Positions 1 to 63,941 of a DNA stretch of 63,941 nucleotides are shown in pieces. Numbering within the stretch: position 1 is the stretch's first letter; each line of letters begins with the position of its first letter. The notes under the pieces were generated by a model. That model had not been told where the DNA came from and searched no databases. It worked only from the letters and a program-made list of their open reading frames with translations. A program made the translations under genes and the position numbers. The DNA comes from a bacterium (Candidatus Blackallbacteria) CG13_big_fil_rev_8_21_14_2_50_49_14 (lineage in GTDB: Bacteria; Cyanobacteriota; Sericytochromatia; UBA7694): the NCBI GenBank assembly GCA_002783405.1, contig PFGG01000083.1, forward strand, positions 1 to 63,941, given 5' to 3'.

Positions 1-12
1 AAATCGTGCCAT
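1..12 (-). CDS. start of a further minus-strand gene, cut by the window edge
   Basis: A minus-strand ATG at 12-10 is preceded, 6 nt upstream, by an AGGTGG ribosome-binding site (19-24 on the plus strand). Only four codons are visible (Met-Ala-Arg-Phe). The attC-like site at 88-146 lies just upstream, so this would be the first gene of the next cassette in the same orientation. Too short to identify. Confidence 0.35.
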
Positions 13-87
13 CGCGAACCACCTTTTTAATTCAATGGGATACTTATATTATATCGCTTTTTGAATCTATTACTAGTTTTTCTACAA

Positions 88-146
88 ACTCAACGATGCA
101 GATATCTTGCGACCGAAGGGAGTCAAGATGATCTGCCTTGTTGGCT
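88..146 (-). other. attC-like recombination site A (59-bp imperfect palindrome)
   Basis: Seen in sequence: outer boxes ACTCAAC (88-94) and GTTGGCT (140-146) pair over CAAC/GTTG. Next come 3-nt unpaired spacers (95-97, 137-139), then GCAGAT (98-103) pairing with ATCTGC (131-136), a single bulged G at 130, ATCTTG (104-109) pairing with CAAGAT (124-129), and a 14-nt loop (110-123). Read on the minus strand it begins 15 bp after the stop of the 167-residue gene, the expected position of an attC at the 3' end of a gene cassette, and its last box GTTGAGT fits the GTTRRRY consensus. The site at 9604-9662 has the same dimensions. No integron integrase lies in the window, so the functional assignment is inference. 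Confidence 0.6.
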
Positions 147-161
147 GTCTAGGTTTCATAT

Positions 162-665
162 TTAATCCTTAAATGATATATACATTAAACCTGTTGTGCT
201 TCGATTTAAACTCTCAAAAAGTGGAGATCGACTACTATTTACATATAACTGATTTAAAAAATTGGAGCTCACTTTTTGGATGTCTTTAATTTTCATCCAA
301 AATCCAAAATCCAAATCTGAGTTGCGATAATACTGTGGTATAAAAAGACTCTCAGGGGTTATTCGTTGATCTTCTTTAGATATTGCAATTATTTTTGCGC
401 GATAAACAAAACTTTTTTGCTGAGATGTTTTAACTAAAAAAACAAGGTGTTCTTGTTTACTTTGTTCAATTGTGCTTATGTACTCTTGTTTTATTGAGTT
501 ACCAAACTTACCAAACCAGACGTAACCATTTTTTTTGGCAATTATTTGATGCTCTGTGATGGTATCTGAGTTTTTTTCTGTAAGTAAATTACGATTTCTA
601 TTTATATATTGCTCATTAAATCTAATCATTAAATGTGTGGGTTTTATAGCATTCTTATTGTTCAT
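162..665 (-). CDS. hypothetical protein, 167 residues, in a cassette-like position
   Basis: The product is not recognised. It is a soluble, Lys/Ser/Asn-rich protein without signal peptide or membrane segment. A central stretch with YVWFGKFG, FLVKT, YRAKI and FGFWMKI suggests a compact mixed alpha/beta domain; the spacing faintly recalls PUA/EVE-type modules, but I could not establish this. It is the last complete gene in the minus-strand direction after the restriction-modification operon, separated from it by about 110 bp holding a degenerate attC-like arm. A complete attC-like site follows its stop codon. AT-rich codon use differs from the genes beyond 11.8 kb, consistent with acquired DNA. 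Confidence 0.6.
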   Translation of the reverse strand: MNNKNAIKPTHLMIRFNEQYINRNRNLLTEKNSDTITEHQIIAKKNGYVWFGKFGNSIKQEYISTIEQSKQEHLVFLVKTSQQKSFVYRAKIIAISKEDQRITPESLFIPQYYRNSDLDFGFWMKIKDIQKVSSNFLNQLYVNSSRSPLFESLNRSTTGLMYISFKD

Positions 666-704
666 TTAACTAGACCTAATTCCAACAAGAATTTGGAGGG
701 GAGA

Positions 705-727
705 TAAGATGAGCTGCATTGTTTGCT
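705..727 (-). other. degenerate attC-like half-site E
   Basis: Downstream of the PD-(D/E)XK gene stop, the minus strand reads AGCAAAC, AAT, GCAGCT, a bulge C, then ATCTTA. This closely matches the first arm of site A (AGCCAAC, AAG, GCAGAT, C, ATCTTG). The second arm (about 664-690) no longer pairs, although ATTTAAC at 664-670 still fits the RYYYAAC box. It is read as a decayed or recombined site of the same family. Confidence 0.4.
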
Positions 728-773
728 TAAAGTGAAAATGTTTATCATCCTAATAAGATGCCTTGCCGAAAGT

Positions 774-1658
774 TTATTCAATAACGAGCTTTTCTGTATT
801 CTGAAGCTTTTCCATAATTACTTCTGGATTGTTCTTTGCCAGTCCAAGAACATAATTAGTAAATGGTCTAACCTTATTTAAGATGTAATCTTCAAGTCCA
901 TATTGTGTGACAAAATCAATGAAAAATTTACCTTTTATTTCCCCTTCTTGCAAATCACGTATTAATGAAACATGATTAACCTTTACAGGAGTAGGGTTTT
1001 CGTCTTGGGAGTTCACATAGAATAACTCACCAGAAGTTACTACAACTGGAAAGCCGAGCCAGATATGATTTTTTCTATTGTTGTATTCTCTTCTTGAGAG
1101 GGTAGCTTTAATTAAAGGATAAAAAATTTGATTATAGAACCCTTCATGAACAGCCTTAAGCCTTCCTTTTTCATCTATAATTTTGCAGAATTGAACAGAT
1201 TTTTGATCAGTTGAGTAATAATAGTGTTTAGAAGCTAAATCAAGCCATTGAAAAGCCTTGTACACATTATAAATACTTCTACCTTCGTCATTTTCAATCG
1301 GCTTATTATACTCTTTAACTGGAAAAATGTATTCCTTGGGATAGGGATGGTAGTCTAAGTTATTTTTATTTCTTCCTATAAATACAAATGGACTGGATGA
1401 GTTTTTGCACTCGCAAATTATCTCCTCGCAAAAAGTAATAGCGTATTTTTCATGGCTTATCACTTCACCTTTAATTGCTTTAATATCATATTCTCTAGAT
1501 TTCTTTTCATTGATATCTTCGAAAACAACATTAGTTTCAACTAAACTATATTCAAGGCTCTCTAATTGTGTTGCGATGTCTTGCTCCATCAAATAGCCAG
1601 AGCTTTTCAAAGCATCCATAATATCAGATTCTGAAATAACTTTAGGTTGTTTTGTCAT
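774..1658 (-). CDS. PD-(D/E)XK nuclease-like protein coupled to hsdM
   Basis: A 294-residue protein with no signal peptide. The segment REYDIKA (Asp58) followed by a strand ending ICECK (Glu83, Lys85) fits the D...ExK core of PD-(D/E)XK nucleases, and the preceding helix-rich region contains the expected acidic residue. The rest is unassigned. Its ATG overlaps the hsdM stop by one base (TAATG), so it is translated as the last gene of the type I restriction-modification operon. The complete HsdR already has its own nuclease domain, so this would be a second, separate nuclease or a resolvase-like accessory. The fold assignment rests on the motif alone; the coupling is directly visible. Confidence 0.6.
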   Translation of the reverse strand: MTKQPKVISESDIMDALKSSGYLMEQDIATQLESLEYSLVETNVVFEDINEKKSREYDIKAIKGEVISHEKYAITFCEEIICECKNSSSPFVFIGRNKNNLDYHPYPKEYIFPVKEYNKPIENDEGRSIYNVYKAFQWLDLASKHYYYSTDQKSVQFCKIIDEKGRLKAVHEGFYNQIFYPLIKATLSRREYNNRKNHIWLGFPVVVTSGELFYVNSQDENPTPVKVNHVSLIRDLQEGEIKGKFFIDFVTQYGLEDYILNKVRPFTNYVLGLAKNNPEVIMEKLQNTEKLVIE

Positions 1659-3166
1659 TATTTAATCCTTCTATTGATTGAAATCATGATTTCTTTAAAA
1701 CTTTCAATGCCAGCCTCAAGGTTTTCGATGATATCATTGGCCAAAATATCAGGATCAGGAAGATTCTCAAGATCGGTCAAAGACTTGTCTTTCAGCCAAG
1801 TGATATCAAGGCTGGTTTTGTCTCGGTTCAAGATGTCTTCATAGGTAAATTTGCGCCAGCGGCCTTCAGGATTGGTTTCCGGGTGATAAGTTTCAGCTCT
1901 TTTGCTGATATTTAAAGGACTGTAGCATTGAATAAAATCTTGCAGGTCTTCAAATTTCAAGGGGTTTTTCTTGAGGGTGAAATGCATATTGGTTCGGAAG
2001 TCATAGAACCAGATTTCTTTTGTCCAGGGTTCTTTAGCCGCTGGTTTGTTGTCAAAGAAAAGTACATTGGCTTTCACACCCTGCTTGTAAAAGATGCCTG
2101 TCGGCAAGCGCAGAATGGTATGAAGGTTCGTCGTCTCCAATATTTTCTTGCGAATTGTTTCACCTGCCCCACCTTCAAAAAGCACGTTATCAGGTAAAAC
2201 CACAGCACCACGGCCATCAGATTTAAGCATGGTTCGGATATGCTGCATAAAATTCAATTGTTTGTTGCTGGTTGTCACCCAAAAGTCCTGACGGTTATAG
2301 GTTAGATCTTCGCTTTCCTGCTCGCCTTCATCATTGGTGAAGGTCATGCTGCTTTTTTTGCCAAAAGGAGGATTAGCCAAGACATAATCAACCCGTAAGC
2401 CGCTGTCGGCGATCAAAGCATCTGTGGGCATAATGAAATTATCGCTCTCAAAGTCTCCGATATTATGCAAGAAAAGGTTCATCAAGGCCATGCGGCGGGT
2501 GCCTGGGACAATTTCATTCCCGAAAAAGGTTTTGTGTTTTAAAAACTCTTTTTGCTCACGATCCAAGGTATAGTTTTGAGGGTTGGCAATAAAGTCATAA
2601 GCAGCTAAGAAGAAGCCACCCGTACCGCAGGCCGGATCAGCAATTGTTTTGTTCGGTTCTGGTCGAATACAAGCCACCATGGCTTTGATTAAGGCTCTGG
2701 GCGTGAAATACTGGCCTGCTCCGCTTTTGGTATCTTCGGCGTTTTTCTCTAATAAGCCTTCATAGATCTTGCCTTTGATATCAGCCCCCATTGTGCTCCA
2801 TTGCTCTTTGTCGATCATGTCGATCAGCTTATAGAGCTTGGCAGGGTCTTGGATTTTGTTTTGGCTCTTTGTGAATATTTGCCCCAGCACCCCTGTTTTT
2901 TGCCCCAGTTCACGCAACAAGGTTGTGTAATGGATCTCTAATTCTGCCCCCCGTTTTTGAGTCAGGGATTCCCAGTTAAATTCAGGAGGAATGGGCAGTT
3001 TGCGATTATAGGGCGGCAAACTAAATTCATACGCCATTTTCAAGAAGAGTAAATAGGTTAGCTGCTCCAGGTAATCGCCATACCCAACCCCATCATCTCT
3101 TAAGGTGGTACAAAAGCTCCAGATTTTACTGATAATGCTTGATGTGTTGTTGCTCTCATTGCTCAT
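1658..3166 (-). CDS. hsdM: type I restriction-modification DNA methyltransferase subunit
   Basis: HsdM transfers a methyl group from S-adenosylmethionine to adenine N6 at the site recognised by HsdS, and forms the M2S core of the type I enzyme. The 502-residue length is normal. An N-terminal helical HsdM_N region (about 1-140) is followed by the N6-methyltransferase domain, with SAM motif DPACGTGGF (177-185) and catalytic NPPF (265-268). The start codon overlaps the stop of the AlbA_2 gene by 4 bp, and the stop overlaps the next ATG. The unusual point is that hsdM sits after hsdR and hsdS and is separated from them by two accessory genes. Confidence 0.95.
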   Translation of the reverse strand: MSNESNNTSSIISKIWSFCTTLRDDGVGYGDYLEQLTYLLFLKMAYEFSLPPYNRKLPIPPEFNWESLTQKRGAELEIHYTTLLRELGQKTGVLGQIFTKSQNKIQDPAKLYKLIDMIDKEQWSTMGADIKGKIYEGLLEKNAEDTKSGAGQYFTPRALIKAMVACIRPEPNKTIADPACGTGGFFLAAYDFIANPQNYTLDREQKEFLKHKTFFGNEIVPGTRRMALMNLFLHNIGDFESDNFIMPTDALIADSGLRVDYVLANPPFGKKSSMTFTNDEGEQESEDLTYNRQDFWVTTSNKQLNFMQHIRTMLKSDGRGAVVLPDNVLFEGGAGETIRKKILETTNLHTILRLPTGIFYKQGVKANVLFFDNKPAAKEPWTKEIWFYDFRTNMHFTLKKNPLKFEDLQDFIQCYSPLNISKRAETYHPETNPEGRWRKFTYEDILNRDKTSLDITWLKDKSLTDLENLPDPDILANDIIENLEAGIESFKEIMISINRRIK

Positions 3167-4629
3167 TGGGACTCAAGTTCCTTTTTCATTTTAGCTGTTA
3201 AAAAATAGCCACCCGTCTGCGCTGCTTTACCTTTAAATTCGATGAGACCAGCTTCTTTGAGTTGTTGAAGATATCTTTCAATCCGTCTCGCTGAAAACCC
3301 TGTTTTGTGCTGATAGTCAGGGACTCTTTTTCCTTCATCTTGTGAAATCATGCTTAAAAGCTGGCTCAGATTTTTCTTAACCGCTTGAGTTGTTCCGTCA
3401 ATAGCTCCGTCAATAGCTCCGTCAATAGCTCCGTCAATAGCTCCGTCAATTTCCTGTAAGACTGACTTATCTTGGTGATTGAAGAAGGTCAAAGTCACAG
3501 AGTGACTGTCTGTTTTCCATTCCGGTTTTGGTAATCCGGCTTCTTCGCAAGCCTCTAAAATTTTGAGTGTCCCTCTACCAATTTTTTCAATCAAGCCTCT
3601 TAAATAAAAAATATGTGCAATGTCTGGGTTAACAGGCTTTGAAAGGTGATCTTTCTTTAATTCTTGTATTGTTAAGTTTAATTTTCCTGAATTTGTAATT
3701 TCTAATCGATCAGGATAAATTAAAACAGAAACAGTTCCAGATAATTGGGAGTAATCCCGATGAATCAAGGCATTTAATATACCTTCACGTAAAGCTGAAA
3801 TAGGATAAACGAGGTCATTTTTGCGTTGCCATGAATTAGGGCTAAAATAAGTAACAGATGAGACATGTTTGTTTAAAAAATTAATAATATACTCGATATT
3901 ATTAAATAAATGATCTTCTAAAATTTGGTCGTCCAAAAACTGGTCTCCGGTTTTTCCTGTTTTTAAAACAGAGACTCTAATTCTTGTTTGTGGAATATAT
4001 TTTGCAGGATTTTTGACAAATAAAACAACAGCAGCATTTGTAAAATCGCCATTTTGATACAAGCCATAATAACGCATAAAATCAAAAATATCCGTTTTGG
4101 GATCTTTTATTCTATTAATCTCCATGGCCTTATCAATGGTTTTTTGGATCTCAGGTTGGTCCAATTCATCCAGATCAACCCCTAAGACAGAACGCCTTTC
4201 CCAATGAACTTCCGTCAACTGTCGATTGTGAATAAGTTCTGAAATTTGACGGGACGAAGCTTGAACCGTTCTTTCACCGTGGCGGTAATAGATGCTGCCA
4301 CCAAAGACATAAGGTTGTTTTGAACCTGGCCAGACTTTAATTAAGAGAAGTTCTTTTTTTTGATGGGTTTCAATCGAAACCATGACAGGTGCTTCTGGAG
4401 CAATTTCATTCAGCAGGTAATATTCAAGCTCTTGCTTCCATTTTTGAGCGTCTTGAATCCCAATCACTTTTTTATCATCAGAAACACCAATCAACAGATA
4501 ACCTCCTTGTTGATTGAGAAACGAACAAATGACTTTTCCGACAATGTCTTTTCGAACGCTTTCTTTAAACTCAAGCTGTTCGTTCTCACCTTGTTTAAGC
4601 AAATCTTTGATCAATTGATTTGAGTTCAT
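3163..4629 (-). CDS. AlbA_2 / HATPase_c_4 ATP-binding protein with winged helix
   Basis: A 488-residue protein of the COG2865-type family. The N-terminal AlbA_2 (Schlafen AlbA-like) domain includes LEFKES (19-24) and GGYLLIGVSDD (42-52). A GHKL-type HATPase_c_4 module carries the N-box EGILNALIHRDY (282-293) and a GRGTLKI G-box-like stretch (351-357). A (Asp-Gly-Ala-Ile)n linker (about 395-412) leads into a C-terminal winged helix (about 425-475). Proteins of this family occur as stand-alone predicted regulators and in defence islands; the biochemical role is not settled. It overlaps hsdM and the DUF4062 gene by 4 bp each, so it is made together with the restriction complex. Confidence 0.85.
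   Translation of the reverse strand: MNSNQLIKDLLKQGENEQLEFKESVRKDIVGKVICSFLNQQGGYLLIGVSDDKKVIGIQDAQKWKQELEYYLLNEIAPEAPVMVSIETHQKKELLLIKVWPGSKQPYVFGGSIYYRHGERTVQASSRQISELIHNRQLTEVHWERRSVLGVDLDELDQPEIQKTIDKAMEINRIKDPKTDIFDFMRYYGLYQNGDFTNAAVVLFVKNPAKYIPQTRIRVSVLKTGKTGDQFLDDQILEDHLFNNIEYIINFLNKHVSSVTYFSPNSWQRKNDLVYPISALREGILNALIHRDYSQLSGTVSVLIYPDRLEITNSGKLNLTIQELKKDHLSKPVNPDIAHIFYLRGLIEKIGRGTLKILEACEEAGLPKPEWKTDSHSVTLTFFNHQDKSVLQEIDGAIDGAIDGAIDGAIDGTTQAVKKNLSQLLSMISQDEGKRVPDYQHKTGFSARRIERYLQQLKEAGLIEFKGKAAQTGGYFLTAKMKKELESQ
3395..3450. repeat. 12-bp in-frame microsatellite in the AlbA_2 gene
   Basis: Four identical copies of the 12-mer CCGTCAATAGCT, plus a partial fifth, encode Asp-Gly-Ala-Ile repeats in the linker before the winged helix. 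The copies are identical at the DNA level, which points to recent slipped-strand expansion. Units are multiples of three, so copy-number change would lengthen the linker without breaking the frame. Confidence 0.9.
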
Positions 4630-5225
4630 GGTGCTTGCACCCGCATTTGTTCTACAATTTCTTTGATTCTGACCTTATCCTTAAATTGAGTTTCAATACA
4701 GGTCAGAATATCAATCAATTTGAAATACTCATCCACCCAATGACCGACTCGCTCCTGAGGAGGGAGATTGTTTAAAATGGTGTCATTATAAAGTTGAATC
4801 ACCCGAATATCATCCAGTACCGCGTTTTTGCGATATTGGAAGTCGGGATTGATTGTGCCACCTTGATTGAACATATATTGCTTGAGCAATTGACGAGCAA
4901 CACTGATATCTCGATGGGCAATGAACCAACGTGGTTTTTTAAGTTCAATTGCTTTGCGCATTTCATAATGTGTAATGGAGCGTTCCCCATCAACAACAGC
5001 ACCGTATTGTGGGCGAATAATACCAAAAAATAGATCACAGGCTTCGACTGCTTTTAAACAGTTTTCTTGATTCGATAAGCCTGGATGAACAGGAATGGTT
5101 CTTTTATAAGAATTTAAAACAGTGTAACCATATCCCTGAAAAGTGGCACAAATCTGCTCCAACTGGTCTTCAAAGCCATAGATGGTTGAAGCAATCATCA
5201 CTTTTAATCTGGGTCGTCTGCTCAT
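4626..5225 (-). CDS. DUF4062 domain protein embedded in the hsd operon
   Basis: A 199-residue protein whose N-terminus (KVMIAST, then a D-x-F-F-G-I-I-R-P-Q-Y-G strand and loop near residues 64-75, then THYEMRKAIELKKP) matches the DUF4062 domain. That domain has a flavodoxin/TIR-like fold and is found at the N-terminus of many STAND and defence proteins. Here it is almost alone, with a short helical C-terminal tail, suggesting a sensor or adaptor subunit. It overlaps hsdS and the AlbA_2 gene by 4 bp each (ATGA junctions). A NADase or nucleotide-hydrolase activity is conceivable from the fold, but no catalytic residue can be assigned. Confidence 0.8.
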   Translation of the reverse strand: MSRRPRLKVMIASTIYGFEDQLEQICATFQGYGYTVLNSYKRTIPVHPGLSNQENCLKAVEACDLFFGIIRPQYGAVVDGERSITHYEMRKAIELKKPRWFIAHRDISVARQLLKQYMFNQGGTINPDFQYRKNAVLDDIRVIQLYNDTILNNLPPQERVGHWVDEYFKLIDILTCIETQFKDKVRIKEIVEQMRVQAP

Positions 5226-6613
5226 AGAGGAATCATAACTTTCTTAGCTCTCGAAGTCTTGGTTTTCTTGGCTGGTTGGTTCTGCTCCCGCTCCGCTTTG
5301 ATGCGATCTAAAAGCACACTGGCAGGCTCATCATTGGGATCTTGGGGAACTAATTTACCTTCAAAAGCTTGCTTCAAGATACTTTGCCGTAATGCTTCGG
5401 CTTGTTTGAGGCTGTGTTCAATTGATTCTTCGATCTTGTCGCAGACAGAGAGGCGGGATTCTATTTCGGAGACGATGAGGTTTTGTTCGTCAATAGAATG
5501 AGGAACAGGAATAATAATCTCTTTTAAAACATTTGCTGGTATCTGAGGTTGAGCTGTTCCAGATTGTTTTTCTTTTAGCTGCTTATAAAAAATTGGTGAC
5601 GTGATAAATTTCATCAAATATTTATTGTTCAATATGCTTTGGTTTTTAACTCTAAGAATCAACATCCCAGAATTAATTCTAACATCTTTGAATTTTATCC
5701 TCTCATCGTAGAGAGCTACATTTCCCAATGTTCCCCTTGTTGTTATCACAACATCATTTAAGTGAAGTTTTCCTCCTCGTAACTGATCATCTTTTTCTTT
5801 TGAAATAAAAATATTGTCTTCAAAAACAAATCTATCTTCGCGAACATTTTTTGTGGATAAGAATAAGCAATGGCCAGCATCTAAAAATTCATGTTTTTTA
5901 GGATAGTTTTTCCCTCTATCTCCGTCAATAGATTGAATTACTTCGCCTAACTTGAAGCTATGCCACTTTAAATCTTTATCTTTGAACTGAGTTAACAATC
6001 CTTCAAACGCCCATTTTAAAACCGCCTGCCGATACACCTTAAGCTGCTGCTGGGCTGTTTTTAGACTTTCAACGCCCTTGTCCAATTCGCTGAAAAGTTC
6101 TTCAAGTTTGGCGACAATGCGGTGTTGTTCCGAAAAAGGGGGAATAGGAATGTCTAGTTCTTCCAAATATTGCTTGGGAACTCGCCTTTGGCCGACAGCG
6201 CCCGTCATATTTTGAGCGGCATCTTGTCGAGTTTTCGATTGAACTAAATAATAGAATAAATAGGTATTCACAACTGACTTATAACACCTAAAAACGTGAA
6301 ATTCAGTAGAGCCAAAAGCAATTCTGTTCTTTAGTGAATGAACAGTTGCTATTTTTCCGTTTTCCATACAAGGTGTGATTTTTGCAAAAATCACGTCCCC
6401 GTCAGTCATTGGAGTAAACCCTTTTTTCACTTCTGAATACTTTTTAGTTTCAGTTAAATGAATAACATTACTTTCTTCTTCAACTAACTTCATTGGCAAA
6501 AATGAAACTTCTAAGTTGTCATCAATTTCCTCAAAAGGCAATTTTTGATTGATTGCACTGATATGTTTAATTTTTGTGACTTCCCAGTTTGAGGGCATAA
6601 CATTTTCAGACAT
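5222..6613 (-). CDS. hsdS: type I restriction-modification specificity subunit
   Basis: HsdS provides the bipartite DNA recognition of the type I complex. The 463-residue protein has the expected duplicated layout. Target-recognition domain 1 spans about 1-150 and is followed by a conserved helical spacer (PPFSEQHRIVAKLEELF, continuing to FEG). Target-recognition domain 2 spans about 210-385, followed by the second spacer (QNLIVSEIESRL, continuing to QAFEGKLVPQDPNDEPAS). Both halves are intact, so the recognition site should be bipartite. The start lies 2 bp after the hsdR stop, and the stop overlaps the DUF4062 start by 4 bp. Confidence 0.93.
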   Translation of the reverse strand: MSENVMPSNWEVTKIKHISAINQKLPFEEIDDNLEVSFLPMKLVEEESNVIHLTETKKYSEVKKGFTPMTDGDVIFAKITPCMENGKIATVHSLKNRIAFGSTEFHVFRCYKSVVNTYLFYYLVQSKTRQDAAQNMTGAVGQRRVPKQYLEELDIPIPPFSEQHRIVAKLEELFSELDKGVESLKTAQQQLKVYRQAVLKWAFEGLLTQFKDKDLKWHSFKLGEVIQSIDGDRGKNYPKKHEFLDAGHCLFLSTKNVREDRFVFEDNIFISKEKDDQLRGGKLHLNDVVITTRGTLGNVALYDERIKFKDVRINSGMLILRVKNQSILNNKYLMKFITSPIFYKQLKEKQSGTAQPQIPANVLKEIIIPVPHSIDEQNLIVSEIESRLSVCDKIEESIEHSLKQAEALRQSILKQAFEGKLVPQDPNDEPASVLLDRIKAEREQNQPAKKTKTSRAKKVMIPL

Positions 6614-6615
6614 TT

Positions 6616-9390
6616 TTAAGCAGCCAAAGCCTCATTTAATTCTTCAAGAATGCTGTTCATTTCATCTCCAAATAATTGCCACATTTTGCCCCGACCGCCC
6701 TGGGCATCAAAGGGAGTATAGTCCAAGTCATCAATATCGACATGAATAGAAGTAGCGATTTGTTCTTTGAGCATATAAAGCCACTCCATTTGTTCTTTGC
6801 TGAATTTCAGAATACCCGCTTGTTTCTTAAACAGCCATTGCTGAAAATTGCGATCCACCGTTTTATCGTATGCGGTTAAGGTCTCATCAATGCCTGCCAA
6901 TTTGCGAATCAATGCTACCAAAGCTACTAACTCATTTTTTGGCTGACCGCTGACAGTTTCCAATTGCTCATAAGCTTTCCAGATATTGAGTGGGGCCAGA
7001 GTCGGTTTATCTTGAATGAGTTTTTCAGCGACTTCTTTGAGCATTTTGTAGGTCAAATCCCGCCTTTGATATGGTTGACCATAAAATATTTGAAGTGCTA
7101 TAAGCTCGTCCTTTTTACCTTCTACCCACTCAGAAAAGGTTTTGATGGTTTCTTGCGCACGATCTTTATTGTCTTTGTCCCAGCCTGCATGAATCACTTC
7201 ATCCGTATTGACTAGATCAATCTTTTGTTCATGAGATCGGCGCACGTTTTCAATATACAGGTTTAAGTCACCTGTAAAGACGTGAGCTGCTTCATTTTGC
7301 AAGGCTTCTATTTCTTCTTGAATGGCTGCTTGAATTACAGCCGGGGCTTGTCCTTGTTTTTGCTGTTTGATTTCCTGCTCAATGCTTTCCAGAACATCGG
7401 GGTTAAAGGCATTCAAAAGCCCTTTCACGACCTGAGAAATGCTTTGACCCTTGGCTTTTTCTTGAAAAGCTTCCTTTTCTTTGTCGGTCATTTGTTTATC
7501 CAGACGGGTTAGACGGTTCGCCAAGGAAGTAAATAGTTCTTCATCTCTGGCTCCAACCGCCACAGCCGCTAACAGTTCTTTGAGGGCAACACCAGGCTTT
7601 TTCTCCAGTGGGCGGCTATCTGTTTTTAAGCTTTGGGTGACGCCGATGGCATCCACAATCACAAAATGGTCTTTGGCAATTTTAGCTGAAGGAGACACTT
7701 TTTTCAGGTCATCAAAATGAATCACCCGTGTACCTCGGCCTTTCATTTGCTCAAAATAGTTGCGGCTTTTGACGTCACGCATAAAGAGCAAACATTCCAG
7801 TGCTTTAACATCGGTGCCAGTGGCAATCATATCCACTGTGACAGCTATCCGAGGATAATAGTCATTGCGAAACTGAGCTAAAACCGATTTGGGATCTTCG
7901 CTGGCCCGATAGGTGATTTTCTTGCAAAAGCGGTTTTCTTCATCAAACTCTTCACGCACGATTTGGATAATATCATCGGCATGGCTGTCTGTTTTAGCAA
8001 AGATCAGCGTTTTGGGGACTTCAAACTGACCTTGTGAATCCATGCGATCAGGAAACATCTCAGGCAAATGCTCTTTAAATGTGCGAATCACCGTTCGGAT
8101 TTGACTGGGATTTACTATGTCCTTGTCTAATTGTTTGTTGGAATAACTTTCATCTTCATCTTGCATCGCATAGCGTTTTTTGCGGCTCAGGCGTTCCCGA
8201 TGCTCAATGTATTCGCCTTTCCAAAGCGTTCCGCCCTTTTTACTAATTTTGGTTTCAATCAAATACACGTCATAGCCAACATTTACCCCATCCGCAACGG
8301 CCATTTCATGAGAATATTCCGACACCACATTTTGCTTAAAATAGGCAATGGTACGGGCGTCTGGTGTCGCAGTTAGCCCAACTTGAAAGGCATCAAAATA
8401 GTCCAGAACTTGCATCCACAGATTGTAGATGCTGCGGTGACACTCATCTATGACAATGAAATCAAAATATTCAATTGGCAATTTTTCATTGTATTCGACA
8501 GGGGGAACTTCTTTGGGCTGCCAACGCTCATTGGGGTTTTCTTCTTCCGCGCTTTCTTCTAGCTCTTGGCCTTTCAAAACTGCATAGAGCCGTTGAATGG
8601 TGCTGATATACACCTGATTGTCATCAGGAATATGCCGAGACTTTAAGCGATGAACCCCGTAAAGCTCTGTAAATTTGCGATTGTCGTCATTGGGCAAGAA
8701 GGCCATAAATTCTTGTTCCGCCTGCTCACCCAGGTTTTTTGTATCCACTAAAAACAAGATGCGTTTGGCATTGGTGAATTTGAGCAGACGATAAATAAAG
8801 GTAATAGCAGTAAAGGTTTTACCGGAGCCAGTGGCCATTTGAACCAAGGCTCTGGGTTTATTGTGTTTGAATGATTGTTCCAGATTTGAAATCGCGTTAA
8901 TCTGGCACTCTCTTAAGCCTTCAGTGGGAAGGTTGCTCAGTTGCAATAAAGATGCCCGTAGGGATTCAGACTTTTTTAACCATTCTTGCAGGGTCTTCGG
9001 TTTGTGGAAGGTAAAGACATTGCGTGCTCTCGGTTTGGGATCTCTAAAGTCCGTAAAAGTGGTGACTTCTGCGGTACTAACGTAGACAAAGGGTAATTTT
9101 TGATTATTGAGGTACTTTAATTTAGCAGCCGCATAGTCTTCTGCTTGATCTTCATGTACTGAGAGTCTGTAACCTTCGTCTTTGGCTTTGGCTTCAATCA
9201 CGCCGACTGGTTTTCCTGCCACAAAAAGCACATAATCGGCTGGCCCCACATCTGTTTGATATTCTCTAACAGCGACACCCAAACCAGCATTTATGTTTAT
9301 ATTCTTTTTATTTTGAATCAACCAGCCACAAGCAATTAATTGTTTATCAATCTCGTCTCTCGCTCGTTGTTCTGGATTTTGATTCATCAT
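6616..9390 (-). CDS. hsdR: type I restriction endonuclease / translocase subunit
   Basis: HsdR translocates and cleaves DNA at unmodified sites. The 924-residue protein has an N-terminal HSDR_N PD-(D/E)XK nuclease (Asp52 in ADY, Glu66-Ala-Lys68), a superfamily 2 helicase with Walker A ATGSGKT (186-192) and DECH box (315-318), and a C-terminal EcoEI-type helical region. All visible motifs are intact. It is the first gene of the operon. An AAGGA ribosome-binding sequence precedes a double ATG (9390 and 9387), so the exact start may be the second. A degenerate attC-like hairpin lies about 45 bp upstream. Confidence 0.95.
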   Translation of the reverse strand: MMNQNPEQRARDEIDKQLIACGWLIQNKKNININAGLGVAVREYQTDVGPADYVLFVAGKPVGVIEAKAKDEGYRLSVHEDQAEDYAAAKLKYLNNQKLPFVYVSTAEVTTFTDFRDPKPRARNVFTFHKPKTLQEWLKKSESLRASLLQLSNLPTEGLRECQINAISNLEQSFKHNKPRALVQMATGSGKTFTAITFIYRLLKFTNAKRILFLVDTKNLGEQAEQEFMAFLPNDDNRKFTELYGVHRLKSRHIPDDNQVYISTIQRLYAVLKGQELEESAEEENPNERWQPKEVPPVEYNEKLPIEYFDFIVIDECHRSIYNLWMQVLDYFDAFQVGLTATPDARTIAYFKQNVVSEYSHEMAVADGVNVGYDVYLIETKISKKGGTLWKGEYIEHRERLSRKKRYAMQDEDESYSNKQLDKDIVNPSQIRTVIRTFKEHLPEMFPDRMDSQGQFEVPKTLIFAKTDSHADDIIQIVREEFDEENRFCKKITYRASEDPKSVLAQFRNDYYPRIAVTVDMIATGTDVKALECLLFMRDVKSRNYFEQMKGRGTRVIHFDDLKKVSPSAKIAKDHFVIVDAIGVTQSLKTDSRPLEKKPGVALKELLAAVAVGARDEELFTSLANRLTRLDKQMTDKEKEAFQEKAKGQSISQVVKGLLNAFNPDVLESIEQEIKQQKQGQAPAVIQAAIQEEIEALQNEAAHVFTGDLNLYIENVRRSHEQKIDLVNTDEVIHAGWDKDNKDRAQETIKTFSEWVEGKKDELIALQIFYGQPYQRRDLTYKMLKEVAEKLIQDKPTLAPLNIWKAYEQLETVSGQPKNELVALVALIRKLAGIDETLTAYDKTVDRNFQQWLFKKQAGILKFSKEQMEWLYMLKEQIATSIHVDIDDLDYTPFDAQGGRGKMWQLFGDEMNSILEELNEALAA

Positions 9391-9432
9391 TTTTCCTTGA
9401 TTTTTTCAGTCTAGAATTTTCATCTTCCAAAT

Positions 9433-9467
9433 GTCTTGCGCCAGTCAAGACGATGTAAGAGTTGGCT
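9433..9467. other. degenerate attC-like half-site B upstream of hsdR
   Basis: GTCTTG (9433-9438) pairs with CAAGAC (9446-9451) around a 7-nt loop, followed by a bulge G (9452), ATGTAA and the box GTTGGCT (9461-9467). The opposing arm before 9433 does not complete the outer stem. The order and sequence match the full sites at 88-146 and 9604-9662. It lies in the 335-bp gap (9391-9725) between hsdR and the upstream gene, which otherwise holds only site D and the spacer between the two. Confidence 0.4.
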
Positions 9468-9610
9468 GTGCAAGCCGAGACCTTTGATTTGTAAGCTTTA
9501 TGCGCTTTTTTGAAAAGATCACTTGCCCAGTATACCATCTCCATGTATGATTAAGAAGTGTCTCAAAAGCGCATTCTGGTTAGGTTTTAACCTCGGCTTG
9601 TCCAGCCAAC
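9461..9610. repeat. 150-bp non-coding segment with 19-bp terminal inverted repeats
   Basis: The segment starts GTTGGCTGTGCAAGCCGAG (9461-9479) and ends with its inverted copy CTCGGCTTGTCCAGCCAAC (9592-9610), 17 of 19 positions matching. Nested inside are a second inverted pair, ATGCGCTTTTTTGA (9500-9513) and TCAAAAGCGCAT (9563-9574), and a GGTTTTAACC palindrome. A related segment occupies 10890-11034. No convincing reading frame is contained. It looks like a tiny non-coding cassette between two attC-like sites, or a MITE-like element. Confidence 0.55.
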
Positions 9611-9662
9611 GCCGCACATGTGCTGCGAACGTAGTGAGTCAGTACGATGTGCATTGTTGCGC
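9604..9662 (-). other. attC-like recombination site D (59-bp imperfect palindrome)
   Basis: Outer boxes AGCCAAC (9604-9610) and GTTGCGC (9656-9662) flank 3-nt unpaired spacers (9611-9613, 9653-9655). GCACAT (9614-9619) pairs with ATGTGC (9647-9652), one G bulges at 9646, GTGCTG (9620-9625) pairs with CAGTAC (9640-9645) with one G-T wobble, and the loop is 14 nt (9626-9639). Length, spacer size, bulge position and loop size equal those of site A, while the stem sequences differ. That covariation is typical of attC sites recognised by structure. It lies downstream of the stop of the 357-residue gene on the minus strand. Confidence 0.6.
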
Positions 9663-9725
9663 GGCATATATTAACATGCAATTTCTTTTTTCATCTGTTT
9701 AAACCTAAACATCACTTACATTTTA

Positions 9726-10799
9726 TTAGAAATAGTTATACGTAAAAAAGATCTCTTCCTTATGATTAGGACAAATAAAAACTCTTCCAATTACGGATGC
9801 TGGAGAAAACTCTACATAAGCATAGGGATCAAGATGGTAAATATTAGTCATAGGTTGAGAGCATTCTTTACATTTTGCAATTTCATCAAAACCAGCTGAT
9901 AGTGGCCATCCTCCAAGCTTATCACTTTCGTAAGGGATTTCAAAAAAAGTGTGAGCATGTTTCTCTACTTTTGTAAATAAGGAAGAAATTTGAGGCATAA
10001 AATTTGTGAGATACTCTTCATCGGGTAACTCTTCTCCACCATAGTTCCAACTTTTGATTTGAACTGGTGAAAATATTACATAATCAGAATTTTCACCATA
10101 TTCAGGATACTCTACAATGTTTTCTAACTCTTCAACTGGGACATAAGTACAGAAGTAATTTGGTGAGTTAGCATTTTGCTTAGGATCAAACAATTCACAA
10201 TCACCAGATTGATCTACACAATAATAAATTTTTAAAGCCCCCTCTCGTATAGTAAAATCGAAGTTTTCAGGTAACTCGCTCAAATTTAGCTGAAGTAGAT
10301 GAGTCAGCGGGTGCTTACAATTTTTGCAACTAGGATAATTTTTGTTTTTTAAGTAGGATGCACCTCCATAATGACTGGATTGAAGCCAGTCATTAGTCAG
10401 CTCAGTTGAAACTTCAGGTAACCAAAACGGTCTGAGTAAATGCTGTTCGATAAGTTTATTTTGAACTATTTGAGTTGTTTGTAGATAGATTTCTGATTCT
10501 TCGACTTCGACATAACCATTGGAAATAGCTTCTTCAATCTTTTCTTTGTAAATACTGCTCGCACGTAGGTAATCCGCATCTAAATTTGGACTGCCATCTA
10601 TACGTCCGAATCTATATCCAGCATCTATTTTTTCGACATTATTTAGAATTGATTCAGCAAGTCCAGAACGAATGATTAAATTTGGATTACTATATGAAAT
10701 TTCTATTGCTTTTGAAGGAACAATGTTTGAATTCAAGAAATATCGACTACCAGCACGTAATTTTGTGTCAATATTATTTTCTATTTCATTTGATGACAT
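9726..10799 (-). CDS. DUF1963/YwqG-like protein with two zinc-knuckle CxxC pairs
   Basis: A 357-residue cytoplasmic protein. The segment HPLTHLLQLNLSELP, a following strand with KIYYC, and KLGGWP in the C-terminal part are features of the DUF1963 (YwqG) family, whose function is unknown. Two CxxC pairs (CKNC in the middle, CKEC near the C-terminus), each followed by a Pro and a hydrophobic Leu/Met, and a late CPNH look like zinc ribbons. The gene stands alone between an upstream half-site (10863-10896) and a downstream attC-like site, the layout of a gene cassette. An AGAAGG ribosome-binding site lies 11 nt before the ATG. The family call is moderate. Confidence 0.65.
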   Translation of the reverse strand: MSSNEIENNIDTKLRAGSRYFLNSNIVPSKAIEISYSNPNLIIRSGLAESILNNVEKIDAGYRFGRIDGSPNLDADYLRASSIYKEKIEEAISNGYVEVEESEIYLQTTQIVQNKLIEQHLLRPFWLPEVSTELTNDWLQSSHYGGASYLKNKNYPSCKNCKHPLTHLLQLNLSELPENFDFTIREGALKIYYCVDQSGDCELFDPKQNANSPNYFCTYVPVEELENIVEYPEYGENSDYVIFSPVQIKSWNYGGEELPDEEYLTNFMPQISSLFTKVEKHAHTFFEIPYESDKLGGWPLSAGFDEIAKCKECSQPMTNIYHLDPYAYVEFSPASVIGRVFICPNHKEEIFFTYNYF

Positions 10800-10862
10800 C
10801 TGTAATTAATCCTTCTGTATAATTGGAAAATTCTTGTTAAGATTACTATTCTTTCTCCATAC

Positions 10863-10896
10863 CACTTGCGCAGTCAAGTGAGTGAGTTAGTTGCGC
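10863..10896. other. degenerate attC-like half-site C
   Basis: CACTTG (10863-10868) pairs with CAAGTG (10875-10880) around a 6-nt loop CGCAGT, followed by a bulged A and the box GTTGCGC (10890-10896), identical to the box of site D. The left arm is not complementary. It lies upstream of the 357-residue gene, as half-site B does relative to hsdR. Confidence 0.35.
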
Positions 10897-11864
10897 GGCG
10901 CAGGGCCTAAAATCTAGTTTTTTCTTATGCGCCTTAAATTGATTCATAGTCTAATTTCTTGCCTCACCCGCAATATTTTTACAGCCTAAAACGCGCATTA
11001 TAACTTGGTTTTAACCGCACAAGTCCGCCGCAACAAGTAATTATCCAGGGGCAGGATAATCCCATCACCACCCCCAGCCCCCTTCTCAACACAAATCCCC
11101 ATCAGCTTTTCAGCCTTGCGGTATAACTCCACTCTGTCCCCCAAATCAGCGAAATTTAGCATTTTCCAAGCAAGCCCCCAAGGTCCATCTAACACGCCAA
11201 AAATCAACTTATCCTGTTTCCGTATAACTCCACAAATCGGAGAATTATACTTCTGAATGGATGATCCCCTGTGAATCTTTCTTCCGTATAACCCCACCCC
11301 AGGAAGAATTATCCACTCAAGTAATTTTCCTCTGAAGAATTCTTCGCTTTCTGGATAATTCCTCTTTTTGAAGGGTTATTCGCTTTCTGGATAACTCCGA
11401 AAACGGAGAATTCACCACCCATCAAAAAACATCTTTCAGTAAGAGAAGGTATTCAGATTAATGCAAGATCAAAACCACACCCATAGAATACAATTCAATC
11501 GAAAAAGAATCAAGATCCCATCAGTACCTCAAAAATTTGTCACATAAGTACAAATTTTTAACAAATAAATGAAATCTGTTAAATTGTATTTTAATTGTCA
11601 TAATTCAATAGAAATCGCGTAAGGCAAAGCATTACTCTTGGAACATTGAATGCCTCAAAATCGAGAATTCATCGCTTTCTGGATAAGCCACAAAATCTGG
11701 AGTTATACAGAAGAAGCACTATTAAAGGTTAATAAATAACTAAAATAAACTTAATTATTGGTAAATTCAAGCAAGACAGATCTCCATCCTCAGGATAGAA
11801 AATTATCAGCGGAAAATAATTCCGCCTTATAAATCAAGTGTTAGAGAAAGAGAGTTTCAATTCC
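10897..11864. other. about 0.97-kb non-coding boundary with palindromic repeats
   Basis: No credible gene is visible. 10890-11034 resembles the 9461-9610 segment (TTATGCGC, then GCGCATT, GGTTTTAACC and a terminal GCCGCAAC). From 11035 on there is a family of imperfect palindromes built on GGATAACTCC or GTATAACTCC, followed by GGAGAATT or GGAGTTATAC (for example near 11220-11255, 11385-11412 and 11680-11710). The 14-mer CGCTTTCTGGATAA occurs three times (11345-11358, 11381-11394, 11673-11686). The DNA is strongly AT-rich from about 11410 to 11830 and marks the change from island to core-like sequence. A minus frame at 10998-11297 is discussed under rejected items. Confidence 0.6.
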
Positions 11865-12335
11865 ATGCGTCAATTTATTATGCTTTCACTCAGTTTTTCA
11901 ATTCTGGCAGCTTGCCAAGGCCCCACACCTTTGGCGGTAGCCCCCCGCTCCCTTCAAGCAGCCAGCGTCAGCCGTGCTTCTGCTCCCCAGATTCAAAACC
12001 CCACCCAAGCCCTTCCCACCAATGCCAATCAGGCTGATGCGCTCTATGGTTTTCGCAAACCTGTGGGCACCATGAAAATTGAGCTCTATTCCTCCACACA
12101 GACAGTTGACCGAGAATCAGCCATGCTGCATATTAAAGAGTTCTTTCGCAAATATGTCGACCAGAACGATATCGTCAACTACCAAGTCGTAAACAAAGAC
12201 GGTGTTCCAGATACCTTTTTTATCAATATCTTTGGCGGCAATAAAACCTTCGTGGTACAAAAATTGCTTCCCGATTTGAGATACTATCTGACTCAACGTA
12301 CCCGCATTAGAAATCTCGACTATTACTCCAACTAG
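11865..12335 (+). CDS. small lipoprotein of unknown function
   Basis: Starting at the ATG at 11865, the product is 156 residues with a lipoprotein signal (MRQFIMLSL, then ILAAC lipobox at about Cys17). An in-frame GTG at 11838 would add nine residues before the signal; the purine-rich AGAGAAAGAGAG just upstream of 11865 supports the shorter form. A Ser/Ala/Gln-rich linker follows, then a folded domain with an INIFGG motif near the C-terminus. The family is not recognised. The gene is monocistronic and ends at a strong terminator. Confidence 0.75.
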   Translation: MRQFIMLSLSFSILAACQGPTPLAVAPRSLQAASVSRASAPQIQNPTQALPTNANQADALYGFRKPVGTMKIELYSSTQTVDRESAMLHIKEFFRKYVDQNDIVNYQVVNKDGVPDTFFINIFGGNKTFVVQKLLPDLRYYLTQRTRIRNLDYYSN

Positions 12336-12344
12336 CTTCTAAAT

Positions 12345-12373
12345 AAAAAGCCTGGCTTTTGCCAGGCTTTTTT
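12345..12373. terminator. bidirectional rho-independent terminator
   Basis: AAGCCTGGC-TTTT-GCCAGGCTT hairpin with an A run before and a T run after the stem, so it can serve both the plus-strand lipoprotein gene and the minus-strand gene ending at 12422. Confidence 0.9.
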
Positions 12374-12421
12374 CATGGGGAAAACGCTCGCTATTCAAAG
12401 CAGAGGCCCAACAGCTTCGGC

Positions 12422-13180
12422 TTAAAGCGCACCCGCTTTGCGCGCTTTTTTTTCAAGATCCCGGTTCTGACCCAATTCTTTAAAACTCAAGAGCTGTTTG
12501 CCCGGAAAAGCATTCACAAACACCATATGCACAGCCCCTGGCCAGGTCAGTATCCAGTTGCGGCCATCCTGACTGGCTTGGTAAAGCCCATTCTGGGCCT
12601 GAACCACCAATTCGTGGTTCATATGTTCAGACAGATAGCCAATCGCATCGTCTTTGGGAAAAGGGCGGCCTTCAGAAGCATAGTCGCGGTTCTGAGCAAC
12701 CAACCAACGGTGAAGTTTCAAAAGATCTGAAAAAGCAGCAAGCCATGGGAAACGCCTGACCTCACGAAGGGGGACGCGCCAGGAGGAAGCAAAACGGGAA
12801 TTGTTCACATTCAAAGTTCTGCCATTGACAAAAACCTGAGATATTTCTTCGTAGCGTGCAGAGATCGCCAGACTCTGCACCCAGACCGACATCGCTGCCA
12901 ATCCGGTTTCAGAATGCAAATAGAGTTGAAAATACGTAGTCACATTGGCGGTGAAATTTTCTATCCGATAAGCCCCCTGCACCTCAAAGCCTTCAGCCTC
13001 GATTGCTTCTCGGCGGGAGTCGAGCCATTCCTGAATCTCAGGAGATTCCTGCTCTAAAAGGGGGGTGATCTGCACCCGTCGCGTCACCCAATGTTGGGCT
13101 TTGACAATCGGTATGCCCACCACCAGGGGCGCGAGCAGATAAACGGCAAGCATGCCGCCAAGTGTTTCAATCAAGGCCAT
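12422..13180 (-). CDS. hypothetical membrane-anchored protein
   Basis: A 252-residue protein. Residues 1-28 form a hydrophobic N-terminal segment (GGMLAVYLLAPLVVGIPIV) that is probably an anchor rather than a cleaved signal. The rest is a soluble alpha/beta domain with many aromatic residues and no motif that I recognise. It is the last gene of a three-gene minus-strand operon, 9 bp after the TPR gene. Partnership with the envelope-type proteins upstream is inferred from position only. Confidence 0.7.
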   Translation of the reverse strand: MALIETLGGMLAVYLLAPLVVGIPIVKAQHWVTRRVQITPLLEQESPEIQEWLDSRREAIEAEGFEVQGAYRIENFTANVTTYFQLYLHSETGLAAMSVWVQSLAISARYEEISQVFVNGRTLNVNNSRFASSWRVPLREVRRFPWLAAFSDLLKLHRWLVAQNRDYASEGRPFPKDDAIGYLSEHMNHELVVQAQNGLYQASQDGRNWILTWPGAVHMVFVNAFPGKQLLSFKELGQNRDLEKKARKAGAL

Positions 13181-13189
13181 GGCAATACC

Positions 13190-15430
13190 TCACTGCTTAA
13201 GTAAAATCTGTAATTGAGCACGGGCTTCAGTATGGCTGCCATCCAGTTCAAGCACGCGTTGTAGCGCTTGACGGGCCTGTGTTTTCTGCCCCTGGGCCTG
13301 ATAAACCAAGCCCAGATTAAACCAGGCCTTGAGATAATCAGGTCGCAACTTAACTGCTTTTTCAAGTGCGCTCTGAGCTTCAGGCCATTTTTCTTCCTGC
13401 ATGGCCAAAACAGCAAAATTATACTGCAAAGTGGGGTTTTCAGGGGCCAGCCGAAGACCTTCTGTCAGAAATCGCCGTGCGCCGCCATAATTGCCCAATT
13501 GAATCGCCGTCTGGCCCAAATCGTTGAGGATATTTACATTCTGCTCATCCTCGTTCCAGGCCTTGAGCAGATAAAACCAACGGTATTTGAGTTGTTTTTC
13601 TGGGTTTTGCATCGCTTGGGAATCAATTTTAAGATAATCGCTAAAGGCTTCCAAGGCCCCGGCATAGTTTTCTTCCGAGGCATAAATACCTGCCAGCACC
13701 TGATACGCTTCGCCATAATAGCTGGGGTCAGAGAGCAGTTCCTGGTAAATCGGGCGGGCTTCATTCAGCGCGTCCTGCATCAGATAGACCGTTCCCAGCA
13801 TTTGCAGAATCATCGTCCGGCTGAGATTGCGGGGATTCTGGGGCCAATGCGCCAGGGCACGTTTTAAATATTCCTGAGATTTGGGCAGATACGCTTGCCC
13901 CAGGCCCAAATACATCAAACCACGTGAAAACTCAAGCCAGGTATCCCCGGGTCTGCGTGCTTCCAAACTTTGATAGAGCTTTTCTGAGGCTTCAAAATCC
14001 TGCATCCCAGACAGTATGTCGGCTTTCTCGACCAATAAATCGAAATCATCGGGGGAAATTTTCAAGGCCCGATCAATCACTTCAAGGGCTTTTTCATGCT
14101 GACCCAAGGCATTGTAAAACGAAGCGAGCCCATTTAAGACTTCGGGTGATTCGGCCCCCATCTGCTCAACCCGCTTGAGCAGCGTCAGGGCTTCATCATT
14201 GCGTTGCAGGCGTACCAAAACCCCCAATTTGGCCAGGGGCACAAAGGGGTTCTCGGGCAAATCGAGAGCGGCTTCATCAAGTAGTTTTTCAATCCAGCCA
14301 AAATCGGGTTGCATGCGAAAGGCTTCCTGCAGAATGCCAATGCTGGCCAGGTTGAATTTGAGCCAGGGGTCATCAAAATTGGCACCCAGACTTTTTAAGT
14401 CTGCGCGTAGGGCCTTGATATCTATATTCGCCTGTTGAATTCGGGTTTCGATATATGCTGACTGCGCCCCCGTATCGCGGGGATTGATCCGCATCGCTTT
14501 GGTGCTCAGCTCCAGCGCTCGGTCGCGGTTCCCCCGGCTTTGCTCTAACCGGGCCAGGGCACTCCAGGCCAAGGGCAATTCAGGATTCAGGGCCAGGGCC
14601 TGTTGGGCGTATTGCTCAGCCAAGGCTTCATCGCCAGGGCCTTTGACCTGAAATCCCTGGGCAGGCGGCAAAACCACCAATTGACGGCGTTTGGCCGCCA
14701 ATTGAGAATAGGCATCGGCCAGACCGGCATAGGCCAAGGCATAATTCGGGTCGGCAGCCAGTGAAGCCTTAAACGAACGAATGGCTTCCTGCGGGGGCAG
14801 ACCCATACGCTGTTTTTGCAAGCCCTCTAAATAAAAGCGATGGGCATCGGTGGAGGAAGTTTCAGCAAAGGTCTTTTCGAGTTTCTGCACATCCTGCTCA
14901 GAGGCTTTAACCGGCATTTGGGCAATCAGCTGCCGGGCCAGGTCTTTTTGCAGACGAAACAAATCCTGAAACGAGCCCTCGACCTGGGTGGCCCATTTGC
15001 GCTCGATCTTGCCGGTTTCAACGCGCACAAAGCGCACATTGGCCTGCAATTCTGTGCCCACTTTCTGAAACGAGCCCAGAATCACCACCTCAGCCCCCAA
15101 TAATTTGCCCAGCATCGGCGCACTGCTTTCATCCACCAGGGCACTCTGGCCAAACTGCTGCTCTTTCATGACCTGGCCCAATTGCGAACGCTCAATCAGC
15201 TGCAGGCTCTCAACCTTGATCAGGCCCATGGTCAGGCTCTCTGAAAAACTATCCGAAAGCCAGGCATCGTCTTTGTTTGCGCTGATATTCTGAAAGGGCA
15301 GAATCACCACCCGCAGCGGGCTGGTCTGGCTCTTCTCGATTTGAGCCGCCTGGGCAGAAAGCGGCAGGGCCGCAAAATACGTCAGATTCAAAACCAGCCC
15401 CAAAAGCGGGCTGAGGAAGCCTTTAGACAT
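13190..15430 (-). CDS. exported CsgG/FlgO-like domain plus TPR protein
   Basis: A 746-residue protein with a Sec signal peptide (about 1-29, cleavage near AQAAQ). Residues about 38-170 (VVILPFQNIS, then IERSQLGQVMKEQQFG, then LLGAEVVILGSF) match the nucleotide-free ABD-like fold of CsgG, FlgO and LpoB-type envelope proteins. From about 190 to the end, repeated 34-residue TPR units (ALNPELPLAWSALARLEQ and similar) form a long superhelix. The combination suggests a periplasmic scaffold for an envelope or secretion complex. It follows the 1287-residue gene by 38 bp and precedes the membrane-anchored protein by 9 bp. Confidence 0.8.
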   Translation of the reverse strand: MSKGFLSPLLGLVLNLTYFAALPLSAQAAQIEKSQTSPLRVVILPFQNISANKDDAWLSDSFSESLTMGLIKVESLQLIERSQLGQVMKEQQFGQSALVDESSAPMLGKLLGAEVVILGSFQKVGTELQANVRFVRVETGKIERKWATQVEGSFQDLFRLQKDLARQLIAQMPVKASEQDVQKLEKTFAETSSTDAHRFYLEGLQKQRMGLPPQEAIRSFKASLAADPNYALAYAGLADAYSQLAAKRRQLVVLPPAQGFQVKGPGDEALAEQYAQQALALNPELPLAWSALARLEQSRGNRDRALELSTKAMRINPRDTGAQSAYIETRIQQANIDIKALRADLKSLGANFDDPWLKFNLASIGILQEAFRMQPDFGWIEKLLDEAALDLPENPFVPLAKLGVLVRLQRNDEALTLLKRVEQMGAESPEVLNGLASFYNALGQHEKALEVIDRALKISPDDFDLLVEKADILSGMQDFEASEKLYQSLEARRPGDTWLEFSRGLMYLGLGQAYLPKSQEYLKRALAHWPQNPRNLSRTMILQMLGTVYLMQDALNEARPIYQELLSDPSYYGEAYQVLAGIYASEENYAGALEAFSDYLKIDSQAMQNPEKQLKYRWFYLLKAWNEDEQNVNILNDLGQTAIQLGNYGGARRFLTEGLRLAPENPTLQYNFAVLAMQEEKWPEAQSALEKAVKLRPDYLKAWFNLGLVYQAQGQKTQARQALQRVLELDGSHTEARAQLQILLKQ

Positions 15431-15468
15431 GCTATTTACTCCTGTTGATCACCCTTCCAGCCCAAGCC

Positions 15469-18400
15469 CTATTTTCTGGCGGGAGGGGTTTGCTGGTAAG
15501 TATAGTTCAGTTTGACCTGACCCTCAGGGCTGAGTTCAGCGTGGGTAATCTGAATACCGGGGTCCATCTGCTTCTGAACCAAATCGTTCAAATCCAGTTT
15601 GAAAACAGATTCGCCATCCGTGCGCTGGTAGTTGATATGCTCAGCCGTCAATTGATTGGCCAATTGGTCGGATAATTTATCCTCGCCATCGACTACCTTG
15701 TTGATGATTTCCGCCAAAAGCCCCTTGAGATGCAGGTGGTCAATTTCCACCACCAATTGGTTGTTCTCTATCTTCGGAGTGATATCCAGCTTGGCTGAAA
15801 TATTCATGACCTTTTTCGGTTTTTTGAACAGACTGGAGAGAATCGGAATATTCACTTCGGTGCCATTATTGCCTGTTTTGCCTTTGGCGCGCACCTCATA
15901 GGTCGCGTTTTTGATTTCGATTTGCCCATTGGGCAAAACATCCAGCTCGACATTTTTCAAGCCTGCATCCTGAAGCTGTTGGGTAATGCTGCGATCAATA
16001 AAATTGCGCAGGTCAGGGTTCAAACCAAAGGCAATTTCGCCATCTTTAACCCGGAAGCCCTGCTGGTCGGCTTCGGCTTCAGCCCGCCAGTGCACAGCCC
16101 CCATATTGACCTTTTCAGGTTTGCGACCCAAATCCAAGGTCATCACAGCATTGTCGAGTTTGGTGTCTTTGACCACTTCAAAGCCCTGAAAATTGAAATC
16201 CTTATCAAAGCGGATTTTCATATTTTCGTAGTGAATATCCGCCTGGTTAAAATTCGAGAAATGGGCGTTGATTTGGCTCAGGGCCTGTTTAATACCGGCC
16301 TGGGCCTGAGCGCCCAGTTCCGGGCGGGCACTGAATTTTTGCAGGAAGGTCATCAGCTTTTCCTGCTTGGTATTGATATCCCCCGAGAGGTTGATTTCAA
16401 ACCCGGTGGGAGTGGTATGAAAGAGGCCATTGCGGTTTTGCAACTGCACATCATCCACGCTCACGTCAAAATTGAGTTCCTTGAGGTCAAAACCGCCATC
16501 GGGGCGAATTTGCACTTTTCCAGAAGCACCTTCCGGGCTTTGCAGGGTAAAGCCATCCACCAGGCCATTGAGCTTGAGTTTCTCACCGGTCAGCTCCACC
16601 CCCTGGGCATTGGGCTGAATCCGCAGTTGGCCTGAAGATTCAGCCTGAATCGGATAGCCATTCAGTTGACCCTCCAGTTTCAGGGCGGAATTCTGGCCGG
16701 TCAAACCGCTGAAGCTGAGTTGGCCGGTTCGTGGATCCAGTACCGCTTCGCCTTCAACCTTGAAATTTTTCAAATCCAGATTGCCCATTTTGAGGCTGAT
16801 CGTGCCACCTGGGCTGCGGAAATGCACTTTTCCCTGGGCGTCTTGAGAGATTTCAACCGGGCCTTGGGTTGAAAGCTGGTCAATGCCCTGTTTGGGCAAA
16901 CTGGCTGAAACGGGCTGATCCCAGGAGATACTCTGTTTGAGCGGGTCAACGCGTACAGGGCCCTGCGAACTGAGGTCTTTGAGTTGGATCCCGTCGAAGC
17001 TGGCGTTCAGGCTCAGACTTTGACCAGGCAGGGGTTCTGCCACAAAGCTTCCCCCCTGGGTCTGAACTTTGACCTGGCCATTTTTAAGGCTCAAATCTTT
17101 AACCGCAACGCCTGAAATCGAGCCAGATTTCAATTCCAGCGGGCGGTCTGCGTGGCTTGAAAAGTTCAAAGCCCCAGTCTTTTCATCAAAGGCCATGCGG
17201 CCACTGAAGGAGACCCCCTGCAGATCAATGCCCTGTTGGGCATCGACATAATCAATCACAACTGGATTTTTAGAAGTGGTTTCGACATTGAGCTGACCGG
17301 GGGTATAATCCAGAGCCAGATTGCCTTTAACCGCAAGGCCCATGCCGGTTTGCAACTGCAAATCTTGGGTCGAGCTGAAACGAACCTGCCCCCTGGGGGA
17401 GACCGAGACATTGCCCGCCCCTTTCAAGGATTTTACTTCGAGATCGCCCAGTTTGCCCTGGGCTGAAACATGGGCGTTTTTCAATTCCAAGCCTTTGGCG
17501 GGATCCCAATTGAGTTGGCCAGAGCCACTCAGACGGGTCAGATTCAAATCTCCCATTTGCCCGTTCAGCGAAAAGCGCTGGGCATTTAGGGCCAGCGTGC
17601 CCCGGTTTAAATCCGATTGGGCTGTGCCTGTGACCTGCAGGTTTTTAAACTGAGCCCCAGGCAAAGTAATCGCAGCCAGGCTGATCGTGGGTTGGGTCTT
17701 GCCATTGGCGCCAATATTCAGACTGCCTTTGCTGGCATCCAACTGGAATTGAGAGGGCCCCAGGCTCAGGTTTTGCAGATTGACAGATTCTTTCTGGCCA
17801 GCCGGGGTAAAACTGCCTGAATAGCTGATTTTCTTGCCCTGGGGAATGGTAAACGATAATTTATCTGGCTTGGCAGGATCAACCGCCAAATCACCGCTTA
17901 ATTTGAGCTGGCGGATATTCAGGGTCCCCTGGGGGGTGCTGACCGCCCCCTTGAGGCTGATGTCCTGGGCATTGAGATGGTAAATATTGTCTTTGAGTTC
18001 ACCGTTCAAAACACCGTGTTCGGCATTCAGGGCAAGTTTCACACCTTGAGCTTCAAGGGCCAGATTCTCAAATTTGAGTTGGCCCAATTCCTGATCAAAT
18101 TTTGTGATTTTGCCCTGGGGATTGGTTTCGGCTTCAAACTTCAAACCACTCAATTCAAAATTGCCCCCGGCCCCAATCTGCTGGCCCGTAAACTCTTGAA
18201 TTCGGGCTTTGAGCTGGGCCTGTTCGGGCTGGGTGACATTGACCTTGAGATTGAGTTCTCCAGCGACCTTGGCACTGAGGTCATTGCCCAGCTCAGCATC
18301 CACATGCAGATTCAGGGCATCGGCCCCCTCTGCATCTGTGCTGGCCACAGCGCCCTTGGGAGCCGTACTGCCAATCACCTGCGCGCCTTTGAAATTGAGT

Positions 18401-19332
18401 TCCAGATTGCCCTGGGAATCCAAACGAAAACCATTGCCCTGGGCAGGGTTCAGTTTGATCTCTTCAACCTTGAACGAGGTCTGAGCAGAGAGTGGAATTT
18501 CTTTTAAAAGCGGATTGTTCTGTAAATCGGGGGAAAGTTGGTATTCAGTCAGACTTTGGCTGTCAACTTTTAAACCCAGATTGCTGCCCAATTGTTTGCG
18601 AATGAGATTATCGACTGCCTGCTGGGGATCATAACCCAGTTTCTTGCCCAGCCAATCGGCGGCATCGGCCAGGCCACCGGCCAAGCCACCCACTTCTACT
18701 TTTAATCCGGTGCCAGAGGGTTTCAGGGTAATTGAGCCCAGGCCCACCCCATAGCTGACATCAATCCGGTATTTTTGATCTTGAGAATAGGTATTCAGTT
18801 TGAAACTCAGGCCGGTTTCTTTTTCGGCCTGGGCCAGGGCCATTTCAATCATGGCACGATCGACCACGACCTTGCCCTGGAGCGTGCCGGTAATATCCCG
18901 TTTTGATTTGCTTTCAATCCCATCTTTGTCTTGAACATTCAGGTCTAAATCTGCCCGCACCAAACTTTGATCGAGGTGGTCGAGTTCAAAGCCCGCAATT
19001 TCAAGCGTGCGCAGGGTGCCGTCATCGGTGCGCAGATAGGCTTTGGTGCCGCCCAAACTGGCCACATCTTTGGGGGAGAGAGAAATATTGGCCGTCCCGT
19101 CTTCAAAATCTGAGCCTTTGATCGCTTTGCCGGCTTCTGTGGTGGCCACGGAATAGACATTGTATTTGCCATCGGCCCGTTTCAGAATCATTTCTGAACC
19201 ACTGTGGCCTTTGGCGAAGGCTTCGGCTTCTTCAGCCGTGAGCCCGGTTTTGAGGGGTGTTTTTTGCGCTTTGAGTAAATCCTGGCGATCCATCATGCCA
19301 CGATCGTGGGTTCCAAGCCGAAGTTCTCCCAT
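15469..19332 (-). CDS. giant cysteine-free repetitive protein with LmeA/DUF2993-like ends
   Basis: A 1287-residue protein in which I see no cysteine. No classical signal peptide is visible at the chosen start. Two regions (about 190-330 and 1130-1287) have the hydrophobic-strand pattern of DUF2993/LmeA phospholipid-binding-like domains (for example the region starting DLRNFIDRS). Between them lie many Gly/Gln/Leu-rich beta repeats of roughly 35-45 residues (LNLTRLSGSGQLNWDP, LEVKSLKGAGNVSVSP and similar) that resemble the beta-groove of AsmA/TamB/VPS13-type bridge proteins. First gene of the operon with the CsgG-like TPR protein. Lipid or envelope function is inference from fold impressions. 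Confidence 0.7.
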   Translation of the reverse strand: MGELRLGTHDRGMMDRQDLLKAQKTPLKTGLTAEEAEAFAKGHSGSEMILKRADGKYNVYSVATTEAGKAIKGSDFEDGTANISLSPKDVASLGGTKAYLRTDDGTLRTLEIAGFELDHLDQSLVRADLDLNVQDKDGIESKSKRDITGTLQGKVVVDRAMIEMALAQAEKETGLSFKLNTYSQDQKYRIDVSYGVGLGSITLKPSGTGLKVEVGGLAGGLADAADWLGKKLGYDPQQAVDNLIRKQLGSNLGLKVDSQSLTEYQLSPDLQNNPLLKEIPLSAQTSFKVEEIKLNPAQGNGFRLDSQGNLELNFKGAQVIGSTAPKGAVASTDAEGADALNLHVDAELGNDLSAKVAGELNLKVNVTQPEQAQLKARIQEFTGQQIGAGGNFELSGLKFEAETNPQGKITKFDQELGQLKFENLALEAQGVKLALNAEHGVLNGELKDNIYHLNAQDISLKGAVSTPQGTLNIRQLKLSGDLAVDPAKPDKLSFTIPQGKKISYSGSFTPAGQKESVNLQNLSLGPSQFQLDASKGSLNIGANGKTQPTISLAAITLPGAQFKNLQVTGTAQSDLNRGTLALNAQRFSLNGQMGDLNLTRLSGSGQLNWDPAKGLELKNAHVSAQGKLGDLEVKSLKGAGNVSVSPRGQVRFSSTQDLQLQTGMGLAVKGNLALDYTPGQLNVETTSKNPVVIDYVDAQQGIDLQGVSFSGRMAFDEKTGALNFSSHADRPLELKSGSISGVAVKDLSLKNGQVKVQTQGGSFVAEPLPGQSLSLNASFDGIQLKDLSSQGPVRVDPLKQSISWDQPVSASLPKQGIDQLSTQGPVEISQDAQGKVHFRSPGGTISLKMGNLDLKNFKVEGEAVLDPRTGQLSFSGLTGQNSALKLEGQLNGYPIQAESSGQLRIQPNAQGVELTGEKLKLNGLVDGFTLQSPEGASGKVQIRPDGGFDLKELNFDVSVDDVQLQNRNGLFHTTPTGFEINLSGDINTKQEKLMTFLQKFSARPELGAQAQAGIKQALSQINAHFSNFNQADIHYENMKIRFDKDFNFQGFEVVKDTKLDNAVMTLDLGRKPEKVNMGAVHWRAEAEADQQGFRVKDGEIAFGLNPDLRNFIDRSITQQLQDAGLKNVELDVLPNGQIEIKNATYEVRAKGKTGNNGTEVNIPILSSLFKKPKKVMNISAKLDITPKIENNQLVVEIDHLHLKGLLAEIINKVVDGEDKLSDQLANQLTAEHINYQRTDGESVFKLDLNDLVQKQMDPGIQITHAELSPEGQVKLNYTYQQTPPARK

Positions 19333-19441
19333 GGGGTCAGCACTTTCTCTGATAGTTTAAATTCAAACAATTCGCAGGTAAAAAAACTGCGTACTCAAAG
19401 TTTATCCGGGGTTAAACAGCAAAACTTGCGGGTAAGCCCGT

Positions 19442-20104
19442 CTATTCAAAGGCGCCTGCGTTTTGCAGCAGCTCAAGCACATCATTCCAATGCTTACTCT
19501 GGGCATAGTTATATGCATTTTTGCCATCGCGATCCCGCTCATGCAGGGGCACTTTTTTGGCAAGATAGAGTTTGACCAGATCGGCGTGCCCCCAAAAGGC
19601 AGCATTGATCAGGGCATTCCGGCCCTTATGGGTTTTGGCGAGCAGATTGGCACCTTTTTCAATCAAGACTTTGACATGCTCAACCTGGTGCGCATCGGCA
19701 GCATACATCAAGACCGTGAAGCCCATTTTATCTGCGGCATTGAGATTGGCTTTGCGGTTGAGCAGAAAATAAAAGAGTTCATGTGAACTGCTGGCAGCGG
19801 CAAGCATCAAGGGGGTTTCACCGGCTGGGCCACGGGTTTCAATCGAAACGCCTTTTTCAAGCAGTTTTTTAACCAGAGAGAGTTGACCTTCTTTGACGGC
19901 CCAGAGCAGCAGGGGTTGGCCTTTAATCTTCAAAGTTTCAGCCTTTGCGCCCTTTTCAAGTGCTTTGTCCACGGCTTTTTCAATTCCTGCCATGTCCATG
20001 CGGGAAACGCTTCTTTGCAGATCTTCTTCTGGGCCAGCCCAGGCATTGAAACTCACGTGAAGACTCAGGGCTGAAAGCATCAGGGTGCAGGCAAACTTCT
20101 TCAT
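19442..20104 (-). CDS. exported ankyrin-repeat protein
   Basis: A 220-residue protein with a Sec signal peptide (MKKFACTLML, cleaved after FNAWA, about residue 23). At least five ankyrin repeats follow, with diagnostic GETPLMLAAA, GFTVLMYAADA, GRNALINAAFWG and DGKNAYNYAQ segments. It should be periplasmic or secreted and act through protein-protein contacts. It is transcribed in the same direction as, and 109 bp upstream of, the giant-protein operon, and downstream of the GrpB gene. No catalytic domain is present. Confidence 0.85.
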   Translation of the reverse strand: MKKFACTLMLSALSLHVSFNAWAGPEEDLQRSVSRMDMAGIEKAVDKALEKGAKAETLKIKGQPLLLWAVKEGQLSLVKKLLEKGVSIETRGPAGETPLMLAAASSSHELFYFLLNRKANLNAADKMGFTVLMYAADAHQVEHVKVLIEKGANLLAKTHKGRNALINAAFWGHADLVKLYLAKKVPLHERDRDGKNAYNYAQSKHWNDVLELLQNAGAFE

Positions 20105-20170
20105 GGCGGCTCTCCTCTTGCGATAGTGGCTTCAGTGTATCAAGGAATCCGGCCAGCTTCCACACCTGAT

Positions 20171-20740
20171 TTAAGAAAGCCCGCCCGGCTCCAGTTTCCA
20201 ATCCACACGTTCAGCCCAGGCCTGGGCTGCGAAGAAGATCAAATCCACAGCCGGATCTTTAACCTCAGAATAGACCTGCGAATTGGGCAGCGTTTCTGCC
20301 AAACGCTGTTTTAAACGGGCATAGGCTTCTGCCATGGGGGGATGGGCCCTTAAATAATCGCGAAAAAGCAAGGGATAGATCTGATTGGGGCGGCCCATTT
20401 GGCGCACATGGGTATGCGTCGGGCGCTGCCCTGGGGGGGGGCGGAAATACAACTTTTGCCAATCTGAATCGGGGCCGACGGCTGCTGGGGGCCGATGATC
20501 ACAGCGCACCTCAACAAAATGCTGATAGCCCAAAGCCTGAAGCGCTTCAATGATGTCTGGGGATAAGGCAGCCACCGTAATTTGAAGATCAATAATATCC
20601 TTGGCAGCCAGGCCAGGAACCGAGGTCGAACCGATATGGTCAATCCGCAGGGCCAAGGGGCCCAAACCGGCCCGCAATTTGGCAGCAATTTCTGCAAATT
20701 CTTCAGGCCAGAGTGGTGAATAGGCTTGAATTGTGACCAT
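20171..20740 (-). CDS. GrpB family (UPF0157) nucleotidyltransferase-fold protein
   Basis: A 189-residue protein covering the whole GrpB domain: YSPLWPEEF near the N-terminus, RIDHIGSTSVPGL, then DIIDLQITV with the paired acidic residues of the nucleotidyltransferase fold, and a C-terminal YARLKQRLAE helix. GrpB proteins occur alone or fused to dephospho-CoA kinase; the substrate is unknown. Probably monocistronic, ending 66 bp before the ankyrin gene. Confidence 0.88.
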   Translation of the reverse strand: MVTIQAYSPLWPEEFAEIAAKLRAGLGPLALRIDHIGSTSVPGLAAKDIIDLQITVAALSPDIIEALQALGYQHFVEVRCDHRPPAAVGPDSDWQKLYFRPPPGQRPTHTHVRQMGRPNQIYPLLFRDYLRAHPPMAEAYARLKQRLAETLPNSQVYSEVKDPAVDLIFFAAQAWAERVDWKLEPGGLS

Positions 20741-20931
20741 GCTTAACTCCTTGATTCAGCGCAGAGATTCTTCCGCCAGATTTTCGGAAAGAGCCTTTTT
20801 AGCTTTGCCACGATCTGACGGTCTTTTCAGTTTAAGCAAAATCTGAGGGCCTTGGGGCTGGAATTCCCCCTTTAAGCGCGAAGCTCGGCTTGGAAGAATA
20901 CAAAATAAAAAAGTTTTCAGGGGCAAAAGAC

Positions 20932-20960
20932 TTGAAATTCTGATTTAAATGTTATTAAAT
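20932..20960 (+). promoter_or_regulatory. putative sigma-70 promoter of the three-gene operon
   Basis: TTGAAA (20932-20937) and TTAAAT (20955-20960) are separated by 17 bp in AT-rich DNA, 37 bp before the ATG at 20998. An AAAGG ribosome-binding site lies at 20985-20989. The rest of the 257-bp gap holds nothing else recognisable. Confidence 0.45.
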
Positions 20961-20997
20961 AATAATTAAGAAACTGTTAAATCGAAAGGTTCATTGC

Positions 20998-21546
20998 ATG
21001 ACAAGCGCACAAACAGCCATTCTCCGCAAGTCCACCCAAGCCACCTGTATGCTGCGTCTGGACCCCGTTGAAGAAGTCATGTTTTTTGTGCGCCGCTTTC
21101 TTCAGAACCCTGAAACGATTTATACCCTGCTCAACCTGATCGAGCGCCTGATTGATCATGAAGCCCATTTTTCACAAGCTGAAAAGGAATGGGTCGAAAC
21201 CTATCTGCAACTGGCCCTGCGTCAAACCCGCCAAGGCACCCAGCTCTATGACCGCCGTGGCCTGGCCCTGGATACCCCTGAACTGCTGCATATTCGCGAT
21301 CAAATTTTACATTTGACCGAAAAACAAGCACTTGCCCTGGTTCAAGCACCTCGCCAACACTCCCAGAACAAGGCTTTTAAGCAAGTTTTAACAAAAAACA
21401 GCTATGATCAACTCAGCCAGGAAGAAACCCAACTCCTCCGGGAGGGCTATTTAAAGGTCAGACAGGGACAGATTTTTACCTTGAGTGGCCGTTTAATTGC
21501 ATCTCCTTCCTGGACCCAACGCTGGATCTGGAAGTTAATCAGCTAA
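20998..21546 (+). CDS. hypothetical protein, first gene of a coupled three-gene operon
   Basis: A 182-residue, largely helical soluble protein with no signal peptide and no motif that I recognise. The N-terminal third includes EEVMFFVRRFLQNPETIYTL. The C-terminus ends in Trp-rich WTQRWIWKLIS, which could bind a partner or membrane surface. Its TAA stop overlaps the ATG of the next gene by one base (TAATG), so translation is coupled. The operon runs to 24298 and all three products are unknown, suggesting one complex. Confidence 0.75.
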   Translation: MTSAQTAILRKSTQATCMLRLDPVEEVMFFVRRFLQNPETIYTLLNLIERLIDHEAHFSQAEKEWVETYLQLALRQTRQGTQLYDRRGLALDTPELLHIRDQILHLTEKQALALVQAPRQHSQNKAFKQVLTKNSYDQLSQEETQLLREGYLKVRQGQIFTLSGRLIASPSWTQRWIWKLIS

Positions 21547-22169
21547 TGCCAAATGTTCAGAACAATCCGCCCGCAAATCCCGGCTTAATCGCTCCCGGTC
21601 AACTCTGGAGCCCCAAACCGCAACCGGTTGTGCCTGCGCAAGCGCCCGGCACACCTGCCCCCAGCACACCTGCCCCCGGAACGCCTTCGGGTCTCAACAG
21701 CCCCGACCAATTGCGCCAGCTCATGAACAATAAAATGCCCCCGATAGGTCAGATTCCTGGCCAAGTACCTTTGGTGGGCCCTGCCCCCAGCGATTTAAAA
21801 GGGCAACTCGGGCAGCTTCAGAACCTCATGAAAACTGCCGATCAGCAGACCCTCGCCCCCTATGGCGTGGTCGTACAAAGCAATGCCCAAGGTCAGGTCA
21901 CGGGCTATCTGCTCAATGGTCAGCCTGCCACCGCCCAACAGGTTCAACAGCATCTTCTGCCCCTCTCTACCCGTCTTCACAAGGAACTGCTGCAGACCAA
22001 GGCCACGGTCGATCAGGAATTTAACCAGTTTATCCAGCGCACGCAAAGCCAATTTGCACAAATGAACCCCGTTGAGCAGAATGCCGTCAAAATTCAGCTT
22101 CAGGCTGTTCAGTCGATTTATCAGGAGTTCCTGAATCGTTTAAGTCAGGTGGATAATTTAATCAAATGA
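21546..22169 (+). CDS. hypothetical Pro/Gln-rich protein with helical C-terminus
   Basis: A 207-residue protein. Residues 1-60 are disordered, with a direct repeat of APSTPAPGT/APGTPAPSTP type. Residues about 65-130 are Leu/Gln-rich, and residues 140-207 form a probable coiled coil (LHKELLQTKATVDQEFNQF and following). No signal peptide. It overlaps the upstream stop by 1 bp and the downstream start by 4 bp (ATGA). The disordered-plus-coiled-coil plan is shared with the next gene, so a structural or scaffold role is the simplest guess. Confidence 0.7.
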   Translation: MPNVQNNPPANPGLIAPGQLWSPKPQPVVPAQAPGTPAPSTPAPGTPSGLNSPDQLRQLMNNKMPPIGQIPGQVPLVGPAPSDLKGQLGQLQNLMKTADQQTLAPYGVVVQSNAQGQVTGYLLNGQPATAQQVQQHLLPLSTRLHKELLQTKATVDQEFNQFIQRTQSQFAQMNPVEQNAVKIQLQAVQSIYQEFLNRLSQVDNLIK

Positions 22170-24298
22170 TGTTCAATAGCAATTTAAAGACCCAACCCCT
22201 CGACCCCAAGGTCTTGCAGTCGCTTGAACCGAGCCCGCCCCGTTCTCAGGTGCCTGCCACAGCGCCCTTGAGAGAACCTTCCCTGCTTTCAGACAGAATT
22301 CAAACCCAAGCGCCCCCCAGTGGTGTGCCCGCCCAGAGCATCTCACTGGCAGCCCCCAGCCCGCAGCTTTCAGGTCAGGAAGCCACCTTGCTGCTGAATA
22401 TCAGCGAAAAGCTGGGCAATCTTTACAAAACCGACAAAGCCAGCTTTCAAAATGCCATGCAGGCGCTTGAAAGTGTGACGCGCAGTGGCAACGTAGATTT
22501 CAGCTGCCTGAGTGCCCAACAGCAGCAGTTGCTCTCCTCTCTCGGACTGACCTCACAGAATACAGCCCAGGTCTACCAACAGCTCTATCAGCTGCTGCTG
22601 CCCACGCAGCAGAGCCAGACCAGCAATGCCTTTCAAACGGTGCAAAGCTCGGTCACCAGTTTTCTCTCCAATATCGACCTCAAGCAACAGACCTTTCACC
22701 AGATTGAAACCCAGGCCCGCGATCTTTCCTGCATTCAGGGCGTGGTCTCCAATCTCTCAGCCAGCAGCATTCAAAATCTGCTCGCCGACCAGACCGCTGG
22801 GGTTTTTGACCTGGCCGTCAGCAAAATTACCAGCCAGAACTTTAATATTCAATCGGGTATGGACTATACCCTGGGCCATTTTGTGGTGCTTTCACAGGAT
22901 TCTCCCCAAACCCTGCAAGCGGTTGAGGGCATTCTGCAAAAAGTGCGCAGTGATCAGGCCGTCAGCCCCCAGGATCGCCAATTGCTGAACAAATACGGTC
23001 TGAATATCACCCCCGAAAACAAATTGGAAACCCTTGAGCGCAAACCGCTTTCTCTCCAAGAGGTTCAAAACCTGGAGTCTGTGGTCTACAGCATGCAGGA
23101 CCCCTCTCAGGATTACCAGAAAGTGCTGCTCGCCAGCGCTGACGTGATCCGTCAGTCTAAAAAATTAGAGGAATTGGGCCAAAGAGCGACCTTTGAGGTA
23201 GCTCAGGTTCAAAAAACAACCACCGAAGTGGTCACCCAGAACCAGGCCCTGCTGCAAACCCACCAGGACACCAACCAGATCAATGCCAAATTGCAGACCG
23301 CCCAGAGCCAGGCCCAGCAATTGCAAACTGTGATTACCTCTTCCCCAAGCTTGAGTGTAGGCGCAGCCGCCTCTCCCAGCTTGGATATCAGCCCGATTTT
23401 TCTGGCTCAATGGAATATCCGAATTGAAAAAGGGGCTGAAGGTTCAAAAATCTTTATTGGCAACCGCCAAGCCAGCCCATTAGAACTGATGCAGTATTTG
23501 GGCCAATTATTGCAAGAACAGCAAGCCACGATTCAATCCATGGCCGCTGATCTGGCGCGCAAAAAAAGCGAAGCCCTGAAAGCAACCGCCAATTTGGCCC
23601 AAAGCACGCAAAAATTGGAAACCCAAACTGAGCAGTTAGAAAATACCCGCAAAGAAATCCAGACGGAGACCCTCAAACTTCAGGATTTGGAACTGGTAAG
23701 GCTGGATGTGATCAAAGAAGCCAGTCCCCATCTCAAACCTGAAGAACTTGAACTTGTCAAAACCGTGATCGACCCTGCGGTCAAACAAACGGTCAAAACC
23801 GTTCAGACCAAAATCGCGAAACTCGATCAGGAAATTGGCAAAACCTTGCAGGCCGCTCACCAGGCCATTCAGGAATCACAGTCGGTTCAGGAAATGGTCA
23901 CCCGTGATGCCCGCCGTTGGGAGCAAACGCTCTCGCAGGCCCATGATTTGGATCAAAGCATTGACCAAACCCTTGCCAAATTGCCTTCTGTTAAAACAGA
24001 TAAGCCCAGCTCTGAAAAGGTTGCTGAAGAAAACAAACTTCAAGCACAGCCTGAAGAGTATCAATCGCCTTCGCTCTTGCCTGAAAATACAGATTTTGAA
24101 GCCGATCCTCTCAAGCTGAAACAGTCTGAACAGCGCAAAGCTGAAAAGAGCATTGAGCAGGGGCATATGGAGCGCAAGCACCAGCAGGAAATCCAGGAAG
24201 AAGCCCGTCAGGCAGAGCGCCTGAATCAAAAACGGGCCGACTTGGACAAGGAAATCTTCCAGCAGGAACAGAAACGCCTGCGCAAAGAAGAAATCTAG
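22166..24298 (+). CDS. large coiled-coil protein of unknown function
   Basis: A 710-residue, Gln-rich protein. Residues 1-70 are disordered and Pro/Ser-rich; residues 70-340 are helical with Asn/Gln-rich segments; residues 345-600 are strong coiled coil (QAQQLQTV, LARKKSEALKATANLAQ, VKTVQTKIAKLDQEIG); the charged tail (about 640-710) is a Lys/Glu/Gln coiled coil ending RLRKEEI. No signal peptide, membrane segment or enzymatic motif. It is the last gene of the operon and converges, 2 bp apart, with the subtilase gene on the other strand. Confidence 0.75.
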   Translation: MMFNSNLKTQPLDPKVLQSLEPSPPRSQVPATAPLREPSLLSDRIQTQAPPSGVPAQSISLAAPSPQLSGQEATLLLNISEKLGNLYKTDKASFQNAMQALESVTRSGNVDFSCLSAQQQQLLSSLGLTSQNTAQVYQQLYQLLLPTQQSQTSNAFQTVQSSVTSFLSNIDLKQQTFHQIETQARDLSCIQGVVSNLSASSIQNLLADQTAGVFDLAVSKITSQNFNIQSGMDYTLGHFVVLSQDSPQTLQAVEGILQKVRSDQAVSPQDRQLLNKYGLNITPENKLETLERKPLSLQEVQNLESVVYSMQDPSQDYQKVLLASADVIRQSKKLEELGQRATFEVAQVQKTTTEVVTQNQALLQTHQDTNQINAKLQTAQSQAQQLQTVITSSPSLSVGAAASPSLDISPIFLAQWNIRIEKGAEGSKIFIGNRQASPLELMQYLGQLLQEQQATIQSMAADLARKKSEALKATANLAQSTQKLETQTEQLENTRKEIQTETLKLQDLELVRLDVIKEASPHLKPEELELVKTVIDPAVKQTVKTVQTKIAKLDQEIGKTLQAAHQAIQESQSVQEMVTRDARRWEQTLSQAHDLDQSIDQTLAKLPSVKTDKPSSEKVAEENKLQAQPEEYQSPSLLPENTDFEADPLKLKQSEQRKAEKSIEQGHMERKHQQEIQEEARQAERLNQKRADLDKEIFQQEQKRLRKEEI

Positions 24299-24300
24299 GC

Positions 24301-25662
24301 TCAGTTTGCGTCATCAGCCTTGAAGGTCAAGGCTTTGAAGGCATCCAGGCGTCCCCAACCGCTTGCGGAGTCAAAACCTGTTTTCACCATCGGCGTAGCC
24401 GTCACCATCAGGCGCGCACGCAATTGGGTGGGATTTAAATGGGGTTCCTGGCTTAAAATCAGCGCCAGGGTTCCGGTCACATGCGGGGTGGCCATGCTCG
24501 TGCCAGAGGTTGAGGCATAACCCAGAGTTTCAACCGCCAGCTTAAAATTTTCAAGCGTGGGATAGGTTGGCCAGGTTGAAAGGATCTTCTCACCCCCTTG
24601 CAGCTTAGATCCTCCCCCCGGCGCTACCAACTCAATTTCAGGCCCCCCATTGGAATAATCGGCGATTTGAAGTTGGTCGGTTACAGCCCCCACTGAAATG
24701 ACGCCTTCATAAAATGCCGGAGCCGAAATCCGAGCCACTGCCGAACGGCTGCGCTGGCTTTCATTGCCTGTTGCTGCAACTATGGCAATGCCCTTGGTCT
24801 GCACCAAGGCCACCATGTCCTTTAGGGCCTGAGAGCCTGAGGGGTTGCGAAGCCCCACAGTGCCAATGCTCAGATTGATCAGCTCTGCGTCTTTGTCCAT
24901 CGCGCGTTGCAAAGCCTGGGTCAAGAGATGGGCGTCGGTTGCGCCTTCAAGATTGGTGGCTTTGATCGGCAAAATTTGAATCGGGCCCTCGGGTTTGCCC
25001 TGGTTTGCCACCATCTGGATAATGCCTGCAATATGCGTACCATGCCCATTGCCGTCTCGACCTTGGTAGTCCTGATTAAAACTGGGGTCTCTCAGGTTTC
25101 TGAGAATATCCTTGCCCTGCACTTCATTCCAGATATCTTCAAGCGGCAAAAGATTCTGTTTCAAAAAAGGGTGCTGGGGATCGACTCCTGAATCAATGAT
25201 CGCCACCTTCACTGGCTGGGGGTTTTGAAGCTGTTTCCAGGCCTCAGGCACTTGAATCGTTTTCAGATTCCAGAGCGATTCCATTTTGGGAAAAATTTCT
25301 GCAGCAAAGGCTTCAGGTGTGTCGGGGAGATCTGCGACCTGAAAAGGCTCCATTGGATAGATCTGAGAAACTTCAGCATAGCGAATTTGGGGATCACGCT
25401 GAAAATTTTGCAAATCCTGCGCCAGCTGATGCCCCTGCGGAACCCGCCAGGCATACAAATTCAAATCGCGATTGATCAGCGTCAGACCCACCGGGGGAAT
25501 TGCAGGGGGCAGCTGGTAGCGCACCAAGATCTCATGGCCAAGGACAGCAGGGGGAGAAAATTGCTGGGGTTCAGTATTCAGAGCTTGCTGACACCCCGCA
25601 AGTGCAAGCAAGAGCACGCTGGCGCCCAGAAAACGACAGCAGTGGGAACGCTGAAAAGACAT
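24301..25662 (-). CDS. subtilisin-family (S8) serine protease lipoprotein
   Basis: A 453-residue protein with lipobox LALAGC (Cys24), so it is anchored on the periplasmic side or surface. An inhibitor-like propeptide region occupies about 40-105. The S8 catalytic triad is visible: Asp157 in AIIDSGVD, His207 in GHGTHIAG, Ser386 in TSGTSMATP, with the oxyanion Asn297 in AATGNES. All are intact, so an active protease is expected. It is probably monocistronic, with its promoter in the 195-bp gap shared with the divergent repeat-protein gene at 25858. Confidence 0.93.
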   Translation of the reverse strand: MSFQRSHCCRFLGASVLLLALAGCQQALNTEPQQFSPPAVLGHEILVRYQLPPAIPPVGLTLINRDLNLYAWRVPQGHQLAQDLQNFQRDPQIRYAEVSQIYPMEPFQVADLPDTPEAFAAEIFPKMESLWNLKTIQVPEAWKQLQNPQPVKVAIIDSGVDPQHPFLKQNLLPLEDIWNEVQGKDILRNLRDPSFNQDYQGRDGNGHGTHIAGIIQMVANQGKPEGPIQILPIKATNLEGATDAHLLTQALQRAMDKDAELINLSIGTVGLRNPSGSQALKDMVALVQTKGIAIVAATGNESQRSRSAVARISAPAFYEGVISVGAVTDQLQIADYSNGGPEIELVAPGGGSKLQGGEKILSTWPTYPTLENFKLAVETLGYASTSGTSMATPHVTGTLALILSQEPHLNPTQLRARLMVTATPMVKTGFDSASGWGRLDAFKALTFKADDAN

Positions 25663-25857
25663 CGCAAACCTCCCCGGTTCAAATCCTGGATGGGTCTATC
25701 TTAAATCCAAGTCAAGCTTGAATGAAAGGCTTTAAGACCCGAGCCAACAGAAACTGAGCTGATTTGAGCAAAACTTATCCTTTTCTTAAAGGCTGCCCTG
25801 CATGAAAACAGGGATTTTGGGGCATAATAAGAATAAGTCAAAAACAGGAGTTTCAAA

Positions 25858-26460
25858 ATGCCTCAGGTTCAGCAAGGTCTGCAACCCCTCACCCAACTTT
25901 ATCAAGCTGCTCCTCAGGTTCCCAGCTACCAGCCCGTTCAAGCTGCGCCCCAACCCCAGGCCTATTCTCAGGATCAAGGCCAATGGCAGGTTCAGAATCA
26001 AGGCATTCCAGCCACCACCCTTCAACAGATCGACCCCAATGCCTATTATGCTCAGCAACAGGCCCAGCCATACCAGCAGCCTGTGCAGACCCAACAAATC
26101 GACCCCAACGCCTACTATGCCCAGCAACAAGCCCAGCAGTACCAACAACCTGTACAGACCCAACAGATCGACCCCAACGCCTACTATGCCCAGCAACAGG
26201 CCCAGCCATACCAGCAACCTGTACAGTATCAACAACCTGTGCAATACCAACAGGTTCAGTATCAGCAGGTTTCTCCCCCCGATTTTGCAACGGCCCAAGG
26301 CCCTGTCGAGTATAAAAAAGGTGGGTTTCCCCTGCCCCATACCCTTGGCGGTGCGGTTCTGGGGGCTGTGATTGGCTCAAAATGGAAGGGCCGTCCCATT
26401 TTAGGGGCCGCCATCGGTGGCGCGATTGGCTTAACCGTGGGCGTCATTTCTCAACAGTGA
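25858..26460 (+). CDS. Gln-rich tandem-repeat protein with glycine-zipper C-terminus
   Basis: A 200-residue protein. Residues 1-55 are Gln/Pro-rich; residues 56-124 are three 23-residue repeats (QQIDPNAYYAQQQAQPYQQP and the triplet VQT); a Tyr/Gln-rich spacer follows. Residues about 158-198 form a glycine zipper (GGAVLGAVIGS, then GAAIGGAIGLTVGV) able to insert in membrane. The lack of a signal peptide leaves its location open. Low-complexity composition keeps two other frames open over the repeat, but this frame has the balanced protein and a GTGA overlap with the next gene. Function unknown. Confidence 0.75.
   Translation: MPQVQQGLQPLTQLYQAAPQVPSYQPVQAAPQPQAYSQDQGQWQVQNQGIPATTLQQIDPNAYYAQQQAQPYQQPVQTQQIDPNAYYAQQQAQQYQQPVQTQQIDPNAYYAQQQAQPYQQPVQYQQPVQYQQVQYQQVSPPDFATAQGPVEYKKGGFPLPHTLGGAVLGAVIGSKWKGRPILGAAIGGAIGLTVGVISQQ
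26023..26229. repeat. three copies of a 69-bp direct repeat
   Basis: Units begin at 26023, 26092 and 26161, each starting CAACA(G/A)ATCGACCCCAA and encoding 23 residues. Copies differ only at a few mostly synonymous positions, indicating duplication followed by selection on the protein. Confidence 0.9.
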
Positions 26461-26999
26461 GATTCGCGTTTTTAAGAGATTCCCGCAGCGAAAACCCTGC
26501 CTTCTGGGAAGCCTACGGTGAAGGGCGCGCTGAATTGGATCGGATCCGTGCAGAGGGCCCGACAGAAAATCTCTTAAGACTCTTGGGGGCCTTGGGTTCC
26601 TACGCCCGTGTTCTTCACCGCCTCGACGAAGCCATCGATTTTCTCACTGAAGCGCTTGAGCTTTCGCGTTTTCTTGACAAAAAATCCTTTGAAGCAGCCA
26701 ATCTGATCCGCTTGGGGACGGCTTATCAGTATGCGGGTCAAGCCCATCAGGCAGAGGTCTTGTTTAAACAGGCCCTGGATTTGACAGAAGAACCTGAGGC
26801 CGCCAGCTACCGGGATTTTGCCTGGCAACATTTGGGGAAACTGCTGGTCGAAGAGGGTCTGTTTCAAGAGGGGCGGCATTGTTTGGAAGTTGCCCTGAAA
26901 ATTCGCATCGCCAAGGGCGACGCTGAATTGATTCACTCCACTCAAAGTGCGCTTTCAGCCCTGCGTGCCCTTGAAAACGATCCCTATTCCCCCTATTGA
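26457..26999 (+). CDS. TPR-like protein coupled to the repeat protein
   Basis: I chose the GTG at 26457, which overlaps the upstream TGA by 4 bp (GTGA), giving 180 residues. An in-frame ATG at 26382 would put 25 improbable residues inside the upstream gene. Two or three TPR-like helical hairpins are visible: LGALGSYARVLHRLDEAIDFL, ANLIRLGTAYQYAGQAHQAE and DFAWQHLGKLLVEEGLFQEG. No signal peptide. It may chaperone or assemble the glycine-zipper protein encoded upstream; that is inference from coupling. Confidence 0.75.
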   Translation: MRFAFLRDSRSENPAFWEAYGEGRAELDRIRAEGPTENLLRLLGALGSYARVLHRLDEAIDFLTEALELSRFLDKKSFEAANLIRLGTAYQYAGQAHQAEVLFKQALDLTEEPEAASYRDFAWQHLGKLLVEEGLFQEGRHCLEVALKIRIAKGDAELIHSTQSALSALRALENDPYSPY

Positions 27000-27049
27000 A
27001 GACAAGTCCTGCTATACTGTCTGCACCTAAGTGAACCCAGGAGAAAACC

Positions 27050-27574
27050 ATGAAATCGACACTTTTGCCCCTGATCATTTCTATTCTCGCACTGGCAGCC
27101 TGCGCCCCTTCTGAAAACAAAACCGAAAACAACAAGGCCCAAGGCCTCAAAACCCAGTCCCAGGACGCAAACCCTGCCGCCAGCCCTTCTGCCAATACAG
27201 AACATGCCCATGAAGACAGCCAGCAAGCGGCTGAAGCCCCCAAAGCCAAGATCTTTTTTATCTCCCCCAAAGAGGGAGCGACGTTGAAATCACCGATCAA
27301 GGTTGAAATGGGCATCGAAGGCATGGAAGTGGCCCCTGCTGGAGAACTCAAGGCCCAATCTGGCCACCACCACCTAATTATTGATGGTCAAGCCTTAAAG
27401 GCTGGCGAAGTGGTGCCCAAAGACGAACAACATATTCATTTTGGCAAAGGCCAAACTTCAACTGAATTGATTCTGAAACCCGGTGAACACAGCCTGACCC
27501 TTCAATTTGCCGATGGCACGCACAAATCTTACGGGCCAGAACTCAGTTCCACCATTCATGTCAAAGTTGAATAA
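27050..27574 (+). CDS. DUF4399 lipoprotein
   Basis: A 174-residue protein with lipobox LALAAC (Cys20), a disordered Asn/Lys/Gln linker, then a DUF4399 domain (about 70-174): FFISPKEGATLKSPIKVEMG, HHHLIIDGQ, the ELILKPGEHSLTLQFADG strand pair, and the C-terminal HVKVE. DUF4399 proteins are small periplasmic beta-sandwich proteins of unknown role; the His-rich loop could bind metal. An AGGAGAAAA ribosome-binding site precedes the ATG. Convergent with the next gene. Confidence 0.88.
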   Translation: MKSTLLPLIISILALAACAPSENKTENNKAQGLKTQSQDANPAASPSANTEHAHEDSQQAAEAPKAKIFFISPKEGATLKSPIKVEMGIEGMEVAPAGELKAQSGHHHLIIDGQALKAGEVVPKDEQHIHFGKGQTSTELILKPGEHSLTLQFADGTHKSYGPELSSTIHVKVE

Positions 27575-27579
27575 GCAGC

Positions 27580-27981
27580 TTATTTGACCGCTGAATAATC
27601 CTCTTCGCTGAGGCTATAGGCCCCTTTTAAATCGGCGAAAACAGTCAGGTGCAAAAGCCCGGTTTTGCCTGCTGAATTGGTAAATTCCACTTCCAGGCGG
27701 TGATTGCTGCCTGCTACCACTTGGGTGGTATAGCGCTTAATCGTGGTCAGAAAAATACCTGCGCCTGGGTATTTTTGATTGAGCAGGTTCTGCGCCTTGA
27801 TTTTGATATCCTCAGCCTGGGCACTGGCTGAGTCCTGCGTGGTTTCGCCCCCAGGCAGGGTTTCTGAAACGCTCGGTGAACTCACTGGCGAAGGGGTGCC
27901 GCTGCCCTGCGCACTGGGTGAACCATTGCTGCCCTGACAGGCACTGACTAGCAAGATTGCGAAAATCAGAGATTTTTTCAT
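27580..27981 (-). CDS. small lipoprotein with Ser/Pro/Gly linker
   Basis: I chose the second ATG (27981), 7 nt after GGAG; the first ATG (27987) is too close to it. This gives 133 residues with lipobox LLVSAC, a low-complexity Ser/Gly/Pro stretch to about residue 45, and a folded C-terminal domain with KIKAQNLLNQKYPGAG and EVEFTNSAGKTGLLHLTV. Family not recognised. Periplasmic, lipid-anchored. Monocistronic. Confidence 0.75.
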   Translation of the reverse strand: MKKSLIFAILLVSACQGSNGSPSAQGSGTPSPVSSPSVSETLPGGETTQDSASAQAEDIKIKAQNLLNQKYPGAGIFLTTIKRYTTQVVAGSNHRLEVEFTNSAGKTGLLHLTVFADLKGAYSLSEEDYSAVK

Positions 27982-28034
27982 ACACATTCTCCAGTTAACT
28001 CTTGATGCTTCAGTATAGCGCAGCCCCTTCAGGC

Positions 28035-28799
28035 TTAAGCCTGCGTTCCAGAATAGCAGGCAATCGCCTGACTTAAAAAGGCCGCCAATCCAGGCTGAAT
28101 TTTTTCATAATAATCACGAAAGCGTGCATCCTGCATATACATCTGCCCCAAACCCGCAAAGATCTCAGGGGTACAGTCATAATAATATCTGCAAAAACTG
28201 GCGCGCAGGTCTGCCACTGCCGCTTGAACTTCCGGGGACTCAGGACGGCCTTCCATGCCTGCGACAATCCGCTGGTAGATCTCGGCCTGCTCGGCCTGAA
28301 TTCGCGCCCAATCCTCGGCAGTATAACCCGCTGTGCGCTTTTGACTTTCGCGATAGGCCTCCGTTTGCCCCCAGCGTGCTTCTGTTTCTTGGGCATACTG
28401 GGCCTGGTGGGCTTTGATCTCTTTGAGAGAGAGTCCTTTAAAAAGCGCTTTCTTTTTCATTTTATTCCCTTTCTTAATTGCTTCAATGCTCTTATCAAGC
28501 GTTTCCATCAGCGTATCCAAACGCTGCTTCTCCTTTTCAAGCCATTCTTTCTGGCTTTCCAAAGCATGAAGTCGCGCATAATCCGGAGATTCAACCAAAG
28601 CCTGAATCTGTTTCAAGGAAAACCCCAGGGTTTTAAAAAACAAGATTTCCTGCAGGCGCTCAAGATTTTGATCACTGTAAAGCCGGTAACCGGCCTCTGA
28701 AAGCTGATCGGGCTTCAAGAGCCCACAGCGGTCATAGTGGTGAAGGGTACGCACACTGATTTGAGCCCAGTGGGCCACTTCGTTTACTAAATAGGCCAT
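28035..28799 (-). CDS. MerR-family regulator with TipAS ligand-binding domain
   Basis: A 254-residue TipA-type regulator. The N-terminal winged helix-turn-helix (ISVRTLHHYDRCGLLKP, then GYRLYSDQNLERLQEI) binds a MerR-type operator, a dimerisation coiled coil spans about 75-110, and a C-terminal TipAS domain (about 125-250; FCRYYYDCTPEIFAGLGQMYM) binds hydrophobic or thiopeptide-like ligands in characterised relatives. The gene's own promoter (28821-28851) has the 19-bp spacer that such regulators untwist, so autoregulation is likely. Confidence 0.92.
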   Translation of the reverse strand: MAYLVNEVAHWAQISVRTLHHYDRCGLLKPDQLSEAGYRLYSDQNLERLQEILFFKTLGFSLKQIQALVESPDYARLHALESQKEWLEKEKQRLDTLMETLDKSIEAIKKGNKMKKKALFKGLSLKEIKAHQAQYAQETEARWGQTEAYRESQKRTAGYTAEDWARIQAEQAEIYQRIVAGMEGRPESPEVQAAVADLRASFCRYYYDCTPEIFAGLGQMYMQDARFRDYYEKIQPGLAAFLSQAIACYSGTQA

Positions 28800-28820
28800 G
28801 TATTTTTCTCCTTCTCTTTA

Positions 28821-28851
28821 GTGATAAACCATGCCCCTAGGTCAGGGTCAA
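28821..28851 (-). promoter_or_regulatory. MerR-type promoter/operator of the TipAS regulator
   Basis: On the minus strand, -35 TTGACC (28851-28846) and -10 TATCAC (28826-28821) are 19 bp apart, the over-long spacing typical of MerR-regulated promoters. The spacer contains an imperfect dyad (GACCCT, then AGGGGC). It lies 21 bp upstream of the regulator start. Confidence 0.75.
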
Positions 28852-28896
28852 GTCTGCCAAGAAAATTTCGCTCAAAAAATGCTAAACTGGGTTTTC

Positions 28897-29670
28897 ATGA
28901 ATGCGATCAAATTGCTCTATCCGGGTTTAAACGCCTATACCCTGGCCTTTCAAAGCGATTGGCTGGAAGAGATCAGGGCCTCTTTTGCTGCCGAAATTTC
29001 GCCTTTTCTAGAGGCCCAAGAACAGGCCGAACTCTTTGTAGGTGGCCGCTATCTTCACCAGCCCTTGAAGACCGAGCCCTGTGATTATGCGCTGATCTCC
29101 TATGATACCTGGCCCCTGTATTGGTTTCCCAACCATTCCCCAGCAAGCTGGCAGATTTTTCACAGATTTTTTGAAAAACTGAAGCTGAGTCAAGCGCTGA
29201 AAGGCCACCTGCACTTCAAACGCAGACTGGTCATGTATGCTGGTTTTTTTGTAATTGGCAACCGCGCCCTGGAAGAAATGTGGCATTTTGATTACCGCCC
29301 GGGAGCCCAAGCCATGACCTTGATTGCCCCTCTGTTTGAGCTGTCTCCTGAGCATGGGCATGTGCTCTACCAAACCCCAACCCAGGCATCCTCACGCTAT
29401 ACCTACCGCCCCAATCAAGCCCTGATTTTTGGAGCGGGCTTTTACCACAGCACCGAACCCTATCCCCCCAGTTCAAATTTCAGAGTGCTCTTCAGTCTGA
29501 CCTTTGGCAGCGACGATTGGCAGGACTGGCCCCTGATCAAAGAAAATATTGCCGAGCAGAGTGTGCTCTATGGGCTGCCCTGTGGGCATCTTTCAGGTCG
29601 CTGCGACTGTGAAGAAAGGTCAAAAAATTCATGGTTCCAGCGTTTTAAACAGAAATTCAGCTCAAAATAG
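28897..29670 (+). CDS. 2OG-Fe(II) oxygenase-like protein
   Basis: The start is uncertain (ATG at 28831, 28879 or 28897). The first would lie inside the MerR promoter, so I use 28897, giving 257 residues. A double-stranded beta-helix signature is present: metal ligands HxD in EEMWHFDYRPG, a distal His in FGAGFYHSTEP, and a downstream Arg in SNFRVLFSL that would bind 2-oxoglutarate. The C-terminus carries a Cys-rich tail (GLPCGHLSGRCDC). The substrate is unknown. It is divergent from the MerR regulator by about 100 bp and could be its target. Confidence 0.65.
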   Translation: MNAIKLLYPGLNAYTLAFQSDWLEEIRASFAAEISPFLEAQEQAELFVGGRYLHQPLKTEPCDYALISYDTWPLYWFPNHSPASWQIFHRFFEKLKLSQALKGHLHFKRRLVMYAGFFVIGNRALEEMWHFDYRPGAQAMTLIAPLFELSPEHGHVLYQTPTQASSRYTYRPNQALIFGAGFYHSTEPYPPSSNFRVLFSLTFGSDDWQDWPLIKENIAEQSVLYGLPCGHLSGRCDCEERSKNSWFQRFKQKFSSK

Positions 29671-29748
29671 ACCTTTGCGTTTCTCTGGGAGGCCAAATAA
29701 GCAGGCCCCGGACTGGATCAATTTTCTAACTCAGGTACAATAGTATCT

Positions 29749-31503
29749 ATGCAGCCCAATACAAATCCAACCCCTTATCTTGCGGGACTTTCCCGTGAAC
29801 TGATCCGTATCCAGACCCGTGGCATTGGCATGATGGGTTATGGCATGTTACATAACCGTGCCGAAGGCATGGCCTCTGATCTGTTCGTCAGAGCCTGCAG
29901 CCTGGTTGATCAGGCCGGCCACCGCCTGGTTTTCGTCAATGCCGAAATCTGTTTTATTACCCTCGCGATTCGCTCTGCGGTTTTAGATAATCTGCAGCAA
30001 CGTGCCCCAGAAGCTGACGTGCGCGAAGAAAATCTGGTTCTGACTGCGCAGCATACCCACAGCGCGCCCGGTGGGTATTCGCATTATTTTTTCTATAATG
30101 TGACCATTCCTGGCTTTCAGCCTGAAGTTTTTGAGGCCATCGTCGCGGCGATTGTCGAGGCCGTACTCAGCGCCATCGCCCATGAGGCCCCCGCTGAATT
30201 GGAATATGTGCATGGCGCTTTCCCTGCAGAGAAGGAAGTGGGCTTTAACCGCTCGCTCACTGCCTATAACCAGAACCCCGAAGTCAAAAAATACAGCCCC
30301 TATGAAACCCATCTCGCCATAGATCGGCAAATGTACCTGCTGCGGGTACTTTCACCCGCAGGAAAACTGCGCGGCGTGCTCAATTGGTTTGGTGTACATG
30401 CCACCAGTATTGGGCCCGATAACTGCCGCATTTCTTCTGATAACAAGGGCTATGCCGCCCGCTATCTTGAGCAGAAATTCCACCAGGCCAGTCAAGACAC
30501 AGAATTTGTCGGCATTTTTGCCCAAGGTGCAGCGGGAGACGTCTCGCCCAATTTTTATGGCAAGGGCTTGAATTGGCCCAAAGGCAAGTTTGAAGACGAT
30601 TTTGAATCGGCCCGCTACAATGGCCGCTTACAGTATGAGCAGGCCCTCAGCCTACTCGAAAAACCCGGCAAGCGTTTATCCGGTGAGCTGCACAGCGAAA
30701 TGGTCTATGCCGATTTTTCAAAAATCGACTGCGATCCCCAGTTTACAGGCGGAAAGACGGGCTGCCATACAGCCCCGGCAGCCCATGGGGTTGCCTTTTT
30801 TAAGGGCACAGCCATTGATGGCAAAGGGGTCAGTGATTTGGCCGGAAGTCTGCTCTCAGCGCTTTCACGCAATTTACGCAAATCTGAAATCAAAAAAGCC
30901 AAAGCGGTTTCAAACGAGCAAACAGACAAGATTTTAGCCAAATACCAGGCCCAAGACCCCAAAGAGATTTTGATTGATGGCGGAGAACGCCGTTTTTTGG
31001 GCATCTCGGAATTAAAAAACCTGCCTGTTCCCGATTTTCTTGAGCCGGTAATCGCTGAACTGAAACGTCTGCATCGGATTGGGGCGATTGAAGAGCATTC
31101 CTGGGTGCCTCAAGTCTTGCCCGTGCAGGTGGCCCAAGTAGGGGAAATCTGTATTGCTGCGGTGCCGGGAGAAATCACCACCGTAGCGGCCCAGCGCTTG
31201 CGTGCCAGCCTTGAACATGAACTCAAACCCTTGGGCATTGAGACCACGATTGTCTCAAGCTATGCCAATGCCTACCAAGGCTATATTTCAACGGCTGAAG
31301 AGTATCAGATTCAGAATTATGAGGGCGGCCACACGATTTTTGGCAAATGGACGCTTGCCGCTTTTCAAACCGTGTTTAAACAGCTCGCGATCGCCTTGAA
31401 AAGTTCAGCAGCAGAGGCCCAGCTCGATAAAGACCTGAGACCGCCCGTTTTTTCTGAGCGGGAACTGGCCCTGCGAACCTATTCTGAGAAAGCCACCTCG
31501 TGA
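29749..31503 (+). CDS. neutral/alkaline ceramidase family hydrolase
   Basis: A 584-residue protein of the Ceramidase_alk family (amide hydrolysis of ceramide to sphingosine and fatty acid). Visible are GIGMMGYGM near the N-terminus, the zinc-binding TAQHTHSAPGG, FGVHATSI, and QGAAGDVSPNF with the catalytic-type Ser. Known bacterial ceramidases are secreted and longer (about 650 residues or more); here no signal peptide is visible, and the C-terminal Ig-like domain seems reduced. The stop overlaps the GTG of the PLP-enzyme gene (GTGA), so the two products are co-made. Confidence 0.85.
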   Translation: MQPNTNPTPYLAGLSRELIRIQTRGIGMMGYGMLHNRAEGMASDLFVRACSLVDQAGHRLVFVNAEICFITLAIRSAVLDNLQQRAPEADVREENLVLTAQHTHSAPGGYSHYFFYNVTIPGFQPEVFEAIVAAIVEAVLSAIAHEAPAELEYVHGAFPAEKEVGFNRSLTAYNQNPEVKKYSPYETHLAIDRQMYLLRVLSPAGKLRGVLNWFGVHATSIGPDNCRISSDNKGYAARYLEQKFHQASQDTEFVGIFAQGAAGDVSPNFYGKGLNWPKGKFEDDFESARYNGRLQYEQALSLLEKPGKRLSGELHSEMVYADFSKIDCDPQFTGGKTGCHTAPAAHGVAFFKGTAIDGKGVSDLAGSLLSALSRNLRKSEIKKAKAVSNEQTDKILAKYQAQDPKEILIDGGERRFLGISELKNLPVPDFLEPVIAELKRLHRIGAIEEHSWVPQVLPVQVAQVGEICIAAVPGEITTVAAQRLRASLEHELKPLGIETTIVSSYANAYQGYISTAEEYQIQNYEGGHTIFGKWTLAAFQTVFKQLAIALKSSAAEAQLDKDLRPPVFSERELALRTYSEKATS

Positions 31504-32693
31504 GTGAGCGTTCCTATGCGGTCTGGCAGGATTGGTTTAGAGCTCAGTCGCTGCCCTTGGCCTGGATAGATCTCGACGCCCTCGATCAGAATATTCAGGC
31601 CCTTTGCAAACGGGCCGGAAAGCTGCCGATTCGCATCGCCACCAAATCGATTCGGGTCAGATCGGTTTTAGACTATCTGCTGGCCGCCTCTCCCCAAATT
31701 CAGGGCTTGATGACCTACAGTGCGGCCGAAACCGCCTGGTTGGCAGAGGCAGGTTTTGACGATTTGCTTTTGGCCTATCCCAGCACCGATGCTGTAGCTT
31801 TGCGCAGGATCGCAGCACAAATTCGCAAGGGCAAAACCATTCGCCTGATGATCGATTCCCTGGCCCATGCTGAGCGTTTAGAAACGCTGGGGGCGTCTGA
31901 AAACTGCATTTTCAATCTCTGTTTGGACATTGATATGTCAGTCGATTACCCAGGGCTGCATTTTGGCGTCTGGCGCTCACCCCTGACCCAGGCAGAACAG
32001 GTGAAAGCGCTTGCTCAGGAAATTTTAAAACGGCCCCATTTAGAGCTCGATGCCTGCATGGGCTATGAAGCCCAGATTGCCGGAGTGGGCGATGCCCAAA
32101 AAGGGCTGGGGGCCAAAAATTTTGTTATTCGCAAACTCAAGGCCCAGAGCATTCCCACCCTACAGGCCAGACGGGCGGCTGTCAAAAACGCCCTGGAAAC
32201 CCTGGGCATTGAGCTTAAGCTCTTCAATGGGGGCGGCACGGGCAGCCTGGAAAGCACAGTCCAAGACCCCAGCGTCACAGAAGTGACCGTGGGTTCGGGC
32301 TTTTATGCTCCAGGGCTTTTCGATCTCTATGCGGATTTTAAACACCAACCCGCAGCCGGTTTTGCCTTGCCCCTGGTCAGAATTCCTGTGCCCGGCATGA
32401 TCACCTGTTTTTCAGGGGGCTATATTGCCTCAGGCAGTATCGGCAAAGAAAAATTACCTTTGCCCTTTTCTCCGCCGGGTCTGCACTTGCTTGAGAATGA
32501 AGGGGCTGGTGAAGTCCAGACTCCTTTGCGCTATTCAGGCCCTGAAAAACTGCAACCAGGAGATGCCATCGTCTTCCGACATGCCAAAGCGGGGGAACTG
32601 ATGGAGCGCTTTAACCAGGTAGGCCTTTACCGGAGCACAGGGAAAATCAAAGACGTTCCAAGTTACCGTGGAGAGGGCCAATGTTTCGGATAA
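31500..32693 (+). CDS. DSD1/D-threonine-aldolase-type PLP enzyme (amino acid deaminase/aldolase)
   Basis: A 397-residue fold-type III PLP enzyme. An N-terminal alanine-racemase-like barrel begins LAWIDLDALDQNI, with the PLP lysine in RIATKSIR (Lys49) and FNGGGTGSLE for phosphate binding. The C-terminal domain contains GSGFYAPGLFD and the metal-site-like PGLHL and VFRHAKAGELME segments of D-serine dehydratase-like proteins. The reaction on its natural substrate is unknown. The GTG start overlaps the ceramidase stop by 4 bp, so a role in handling an amino-alcohol or amino-acid released from a lipid is plausible inference. Confidence 0.82.
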   Translation: MSERSYAVWQDWFRAQSLPLAWIDLDALDQNIQALCKRAGKLPIRIATKSIRVRSVLDYLLAASPQIQGLMTYSAAETAWLAEAGFDDLLLAYPSTDAVALRRIAAQIRKGKTIRLMIDSLAHAERLETLGASENCIFNLCLDIDMSVDYPGLHFGVWRSPLTQAEQVKALAQEILKRPHLELDACMGYEAQIAGVGDAQKGLGAKNFVIRKLKAQSIPTLQARRAAVKNALETLGIELKLFNGGGTGSLESTVQDPSVTEVTVGSGFYAPGLFDLYADFKHQPAAGFALPLVRIPVPGMITCFSGGYIASGSIGKEKLPLPFSPPGLHLLENEGAGEVQTPLRYSGPEKLQPGDAIVFRHAKAGELMERFNQVGLYRSTGKIKDVPSYRGEGQCFG

Positions 32694-34122
32694 ATGCCCC
32701 CTTAGCACCGTGATCAATCTCAAACCCTTACGCAGCAAACAGTTTCCGCGTATTTTTCTTGATTTGCTGATGCTTTTTCTTGCGGTGGTGCATCTCGTGC
32801 TCTTGGTATTTGACAGCACCTATCTCCATTTTCGCAATCTCTATTATTACTATCTGCCCACCGTTGTCAAACAGTATGATCAGGTCAAAGGCATCACCCC
32901 CCACCAATTTACAAGCGAATACCTGGGGCTTGCCAGCGAGTATTTTAATGCCTGTCGCAGCACGGGACAGGTCGATCGCAGCTTGCAAAACCGGCTGATT
33001 GAACGCTCCGATCAGATGATCGAAGAAAATCCTTTCGAAAGAGCGGGTCAAACTGGCCAGCTTGAAACCGTCAAAGAGAATATCCGGCGCTTTACAGGCA
33101 TAAAAACCAGTTCTAAAAAAGCCTTTCGAAGCTTTTGGTCGGAGGGCTGTGCCCGCCTTGAACTGCGTGAGAATTTTTACCACCGCCGTGTGGCGCGCTA
33201 TATCCAGACCAATTTCTGGCGTGCGATTGATACCAACGGCCAACCCGTCGATTGGTTTGTAGGGGTTGATTTGGGTTTTATTCTGATCTTTTTGCTGGAA
33301 TTTTTAATCTCCTGGATTTTGGCTGTGCGCAGAATGGGAAGTGATCAAAAAATTCTCTTCCCGCTTTACCATTGGTATGATCTGGTCAGCTGTATTCCCC
33401 TGCGGGAATTCCGCTATTTAAGACTTTTGAGAATTCTGACAATCTATTTTCGCCTGATTCAATCTGAAATTATTCAAATCAAAGATCACCCACTCTATCT
33501 GCGTTTTGTCAAATACCAGAAAATAATCCTTGAAGAAATTTCTGATCAGGTCGCAATCAATATCCTCAGCAATATTCAGGCCAAAACCCGCTTGGGTACC
33601 AATCGGGAAATGCTCGAAGAAACGCTGAAATCTTACCGCCACGAAATTCAGGAAGTGATTTTGCTCAATTTGCAAAAGTTCAGGGTTTCGACCTTTCATA
33701 CCCGAGGCGATCAGATCAGTGAAATTATCAGCTCACTGCTCTGGGAAAGCATACAGGCCAGCAGCGATTACAAGCGTCTGCGCCAGATTCCGCTGGTCAA
33801 AGAGGCTGTCGATCAGGCCCTCAATCCTGCCCGTCTCGAACGGGTGGTGGGCGAAAGCCTTGCGCATTTCCTGGCTTCACTCGACCACACCCTCAAAAGC
33901 CCTGAAATGACAGATTTTCTCAGTCAATTGATCAGCGATATAATCGACGAAGTGATTTTGATTCTTGAAGACGAACGCATCCAGGTGCTGATGGAAGATA
34001 TCAACCTGAAAGTGCTTGAAGAATTGAAAAAAAGCAGTACCGCCAAAATCTGGAAAACCTTCCCCGCAGGATCGGGTCAAAGCCCGCGTCAGACCCAACC
34101 TTTAAACGATCCAAAAAACTAA
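32668..34122 (+). CDS. ion-channel-like membrane protein with long cytoplasmic helical tail
   Basis: Up to 484 residues from a GTG at 32668, which overlaps the previous gene by 26 bp; a GTG at 32710 is an alternative. Membrane segments are seen at about 30-50, 205-225 and 240-250 (LGFILIFLLEFLISWILAV), then YDLVSCIPLREFRYLRLLRIL, an Arg-every-third pattern like the S4 helix of voltage-gated channels. No pore-selectivity motif is visible. The remaining 200 residues are helical and acidic. It could be a channel-derived mechanosensor or an orphan voltage-sensor protein. It is co-oriented with, and overlaps, the ceramidase-PLP pair. Confidence 0.65.
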   Translation: MERANVSDKCPLSTVINLKPLRSKQFPRIFLDLLMLFLAVVHLVLLVFDSTYLHFRNLYYYYLPTVVKQYDQVKGITPHQFTSEYLGLASEYFNACRSTGQVDRSLQNRLIERSDQMIEENPFERAGQTGQLETVKENIRRFTGIKTSSKKAFRSFWSEGCARLELRENFYHRRVARYIQTNFWRAIDTNGQPVDWFVGVDLGFILIFLLEFLISWILAVRRMGSDQKILFPLYHWYDLVSCIPLREFRYLRLLRILTIYFRLIQSEIIQIKDHPLYLRFVKYQKIILEEISDQVAINILSNIQAKTRLGTNREMLEETLKSYRHEIQEVILLNLQKFRVSTFHTRGDQISEIISSLLWESIQASSDYKRLRQIPLVKEAVDQALNPARLERVVGESLAHFLASLDHTLKSPEMTDFLSQLISDIIDEVILILEDERIQVLMEDINLKVLEELKKSSTAKIWKTFPAGSGQSPRQTQPLNDPKN

Positions 34123-34281
34123 AATTCAACTGTATATTTCGCTTGATTTTTGTATACAAAAAAGATACAATAAATATACAGGCTTATACAGATTATTTCA
34201 ACTCAATAAAAGCCTTAATTCATTAAAATAAAGCTCATTCTCTGAATTCGTTCAAGGTCTGAGTGACGGAGATTTTCTGAA

Positions 34282-34563
34282 GTGCGCATACAAAAACGCA
34301 TACATCCTGATCAAGGCTATTTTACAAGCCTGCAAAGCTGCTCATGCCCAGATTTTCGCTTTCGAGGCGGATCCTATCGTTCGGCAGACAAACAGTGTTG
34401 TAAACATATCCGCCGTCTGGAACAGGAAATCACCTATTTCAATTCTGGCTGGAATCACTACGCCAAAGCCTGGCTTTGCCTTTGCCATGTCTTTGAAACT
34501 GAGGAAGACTGTCCTCATATTCAAGCCCTGTGCGCTGAGCAGAATCAGGCCCTCGCCCAATGA
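34282..34563 (+). CDS. small SWIM-type zinc-finger protein
   Basis: A 93-residue protein with CSCPDF (Cys20, Cys22) and CCKHIRRL (Cys40, His42), the CxC...CxH pattern of the SWIM zinc finger, a DNA- or protein-binding module. Five further Cys residues follow (WLCLCHVF, DCPH, LCAE), possibly a second site. It is 42 bp upstream of the Rad52-family gene in the same direction. SWIM proteins act with recombinases in other organisms, so partnership is plausible. A T-rich 160-bp gap upstream probably holds the promoter. Confidence 0.7.
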   Translation: MRIQKRIHPDQGYFTSLQSCSCPDFRFRGGSYRSADKQCCKHIRRLEQEITYFNSGWNHYAKAWLCLCHVFETEEDCPHIQALCAEQNQALAQ

Positions 34564-34604
34564 TTTCAAATTTTCTATTATCTATTTAAAATGAGGTATT
34601 CCGA

Positions 34605-35342
34605 ATGCGTGTAAATCAAGATGCTTTGTTGGCCCTGCGTCAAGAAATTCCCTATAAGTGGAAAGTGCAAACGGCCCGGAGTTGGGGCTGTGAATGCGTG
34701 GCCTATATTGACGCCCGGCAGGTTATGGATCTGCTCGATGAGGTCGTGGGGCCAGAAAACTGGCAAGACCATTACCGTGAAGTGGCTGGCAAGATTTATT
34801 GTGATCTCTCGATTTTGATTGAAGACGAATGGATTACCAAATCTGACTGTGGCACCGCCTCGCATTTTGAGGCTGACAAAGGTCAGGCCAGCGATGCCTT
34901 TAAACGGGCCGCCGTCAAATGGGGGATTGGCCGCTTCCTGTATCAACTGGGCACCGTGCGCACCAAATCGCTTGAAATTGGCAAAGACGATCGTGGCAAC
35001 CCCCGCTTTGGCCCCGCCGATGAACAGAGCCAACGGATTTACAATCTGACAGGCTATATTCACAGCATGCAGACCCGCAAAAAACAAAACCTTGAACCGC
35101 TTAAAAAGCAGGCTGCCGCGAACAAACCCGTAACCCCAAGCGTTGAACCTGCCACCCAGCCCCAACGCGATGAAATTCGCATGCTCTGCGAATCTCTGGG
35201 CTGGTCTGGAAGTGAATTCAGCAAATACCTGCATGCCCGTGAAATTCGCTGGAAAGATCTGAACCGTGAACAGGCTGCACGCTTGATCAACACCCTGGAA
35301 AATCAGGTGAGCACTGAAAACAAGCTCTTCAGCAAAATCTAA
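34605..35342 (+). CDS. Rad52/Rad22-family single-strand annealing protein
   Basis: A 245-residue protein. Residues 1-150 match the Rad52_Rad22 domain: KVQTARSWG, YIDARQVMDLLDEVVGPENW, DCGTASHFEADKGQASDAFKRAAVKWGIGRFLYQL. Such proteins anneal complementary single strands, and in bacteria they are mostly of phage origin. A linker follows, then a C-terminal helical domain (PQRDEIRMLCESLGW onward) like the tails of such recombinases. No other phage gene is nearby, so it is either domesticated or a remnant. It ends at a clear terminator. Confidence 0.88.
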   Translation: MRVNQDALLALRQEIPYKWKVQTARSWGCECVAYIDARQVMDLLDEVVGPENWQDHYREVAGKIYCDLSILIEDEWITKSDCGTASHFEADKGQASDAFKRAAVKWGIGRFLYQLGTVRTKSLEIGKDDRGNPRFGPADEQSQRIYNLTGYIHSMQTRKKQNLEPLKKQAAANKPVTPSVEPATQPQRDEIRMLCESLGWSGSEFSKYLHAREIRWKDLNREQAARLINTLENQVSTENKLFSKI

Positions 35343-35354
35343 TCCTGAAAGCTC

Positions 35355-35388
35355 AATCTGGGAAAGAGATCTGCTTTCCCAGATTTTT
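35355..35388 (+). terminator. rho-independent terminator after the Rad52-family gene
   Basis: AATCTGGGAAAG and CTTTCCCAGATT form a 12-bp stem with a 7-nt loop, followed by TTT. It terminates the SWIM-Rad52 unit. Confidence 0.85.
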
Positions 35389-35403
35389 GCATTCAGCCTT
35401 GCT

Positions 35404-35721
35404 TCAGCCCAGTAAAAGTTCTGTCTCTGGCTGCCAAAGAAAGCGCTTCAAATCACACTTTCCCGCTTCAAAAACAATACCTTCGGCTTCCAAACGGGCC
35501 ATTTGCAAGTCACCGACGCCCAACTTCCAGGTAGAGACTTCTCCCTGGGCATTGAGCACCCGATGCCAGGGCAAGGCATCCTCCTGGCTGGCACGCAGAA
35601 TTGTTCCCACTTGTCGGCTGGCCCTGGGATGTCCTGAGAGGGCGGCAATTTGGCCATAGGTGGCGACTCTGCCAGCCGGAATCCGTTTGACCCAGGTTTT
35701 GACCTGCTCAGACCAGCTCAT
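35404..35721 (-). CDS. alkyltransferase-like (ATL) DNA-binding protein
   Basis: A 105-residue member of the MGMT/Ogt C-terminal domain. The active-site PCHRV of O6-alkylguanine transferases is PWHRV here (Trp52), which defines the ATL family: such proteins bind O6-alkylguanine, flip it and recruit nucleotide excision repair, but do not transfer the alkyl group. GRVATYGQIAALSG and ASRQVG (recognition helix and Arg finger) are present. Its ATG overlaps the stop of the upstream 380-residue gene by 4 bp. Confidence 0.9.
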   Translation of the reverse strand: MSWSEQVKTWVKRIPAGRVATYGQIAALSGHPRASRQVGTILRASQEDALPWHRVLNAQGEVSTWKLGVGDLQMARLEAEGIVFEAGKCDLKRFLWQPETELLLG

Positions 35722-36860
35722 GCCGGCAACGAAATCCAGGGACTCAATAATTGAATCAGTTTTTTAATTTCTTTGCGATGGGGAGAATCCGCTGCTTCTG
35801 ATAAAAGGGTTTGCAGATATTCCGCTTTGGTTTTGAGCGGGTTCAGAAGAGCTTCCAAGCCAATCCGAAAGCGCTCATGAACCTGCAAATGCAATTGATC
35901 AAGTTTCGCTTGGGAATATTTTTGATTCTGCCAGAGGGTTTCAGAAAAATCTGCGAGTAAATTTTTCTTTTCTTTCAATTTTGCTTCCTGAGCTAAAATT
36001 AGCTGATTCAAAGCAAAATCTAAATTTTCAAAAATTTTGGCAAAGGCGCGAAAGAGTTCAAGAACATCGGGGGAGTTTGGCGTGGGAGCCAGCTCCAGAT
36101 TTTCTTCAAGCGCATTGGCAAGTTGAATCAAGGCCTCAGCTTCGGCACTGAGCCCCCAGGCAGGAGCTGCGGGCGAATCCTGACCAGGATTTTCTTCAAG
36201 CCCCTGAAGGGAAGATGCCCTTTGATTTTTCTGGGCCTGCAAACCTTTTTGCAGGGCTTGTATCCAGGAACTGGGAAAATCTGGATTGTTCAGGCTTTCA
36301 AGCCAAGCTTCTGCCTGCTGAACATTGGGAAGCGTCGAGCGCATCTGTTCTAAAACAGTGGCTGCCAAAGGGGCCAGAGCTTGGTGATTGGTTTGCAGAC
36401 TGGAAAGATCCAAAAGACTGCGGGCCTGCACAAAGGTCTCCATCAAGCGTTCGGGATTTAAAGCCTGAGGATCGATCCAAAGGGGGGCCTGAGAGGTTTC
36501 TATTTTCAAACGGGTCGCTTGGTTGGGGGCAATCCCGTATTCAGACTTGAGCGTGGCAAGTAAATCTTCAACTTCTTTGACAAAGGTCTGCGCACCTTGC
36601 AGATTGGTTTCTGCATTTTGCAAGGCTTGAAGTAGATGGGCCTGATTCAGATGTTCCATGCCAATTTCAAGCGCTGAAGAATCTTCTTCGGCTTGAATAT
36701 ACAATTTGGCAGAAAGCCAGTCAGTAGGCCTTAAAACCTCTTGAACCCAATTTTCATGAATCGGGTCTTCTGATTTGACTGCTGGCATGGTTGCAGAAAT
36801 TTGACCCATGTTTTGATTCTGCGGGATGATGGGGGTTTCATGTAATTCTGTAAGTTTCAT
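35718..36860 (-). CDS. hypothetical helical protein upstream of the ATL gene
   Basis: A 380-residue, Gln/Leu/Ala-rich, mostly helical soluble protein with no signal peptide and no recognised domain. Coiled-coil potential is strongest at about 75-110 and 280-350. The first 45 residues look disordered (PIIPQNQNMGQ). The composition resembles the 207- and 710-residue proteins of the operon at 20998-24298, but no clear homology is visible by eye. It is translationally coupled to the ATL gene. Confidence 0.7.
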   Translation of the reverse strand: MKLTELHETPIIPQNQNMGQISATMPAVKSEDPIHENWVQEVLRPTDWLSAKLYIQAEEDSSALEIGMEHLNQAHLLQALQNAETNLQGAQTFVKEVEDLLATLKSEYGIAPNQATRLKIETSQAPLWIDPQALNPERLMETFVQARSLLDLSSLQTNHQALAPLAATVLEQMRSTLPNVQQAEAWLESLNNPDFPSSWIQALQKGLQAQKNQRASSLQGLEENPGQDSPAAPAWGLSAEAEALIQLANALEENLELAPTPNSPDVLELFRAFAKIFENLDFALNQLILAQEAKLKEKKNLLADFSETLWQNQKYSQAKLDQLHLQVHERFRIGLEALLNPLKTKAEYLQTLLSEAADSPHRKEIKKLIQLLSPWISLPA

Positions 36861-36928
36861 TCAAACTGCTCCTTGTGGAAAACTGAGCTTCCACATTACC
36901 TATACCCGAACTCAGCATAAAATAAGCA

Positions 36929-36968
36929 AAAAAAAGAAAAAAGCCCCCCTGGTTTAGCCAGAGGGGCT
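36929..36968 (-). terminator. rho-independent terminator of pgk-tpiA
   Basis: On the minus strand AGCCCCTCTGG and CCAGGGGGGCT pair around a short loop and are followed by TTTTTTCTTTTTTTT. It lies 6 bp after the tpiA stop. Confidence 0.9.
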
Positions 36969-36973
36969 GAATC

Positions 36974-37750
36974 CTAGATGCCAAATTGACGGGTTAAACG
37001 CACAAGCTCGGCGAAGGAAGCGGGGTCTAAACTCGCTCCCCCCACCAGCGCGCCATCGATATGGGGCTGCTGAATCTGGGCCTCAATCGTACTGGGTTTG
37101 ACACTTCCGCCGTAGAGCAAGCGGATTTTCGCAGCCGTGTCCTGGTTGTAGAGGCGGGCAAGATGGGCACGAATCAAGCCCAAAATCCGGTTGGCCTCTG
37201 CATCGTCACAGGTTTTGCCGGTGCCAATGGCCCAAATGGGTTCATAGGCAATCACCACGCGATCGGTATAGGAGGGAATCATTTGCACTCCTTGAAGCCC
37301 CAACTCCACTTGGCTTAGAATTTTGTCTTCAAAACCACCGGCTTCACGTTCAGTCAGGCTTTCACCGCAACAGAGGATCGGATTCAAACCCGATTTTAAG
37401 GCCAGGGCCACTTTGCGATTGACGATAACATCATTTTCCTGAAAGTATTCGCGCCTTTCAGAATGGCCAATCACCACATGGCTGCAGCCTTCCGCCAATA
37501 TCATCTGGGGTGAAATTTCACCTGTATAGGCGCCAGACTCTTCAAAATACATATTTTGTGCGCCGAGTTGTACCCGCGTTCCTTTCAAAGCCTGGTGAAG
37601 GCTTGTCAGGGCAGTAAAGGGAGCACAAATCACCATTTCAACAGCATCTTCCTGACGTGTTTCACTTGAAAGCGCTTCAGCGAAGGCCAAGGCCTCACTG
37701 CTCGTTTTATTCATTTTCCAATTTCCGGCCATCATGGGCTTACGTGACAT
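36974..37750 (-). CDS. tpiA: triosephosphate isomerase
   Basis: Interconverts glyceraldehyde 3-phosphate and dihydroxyacetone phosphate in glycolysis and gluconeogenesis. At 258 residues the length is normal. Substrate Lys in GNWKMN (Asn10, Lys12), catalytic His in IGHSERRE (about 97), catalytic Glu in YEPIWAIGTGKT (about 170) and the phosphate-binding YGGSV and GALVGGASL are all present. It starts 6 bp after pgk, giving a pgk-tpiA operon that ends at a strong terminator. Confidence 0.98.
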   Translation of the reverse strand: MSRKPMMAGNWKMNKTSSEALAFAEALSSETRQEDAVEMVICAPFTALTSLHQALKGTRVQLGAQNMYFEESGAYTGEISPQMILAEGCSHVVIGHSERREYFQENDVIVNRKVALALKSGLNPILCCGESLTEREAGGFEDKILSQVELGLQGVQMIPSYTDRVVIAYEPIWAIGTGKTCDDAEANRILGLIRAHLARLYNQDTAAKIRLLYGGSVKPSTIEAQIQQPHIDGALVGGASLDPASFAELVRLTRQFGI

Positions 37751-37756
37751 TGTGGT

Positions 37757-38971
37757 TTATCCTTTCAAGGTTTCTAATACAGCAACGCCGGGCAGGGTCT
37801 TGCCTTCTAAAAATTCTAGCGAAGCACCTCCCCCGGTCGAGACATGGGTAAATTGATCCGCCAGTCCCAATTTTTCAACCGCGGCCACAGAATCGCCACC
37901 GCCAACCACAGAAACCGCACCTTTTTGCGTTATCCGGGCCACAATTTTTGCAATCGCTTCAGTACCCGCCGCAAAGGGGGGATTTTCAAAAACACCCATC
38001 GGCCCATTCCAGAGCACGGTTTTGGCAGGTTCCAGAACGGCCTCAATTGCAGCGACAGAGTCAGGCCCAATATCCACACCACTCAATTCAGAAATATCTT
38101 CACCTGGGGCATGCAAATCCACGACCAGCGTGGCTTCAATGGCATCCACCCCCGTTGCCAGGACCGTATCCACCGGCAGAACAATCTGCTTATTGAGTGC
38201 TTTGGCCTGGTTGAGTAAGGCCAAAGCCGTCTCAAAGAGTTCGGGTTCGGTCAGAGATTTACCCACGGAGAGGCCTTGGGCAGCCAAAAAGGTATAGGCC
38301 ATGGCCCCGCCAATCACCAGGGCATCGACTTTGGGCAGGAGATTTTCCAAGACAGCCAGTTTAGAAGAAACCTTGGCTCCGCCAATAATCGCGACAAAGG
38401 GAGATTGAGCACTCTCTAACATGCCCCCCAAGGCATTCAGTTCTTTTTCCATTAAAAAGCCGGCATAGGCGGGCAGATAGGCTGCGACCCCTTCTGTGGA
38501 AGCATGGGCCCGGTGGGCGGTGCCAAAGGCATCATTGACATAGAAGTCGCCTAATTTCGCCAATTGGGCAGCAAATTCAGGATCATTGTCTGTTTCCTGG
38601 GCATAAAAGCGTGTGTTTTCAAGCAGCACCACAGGGGCCTGTGAGCCAGAAACGGCTTCTTCTACAGCTGTTCCAATGCAGTCATCAAGACAAAGCACCT
38701 CAAGCTCTAAAAGTTTAGCCAGATAATCACCTACAGGTTTCAGTCGAAAGGCATCCTGGGGTTTGCCTTTGGGTCGGCCCAAATGTGACATCAGAATCAC
38801 ACGGGAACCCGCATTCAATAAATAGCGCAGAGTAGGCAGAGCGGCACGGATACGCTGATCGTTGCTGACCTTCCCCTCTTTGATCGGCACATTGAAATCA
38901 ACACGAACCAAGGCGCGTTTCCCGCGAAAAAAATCAGGGTCAAGATTTTTTAAACTTACAAATTCAGGCAT
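37757..38971 (-). CDS. pgk: phosphoglycerate kinase
   Basis: Catalyses 1,3-bisphosphoglycerate + ADP to 3-phosphoglycerate + ATP. The 404 residues cover both lobes: RVDFNVP and SHLGRPKG (3-phosphoglycerate binding), the IIGGAKVSSKL nucleotide region, GGGDSVAAVEK, and the C-terminal STGGGASLEFLEG loop. A GGGAG ribosome-binding site precedes the ATG. First gene of pgk-tpiA; no gap gene is adjacent. Its promoter should lie in the 174-bp gap shared with the divergent chemoreceptor gene. Confidence 0.98.
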   Translation of the reverse strand: MPEFVSLKNLDPDFFRGKRALVRVDFNVPIKEGKVSNDQRIRAALPTLRYLLNAGSRVILMSHLGRPKGKPQDAFRLKPVGDYLAKLLELEVLCLDDCIGTAVEEAVSGSQAPVVLLENTRFYAQETDNDPEFAAQLAKLGDFYVNDAFGTAHRAHASTEGVAAYLPAYAGFLMEKELNALGGMLESAQSPFVAIIGGAKVSSKLAVLENLLPKVDALVIGGAMAYTFLAAQGLSVGKSLTEPELFETALALLNQAKALNKQIVLPVDTVLATGVDAIEATLVVDLHAPGEDISELSGVDIGPDSVAAIEAVLEPAKTVLWNGPMGVFENPPFAAGTEAIAKIVARITQKGAVSVVGGGDSVAAVEKLGLADQFTHVSTGGGASLEFLEGKTLPGVAVLETLKG

Positions 38972-39145
38972 ACTTCAAGTCTCCCTCAAATCGAAGAATA
39001 GAACCACCATCAGGGTAGCATAATTCTGAAAAAGGAAAGCATGCAGTGCTTGAAGCCACTTTGATTCAAGAGTAAAATCAAAGCATAGACGAAGCCTGAT
39101 TTCAGCCTATAAGTTACAAATGTACAGTATAAAAAGAGGTAAGCA

Positions 39146-40126
39146 ATGGGTTCAGACGCAAGAGATCTCAATGCAGACGCTAAAAACAGTATCATTGAAT
39201 TCTTTCAGGCTTTCAGCCAAGGTGAAATGCCTCCCCTGCCAGACCTCAGTACTGCTCCAGAATATGTCTGGATGGAAAACTTAATGAAGAGTATTCTTGA
39301 ACGGCGCAGAATGAATTTTTCTAAGCGAGAGGCTGAACGGAATGATTGGCTGGCCCAAACGAAGGGCTTGATGGAACAATTGGTGACCGCCAAAGAAATC
39401 AGCACCCAACTGCTGAGCAGTACGCAGGATACGATTGCATCAGCCGTTTTCGCAGCCCAAAAAAGTCAGGAAATCAGCCGCCGCAACCATGCCTTGGCAA
39501 GCAGCATTGAAGAGATGGGCAATGGCATCAAAGAAGTGGCTGAAAAAAGTTCAACTTCAGCATCGATCGTCAAACAAGCCAAAAATCTCAGCCAGAACGC
39601 TTCTCAACACATTACCTCCCTGCATTCCAGCAGCCACGAGATAGGCCAAATTATCAAAGTGATTGAAAGTGTCGCCTCACAAACCAAACTTTTGGCCTTG
39701 AATGCCACCATAGAAGCTGCCCGAGCAGGAGAATGGGGCAAAGGTTTTGCGGTGGTTGCCAGTGAAGTCAAAGAATTGGCAAAAGAAACCTCGGCTTCTG
39801 TCACTTCGATACAGGACAAAGTTCTGGGCATTCAATCTGAAACCGAAACAGCCATCGGATTTATTCAGGAAATATCGAAGATCATACAAAACCTCGAAAA
39901 TATCACCCTGATCATTGCCTCTTCTGTTGAAGAACAGGCAAGTGTTTCGCGCGAAATCGGCCTACATGCCAATAATACAGCCCAAGACAGTTCAGAAATC
40001 ACCAGCAAAATGGATGAGGTGACACAATACAATCAAATTGCTGCTGATATTATTGAAGCGCTAGAGGCAAGCCACCAAGAGATGGTGGGATTCGCTCAGC
40101 AACTCAGTCAATCTATGCTCCAATAA
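39146..40126 (+). CDS. soluble methyl-accepting-type signalling protein (first copy)
   Basis: A 326-residue protein without membrane segments. A short N-terminal module (about 1-85) carries [21 protein letters not shown] cytoplasmic MCP signalling domain spans about 95-320, with the hairpin tip [26 protein letters not shown]-type sequence (seen as [20 protein letters not shown]) that contacts CheA/CheW. A second gene at 41880 encodes a close paralogue with the same N-terminal module. The input is likely a partner protein rather than an extracellular ligand; the FIST protein between them is the obvious candidate. Confidence 0.92.
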
Positions 40127-40178
40127 TTACAATTTATTAAAATTTTTGCGTCATGTCGCGAAAACAGTCAAAATCGTC

Positions 40179-40220
40179 AAAGAAAACAAATCAGAGTAAT
40201 TATTCTGATTTGTTTTCTTT
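40179..40220. terminator. 17-bp perfect inverted repeat after the first chemoreceptor gene
   Basis: AAAGAAAACAAATCAGA (40179-40195) is followed after 8 nt by its exact complement TCTGATTTGTTTTCTTT (40204-40220). It is AT-rich with T-rich ends on both strands, so a terminator is the simplest reading. The 312-bp gap 40127-40438 otherwise holds only AT-rich leader sequence for the next gene. Confidence 0.7.
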
Positions 40221-40438
40221 CTATTTAATCATTTGAATTTTCAAATCTGACTTGAAGTCTAAGTTCATGTGGGAGTAGAATGCTTTATATCTCATTTATA
40301 ATACAAAATTGGTCATATGTTACAATCCAAGCATTTATCAACACATTTTGTAACAAAGTGCATCAAGTTAATAAATGGAAGCAGCGTCATATCTCAATTT
40401 TATTGAATAGAATTTTTAATTTCAGGAGGATTCATATT

Positions 40439-40645
40439 TTGGCAGGTCAAATTAAAACCCTGTTGGATCAACTTATTCAGGTTAAAGCAAATGGCGACCC
40501 GATCATGGAAAAACTCACCAAGACGAAACTGTTGGTGAAAGGGATTCGTGTGGATAGTTTTTCCGATCAATCGGAAGATGATCCTGCTTTGATTCAAAAA
40601 GTCATGCAGGCAGCTACAGATTTCGGTGTTGCGCTCAAAGTTTGA
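40439..40645 (+). CDS. 68-residue hypothetical protein upstream of the FIST gene
   Basis: A TTG at 40439, 9 nt after a perfect AGGAGG (40424-40429), is the best start; the longer frame from 40280 has an AT-rich, non-protein-like extension. The product is a small acidic helical protein (AGQIKTLLDQLIQVKANGDP and following), ending DFGVALKV. Not recognised. Its stop overlaps an in-frame TTG of the FIST frame and lies 38 bp before the likely FIST ATG, so the two form one operon. It may be a regulatory partner of the FIST sensor. Confidence 0.7.
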   Translation: MAGQIKTLLDQLIQVKANGDPIMEKLTKTKLLVKGIRVDSFSDQSEDDPALIQKVMQAATDFGVALKV

Positions 40646-40683
40646 AAACCCTTGAAAACAAATCCAAAGGAAAACAAAACCCG

Positions 40684-41793
40684 ATGAATATTAAGACCCT
40701 TTACAGTCAAGCCTCTTCTCCTGAGCAGGCTGTGGCTGAATTGAAAAGTCAGTTAGACAGCCATTTTGAAACCAAAATGTTATTGGTATTTGCATCCAGC
40801 CAATACGACCAGGAAAGTTTGAATCAAACCCTGGAAAAAGAGTTTAAGGGCGCGACCATTGTCGGTTGCAGCACAGCCGGTGAGATCGTCAGCGGCCATA
40901 TGTTGCAAAATTCTGTTGTGGCCATGGCTTTCTCGGTAAATGCCCTGGATGACTTGAAAGTCGAAGTGCTTGAAAATATTAAAAGCGAAACCCCAGTAGA
41001 CCAAGCCTTTGCCTCTTTCTCTGAATATTTTGGAACCCCCATGAACCAGATTGATTATCAGAAATACGTGGGAATTATTCTGCTGGATGGCCTTTCCATG
41101 GCAGAAGAAAAAATTATGGAAAGCCTGGGCGATAAAACCAATATGACCTTTATTGGTGCCTCAGCAGGGGATGATCTTCAGTTCAAGCAAACCTTTGTCT
41201 ATGCCAACGGCAAAGTCTATAGCAACGCTGCGGTATTGGCAGTCTTGAAGCCCAGCAAGGGCTTTGATTTCATCAAAACCCAGAGTTTTAAAGAACAAGG
41301 CCAAAAGCTGACGCCTACCAAAGTGGATTCAGCCACCCGTACGGTGCTTGAGTTCAATGGCAAACCTGCAGCTCTGGCCTATGCCGATGCGCTCAAGACA
41401 GAGGTAGATAAACTTTCAGATTATTTTATGAGCAACCCTGTCGGCTTGATGGATGGAGACGAACCCTTTGTGCGCAGCCCGATGATGGTCAAAGATTCAG
41501 CCATGGCCTTTTATTGCAATGTCGTGGAAGGCATGGAACTCTCTCTGCTGGAACCCTTGGATATTGTCGCGGATACGCAGAAAGCAGTCGCTGAAAAACT
41601 AAAAGCTTTGGGACATATCAGTGGGATCGTGGATTTTCACTGTATTCTCAGAACCTTGCAATTGCGCAATGAGAATAAGACCGAAGCCTATGGCAAGATC
41701 TTTTCTGAGATCCCCACAGTAGGTTTCAGTACCTATGGTGAAGAATTCATTACCCACGTCAATCAAACCTCGACGATGTTGGTGTTTAAGTAA
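40684..41793 (+). CDS. FIST domain sensory protein
   Basis: I chose the ATG at 40684 (an AAAGGA precedes it) over the TTG at 40642, giving 369 residues. An N-terminal FIST_N domain (KMLLVFASSQYDQ, IVGCSTAGEIVSG, VAMAFSV) is followed by a FIST_C domain (GNPVGL-like SNPVGLMDGDE, AMAFYCNVVEGM, STYGEEFITHVNQTSTMLVF). FIST modules are predicted to bind small ligands, perhaps amino acids, and pass the signal to chemoreceptors or cyclases. Flanked by two near-identical soluble chemoreceptors, it is likely their input. Confidence 0.9.
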   Translation: MNIKTLYSQASSPEQAVAELKSQLDSHFETKMLLVFASSQYDQESLNQTLEKEFKGATIVGCSTAGEIVSGHMLQNSVVAMAFSVNALDDLKVEVLENIKSETPVDQAFASFSEYFGTPMNQIDYQKYVGIILLDGLSMAEEKIMESLGDKTNMTFIGASAGDDLQFKQTFVYANGKVYSNAAVLAVLKPSKGFDFIKTQSFKEQGQKLTPTKVDSATRTVLEFNGKPAALAYADALKTEVDKLSDYFMSNPVGLMDGDEPFVRSPMMVKDSAMAFYCNVVEGMELSLLEPLDIVADTQKAVAEKLKALGHISGIVDFHCILRTLQLRNENKTEAYGKIFSEIPTVGFSTYGEEFITHVNQTSTMLVFK

Positions 41794-41798
41794 ACCCC

Positions 41799-41834
41799 AG
41801 CCCTCCTTGATTGTGATCATCAAGGGGGGCTTCA
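41799..41834 (+). terminator. terminator-like hairpin after the FIST gene
   Basis: AGCCCTCCTTGAT (41799-41811) and ATCAAGGGGGGCT (41819-41831) form a 13-bp stem with a 7-nt loop and one G-T pair, followed by TTCATTCATTTC. The weak T run makes partial read-through into the second chemoreceptor possible. Confidence 0.7.
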
Positions 41835-41879
41835 TTCATTTCAAACTGAGCTGACAATATTTAGACCTTGGAGAAACCC

Positions 41880-42860
41880 ATGCCCACTGAAACCCTGACC
41901 CGTCAAAATTCTGATTACCAAAAATTAGAGACCTTTTTAAAGCAAATGGCAGCGGGTGATATTCCTAAAATTCCTGATTTTTCTGAATCTGCAATCTTTT
42001 CAGATTTACAACCCACTTTGGCGGCTCTGCTCAATCGCCGCATCTTCAATCAAACCCACCGTGCGGAAGAACGGCAGGAACTTCGCATAAAAGCGGAAAG
42101 TCTGGTGGATCAACTGCAAACCTCTCAAGAGATCAGTGCCCAACTTTTAAGCAGCACCCAGGATACCATCCATTTTGCCAACTATGCCTCCAGCAAAGGG
42201 CATGAAATCAGCGAAAGAAATAAATCACTGGCCAGCAGCATTGATCAAATGGGTTCAGGCATCAAAGAAGTCGCCGAACAGACCACTGCCTCTGCAGGGA
42301 TTGTAAAAAAAGCCAAGAGTTTAACCCAAGACGCCACCGAACATATTCAGGGCTTGGGAAACAGCAGCCATGAAATTGGTGAAATCGTCAAAGTAATTGA
42401 AAGTGTCGCTTCTCAAACCAAACTTCTGGCTTTAAATGCCACAATTGAAGCGGCACGGGCCGGAGAAATGGGAAAAGGTTTTGCGGTGGTCGCCGCTGAA
42501 GTCAAAGAGCTGGCCAAAGAAACAGCAGCCTCAGTCAGTTCAATTCAAGCCAAGATTGAAGCCATTCAAAGCAGCACGCAAACAGCGATTGGTTTTATTG
42601 AAGAACTCTTCAGCATTATCAACAACCTCGAAGGCATTTCCATGACCATCGCTTCTTCGGTTGAAGAACAGGCCTATGTCTCGCGCGAGATTGGCCTCCA
42701 TGCCAATGATACGGCCAAAGACAGCACTGAAATCACCAGCAAAATGGAAGAGGTTTCGCTGTATAATCAGGCGGCTGCCGAAATTATCGAAGCGCTGAAA
42801 ACCAGCAATCAAGAAATGGTTGGGATTGCCGAAACCCTGCAAGCGGCCTTAACAGCATAG
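41880..42860 (+). CDS. soluble methyl-accepting-type signalling protein (second copy)
   Basis: Start at ATG 41880 (GGAG at 41870-41873), 326 residues, the same length as the paralogue at 39146. No membrane segment. The N-terminal module has [16 protein letters not shown], matching [15 protein letters not shown] of the first copy. The MCP hairpin tip ([20 protein letters not shown]) and the C-terminal stretch ([27 protein letters not shown]) are nearly identical between copies. It is a tandem duplication around the FIST unit. Confidence 0.92.
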
Positions 42861-42907
42861 AATTCAGCTCTGGGCTATAATGACTGCAAACCTGCAGGAG
42901 AATTGCC

Positions 42908-43741
42908 ATGGCCCTGACTGATTCTGCTCCGCTCATGATTTACGGAACTGCCTGGAAAGAAGAGAACACTGAAACCTGTGTTTTAGCAGCCCTCAAGGCA
43001 GGCTTTCGCGCCATCGATACTGCCAATCAGCGCAAGCATTACCACGAAGCGGGGGTGGGCAACGCGCTTTTAAAAGCCTATCCCAGTCTCGGTCTAAAAC
43101 GAGAGGAGCTCTTTCTTCAAACCAAATTTACCTACCAAGCAGGGCAAGATCACCGTTTGCCCTATGATCCTGCAGCCCCCTTCTGCGATCAGGTTGAACA
43201 GTCGTTTCAGTCTTCACTTGAGCATTTACATTGCAGCTATTTGGATGCCTATCTCTTGCATGGTCCCTCAACACGCCAGGGCTTAACCGCTGCTGATCTT
43301 GAGGTCTGGCAGCAGATGGAGAAGCTCTACGCGCAAGGAAAAGTAAAAAAACTGGGGGTTTCAAACTTTTCTCGCGATCAACTCGCTCTTTTACTTGAAA
43401 AAGCGCACATTGCCCCCCGTTTTATTCAGAACCGTTGCTATGCTCAATTGGGCTGGGACGCAGAGGTACGTAGCCTCTGTCAATCTTCAGGCATTCAGTA
43501 TCAAGGCTTTTCGTTATTGACCGCCAATCTTCGTGAATTTCAACGCCCATGGGTCGCAGAACTGCTGGTTCAATATGCCTGCAGCCTGCCTCAACTGATC
43601 TTCGCCTTTGCAAGACAAATCGGCATGCTGGCCCTAACAGGCACAACCAACCCTGCGCATATGCAAGAAGATCTTGCTGCATTTGAACTCACGCTCTCGC
43701 AAGCGGATCTTCAGGCTTTGGAAAATCTCGCCTTCTCTTGA
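42908..43741 (+). CDS. aldo/keto reductase
   Basis: A 277-residue NAD(P)H-dependent oxidoreductase of the AKR barrel family. The catalytic tetrad is visible: Asp37 (AIDTAN), Tyr45 (KHYHEAG), Lys73 (LQTKF), His118 (LLHGP). KKLGVSNFS and the cofactor-binding ALTGTTNPAHMQED region are also present. The substrate cannot be predicted. A GCAGGAG ribosome-binding site precedes the ATG. It is followed by the rhodanese-like gene in the same direction. Confidence 0.92.
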   Translation: MALTDSAPLMIYGTAWKEENTETCVLAALKAGFRAIDTANQRKHYHEAGVGNALLKAYPSLGLKREELFLQTKFTYQAGQDHRLPYDPAAPFCDQVEQSFQSSLEHLHCSYLDAYLLHGPSTRQGLTAADLEVWQQMEKLYAQGKVKKLGVSNFSRDQLALLLEKAHIAPRFIQNRCYAQLGWDAEVRSLCQSSGIQYQGFSLLTANLREFQRPWVAELLVQYACSLPQLIFAFARQIGMLALTGTTNPAHMQEDLAAFELTLSQADLQALENLAFS

Positions 43742-43796
43742 ACAGTCTGAGTTTTCGATCTGTCTTGAATATATCAAACACATCAGGAAAGTGCCC

Positions 43797-44306
43797 ATGA
43801 AACGTAAAATCGTTCTGTTCTGTCTGGTTCAATCCCTGGTTTTACCCGTTTTTGCGAATGAAAAAAACCTCCCCGCGAAGGTAGATTATCAAGGTTTTCA
43901 AAACCTGACCCAAGAAGCGGGAGCCTATCGGCAAACCCGTTTGATCCCGATTCAAACTTTTTTGAAAATGGCAGAAGATCCCCAGACCCTGATTCTCGAT
44001 ACCCGCTCAGAAAGTGCTTATCAGCGCAAACACTTCAAAAACGCAGTCCACCTCAATTTCTCAGATTTTACCCAAGAAAAATTAAACAAATTGATCCCCA
44101 ATACCCAGACCCGAATTTTGATTTATTGCAATAACAATCTTGAAAATGATCCCCAGAGTTTCCCCACCAAAATGGCGCCTTTGGCCCTGAATATCCCAAC
44201 ATTTATCAATCTCTACGGGTATGGCTACCGCAATATCTATGAGCTCTCTTCGCTCCTGGATATCCACGATCCCCGCTTGAAATTTGAGGGCAGTGATGTC
44301 TCTTAA
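43797..44306 (+). CDS. exported rhodanese-like protein
   Basis: The ATG at 43797 begins a signal peptide (MKRKIVLFCLVQSLVLPVFA, cleaved near residue 20). An upstream in-frame extension overlapping the reductase gene is not needed. The 169-residue product has a single rhodanese domain: LILDTRSESAYQRKHFKNAVHLNF, and active-site loop Cys in LIYCNNN. Periplasmic sulfur transfer or a thiol-redox role is possible. Its stop overlaps the convergent transporter gene by 4 bp. Confidence 0.88.
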   Translation: MKRKIVLFCLVQSLVLPVFANEKNLPAKVDYQGFQNLTQEAGAYRQTRLIPIQTFLKMAEDPQTLILDTRSESAYQRKHFKNAVHLNFSDFTQEKLNKLIPNTQTRILIYCNNNLENDPQSFPTKMAPLALNIPTFINLYGYGYRNIYELSSLLDIHDPRLKFEGSDVS

Positions 44307-45214
44307 TACCCCAAGGCTCCCAAAAGCATCCACCACAGCGGAACACTGAGCAAACACAGGGGAATGCCCACCCCTACCATCTGGCTTGCCAGAGCGGGAT
44401 TCAGTTCTGCCTCGGCCGCCATCAAGGCAGAGGTGATCATGGGGCCCATTGCATTTTCCAAAACGATGATCTTGAGCAAGGCTGGCTCAACGCCAAACGC
44501 CAAACAGGTGATCCAACTCAAACTGGGCGCCAGCAACAGTTTATAACTCAGGCCCGTCCAGAGCAAGGGCTTCAATTCCCTGCCCTTTTCCTGTTTTAAT
44601 TGCAGCCCCACAGCCACCAAGGCCAAGGGGGAAAGTAAAGCCGAAATCCCTTCCGCCAGTGCGGCCAAAACGCCTGTCAGTTGAACCCCCATGAACAACA
44701 TCGCCCCCCCTGTCAAAAAGGCCAGGAAGGGGGGAAATTGAAACAATTGCTTGAATAACTCCCAACCCGAGCGCGATTGTCCCTTGGCTTTTGACAAGAG
44801 AAAAATACCCAAAGTGCCCAAAATAAGAAAGGAACCCGCAAGATCCATGACAATCGCAGGGGGCAGTGCTTCACTGCCAATCAGGCTGATCAAGAGCGGG
44901 AAGCCCAAAAAAGAAGTATTTCCCAAGCCCATGGTCAAGGCCAGACAGGTCAAGCTTTGCGGATTCCATTTGAATTTTTTCTGCCAGAATTTGGCCCAAA
45001 GCCAAGCAAAGCCAAAGCTCATCCAAACCGTGAAAACGGGCAAGAGACTGCTCCATTTTATCGCCAAAGTAGGCAATTTCAACAAAGCCAAGGCTGGCAG
45101 ACAAATCCAAATCACGGCTTTCAGAATCCAAGTCAAAAACCGTTCAGAAAATCCTGAAATCCGCTGCAACCCCAGACCCAAGAATAAATAAAACAGGATC
45201 AGTAAAAAGGCCAA
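44303..45214 (-). CDS. AEC (auxin efflux carrier) family transporter
   Basis: A 303-residue inner-membrane protein with about ten hydrophobic segments arranged as two repeats of five, the AEC family plan. Segments include LLILFYLFLGLGLQRI at the N-terminus, GLGNTSFLGFPLLISLIG (the conserved N-x-x-x-x-G-x-P type signature in helix 4), and a mirrored VLENAMGPMITSALMA. Members export organic anions or amino acids; the substrate here is unknown. Probably monocistronic. Confidence 0.88.
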   Translation of the reverse strand: MAFLLILFYLFLGLGLQRISGFSERFLTWILKAVIWICLPALALLKLPTLAIKWSSLLPVFTVWMSFGFAWLWAKFWQKKFKWNPQSLTCLALTMGLGNTSFLGFPLLISLIGSEALPPAIVMDLAGSFLILGTLGIFLLSKAKGQSRSGWELFKQLFQFPPFLAFLTGGAMLFMGVQLTGVLAALAEGISALLSPLALVAVGLQLKQEKGRELKPLLWTGLSYKLLLAPSLSWITCLAFGVEPALLKIIVLENAMGPMITSALMAAEAELNPALASQMVGVGIPLCLLSVPLWWMLLGALGY

Positions 45215-45252
45215 GTCAAACTCGTTTCAAAAGTTTTCCTCCTATCATAATG

Positions 45253-45281
45253 CAAAAAGACAGGCCTCAGGGCCTGTCTTC
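45253..45281 (-). terminator. rho-independent terminator of the Spy-like gene
   Basis: AGACAGGCC and GGCCTGTCT pair around TCAG; on the minus strand the stem is followed by TTTTT. It serves the gene ending at 45300. Confidence 0.85.
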
Positions 45282-45299
45282 TGTTGGTACCGATTGAGA

Positions 45300-46250
45300 T
45301 TATCGCTGTAGGCGACGAGGACGTTGCATTTGACCTCTATCGTGATTGCGATATTGGGCTGCCCGTTCTTCAAAATGCTTGACCAAATTCTGGCGTTGTG
45401 AAGGGGTTAAAACCGCATGAAACTTTTCCATCATCGAAAGCCGCTGCTCCAAATGGGTATTCATTTGCGTGGCTGCGCGATCGAGTATTGCCTTTACACT
45501 GGCGACACTGGGATTGCCTGCCTGAAACAGTTTGACCAATTCAGCTTTTACAGATTTGAACTCTTGAAATTGCCCTTGCCGCTGGGGTTGGGTATTTTCA
45601 AAGAACTGGGTCAACTGAAGTTTCTGATCTTCACTCAAACCCAATTCTGATGCCAATATCTCAAACCTATTGCCAGGCCCTTTGGCCATTTTATCCGCAA
45701 AAGGCATTTTTGAAAATGTATCAAAACCTGCCTCTAGCTTGTCTAATTTTTCAAAAAATTGTTTTCTTTGCTCAGGCGTTAGAATTTTGTGAAAGCTTAC
45801 CAGTTTTTCAGCCATGCGTTGTGTCATAGCCTCTTTCCGGGCCTGAATCATGGGCTGAAGTTTTGCTTTGAGGGCATTTGCATCAAAACGATCATTCAAA
45901 AATGCCTGTTTGAAAACCGCCTTAAAGGCATCGCGATCTTGCCGATGGTTTTGAAACTCACTGCGGGCAGCTTGGCGCATAGCTTTGAGTTCAGCTATCT
46001 GGGCATCTGTTAAATTCAAATCTTTTATCAGGGCTTTCATCCGATCCAGATGTCTCCCCGGGCCAAAATGAGAGCCCTGGCCCCGACGGCCTTCGCCAGG
46101 CATGCCCTGGGCATAAACAGGAGCATCCAGCCCCATCAGGCTAAAGGCATCTTCAGAAGGTGCAGGGTTCTGTCCTGGTTGTGGAGAAGCACAAGCTGCA
46201 AGTAAAAGCGCACTGGTCAGAAGAACTGAGAGTTGTTTAACGATTTTCAT
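45300..46250 (-). CDS. lipoprotein with two Spy/CpxP-like LTxxQ domains
   Basis: A 316-residue protein with lipobox LLLAAC (Cys20) and a Gly/His/Arg-rich linker. Two tandem helical Spy/CpxP-type modules follow, marked LNLTDAQIAELK with LTPEQRKQFFEKL, and LGLSEDQKLQLTQFF with LTPSQRQNLVKHF. Spy-like proteins are periplasmic chaperones or metal/stress sensors; tandem fused copies on a lipid anchor are less usual. The Arg-rich C-terminus (RPRRLQR) is a further feature. No partner regulator is adjacent. Confidence 0.88.
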   Translation of the reverse strand: MKIVKQLSVLLTSALLLAACASPQPGQNPAPSEDAFSLMGLDAPVYAQGMPGEGRRGQGSHFGPGRHLDRMKALIKDLNLTDAQIAELKAMRQAARSEFQNHRQDRDAFKAVFKQAFLNDRFDANALKAKLQPMIQARKEAMTQRMAEKLVSFHKILTPEQRKQFFEKLDKLEAGFDTFSKMPFADKMAKGPGNRFEILASELGLSEDQKLQLTQFFENTQPQRQGQFQEFKSVKAELVKLFQAGNPSVASVKAILDRAATQMNTHLEQRLSMMEKFHAVLTPSQRQNLVKHFEERAAQYRNHDRGQMQRPRRLQR

Positions 46251-46344
46251 GGGAAATACCTCTAAATCTTTTGCTTGATTTCAGTATGGCAGGCCAGTGT
46301 TTTGAAAGTTTCAGAAAAGTGTAAAGACTTTGTAAAGCTGGATC

Positions 46345-46968
46345 TTAAAACATCCAAGTGACCAAGGTGATTCGTTCTCCGGCCAATACAGGCTTGACTT
46401 CGTGCATCAGATCCGAGCGAAAGGCAATCAATGCCCCCGGTTCCGCCTTCACAGGCAAGCCAATTAGTTTATCTGACTTGCCTTGAAGCGAGGCATAGAT
46501 CACCAGTTCACCCCCCTGGTATTCCCTTTCTCCGGGGGTCTGTTCAACCTGTTCGGATAAAAAGATAATCGCACTGACCTGACGAGGCCGCATATCTGCA
46601 AGTTCGGGCTGGTGATTGAGTTCAGCTTTCCAATCCCGATGGGCTCTAAAATAATAACCTGTCAAATATTTTAATACAGCAGGGGCCTCACAGCCCGAAA
46701 GCTGAAGCTTGAAAAAATTTTCAAAGGCAGTTTTTTGCGTATACAGTTTTTGTGAAATCGCCTCCCGCATTGCCGCAGAAATATCTATTTGCGCAGTTTT
46801 GCGATCAGAGGCATTCAATTGTTTTCCCCCTGTTTGGGTATACACAGGAGCCATATCTTCAGGGCAGGTTTTGAGAATGGCATGCAGCTCATTCAACTCA
46901 GCAGGCGTAAAGAAGTGAGGTCGATAAAAAAGCAGGCCCTGTTTTTCAAAAAAGACAGGATCAATCAT
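46345..46968 (-). CDS. 2OG-Fe(II) oxygenase (prolyl 4-hydroxylase-like)
   Basis: A 207-residue protein spanning a P4Hc-type jelly roll: the HRD metal motif in YYFRAHRDW, YQGGELVIY, PGALIAFRSDLMHEVKPV with the distal His, and Arg in GERITLVTW for 2-oxoglutarate. All ligands are intact. The substrate is unknown. Its start overlaps the stop of the metallopeptidase-like gene by 4 bp, so it is the last gene of a four-gene operon (49235 to 46345), which suggests that it modifies a product of that operon. Confidence 0.88.
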   Translation of the reverse strand: MIDPVFFEKQGLLFYRPHFFTPAELNELHAILKTCPEDMAPVYTQTGGKQLNASDRKTAQIDISAAMREAISQKLYTQKTAFENFFKLQLSGCEAPAVLKYLTGYYFRAHRDWKAELNHQPELADMRPRQVSAIIFLSEQVEQTPGEREYQGGELVIYASLQGKSDKLIGLPVKAEPGALIAFRSDLMHEVKPVLAGERITLVTWMF

Positions 46969-48290
46969 GAGGCAGGAAAGGCCTTTTGCTTTAAAACTGT
47001 CAATTCTGCCTCACTCAGTCTGGCAAGCCCTTCGAAAATCATAGCGCGAGCCCCCTTCACACTGATAAAAATCCAATCGTCTGCTTGAACTTGCAGAAGC
47101 ATATCCCCAGCGGAAGTCTGAATCGTGGACTTTTCAGGATATCTTTTTTTAAGGGTTTGCAGATAGGCCTGAACGAATTCCTGAGCCTCCTGCGGTTGAT
47201 CCCAGACAGTGAAAAAGCCCAGCCGACTGCGCTGATCGGGCAGCTCATAGACCTGATACTGGTCTCCGCCCCAGCCTTGAGAGGCTTGCTTGGCCTCGGC
47301 AGGCTCCAAATAATGTCTGAAGTATTGACGCCAGCCCAATTCCCCCAAAACGCCCTGGGTCAAGCGACGTGCCTTAGGCTGAAGTTTCATGAGCCCGTCA
47401 CTGATTTTCAATTCAAGCGGTTTTTCTCCATCCAGATATTTTTCAGGACTGAGAATCTGTTCAGTGGACTGGGGAGGATTCTGATAGAGCACTTTCATAT
47501 CTTCCCAAGACCACCCTTCCTTGCGAAAGGCTTGCATGAATTTTAAACCCTGTTCATAGGGAAAAAGCATCGATTCTCGGATAAATCGGGGAGCTTGTCT
47601 TAATTTTTCAAAGCTGATATTCATTTTGACGGCATTCATAAAACTGCCCAACATATCGAGTAAATTGAATTTTTTCTGCATCAAGCCTGCAATATACTCT
47701 GTGGAAGTCAGAGTGGCGTCCCCCTCGATCAGCGCCATATGCGCCAATTGCCGATCAGAATTCGCTTCCTTCGATTTTTCCATCAGCTGATTGAGACCAA
47801 AATTCTGATCCTGAAGGGCATGGGTTAATTCATGGGCCACCAAGAGTTCCTGATCCATAGAAGACAGACCCATATTCTTGAGAAGAAACAACTGACGGGT
47901 TTTGGGGTCGTAAAAGCCACCAATTTGCTCAGTATACAGGCCCAAGATAAAATCCAGATAATTAAAATTTTCAGGCAACATTCCCCAGCGGATATACAGG
48001 GCTTGTTCCCCGCGAATTTCATCAGGCAATAAATCCTGTTGAATCTGATCGTTTAGTTTCTGATAGAGTTCATCTCGGCCCATGATGTCCAATTGAACCG
48101 TTTCTTTGATGGGCAAATTGCGCAAATTTGAAACATTGGCGAGTACCTCAGAGACCTCATCCAATAAGCCGTATTGACCAGCCTGAAGCTGGGACTGGGC
48201 ACGTGGACTGAGTTTTACAAGTGGCTGTGAAAATGCAGGGGCCATCAAGAGCAGACCACTCAGAAAGACAAGCCAGGAATGAATTTTCAT
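46965..48290 (-). CDS. exported HExxH metallopeptidase-like protein
   Basis: A 441-residue protein with a Sec signal peptide (about 1-21, LLMAPAFSQP). The zinc motif HELTHALQDQNF is followed about 30 residues later by LIEGDATLTSTEY, supplying the Glu third ligand in gluzincin style. A C-terminal domain with YQVYELPDQRSRLGFFTVWD completes it. I know such HELTHALQDQ...EGDAT proteins as uncharacterised predicted proteases in several phyla. It is translationally coupled to a lipoprotein upstream and an oxygenase downstream. Confidence 0.82.
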   Translation of the reverse strand: MKIHSWLVFLSGLLLMAPAFSQPLVKLSPRAQSQLQAGQYGLLDEVSEVLANVSNLRNLPIKETVQLDIMGRDELYQKLNDQIQQDLLPDEIRGEQALYIRWGMLPENFNYLDFILGLYTEQIGGFYDPKTRQLFLLKNMGLSSMDQELLVAHELTHALQDQNFGLNQLMEKSKEANSDRQLAHMALIEGDATLTSTEYIAGLMQKKFNLLDMLGSFMNAVKMNISFEKLRQAPRFIRESMLFPYEQGLKFMQAFRKEGWSWEDMKVLYQNPPQSTEQILSPEKYLDGEKPLELKISDGLMKLQPKARRLTQGVLGELGWRQYFRHYLEPAEAKQASQGWGGDQYQVYELPDQRSRLGFFTVWDQPQEAQEFVQAYLQTLKKRYPEKSTIQTSAGDMLLQVQADDWIFISVKGARAMIFEGLARLSEAELTVLKQKAFPAS

Positions 48291-49036
48291 GGTGCTGGCA
48301 AGGAAGCGGCGCTGGGCGTGGCTTGAGGCTCAGGCACGGGTGTTGGGCTGGGCAAGACCAAAGGGCCATTTAAGGGGAAAGATGTTGAACCTGTGGTGGA
48401 TGAACCAGAGGTAGAAGCAGTATTGCCCGGAGTGCCTGTTGAAAGAGCCAAAGGCGTCACGGTGGGACGGGGTGTCGCGGAACTTGGCGGTTGCTGGGGA
48501 TTCAGGGGAGTAATGACAGGCACAGGGGTCAAAGTTGAAGGTGTGGCCTGGGGAAGCGGCTGATTATTGGAAGGCGGAATATATACATCCGGAACCTGTT
48601 CACAACGGCGGTAAATCCGAGGGGTGCCCTCTCCAGTAAAGGTTCTTGAGATCTGGTTCAAATCTTCACTGATGCCCCCCACAGAAAAAACAGTTCCCTT
48701 GGGAAAAAAGGGTTTGTTTTCATCCAGATTGACTTCTTCAAAAGTATAATCTTTAACCCGCAATTTGGTACGACTGGCATTGATTTCAAACACAAACGCA
48801 TTGGGTTCAACTTTGACCAATTGAAAGCGAGAACCCAGAGGCGTTCCACTGTTTTGGCCATAGACTTCGCGCCAACAGCCAGAGATATCGACTGAGTCTG
48901 GCACAGGGGGTGTAGCCGTCGCTGAAGCAGAAGGCTGAGGCGCCTGAACGGGCGTTGACTCACCTTCAGCCTCACAACCCAGCAGCAAAACTAAACAGAC
49001 GAGGAGGAGCCGAAAAGACTCAGGTCGTCCATTCAT
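48287..49036 (-). CDS. lipoprotein with Thr/Pro/Ser-rich tail
   Basis: A 249-residue protein with lipobox LLLGC (Cys20). A folded part (about 45-140) begins SVDISGCWREVYG and includes FVFEINASRTKLRVKDY. The last 90 residues are disordered, rich in Pro/Thr/Ser (TPSTLTPVPVITPL), and could span peptidoglycan. No family recognised. It overlaps the DUF4177 gene by 17 bp and the metallopeptidase-like gene by 4 bp. Confidence 0.75.
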   Translation of the reverse strand: MNGRPESFRLLLVCLVLLLGCEAEGESTPVQAPQPSASATATPPVPDSVDISGCWREVYGQNSGTPLGSRFQLVKVEPNAFVFEINASRTKLRVKDYTFEEVNLDENKPFFPKGTVFSVGGISEDLNQISRTFTGEGTPRIYRRCEQVPDVYIPPSNNQPLPQATPSTLTPVPVITPLNPQQPPSSATPRPTVTPLALSTGTPGNTASTSGSSTTGSTSFPLNGPLVLPSPTPVPEPQATPSAASLPAP

Positions 49037-49235
49037 CCACGGGTCCTTTGATCTCCCTTTTCCAGAAGCAGGTGGTCAGACCTGTCTGATTGGGCACAGC
49101 TTGGAGCATTTCCCAGCCATTTTTACCGAGTTTTTCAAAACTTTCAAGTGCTTCAGCATTCTTGGGTTTTTTGGCATCAAAAGGAGGGTTCAGCATAAAC
49201 TGAACCTGAGTCACTTTATATTCCCATTTTGGCAT
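49020..49235 (-). CDS. DUF4177 family small protein
   Basis: A 71-residue protein matching DUF4177 end to end: KWEYKVTQVQF at the start, LEKLGK-type FEKLGKNGWEMLQAVP in the middle, CFWKRE at the end. Cytoplasmic. Function unknown for the family. First gene of the four-gene minus-strand operon ending with the 2OG oxygenase. Confidence 0.88.
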   Translation of the reverse strand: MPKWEYKVTQVQFMLNPPFDAKKPKNAEALESFEKLGKNGWEMLQAVPNQTGLTTCFWKREIKGPVDEWTT

Positions 49236-49319
49236 GCATCTTACCTCTTCGATTTTCTGGAAATACGGAAACTGACGCGTTCATTATACAATATGGAACG
49301 CGTCAGAAAGCAGTTCGCT

Positions 49320-49769
49320 TTATTTAACAGCCAACAATTCAACTTCAAAAATCAGGGTGGAGTTGGGGGGGATAACGCCCATATCGCGTTGACCATAGCC
49401 CATTTCAGGGGGAATGGTCAATTTGCGAACGCCGCCTTCTTTCATTCCTGCAAAGCCTTGATCCCAGCCCTTGATCACCTGACCAGCACCCAATTGAAAC
49501 TCAAAGGGTTGGTTGCGATCTTTGGAGCTGTCAAATTTGGTGCCATTGGTCAACCAGCCGGTATAGTGCACAGAAATCATCTGGCCTTTGGTGGGCTCTT
49601 TGCCCGTGCCGACTTTGATATCTTCCATTTTAAAAGCAGGTGCTGTGGTTTCTTGATTCATAGAATTTCCTTGTGAGGCATCATTTTTTGTAGAACAACT
49701 GGCACCCCCCAGCAAAAAATAACTGAGAAAAAGTGCGCTAAGCGAAAACGAATTCAGACGTTTGGTCAT
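49320..49769 (-). CDS. FKBP-type peptidyl-prolyl cis-trans isomerase, exported
   Basis: A 149-residue protein. The N-terminal hydrophobic segment ending LLGGASC looks like a lipoprotein signal with a weak lipobox. The FKBP domain is complete: [52 protein letters not shown] and [15 protein letters not shown]. It should catalyse proline isomerisation in periplasmic protein folding. Monocistronic. Confidence 0.95.
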
Positions 49770-49836
49770 GAAAGACTCCTGATGGGTTAGCTAGTAGCAA
49801 TCGTTCCAGACACTCATCATACCAGGAATTGAATGC

Positions 49837-50715
49837 TCAGCCCAATAATTCAACCGTAGAACGTAATTTTCCAGGCTCGGTCTGGGCATAAATCAGGGTG
49901 GTATCGAGGCGGGAATGGCCCAGCAATTTTGAAATTTGTTCCAAGGGCGCGCCCTTGTCGAGCAGTTGGGTTGCAAAGGTGTGGCGCAGCTTGTGGGGAC
50001 TGTAATTGCCCAAACCCGCTGATTTTAACTGGGCTTTGACAATCTGGCGCATGGCCCCGTAGCAGATCCGATCGCCCCGGTGGTTTTTACCCATGCTGAC
50101 AAACAAAGCCTCTGATTTGAGATAGTCTAAAGACTCTCTGACACTTACCCATTCTTCAAGGGTATAAATCAGCTTCTGCGAGATCGGAATCAGGCGTTCT
50201 TTGTCGCCTTTTCCCAATACCCGCAATTGACGGGTCTCCCAAAGAATATGCTCCATATCCAATTGTTGAATTTCACCAATGCGCATGCCTGTATAAAAGA
50301 GCATTTTCACAATCGTCATATTGCGGATTTCTTCTGGGCCCTCATAGCTCAAGGTATCCAGCAGTTTGCGCACGTCTTTTTCACTCAGGTATTTGGGCAA
50401 ACGGCGCGGCAAACCGGGGGCAGAGAGATTGCCAGCGGGATCTTCTTTGATATAGCCATGGCGCTCGGCATGGTCATAAAAACGTTTCAGGGCGATCAAC
50501 CTGCGTCTGACGGTGGTGGCTTTCAGCTCTTCAAGGGTGGCCATATAGTGAAAGAGTTCTTTTTCACGGGCCTGAATCAGTGGCTTTTGCAGAAAATCTT
50601 CGACCAACCGAAGATCGGATTCATAGGCCGTCAGGGTATGTTTGCTCAAACGCCTTTGTTTGAGTAAATTCAAAAAATCCTGAATTTCAAAGAGATCGCT
50701 TTCAGAGGGTGACAT
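49837..50715 (-). CDS. Xer-type tyrosine recombinase
   Basis: I use the internal ATG at 50715 (292 residues); the longer frame would start inside the upstream gene. An N-terminal SAM-like core-binding domain (EIQDFLNLLKQRRLSKHTLTAY) is followed by the catalytic domain with Arg in TGMRIGE, Lys in LGKGDKERLIP, HKLRHTFAT (His, Arg), LGHSRLDTTLIYAQ (His and nucleophile Tyr). XerC/XerD proteins resolve chromosome dimers at dif. The extra helical insertion that marks integron integrases is absent, so it is not an obvious driver of the attC-like sites. Confidence 0.92.
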   Translation of the reverse strand: MSPSESDLFEIQDFLNLLKQRRLSKHTLTAYESDLRLVEDFLQKPLIQAREKELFHYMATLEELKATTVRRRLIALKRFYDHAERHGYIKEDPAGNLSAPGLPRRLPKYLSEKDVRKLLDTLSYEGPEEIRNMTIVKMLFYTGMRIGEIQQLDMEHILWETRQLRVLGKGDKERLIPISQKLIYTLEEWVSVRESLDYLKSEALFVSMGKNHRGDRICYGAMRQIVKAQLKSAGLGNYSPHKLRHTFATQLLDKGAPLEQISKLLGHSRLDTTLIYAQTEPGKLRSTVELLG

Positions 50716-50722
50716 GGGCAGC

Positions 50723-51196
50723 TTATTCTCCTGGCAACTGATAAGGATGAGATTCGGGTTGGAATTCTGGAAAAGCGTAGACAATCACGCCATCTTCACG
50801 CAGTACCATCTGGGCGATTTGCTGGGTCACCAGATCCTCCAGCAAGACTTTGCTCTGCGGCAGGCTCAATTGGGTTTCAGCCGCCACTTCCAAAAGGGTG
50901 AGGGTGCCCTGGCTCTGTTTGGCCAGGCGCAAAACACTGCGAATCTGTTCATTTTCACTCAGCACAGGGTCTTCAGGGTGCGGCTGGGCAAATCCCCAGC
51001 GGGCCAGCAATCCCCCAGAAGTCAAAGTACCCAGAAAGAAGATCAACAAGGCCCAAACCACACCCATGCTTGCTTTGTAATTATGTCCGCCCAGAATATC
51101 GCCAATGGCCATCACGACAAACATCAGGCTAAAAAGAGCCACTACAACCCCCAAGGCTCCCAAAGCACGTCGCACCAATTTATTGAAACTCGCCAT
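50723..51196 (-). CDS. two-helix membrane protein with cytoplasmic winged-helix-like tail
   Basis: The ATG at 51196, with AGAGGTAG 9 nt upstream, gives 157 residues; the longer frame has no protein-like sequence. Two transmembrane segments (VVVALFSLMFVVMAIGDIL and VVWALLIFFLGTLTSGGLL) are followed by a helix-turn-helix-like domain (GTLTLLEVAAETQLSLPQSKVLLEDL). It ends 7 bp before the Xer start, so the two are probably co-transcribed. No known family; it could be a membrane-bound regulator. Confidence 0.72.
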   Translation of the reverse strand: MASFNKLVRRALGALGVVVALFSLMFVVMAIGDILGGHNYKASMGVVWALLIFFLGTLTSGGLLARWGFAQPHPEDPVLSENEQIRSVLRLAKQSQGTLTLLEVAAETQLSLPQSKVLLEDLVTQQIAQMVLREDGVIVYAFPEFQPESHPYQLPGE

Positions 51197-51365
51197 AAAA
51201 ATTCTACCTCTGTTACGAATTATTGTACATGAAAGTCGCCTCTTACTGTTGTGATCGAAGAACGGCAAGGGCCCAAATCGCTTTTTGGCTTGACAGCGAA
51301 GTGTGTCAATGGGTACTTTAGGGCAGAGGCAAACCACAAGAATGAGAACAAGGCAAAGGCAGACC

Positions 51366-51902
51366 ATGAAAATATATACGCGAACAGGCGATACAGGTGA
51401 AACCGGTCTGTGGGGCGGGCGCAGGGTTTCCAAGCATGACTTGCGGATTCAGGCCTACGGCAGTGTCGATGAGTGCAATGCCCTTCTCGGTCTGGCAATT
51501 TGTGAGGCCCCAGAAAGTCTGAAGCCCCTGCTGATTGACTTACAGAATCAGCTCTTTGTACTGGGAGCCGATTTGGCAAGCCCTGAAGCTTCTGAACATA
51601 TTCCCCGTATCCAGGCCGAGCAGGTAAGTGCCTTGGAAAAGGCCATTGACGCCGCAGAAGCAGATTTGCCGCCGCTCACGCAGTTTATTTTGCCTGGGGG
51701 CTCAAAAGCTGCTGCTGGGTTGCATTTGGCCCGAACTGTAGCGCGCAGAGCCGAACGCGAAGTTGTGGCATTGATGCAGGCCGAGGCCATCAATCCCCAC
51801 GCCCTGACCTGGCTCAACCGACTCTCGGATTTACTCTTTGTAATGGCGCGAAGTGCCAACCACTTAGCGCAGATCAGCGATATTCCCTGGCAGAAACCCT
51901 AA
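51366..51902 (+). CDS. PduO-type cob(I)yrinic acid a,c-diamide adenosyltransferase
   Basis: Adenosylates cob(I)alamin to coenzyme B12 using ATP. Start ATG 51366, 178 residues. Diagnostic features are TRTGDTGETGL (phosphate-binding N-terminus), YGSVDECNALLG, FILPGGSKAAAGLHLARTVARRAERE and ALTWLNRLSDLLFVMAR. Monocistronic, divergent from the winged-helix membrane gene. No B12-dependent enzyme or cobalamin biosynthesis gene is in the window. Confidence 0.95.
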   Translation: MKIYTRTGDTGETGLWGGRRVSKHDLRIQAYGSVDECNALLGLAICEAPESLKPLLIDLQNQLFVLGADLASPEASEHIPRIQAEQVSALEKAIDAAEADLPPLTQFILPGGSKAAAGLHLARTVARRAEREVVALMQAEAINPHALTWLNRLSDLLFVMARSANHLAQISDIPWQKP

Positions 51903-51947
51903 GCGTCTCAAGATTTCGCTGAGAAATGAGTTGCTCCTACCGGCCTC

Positions 51948-53729
51948 TTAAAACTCGTAGCGCAGACTGAGGCCCAAAACATCTTTGAGATAACTTCTGC
52001 TGATGGCGTAATCATCGGGGGTGATATTGGAGACATTGGTGGTGCGGGTATAACGGCCCTGAAGTTTGAGCTCTCGTGATATCGGCCAATCAAACTGCGC
52101 GTAAAAATTGAGACGCTGATCCTGCCTGAATTTCTCGATATTGCCAGCCGTCAGCGCCTGAGGTGGGAGTTGAAGCCCCGTCAGAGGATTCAATCGAATC
52201 ACGTATTGCTGAACCTGTTCAGGCTGGGTATAGTCGATCATGTCAAAACGACTGCCCACTTCAAACTGAATCGGCCCCACAGGAAAGCCAAAGCCCAGGC
52301 CCAGTTGATGCGAAACACGGGAATTGGCGAAGCGAAAATCGACTTGAAAGAGCGTGGTTCCCTGCTCAATTTCACGCCTTTGAATCTGATCACGGGCATA
52401 GACCTGAAACCAATCGTAGCTGAAACGCAACCAAGTCTGGCTATTCCAGAGATAAATAAATTGCTCAAAGCCAATTTGATGATTCAAATTGTCTCTTTCA
52501 CTGTATTGGGGATAAAGTTCACCCCCCAGGGCAAGATTGGCACGGGTCACCAATCGTTCAGTCAGATACCAAGTCAGACTGGGACGGAAATAGGCATCCC
52601 ACAGAAAGGGGTCTTTGCCCAGCCATTCAAAATCGCCTTGGGTATTCAGGCTCAGTTCGAGTTGGTCGGAAAGGGCAAAGCGATTGCTGAGCGAGAGACT
52701 GTTGAGGATCAAGCTGAAATCGGTGCTGCTCAAGCCTTGACTGGTCTGACTTGAGAAGCCCAGATACTGCTGGGTATAGAGGTTGTATTTCAATCCCAAT
52801 TCAGGAAACCATTGGTAACCTGTCGCCAGATTAAAAATCAGCGAGCCATCGGATAAATTCAGATTGCTGCCCTCGGGCAAGCTGGTATTGTTGTCGCGGG
52901 GCCCCCCAAAGTTGACGTTTGAATCGGTGGTAAAACCCAAATTCAGGCTGCCATAAAAGGGTCTTTGAGGTTGATCCTTGCCCAGTTTTTCAATCACCTC
53001 AAGGGTTAACTGGGCTCTTTGTGCCAATTCTGTGCCCGGTTCTAACCGGATCACTTCCTGAAAATGGAAGCGGGCAAGATCATAGTTTTGGGTTTGAATC
53101 TGACTGGCGCCTAAATAATAGTGAAGCTCGCCCGAATTAGGCAAAAAACGCAGGGCTTCTGTCAAATATTGACTGGCTTCACTGAAACGCCCCTCTTGAT
53201 AGGCTTTCATTCCCTCCTGGTAGACACCACTCTGGTCCCGAAGGGTCAGCATCAGCTGGTTTTCTGCCAAACCAATCAACTCAGAATTGCTTCTGGGATC
53301 GGCTATCACCCGGTTTAAATATTCCTGGGCATTTTCAAGATTGCGGGTATAGTAATAGCTCATGCCCAAAGAAAAGAGCAGGGTGGGCGGAATTTCTAGG
53401 CTTCTCTGTAGCGAGGATTCAAAGGCATCAAGTGCCAAGGCATAGAGTTTGAGATTATAATAGGCCAAACCCAATTGATAGTAATAATTGGCAAAAGCTG
53501 AGCGCTCTGTGCTCTCAGACTCTTTTGAAATCAGTTCTAATAAAAGCGGAATTGCGCTTTCATAATCCTCTTTTTGCAGGAGGGCCTGAATCTCTTGATT
53601 CTGTTGAAGCCACTCAGCCCCCTGAGACAACTCTGGGGAAACTGGCTGCTGTGCCTGGGCCTTGAAGCCCAGACACAATCCCAGCACGAGTCCTGTTGCA
53701 AGAACAGTCCAAGCCCTCTGCATGGTCAT
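51948..53729 (-). CDS. TPR outer-membrane beta-barrel protein
   Basis: A 593-residue protein with a signal peptide (about 1-27, ending AQAQQ). The first 240 residues are TPR-like repeats (YYQLGLAYYNLKLYALALDAFE and following). The rest alternates polar and aromatic residues as amphipathic strands and ends LRYEF, the C-terminal Phe signal for outer-membrane insertion. Such periplasmic-TPR plus barrel proteins resemble exopolysaccharide export or surface-assembly proteins (PelB/BcsC-like plan). It starts 6 bp after gcvPA, so it is in the glycine-cleavage operon, an odd partnership. Confidence 0.8.
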   Translation of the reverse strand: MTMQRAWTVLATGLVLGLCLGFKAQAQQPVSPELSQGAEWLQQNQEIQALLQKEDYESAIPLLLELISKESESTERSAFANYYYQLGLAYYNLKLYALALDAFESSLQRSLEIPPTLLFSLGMSYYYTRNLENAQEYLNRVIADPRSNSELIGLAENQLMLTLRDQSGVYQEGMKAYQEGRFSEASQYLTEALRFLPNSGELHYYLGASQIQTQNYDLARFHFQEVIRLEPGTELAQRAQLTLEVIEKLGKDQPQRPFYGSLNLGFTTDSNVNFGGPRDNNTSLPEGSNLNLSDGSLIFNLATGYQWFPELGLKYNLYTQQYLGFSSQTSQGLSSTDFSLILNSLSLSNRFALSDQLELSLNTQGDFEWLGKDPFLWDAYFRPSLTWYLTERLVTRANLALGGELYPQYSERDNLNHQIGFEQFIYLWNSQTWLRFSYDWFQVYARDQIQRREIEQGTTLFQVDFRFANSRVSHQLGLGFGFPVGPIQFEVGSRFDMIDYTQPEQVQQYVIRLNPLTGLQLPPQALTAGNIEKFRQDQRLNFYAQFDWPISRELKLQGRYTRTTNVSNITPDDYAISRSYLKDVLGLSLRYEF

Positions 53730-53735
53730 GAAAAA

Positions 53736-55079
53736 TCAGGAGGAACTGACTTGGGCCAGTAAATCAATGAAATGGTCTAAATCTGCAGGTCGATTCATTT
53801 CAGTGACAGTAACCAAAAAATGATTTTCCAGTTCTGGATACCAGGTTTGGAGACGAAGCCCAGGCAAAACGTGTGCTTTTTTCAGACGGGCAAACAGAGT
53901 TTCAATTGGCTCCGTCGATTTGACTACAAATTCATGGAAAAAGGGGCCAGAATTCACCACTTCAAAGCCAGGGAGTTCTGCGATGCGTTTCGCCAAGTGG
54001 TGCGCCTGTTTCAAACAGAGCGAAGCCAGTTCCTGCAAACCTGCTTTGCCCAATAGGCTCAACCAAACGGTAGCAGCCAATGCCATTAAGCCTTGATTGG
54101 TACAGATATTGCTGGTTGCACGCTCACGGCGGATATGCTGTTCACGGGTCTGCAAGACCAAGGTAAAAGCACGTTTTCCTGCCTGATCTTGGGCCAAACC
54201 ACACAGGCGACCCGGCATTTGCCGCAGATGCGCTTCTCTGGCTGTCAGGAAGCCCAAATAGGGCCCGCCCAAACTCAAAGTATTGCCAAAGGACTGGGCT
54301 TCGCCACAGACAATGTCGGCCCCCAAATTTCCGGGTGCTTCCAATACGCCTAAAACCGTGGGATCTGCCATGACCACGATCAAGAGACCTTTGCGCTGGT
54401 GAACCCAATTCGCGAGGGCTTGAAGATTTTCAAGCTCCCCAAAGAAATTGGGGTATTGCACCACCAGGGCAGCCGGTTCAGTTTCTGATTGAAACGACTC
54501 ACTTTGGGTCTGAAAACCTTGCAGAGCAGAGGTTTCAAGCGTTAGGCCTGTCGCATCGGCGTAGGTTTTTAATACTTCACGGTACTCGGGGTGCAAGGCA
54601 GCCGAAACCAGGATATGGTTACGACGGGTCAGGCGGTGGGCCATCATCATGGCCTCTGCGGTCGCTGTTGCCCCTTCATAGGAAGAGGCATTGGCAATCT
54701 CCATGCCCGTCAGGGTACAGAGCAAAGATTGAAATTCATAAATCACCTGCAGGGTTCCCTGGCTGACTTCTGCCTGATAAGGCGTATAGGCTGTCAGAAA
54801 TTCTGAGCGTGAAACCAAGGTGTCTAAAGCCGCTGGAATAAAATGATGATAAGCTCCCCCGCCCAGAAAACTGATTTGAACAGGCTGATTCTGTTTTTGC
54901 AGGGTTTCAAGTTCCTGAAGAAGCTCCAATTCACTCAGAGCAGGAGGCAGTTTTAAATCAAACTGCTGCAGGCTTTCGGGAATACTGCTGAACAGTTCAG
55001 CCTGGGTCGTAAAGCCCAGGCTTTCCAGCATGGCTGTGCGCTCATCTGCGGTATGTGCCAGATAGCTGTGCTGACTCAT
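53736..55079 (-). CDS. gcvPA: glycine dehydrogenase (decarboxylating) subunit 1
   Basis: One half of the P-protein of the glycine cleavage system. The ATG at 55079 overlaps the gcvH stop by 4 bp, giving 447 residues, the normal subunit-1 length. Diagnostic features are FLGGGAYHHFIPAALD, YTPYQAEVSQGTLQVIYEFQS, NASSYEGATATAEAM and RREHIRREKATSN-like EQHIRRERATSNICTNQ. Subunit 1 lacks the PLP lysine, which is in subunit 2 (gcvPB). No gcvPB follows; the next gene is an outer-membrane protein. The partner must be elsewhere or the system is incomplete. Confidence 0.95.
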   Translation of the reverse strand: MSQHSYLAHTADERTAMLESLGFTTQAELFSSIPESLQQFDLKLPPALSELELLQELETLQKQNQPVQISFLGGGAYHHFIPAALDTLVSRSEFLTAYTPYQAEVSQGTLQVIYEFQSLLCTLTGMEIANASSYEGATATAEAMMMAHRLTRRNHILVSAALHPEYREVLKTYADATGLTLETSALQGFQTQSESFQSETEPAALVVQYPNFFGELENLQALANWVHQRKGLLIVVMADPTVLGVLEAPGNLGADIVCGEAQSFGNTLSLGGPYLGFLTAREAHLRQMPGRLCGLAQDQAGKRAFTLVLQTREQHIRRERATSNICTNQGLMALAATVWLSLLGKAGLQELASLCLKQAHHLAKRIAELPGFEVVNSGPFFHEFVVKSTEPIETLFARLKKAHVLPGLRLQTWYPELENHFLVTVTEMNRPADLDHFIDLLAQVSSS

Positions 55080-55459
55080 GAAAGACCGTCCAGATATTCC
55101 TGATAAGCCGCCTGATCCATGCACTGGCTCACTTCATCGGGTTGGGAAAGCTCAATTTTTAGCATCCAACCCAGTTTCAAGGAATCGTCATTTACCAATT
55201 CAGGTTGCGCATCCAGCTCTGAATTGATGGCCACCACTTTGCCACTGACGGGCGCGTAGAGTTCAGAAACCGTTTTTACAGATTCAATTTCGCCAAAGCT
55301 CTCGCCTTTGCTCAGTTCGCGGCCCACTTCAGGCAATTGTACGAAGGTGATTTCTCCCAATTGATCGACTGCATACTCTGTAATCGATACGGTGGCTGTC
55401 TGGCCCTCAAGACTGAAACACTCGTGTGAAGTCGTGTAATAATATTGGTTTTCACTCAT
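55076..55459 (-). CDS. gcvH: glycine cleavage system H protein
   Basis: Lipoyl carrier that shuttles the aminomethyl group between P, T and L proteins. At 127 residues the length is normal. The lipoylated lysine is Lys62 in GEIESVKTVSE; TEYAVDQLGEITFVQLP precedes it and NDDSLKLGWMLKIE follows. It overlaps gcvT and gcvPA by 4 bp each, ensuring matched synthesis. Confidence 0.97.
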   Translation of the reverse strand: MSENQYYYTTSHECFSLEGQTATVSITEYAVDQLGEITFVQLPEVGRELSKGESFGEIESVKTVSELYAPVSGKVVAINSELDAQPELVNDDSLKLGWMLKIELSQPDEVSQCMDQAAYQEYLDGLS

Positions 55460-56568
55460 GGAATTCTGTTGGGTCTCCTGTAAAAAGGTAATTTTATCGG
55501 TTCAATGGGCATCCGTTGGCCCCGAATATCTATTTCAATCGCCTGAATTTCTTCAGCAGTCAGGGCTTCAATTAAAGCCAGACCAATCGGTTCGTTTAAG
55601 CTGGGAGAAAGGGTGCCACTGGTCACCAAACCAATCTGTCGCTCTCCCAGCCACAGGGTATAGCCCTGACGAGGTGCACGGCGCGTGCCCGTCAAGCGAA
55701 AACCCAATCTTTTTTTGCGCAAGCCCTGGTCCTTTTGAACCTGCAAAGCACTTTTGCCAATAAATGCCTGGGGTTTATCGAGCTTGACGCTCCAAGCCAA
55801 GCCTGCTTCTAAAGGCGAAGTTTGCAGATCCAATTCATGGCCGTAAAGGGGCATGGCTGATTCCAGCCGCAGGGTGTCACGCGCCCCCAGCCCACAGGGA
55901 CGGATACCCGCCCCCTGCCCAGCCTGAAGCAGCAGCTCCCAAACCTGACGGGCTTTTTCGGGTGCAACAAAGATCTCAAATCCGTCTTCACCGGTATAGC
56001 CTGTACGCGCCAAAAGCAGGGGAAAACCCAAGGCATCTGTGGGGCTGAGATGATAGTTTCCAATCGTGCTTAAATCCTGATTCAGCACCTGGCTCAAAAC
56101 CTGGGCAGCCATGGGGCCTTGCAATGCCAAAATACAGGTTTGCGCGGAAAGGTCTTCAAACACAACCCCCTGTTCAGGCAAATGGGAAGTCATCCAATCC
56201 CAATCCTGCTCCCGGTTGGAGGCATTGACCACCAATTGAAAAACCGTCTCATCCAGGCGGTAAATCAGCAGATCATCCAGTGTTCCCCCCTGTTGATTGC
56301 AAAGCTGGGTATAGAGTGCTTTGCCAGGCACCAAGGCACTGACCCGGTTGGGAACCAGGCTTTCCAGCCATTCCAGGGCCTCCGGGCCAGAAGCCCGGAA
56401 AGTGCCCATATGCGAAACATCAAAAATTCCCAATCTTTGGCGAACCGCTTGATGCTCTTCAGAAATTGAACTGTACTGAACCGGCATATCCCAGCCGCCA
56501 AAATCTACCATGCGGGCCCCCAGTTCACAATGAACCGGGTGCAAAGCCGTTTTTTTCAATTCAGTCAT
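55456..56568 (-). CDS. gcvT: glycine cleavage system T protein (aminomethyltransferase)
   Basis: Transfers the methylene group from the H-protein to tetrahydrofolate, releasing ammonia. 370 residues. Features are LGARMVDFGGWDMPVQY, FDVSHMGTFRASGPEAL, ARTGYTGEDGFEIFV, GLGARDTLRLESAMPLYGHEL and GTLSPSLNEPIGLA. It follows the aldehyde dehydrogenase gene by 6 bp and overlaps gcvH by 4 bp. Confidence 0.97.
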   Translation of the reverse strand: MTELKKTALHPVHCELGARMVDFGGWDMPVQYSSISEEHQAVRQRLGIFDVSHMGTFRASGPEALEWLESLVPNRVSALVPGKALYTQLCNQQGGTLDDLLIYRLDETVFQLVVNASNREQDWDWMTSHLPEQGVVFEDLSAQTCILALQGPMAAQVLSQVLNQDLSTIGNYHLSPTDALGFPLLLARTGYTGEDGFEIFVAPEKARQVWELLLQAGQGAGIRPCGLGARDTLRLESAMPLYGHELDLQTSPLEAGLAWSVKLDKPQAFIGKSALQVQKDQGLRKKRLGFRLTGTRRAPRQGYTLWLGERQIGLVTSGTLSPSLNEPIGLALIEALTAEEIQAIEIDIRGQRMPIEPIKLPFYRRPNRIP

Positions 56569-56574
56569 TTTCGC

Positions 56575-58065
56575 TCAAACCCCATACCAGCCGGTAATCG
56601 GAGAGGCTTCATTCAATTCCACATAGACGTTTTTGGTTTCGGTATACATATCCAGTGCGCCATAGCCCAATTCACGCCCAAAACCGCTCTGTTTATAGCC
56701 CCCAAAGGGTGCTTCAATCGGCAGAATATTGTAGGTATTGATCCAGACATAGCCGGCTTGAATCATGCGGGCAAAATTATGGGCGCGGCGCACGTTTTCG
56801 GTCCAGATTGCAGAAACCAGTCCATAGGGAATTTCATTGACCAGACGGGCAGCTTCAGCGTCATCCTTGAAACGAATCACTGAAAGCACTGGGCCAAAAA
56901 TCTCTTCTTGGGCAATCCGCATATTATTGTCAACATCTGTGAAGACCGTGGGTTGTACAAAGAAACCCTTTTTCTCAGCTTGTAAATCCTGGCCACCAAA
57001 GGCCAGTTTTGCGCCTTCAGATTTGCCAATTTCGATATAGTCTTTGACTTTATCAAATTGCTCCTGAGAGACCAATGCCCCAATTTGGGTGGTGTTTTGG
57101 GTGGGATCGCCGACACGCAGTTGCGCCAGTTTGGCCACCAGTTTTTCAACAAAGCTATCGTAGATTGAATCTTGTACAAACAGGCGGGAACCCGCTGTGC
57201 AGATTTGACCTTGATTAAAATAGATCGCAAAAAGCGCGCCATTGACGGCCTGTTCAAGATTGGCGTCTTCAAAAACCACATTGGGAGATTTTCCGCCCAG
57301 TTCAAGCGAAACCCGTTTCAGGCTGCCAGCGGCATTGATCATAACTTTTCGGCCCACTTCAGTAGAACCTGTAAAGGCAATTTTATCGACCCCAGGATGC
57401 TTGACCAGGGCTTCACCGGTGGAGCCGTCTCCCGTAATCACATTGACCACACCATCGGGCACACCCGCCTGCTTGAAAAGTTCAGCCAGACGCAGAGCGG
57501 TTAAGGGGGTCTGTTCAGCCGGTTTCAAAACGATGGTATTGCCAGCTGCCAAGGCGGGAGCCATTTTCCAGGCCGCCATCATGATTGGAAAATTCCAGGG
57601 AATAATCTGCCCGCAGACGCCCACCGGCTCTTTCAGGGTATAGGTCAAGGCACCCGGTACAGGAATCGCCTGCCCACCCAACATCCGGGCTGCAGCTGCA
57701 TAATAACGGAAGGTATCGATCGACATCGGCAGGTCAATAAAGGTACTTTCATTGATCGGTTTGCCATTGTTTTGGGTTTCAAGGGCAGCCAATTCAGCCA
57801 GATTTTCCTGGATTAAATCGGCAATCTTGTTGAGAATAATACTGCGTTCAGCGGCAGGTTTGTTTCTCCAGACCCCAGATTCATGGGCCTCTCGGGCAGC
57901 TTTTACGGCACGGTCCACATCTTCAGGGCCCGCTTGGGCCACCTTGGCGATCACTTCGCCGGTGGCGGGATTATAGGTTTCGAAGGTTTGCTCAGAAAGG
58001 GGAGACACTTCTTCACCTTTGATAAAAAGCTGATATTGTTGAGGGGTACTGATCGTCTGGGTCAT
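56575..58065 (-). CDS. NAD(P)-dependent aldehyde dehydrogenase
   Basis: A 496-residue ALDH superfamily enzyme, closest in feel to betaine/retinal-type aldehyde dehydrogenases. Active-site features are PWNFP with the substrate-binding Asn, KPAEQTPLTAL (cofactor Lys), FTGSTEVGR, catalytic Glu in LELGGKSPN, nucleophile Cys in GQICTAGSR, and EEIFGPVLSV. It is the first gene of an operon with gcvT-gcvH-gcvPA, so it may feed or drain a one-carbon or glycine/betaine-related aldehyde. Substrate not assignable. Confidence 0.95.
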   Translation of the reverse strand: MTQTISTPQQYQLFIKGEEVSPLSEQTFETYNPATGEVIAKVAQAGPEDVDRAVKAAREAHESGVWRNKPAAERSIILNKIADLIQENLAELAALETQNNGKPINESTFIDLPMSIDTFRYYAAAARMLGGQAIPVPGALTYTLKEPVGVCGQIIPWNFPIMMAAWKMAPALAAGNTIVLKPAEQTPLTALRLAELFKQAGVPDGVVNVITGDGSTGEALVKHPGVDKIAFTGSTEVGRKVMINAAGSLKRVSLELGGKSPNVVFEDANLEQAVNGALFAIYFNQGQICTAGSRLFVQDSIYDSFVEKLVAKLAQLRVGDPTQNTTQIGALVSQEQFDKVKDYIEIGKSEGAKLAFGGQDLQAEKKGFFVQPTVFTDVDNNMRIAQEEIFGPVLSVIRFKDDAEAARLVNEIPYGLVSAIWTENVRRAHNFARMIQAGYVWINTYNILPIEAPFGGYKQSGFGRELGYGALDMYTETKNVYVELNEASPITGWYGV

Positions 58066-58352
58066 AGGTTGGAATACCTCATTCCGTAGAGAATTGAATT
58101 TACCAGAAAGTGGAGTATAAGCAGGTCTTTCAACCGGCCTTAATCCACCCCGCAGTATAGCATATGCCTTCGCAGCAGACGCAGAGAAAAAGTGAACGCC
58201 TGCGGGGCATAAAATTGTAACCAGCCACCAGAAAAAGCCTGTCTCAGACCCTAATCCTGTGCATCAAGCGGTGGGAAGTGTAAAATACCCACAGTACTAA
58301 AAACCTGCCAAATGAGAGCAGGCTTTTCACCAAGGACTTGATCACGCTAACC

Positions 58353-58934
58353 ATGAATATTGCATCCGCATTTAGTAGTTTATTTGCCCTGATTGAACTC
58401 GGTGGCGGGTTTACCATTCCCCTGATTCTTGCCTCTCTGCTGACAGGCGCCCTGGTGCTTGAACAGCTCTGGTTAAGTTTTCTTTCGGGCCGCCGCTTAA
58501 AAAAACTGCAATTGAATCCCACCCAGGTCAAATCAATCCGAGGCATGGACATGGTCTCGCGCATGGTGACCCATCTGCGCAGCAGCCTGCAATCCACTGA
58601 AGAAGAGCAAAAGCGCGTGCTTGACCGCGTGTATAACCGTTTTGAACGCCGTATCAATTGGCTCAATTTAATGGCCTCGATTGCTCCCCTCTTGGGTCTT
58701 TTGGGCACTGTCGCAGGCATGATTCGTATTTTTTCGACGGTCGCTGCCAGCAAGCCCAAAAACCCACTTGCCGATCTTTCTGGGGGGATTTCAGAAGCTC
58801 TTTTCGCCACAGGCGGGGGATTGGTGATCGCGATCGTTGCTGCTTTGGCCTACCACTATCTCTCCTCGCGTTTAGAGACCCACGGTGAAGCCATGGCTGA
58901 GTGGTTTACCCAAAACAGGAACAAATTGACCTGA
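58353..58934 (+). CDS. MotA/TolQ/ExbB proton channel family protein
   Basis: The ATG at 58353 gives 193 residues; a TTG at 58338 is possible. A classic three-helix layout is present: helix 1 near 15-40, a cytoplasmic loop rich in charge (MVTHLRSSLQSTEEEQKRVLDRVYNRFE), then IAPLLGLLGTVAGMIRIFSTVA and GISEALFATGGGLVIAIVAALAYHYL, the conserved pair of helices forming the proton path. ExbB-type channels need an ExbD/TolR partner, which is not adjacent. It is coupled to trmD by TGATG. Confidence 0.9.
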   Translation: MNIASAFSSLFALIELGGGFTIPLILASLLTGALVLEQLWLSFLSGRRLKKLQLNPTQVKSIRGMDMVSRMVTHLRSSLQSTEEEQKRVLDRVYNRFERRINWLNLMASIAPLLGLLGTVAGMIRIFSTVAASKPKNPLADLSGGISEALFATGGGLVIAIVAALAYHYLSSRLETHGEAMAEWFTQNRNKLT

Positions 58935-59665
58935 TGCCCCTGCATCTGGATTTCTGCACGCTCTTTCCTGATTTTTTCAGCGGCCCCCTTCATTCCAGCA
59001 TTCTTAAACGTGCCGCTGAACAGGGAAATGCCAGCTACCATCTTCACAATATTCGCGACTGGAGCAGAGACAAACATCGCACGGTCGATGATCGCCCTTT
59101 TGGGGGCGGGCCCGGTATGGTACTCAAACCAGAACCGATCTTTGAGATGTTTGAAACCCTCCATTTGCCTGAAAATACCCCTGTGATTTTAACCACTCCC
59201 AGAGCCAGGCTCTTTCAGCAGTCAGATGCCCTGGCTCTTGCCAAATTGCCACGCGTGGTCTTTCTCTGTGGACACTATGAGGGCATTGATGAACGGGTTC
59301 AAGAAAACCTCTGTACTCATTTTTTTTCAATTGGAAGCTATGTACTCACCGGTGGCGAGCCAGCGGCCCTGGTCATGGCAGATGCGATCGTGCGCTTGAT
59401 TCCAGGTGTTGTCGGCTGTTCTGATTCAATTGAACAGGATTCCTTTATGGACGATTTACTGGATTGCCCCCACTATACCCGACCCGCAAAATATCGAGAC
59501 TGGACTGTGCCCGAAGTGCTTTTGAATGGCAACCATGCTGAAATTGCCAAATGGCGTCGCAGACAACAAATCATTGCCACTTGGAAATACCGACCGGATT
59601 TATTGAAACTTGAAACTTTAAAACCTGAAGAATTAAAGTTGATTCAAACCTTAGAGGAGGAATGA
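58934..59665 (+). CDS. trmD: tRNA (guanine-N1)-methyltransferase
   Basis: Methylates G37 of tRNAs reading CNN codons, preventing frameshifts. The ATG at 58934 overlaps the ExbB stop (TGATG), giving 243 residues. Features are FCTLFPDFFSGPL, DDRPFGGGPGMVLKPEP, the trefoil-knot FLCGHYEGIDERV, and SYVLTGGEPAALVMADAIVRLIPGVVG. The usual rpsP-rimM-trmD-rplS context is absent; it is embedded between an ExbB-like and a lipoprotein gene. Confidence 0.97.
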   Translation: MPLHLDFCTLFPDFFSGPLHSSILKRAAEQGNASYHLHNIRDWSRDKHRTVDDRPFGGGPGMVLKPEPIFEMFETLHLPENTPVILTTPRARLFQQSDALALAKLPRVVFLCGHYEGIDERVQENLCTHFFSIGSYVLTGGEPAALVMADAIVRLIPGVVGCSDSIEQDSFMDDLLDCPHYTRPAKYRDWTVPEVLLNGNHAEIAKWRRRQQIIATWKYRPDLLKLETLKPEELKLIQTLEEE

Positions 59666-59670
59666 AAGTC

Positions 59671-60183
59671 ATGAAACGCATGGTAAAACCCCTGTGTCTA
59701 ATCGTTTTGGCCTTATCTCTCAACAGTTGTGCCGCCCAGAGAAAAGAAGCCCCTGTTCATCTCTTCGACCTGGCCAATGAAAAGGGAAGAATGGAAATGA
59801 CGGCCCGTCAGTTCATTTCTGCCTATTACAGCAAAAATCAGGATCAGATTTTGAATTTAAGTGGCTATCCCTTTTATATGGACGATGGGGGAGTCTTGAT
59901 CTACCCAGAAGAATGGCGGGAAGCCCTCTCAAAAATTTTCGCGCTAAAAACCACCTTGCCCTATCAGATTCAAACCCTTAAAATTCTGCAACCCGCAGAT
60001 ATTCCCTCTCTGAATATGCAGGTTTGGAATCGCCTGATGGAACTCAAATACCACAAGATGTTTTATGCCTTGGCAGACATTCAGATCACCACGCCCCAAG
60101 GGCTTGCCGAAGAGAAAGTCTTGCTGATCATGCACAAAGATCCAGATACCGAAATCTGGAAAATTCTTGGTTTTTTTAGTTAA
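59671..60183 (+). CDS. small lipoprotein of unknown function
   Basis: The ATG at 59671 lies 10 nt after GGAGG (59656-59660); the ATG at 59662 is only 1 nt from it, so I use the later one (170 residues). Lipobox LSLNSC is followed by a domain with EMTARQFISAYYSKNQDQIL and VLLIMHKDPDTEIWKILGFF that resembles NTF2/Tim44-like small-domain proteins in layout, without firm identification. Co-transcribed between trmD and the FabH-like gene. Confidence 0.75.
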   Translation: MKRMVKPLCLIVLALSLNSCAAQRKEAPVHLFDLANEKGRMEMTARQFISAYYSKNQDQILNLSGYPFYMDDGGVLIYPEEWREALSKIFALKTTLPYQIQTLKILQPADIPSLNMQVWNRLMELKYHKMFYALADIQITTPQGLAEEKVLLIMHKDPDTEIWKILGFFS

Positions 60184-60186
60184 ACC

Positions 60187-61194
60187 ATGTTGCTCATACC
60201 GCACACCCCCATTGGTATCAAGGGACTCGGACATTATCTTCCTGAGGAACAGGTCAGCAATCAAACCCTTTTAAATGAGCATCCACTGCCCATTGATGAC
60301 GCCTGGATACGTCGCAGAATCGGAGTTGAATCCCGTCACAGAGCCGCTGCCTCACAGGCAACTTCTGATCTTGCAATTGCAGCGGCCCACAAAGCGCTTG
60401 CCTCAGCTCAAATTTCGGCAGATGAGATTGATTTGATCCTCTTGTCCACCATTTCCCCTGATCATCCCAATCCCTCAACGGCCTGTGCCGTTCAAGCTGG
60501 ACTGGGAATCAGTGAAACGCTTTGCCCCAGTCTGGATATTTCTGCCGCCTGCAGTGGGTTTCTCTATGGCTTGGATCTTGCTACCCGTTACGTTTTGACG
60601 GGCGCTCGCAATGTGCTTTTAATTTCCGCAGAAATTCGCTCTCGTTTTACCGATCCCAAGGATCCTGCTACCTTTCCCATTTTTGGGGATGGGGCTGGCG
60701 CAGCGGTGATTGGGCCCGTTGAAACGGGCAAGGGGGTTAAAGGCATTCGACTTTTGGCTGATGGCAGAGGCTATTATTCTGTCCATATTCCTGCCGGGGG
60801 CAGCAGAAACCCAACCCGTCAGGAAACGCTTGAACGACGCGAACATTTTATCCGCATGGAAAACGGGGAAAAAATCTTCTTTGAAGTGGTCGAAGGCATG
60901 AGTGCCTATACCCAAGAATTTTTAAAAACCCTGAATTGTGAGCTATCGGATCTGGATTTTCTGGTTCCCCATCAAGCCAATCTGCATATTCTCAAAGAAG
61001 TTGCCCGACGTTTGACTCTGCCGCTTGAAAAAGTTTTGATGACCATTCAATCCACAGGCAATACCTCTTCAGCATCGATCCCGATCTGTCTGTCACATTA
61101 TTGGGAACAGGGAATTCTCCAACCAGGACATACTGTTTGTCTGGTGGCTGCAGGCGCAGGACACACGGGCGGCTTGGCTTTGGTTCGCTTTTAA
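60187..61194 (+). CDS. 3-oxoacyl-ACP synthase III (FabH-type)
   Basis: A 335-residue thiolase-fold condensing enzyme. The catalytic triad is visible: Cys122 in DISAACSGFLYGL, His in VPHQANLHIL (about 262), Asn in STGNTSSASIP (about 292). GVESRHR, and FGDGAGAAVIGPVE support FabH rather than a plain thiolase. FabH starts fatty acid synthesis from acetyl-CoA and malonyl-ACP; relatives act in secondary lipid pathways. No fab cluster genes are adjacent. It starts 3 bp after the lipoprotein stop. Confidence 0.92.
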   Translation: MLLIPHTPIGIKGLGHYLPEEQVSNQTLLNEHPLPIDDAWIRRRIGVESRHRAAASQATSDLAIAAAHKALASAQISADEIDLILLSTISPDHPNPSTACAVQAGLGISETLCPSLDISAACSGFLYGLDLATRYVLTGARNVLLISAEIRSRFTDPKDPATFPIFGDGAGAAVIGPVETGKGVKGIRLLADGRGYYSVHIPAGGSRNPTRQETLERREHFIRMENGEKIFFEVVEGMSAYTQEFLKTLNCELSDLDFLVPHQANLHILKEVARRLTLPLEKVLMTIQSTGNTSSASIPICLSHYWEQGILQPGHTVCLVAAGAGHTGGLALVRF

Positions 61195-61654
61195 AACCAC
61201 AACTTAACATTTCGCAATATTTAAACTTACACACTTGTAAAAATCAAGTAAATATTATTGCAAATTCCTGAAGCTTGAAAATATTTTGAGAAACTTTTCA
61301 AAATACGTTAATTTTATTTGAGAGGCTGATAGGAAGCCGTTTTTAGCAAACTTCGTCTTGCAAATTTCTAAATAGAACTCAGCAAAATCAGGGATTACCA
61401 AATTGTCAAAATAAAAAAGAAAAATTCCTCTGAAGAATCAGAGGAATAAGGGTGTAATCCAGATAGTAGGGTATAGATTGTTCACTATCTACCTGCAGAG
61501 CAGGCTTAAGAAATATCTTAAACTAAACATTGACAAAAAGTCAATGTTTTTTTGAGAGGGTTTATTATTTGAAGCTTTCGGGGAATAATAAATAAAGAAG
61601 TTGTCCAAGCGCAAGTTGGATGTGGGAGTAAAGTTCTAAGGGTATAGTGAATAA
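61195..61654. other. 460-bp AT-rich intergenic region with a perfect palindrome
   Basis: No gene is seen. ATTCCTCTGA (61424-61433), a 4-nt loop and its exact complement TCAGAGGAAT (61438-61447) form a hairpin. The T-rich side is on the minus strand, although both flanking genes run on the plus strand, so it is not an ordinary terminator of the FabH-like gene. A second weak repeat (TGACAAAAAGTCA, 61530-61542) follows. The rest is AT-rich and probably holds the promoter of the HTH-TPR regulator. Confidence 0.55.
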
Positions 61655-62938
61655 ATGGTAGAACAATCGAACGAACTGGGTCCAAATTTACAATCAAAAA
61701 TAAAAGCTTCACTTGGGCATAAAATTTCACGCCTGCGGAAAAAGCATAAGTTGTCAATGAAGGCACTCGCAGATTTAACCGGGGTATCGCCCGCCTATAT
61801 CTGCAGGCTAGAATCTGGCGAACGGAATCCCTCGCGTGAATTTGTAGATCGACTTGCTGAAACATTATTTAAAGATGGCTCCCAGACTGAAAAAGATGAA
61901 TTTCTGATCAGCGCTGGCTTTGCACCAGCGCAATACCGTCAAACGAATGGCAACGAAGATATCATAAGCCTGTATGAAAAAGCGTTGAATGAAAATCCCC
62001 AGCAGTTTAAGCTGTTTATTGGTCTGGTCATGGTCTTGATACGGACCGATCGGATTGAAGATGCTGAAAAGAAAATTCAAGAGGGCATTGCATTATTTGA
62101 CAATCAAATTCAACTGCAATCTCTTTTCGCTGCCTTGGCTCTGGCAAAAAAAGAATATGATACGGCGATCGAATACCAGTCCTCCGCCCTTCAATATTTT
62201 AAAAGTCAACATTTTGAAAACGATGAAAATATTCAACTTTCAGATTTACTCTTGAGTTACGGGGTCATGAACTTTTGTAAAGGGGAATATTTTCTAGACT
62301 TAAAATACACCCACGAAGAAAAACACCCCAAGAAAAGTAAAAAATATTTTGAAACGGCAATGATCGCTTTGAATCAAGCGATTGAAATTTACCAGGAAGC
62401 CTTGGCCCTGGTTCCGGAAGATGTTTATATTTTGGATGAATATGCCCGCGCCTGTTTCAGCATGGCGTATATTCAAGAAGATGAAACACTCGCGCATGAG
62501 TTTTGGCAGCGGTGTATTTCAGGTTTTCAACAGGTGATCTGTTCAGAAGATAAACATGAACTGGGCTATGCCAATTTGTTGCAGTCGACCAGCTTTCTTG
62601 GCTACGCACTCACCAAATCAGGTCGCTTTCCTGAAGCTTGGTTTCAGCTCAATTTAATTGAATCCTGTGCTCCCCATTATTGGTTGATTCACTATCTCAA
62701 AGCCTGTCATTTCTGTCAAAAAATCCAAGTTGAAAATCCAGGCGAGCCTGAAAGAGAGAAATATTTGATTCAAGCCTTGAATTCACTCCAGAAAGCTATT
62801 GAAAGCAATGACCCATCAAATAAAACCTTAACTGAAGCTCCGATTGACCCAGATTTAAAACTTTTAAGGACTTCCAAAAATCCTGAGTTTTGTGGTTTGA
62901 TGAGTAAAGATTATCTGCGGGGTTCCGATGAAAGCTAA
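61655..62938 (+). CDS. XRE-family transcriptional regulator with TPR sensor region
   Basis: A 427-residue protein. The N-terminal helix-turn-helix (about 22-75; ISRLRKKHKLSMKALADLTGVSPAYICRLESGERNPS) is of XRE/Cro type. From about 95 onward it is TPR-like helical repeats (ENPQQFKLFIGLVMVLIRTDR, AFALAKKEYDTA-type, ALNQAIEIYQEALALVPEDVY, ALTKSGRFPEAWFQL). The plan resembles Rgg/PlcR-like regulators that bind peptides through TPRs, but the ligand here is unknown. It overlaps the following lipoprotein gene by 11 bp, suggesting that the two are linked in function. Confidence 0.85.
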   Translation: MVEQSNELGPNLQSKIKASLGHKISRLRKKHKLSMKALADLTGVSPAYICRLESGERNPSREFVDRLAETLFKDGSQTEKDEFLISAGFAPAQYRQTNGNEDIISLYEKALNENPQQFKLFIGLVMVLIRTDRIEDAEKKIQEGIALFDNQIQLQSLFAALALAKKEYDTAIEYQSSALQYFKSQHFENDENIQLSDLLLSYGVMNFCKGEYFLDLKYTHEEKHPKKSKKYFETAMIALNQAIEIYQEALALVPEDVYILDEYARACFSMAYIQEDETLAHEFWQRCISGFQQVICSEDKHELGYANLLQSTSFLGYALTKSGRFPEAWFQLNLIESCAPHYWLIHYLKACHFCQKIQVENPGEPEREKYLIQALNSLQKAIESNDPSNKTLTEAPIDPDLKLLRTSKNPEFCGLMSKDYLRGSDES

Positions 62939-63941
62939 AATGAAGCGTGTCAGTCTCAGTTTAATCGTCTTGAGCTTAACAGCCTGCCAGTCAGGATTGC
63001 CCAATTTATCGATCAATCCATCCAATCCCCAGGTTTCACTGAACAGTGAAATTAGGCCTGGAAGCAAGGGAGATATTGCGCCGCTCACTCCCGCAAATAC
63101 GGCCATTCGCCCCGGTTCAAAAGGGGAACTGGTTCCAACTGAGCCCACTGGGATAACACCTGTTTCAAACAATGTGATGATCCCCGTGCAAACAGAAACG
63201 CCAGCAATACGTCCGGGAAGCAAAGGCGATCGCCTGAATCCTGATGTTCCCACAAATCTTGAAGCTGCAACGGCCCTCTCTGGGCTTTTCGAAATTCCAA
63301 AAGATGCGCTTGAAATCTGGTTACCTGAGCTGGTGGGATTTGCGGTACAATCAGAATCTAAAGCAAAGGGCCTAAAAGCCTTTTTAGAAGGCAAAGAAAT
63401 TCCCCTTCAGATCGTTAAGCAAAGTCAATTTTCAGATCTTGTTCAAATTCAGTTTATTTTGCCTTCTGTTCCTGCTGGAGATAATCAAATTTTGGAAATC
63501 ATTTCTGAAGATTCCGGATTCAGTTTAAAAACCTGGATTCCCAAACTGGAAAAAGGAAAAACGCAGCACCTCAAAGAAGCCATGCGCTTGCATAGTACAG
63601 CCAAAGTTCTCTTACTTCAAAAGAAAATGAACAAAGGACTTTTGAAGCGATCAGAGCTAAGCGAAGCACTCTGGGATGGGTTAAACACCTCCGCCGATAT
63701 TCTTGAAATTGAAGCTGTCTTGAAAGCTGTCTTGAAAGATAAAAAAAACAAAGGCAAAAAATTAGAAACCCTTGCTGAGGTTTCAGACATTTTAGAAACA
63801 AAAGCCCAAAATGCCAACAGCAACGCCAATGCCAACAGCAACGCCAATGCCAACAGCAATGCCAATGCCAACAGCAACGCCAATGCCAACAGCAATGCCA
63901 ATGCCAACAGCAACGCCAATGCCAACAGCAACGCCAATGCC
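62928..63941 (+). CDS. repeat-containing lipoprotein, 3' end beyond the window
   Basis: An open frame of 338 codons with no stop before the window edge. The ATG at 62928 starts a lipoprotein signal with lipobox SLTAC (Cys18-20 region). Three RPGSKG(D/E) repeats (near 63053, 63108, 63210) mark a spacer; a beta-type domain follows (LFEIPKDALEIWLPELVGFAV), then a helical stretch (LKAVLKDKKNKGKK). From 63809 it is an Ala/Asn/Ser low-complexity repeat. Probably surface-exposed or periplasm-spanning. It overlaps the HTH-TPR regulator gene by 11 bp. Confidence 0.8.
   Translation, partial: MKAKMKRVSLSLIVLSLTACQSGLPNLSINPSNPQVSLNSEIRPGSKGDIAPLTPANTAIRPGSKGELVPTEPTGITPVSNNVMIPVQTETPAIRPGSKGDRLNPDVPTNLEAATALSGLFEIPKDALEIWLPELVGFAVQSESKAKGLKAFLEGKEIPLQIVKQSQFSDLVQIQFILPSVPAGDNQILEIISEDSGFSLKTWIPKLEKGKTQHLKEAMRLHSTAKVLLLQKKMNKGLLKRSELSEALWDGLNTSADILEIEAVLKAVLKDKKNKGKKLETLAEVSDILETKAQNANSNANANSNANANSNANANSNANANSNANANSNANANSNANA
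63809..63941 (+). repeat. 18-bp tandem repeat encoding Ala-Asn-Ser-Asn-Ala-Asn
   Basis: About seven copies of GCCAACAGCAACGCCAAT run to the window edge, differing only in AAC/AAT. Units are in frame with the lipoprotein. The array continues beyond the window, so its total length is unknown. Confidence 0.92.

Follow-up and report, generated by a model that had tools for sequence, protein, structure and literature searches.

The CG13 genome encodes a giant protein of 1287 residues, one member of a previously undescribed family of long proteins with a beta-rod. The two-ended form of this family was detected in a single order of Candidatus Sericytochromatia, within the non-photosynthetic sister class of cyanobacteria. 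The best single reading, still a tentative one, is that the giant is a soluble and probably cytoplasmic-side lipid-handling beta-rod, independent of the CsgG/TPR gene pair beside it. We prefer this reading because its N-terminal end domain (ND) is tied to phospholipid-type enzymes and its middle is predicted to form an amphipathic beta-rod.

Within the window, i.e., the whole 63,941-nucleotide stretch of contig PFGG01000083.1 that was analyzed, the giant gene (15469..19332) lies in a run of three adjacent minus-strand ORFs, with an ankyrin gene 109 bp upstream of it. The other two ORFs, which follow the giant gene after successive gaps of 38 and 9 bp, encode an exported 746-residue protein (13190..15430) and a membrane-anchored 252-residue protein (12422..13180). 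The 746-residue protein carries a signal-peptide-like N-terminus, a CsgG-like N-terminal region (PF03783, 31.3 bits versus the Pfam cut-off of 20.8, a partial match to profile positions 5-98 of 210) and matches to TPR families, while a single hydrophobic segment (KD 2.15) is present at the N-terminus of the 252-residue protein. These features, together with the absence of cysteine from the giant (0 versus about 10 expected at the window's rate of 0.78%), bear out what the first-pass annotation had reported of the three genes and their positions. The cysteine count is also 0 in both neighbors, and the 746-residue protein therefore cannot be a lipoprotein. A putative lipoprotein with an ILAAC lipobox is encoded on the plus strand (11838..12335) and belongs to the conserved neighborhood of the CsgG/TPR gene. 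Elsewhere in the window, positions 1658-9390 hold type I restriction-modification genes (HsdM, HsdS, and HsdR, assigned by eye), with two genes inserted between HsdM and HsdS, one of which resembles an AlbA/Schlafen-type ATP-binding protein.

The start of the giant is secure, since an in-frame stop lies 27-25 nt 5′ of its ATG and its N-terminal module is conserved nearly from the first residues on; this stop also rules out a signal peptide missed upstream. A signal peptide or membrane helix was looked for in the giant and neither was found, unlike in its two neighbors, and its N70 maximum KD was -0.21, compared to 2.39 for the LmeA protein of the same genome. The gene is real, given that an orthologue in a sister species (genome G001) is 73% identical and that the pair evolves under purifying selection (dN 0.21, dS 1.6). 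Orthologues were found in six other genomes of the same order, i.e., in 7 of the 59 genomes searched including CG13, and some of their rods are longer, by 193 inserted residues in G004 and by 243 in G005. Searches of Pfam, NCBIfam, PHROG, and PDB sequences returned no credible match to the giant. A phage or defense origin was likewise rejected, with no match in PHROGs or PADLOC.

Four regions were delineated in the giant, all on the minus strand. Residues 1-100 (19033..19332) form a 'GxxDxG...GSEMILK...YNVYSV' module that is common to other signal-less proteins of the order and is missing from some giant orthologues (G002 and G005). The ND, defined by an alignment (A5) and an HMM, covers residues ~105-415 (18088..19020) and is followed by the beta-rod middle (residues ~416-925; 16558..18087), supported by AF2 and strand amphipathicity, and by a C-terminal end domain (CD; residues ~926-1287; 15469..16557), defined by an HMM and modeled by AF2 with low confidence. 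The AF2 model of residues 102-1287 was built from an alignment of only two sequences (with orthologue L022) and reached a mean pLDDT of 50 and an overall pTM of 0.38. Both ends mostly scored below 60, and a Foldseek search with the poor C-terminal model was uninformative. The most confident part spans residues ~431-881 (16690-18042), where 10-residue blocks mostly scored between 60 and 84 and where the middle is modeled with many long antiparallel strands, the longest having 17 residues.

The rod strands are amphipathic according to this model, as the hydrophobic alternation between strand faces amounted to 2.81 compared to a shuffled mean of 1.93 and was reached in 0 of 1,000 shuffles. The first-pass annotation had described a beta-repeat middle; its beta-rich character is supported, whereas the repeats are degenerate. 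The rod self-alignment scored 160 against a maximum of 125 for a 5-column-block null and was not separated from a 10-column-block null, and a regular tandem repeat was rejected since no single period emerged. In Foldseek searches, the best plausible PDB match of the rod was LptH, an LptA-type LPS-transport protein (probability 0.90, TMt 0.42, but E = 0.1), and no significant RBG, AsmA, or VPS13 match was found. The only two matches with an E value below 0.001 were to teneurin, at low probability. The middle of the giant is best described as a beta-meander predicted with moderate confidence.

The ND occurs in at least eight genes of the CG13 genome and was detected in 9 of 146 genomes of the phylum, all within the same class, Sericytochromatia. 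Four of the CG13 proteins are two-ended giants, namely, the window protein C83 (1287 residues), C32 (1955), C52 (2058), and C64 (1229), and all four are cysteine-free and signal-less. The CD HMM matches C32, C52, C64, and a protein of another genome (G006:C5) with i-E values of 8e-5 to 2e-8. In other members, the ND is fused to PLD domains (C39, C13, and C25 in the CG13 genome, and also in G001, G011, and G016) in which both HKD (HxKxxxxD) motifs are intact; the nearest NCBIfam models of these fusions are cardiolipin synthase and ClsB, with scores below the cut-offs. The ND is also joined to EF-hands in C84, and the C21 ND gene, apparently split into two ORFs (L156 1558-3708), is possibly a decaying PLD-type paralogue. 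T2SSN/GspN, a family described as AsmA-like (PMC12802150), weakly matches the C-terminal region of one family member (E = 0.00057, below the cut-off). The ND and CD are thereby defined as two previously unannotated domain families, along with the lineage-specific N-terminal module. This module of ~65-100 residues was seen in many signal-less proteins of the order (window 19033-19332, L036, L037, L083, L086, L089, L092, L097, L100, L104, and L105), where its fusion partners include a C92-like amidase domain and coiled coils, among others, and it is possibly a sorting or docking domain. Further signal-less proteins of the window (21546-24298 and 35718-36860) have N-termini rich in proline and glutamine as well as coiled-coil-like stretches, a style that recalls the N-termini of giants in relatives.

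The ends of the giant had been read in the first-pass annotation as DUF2993/LmeA-like, a claim that our comparisons did not sustain. The Pfam LmeA profile did not match the giant and matched 1 of 10 family members at an E value of 0.076, while an HMM built from 31 LmeA sequences of the phylum gave the giant an E value of 0.16, within the shuffled controls. Profile-profile comparison with LmeA by hhalign scored 25.1 for the CD and 19.1 for the ND, compared to block-shuffled maxima of 26.5 and 24.7. LmeA proteins are moreover described with a signal sequence or N-terminal anchor (PMC6791001), and no such hydrophobic N-terminal segment is present in the giant, which we therefore rejected as a member of this family. 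A TamB homologue was rejected in the same way: Pfam TamB gave no hit, the hhalign score of 24.9 fell inside the null (16.7-32.8), and the N-terminal inner-membrane anchor typical of TamB/AsmA was not found. Ordinary proteins of both kinds are encoded in the CG13 genome, LmeA at C61 and TamB at C75, each with an N-terminal hydrophobic segment. Cysteine depletion extends to the periplasmic TamB of the class, and the lack of cysteine in the giant would be compatible with export and with a cytoplasmic location alike.

As for how such a protein might work, the rod would present a continuous hydrophobic face shielding acyl chains, and the ND, perhaps with the CD, would present a lipid or dock on the membrane at its cytoplasmic face, such that the giant would move or scaffold phospholipids on the cytoplasmic side. 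Its mode of action would resemble that of repeating-beta-groove or beta-taco lipid-transfer rods, to which no homology was detected. From the beta-meander model with its amphipathic strands, the shared end domains of the family, the LptH fold match, the ND-PLD fusions, the rod insertions, the GspN match, and the absence of a signal or anchor, we infer lipid handling; counted against it are the null comparisons with LmeA and TamB, the two-sequence AF2 alignment, the low-confidence ends, the lack of a significant RBG, AsmA, or VPS13 match in Foldseek, and the cysteine depletion that periplasmic TamB shows too. A more specific version, in which several paralogues serve in the cytoplasm as bridge-like rods for lipid transfer, having evolved independently as a counterpart of VPS13/ATG2 with a docking domain shared with cardiolipin-synthase-like enzymes, seems to us distinctly improbable. 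To our knowledge, the bridge-like carriers of lipid known to date in bacteria, AsmA/TamB and Lpt, are periplasmic. Signal-less rods of ~1200-2100 residues, present in several copies per genome and sharing the ND with cardiolipin-synthase-like enzymes, would point either to lipids being moved in an organized way on the cytoplasmic side or to an unrecognized export route in this sister class of cyanobacteria.

It is possible, although somewhat doubtful, that the giant is instead a structural protein with no role in lipid handling. Its long beta-repeat body would then serve as a scaffold, a filament, or a rod of the adhesin type, and it would assemble through its end domains. The absence of homology to the lipid-transfer families tested is consistent with this view, degenerate repeats and zero cysteines suit structural rods, and many Foldseek matches of the rod are single-layer or beta-propeller proteins with no common function. 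The repeated fusion of the ND to cardiolipin-synthase-like PLD enzymes argues against it.

Also unlikely is that the giants are substrates of a non-Sec export route. The export signals would reside in the common N-terminal module or in disordered N-termini, and the giants, the PLD fusions, and the amidase-like proteins would act beyond the cytoplasm or within other cells. This would accommodate the module's presence in signal-less proteins that also contain a C92-like amidase domain or, in G006, a predicted outer-membrane-barrel-like domain, as well as the complete absence of cysteine from four giants and the EF-hand-like loops of some members. However, cardiolipin-synthase-like domains are normally membrane-associated. 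Non-flagellar type III export was rejected because both FliP loci of the CG13 genome reach the flagellar FliP cut-off and both type III apparatuses classify as flagellar, and the family-2 genomes keep giants despite a single FliP. Contractile-injection export was rejected since the two sheath loci examined in the CG13 genome sit among phage-like structural genes; this genome was seen to hold a pair of related tail clusters of phage-like appearance (L120 and L121), with genes of sheath, tube, and baseplate type. The G006 protein with the barrel-like domain (L162 2855-4162) is signal-less, matches the N-terminal module weakly, has the barrel-like domain at its C-terminus, ends in Phe, and directly precedes a 1353-residue two-ended giant (4162-8223), an order reminiscent of TamA/TamB.

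The gene neighborhood bears on whether the giant works with the genes beside it. On contig C14 of G001, the TPR protein (55% identity), the 252-residue protein (37%; 163679-164413, immediately after the TPR gene), and the divergent lipoprotein (55%) are kept together without the giant, whose orthologue is placed on contig C53, flanked by unrelated genes and at least 180 kb away even if the contigs are assumed to abut. That orthologue is near an aminotransferase/amidohydrolase pair, which in the CG13 genome is near the paralogous giant C64 (noted at L023 13705-16712 and L158 12899-15913). The CsgG/TPR protein, the 252-residue protein, and the lipoprotein form a conserved neighborhood of which the giant is not a conserved partner. 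The three-gene arrangement is peculiar to the CG13 genome, the only one for which co-transcription is plausible. G002, G005, and G006 contain the giant and lack a match to the 252-residue protein, their assemblies being fragmented. There are several CsgG/TPR paralogues, the 746-residue protein among them, and a second such gene (C39, CG13 genome) adjoins an ND-PLD gene divergently. A simple simulation gave P values of ~0.0001 for two TPR/ND adjacencies and 0.02 for one (post hoc, assuming 4,800 genes); no such adjacency was seen in G001. Because only the neighbors have signal-like or membrane segments, they and the giant would not share a compartment on present evidence. The envelope lipid-transfer or assembly operon proposed in the first-pass annotation, taken here to mean that the giant would span the periplasm between the 252-residue membrane protein and the exported CsgG/TPR protein, can draw on the shared strand, the short gaps, and the more-than-chance C39 adjacency. 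It is largely refuted by the sister genome, the giant being signal-less as well, and is very improbable; the lack of co-occurrence of the three genes in that genome is among the refuting outcomes that the first-pass annotation itself had named. What stands of that proposal is a long beta-sheet, perhaps lipid-handling protein, as suggested by the meander and the ND shared with cardiolipin-synthase-like enzymes.

Among known systems, the 746-residue neighbor resembles CsgG (PF03783) only over the first half of the profile, continues into TPRs, and has no cysteine. The ends of the giant are modeled as alternating helices and beta strands, loosely like LmeA/DUF2993 (PF11209) in their order, as far as low-confidence models allow, whereas the LmeA of the CG13 genome has an N-terminal hydrophobic segment and the giant has none. 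Cardiolipin synthase ClsB and the PLD superfamily provide the domain type carried by the ND paralogues, the giant itself having no PLD domain. Proteins of the AsmA/TamB beta-taco type (PF04357 and PF05359) are implicated in lipid transport. Like the giant as modeled, they are large, cysteine-poor, and built on an extended beta-sheet of amphipathic strands; unlike it, they have an N-terminal anchor, and there is no detectable sequence homology. The RBG unit comprises five strands and a loop (PMC7613979). This unit was not seen in the giant, which has no fold or sequence match to the superfamily and in which a groove is only proposed here, but members such as VPS13 and ATG2 are, like it, non-exported beta-meander rods of variable length. 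At best, therefore, the giant may work like beta-taco or RBG rods rather than belong to either family.
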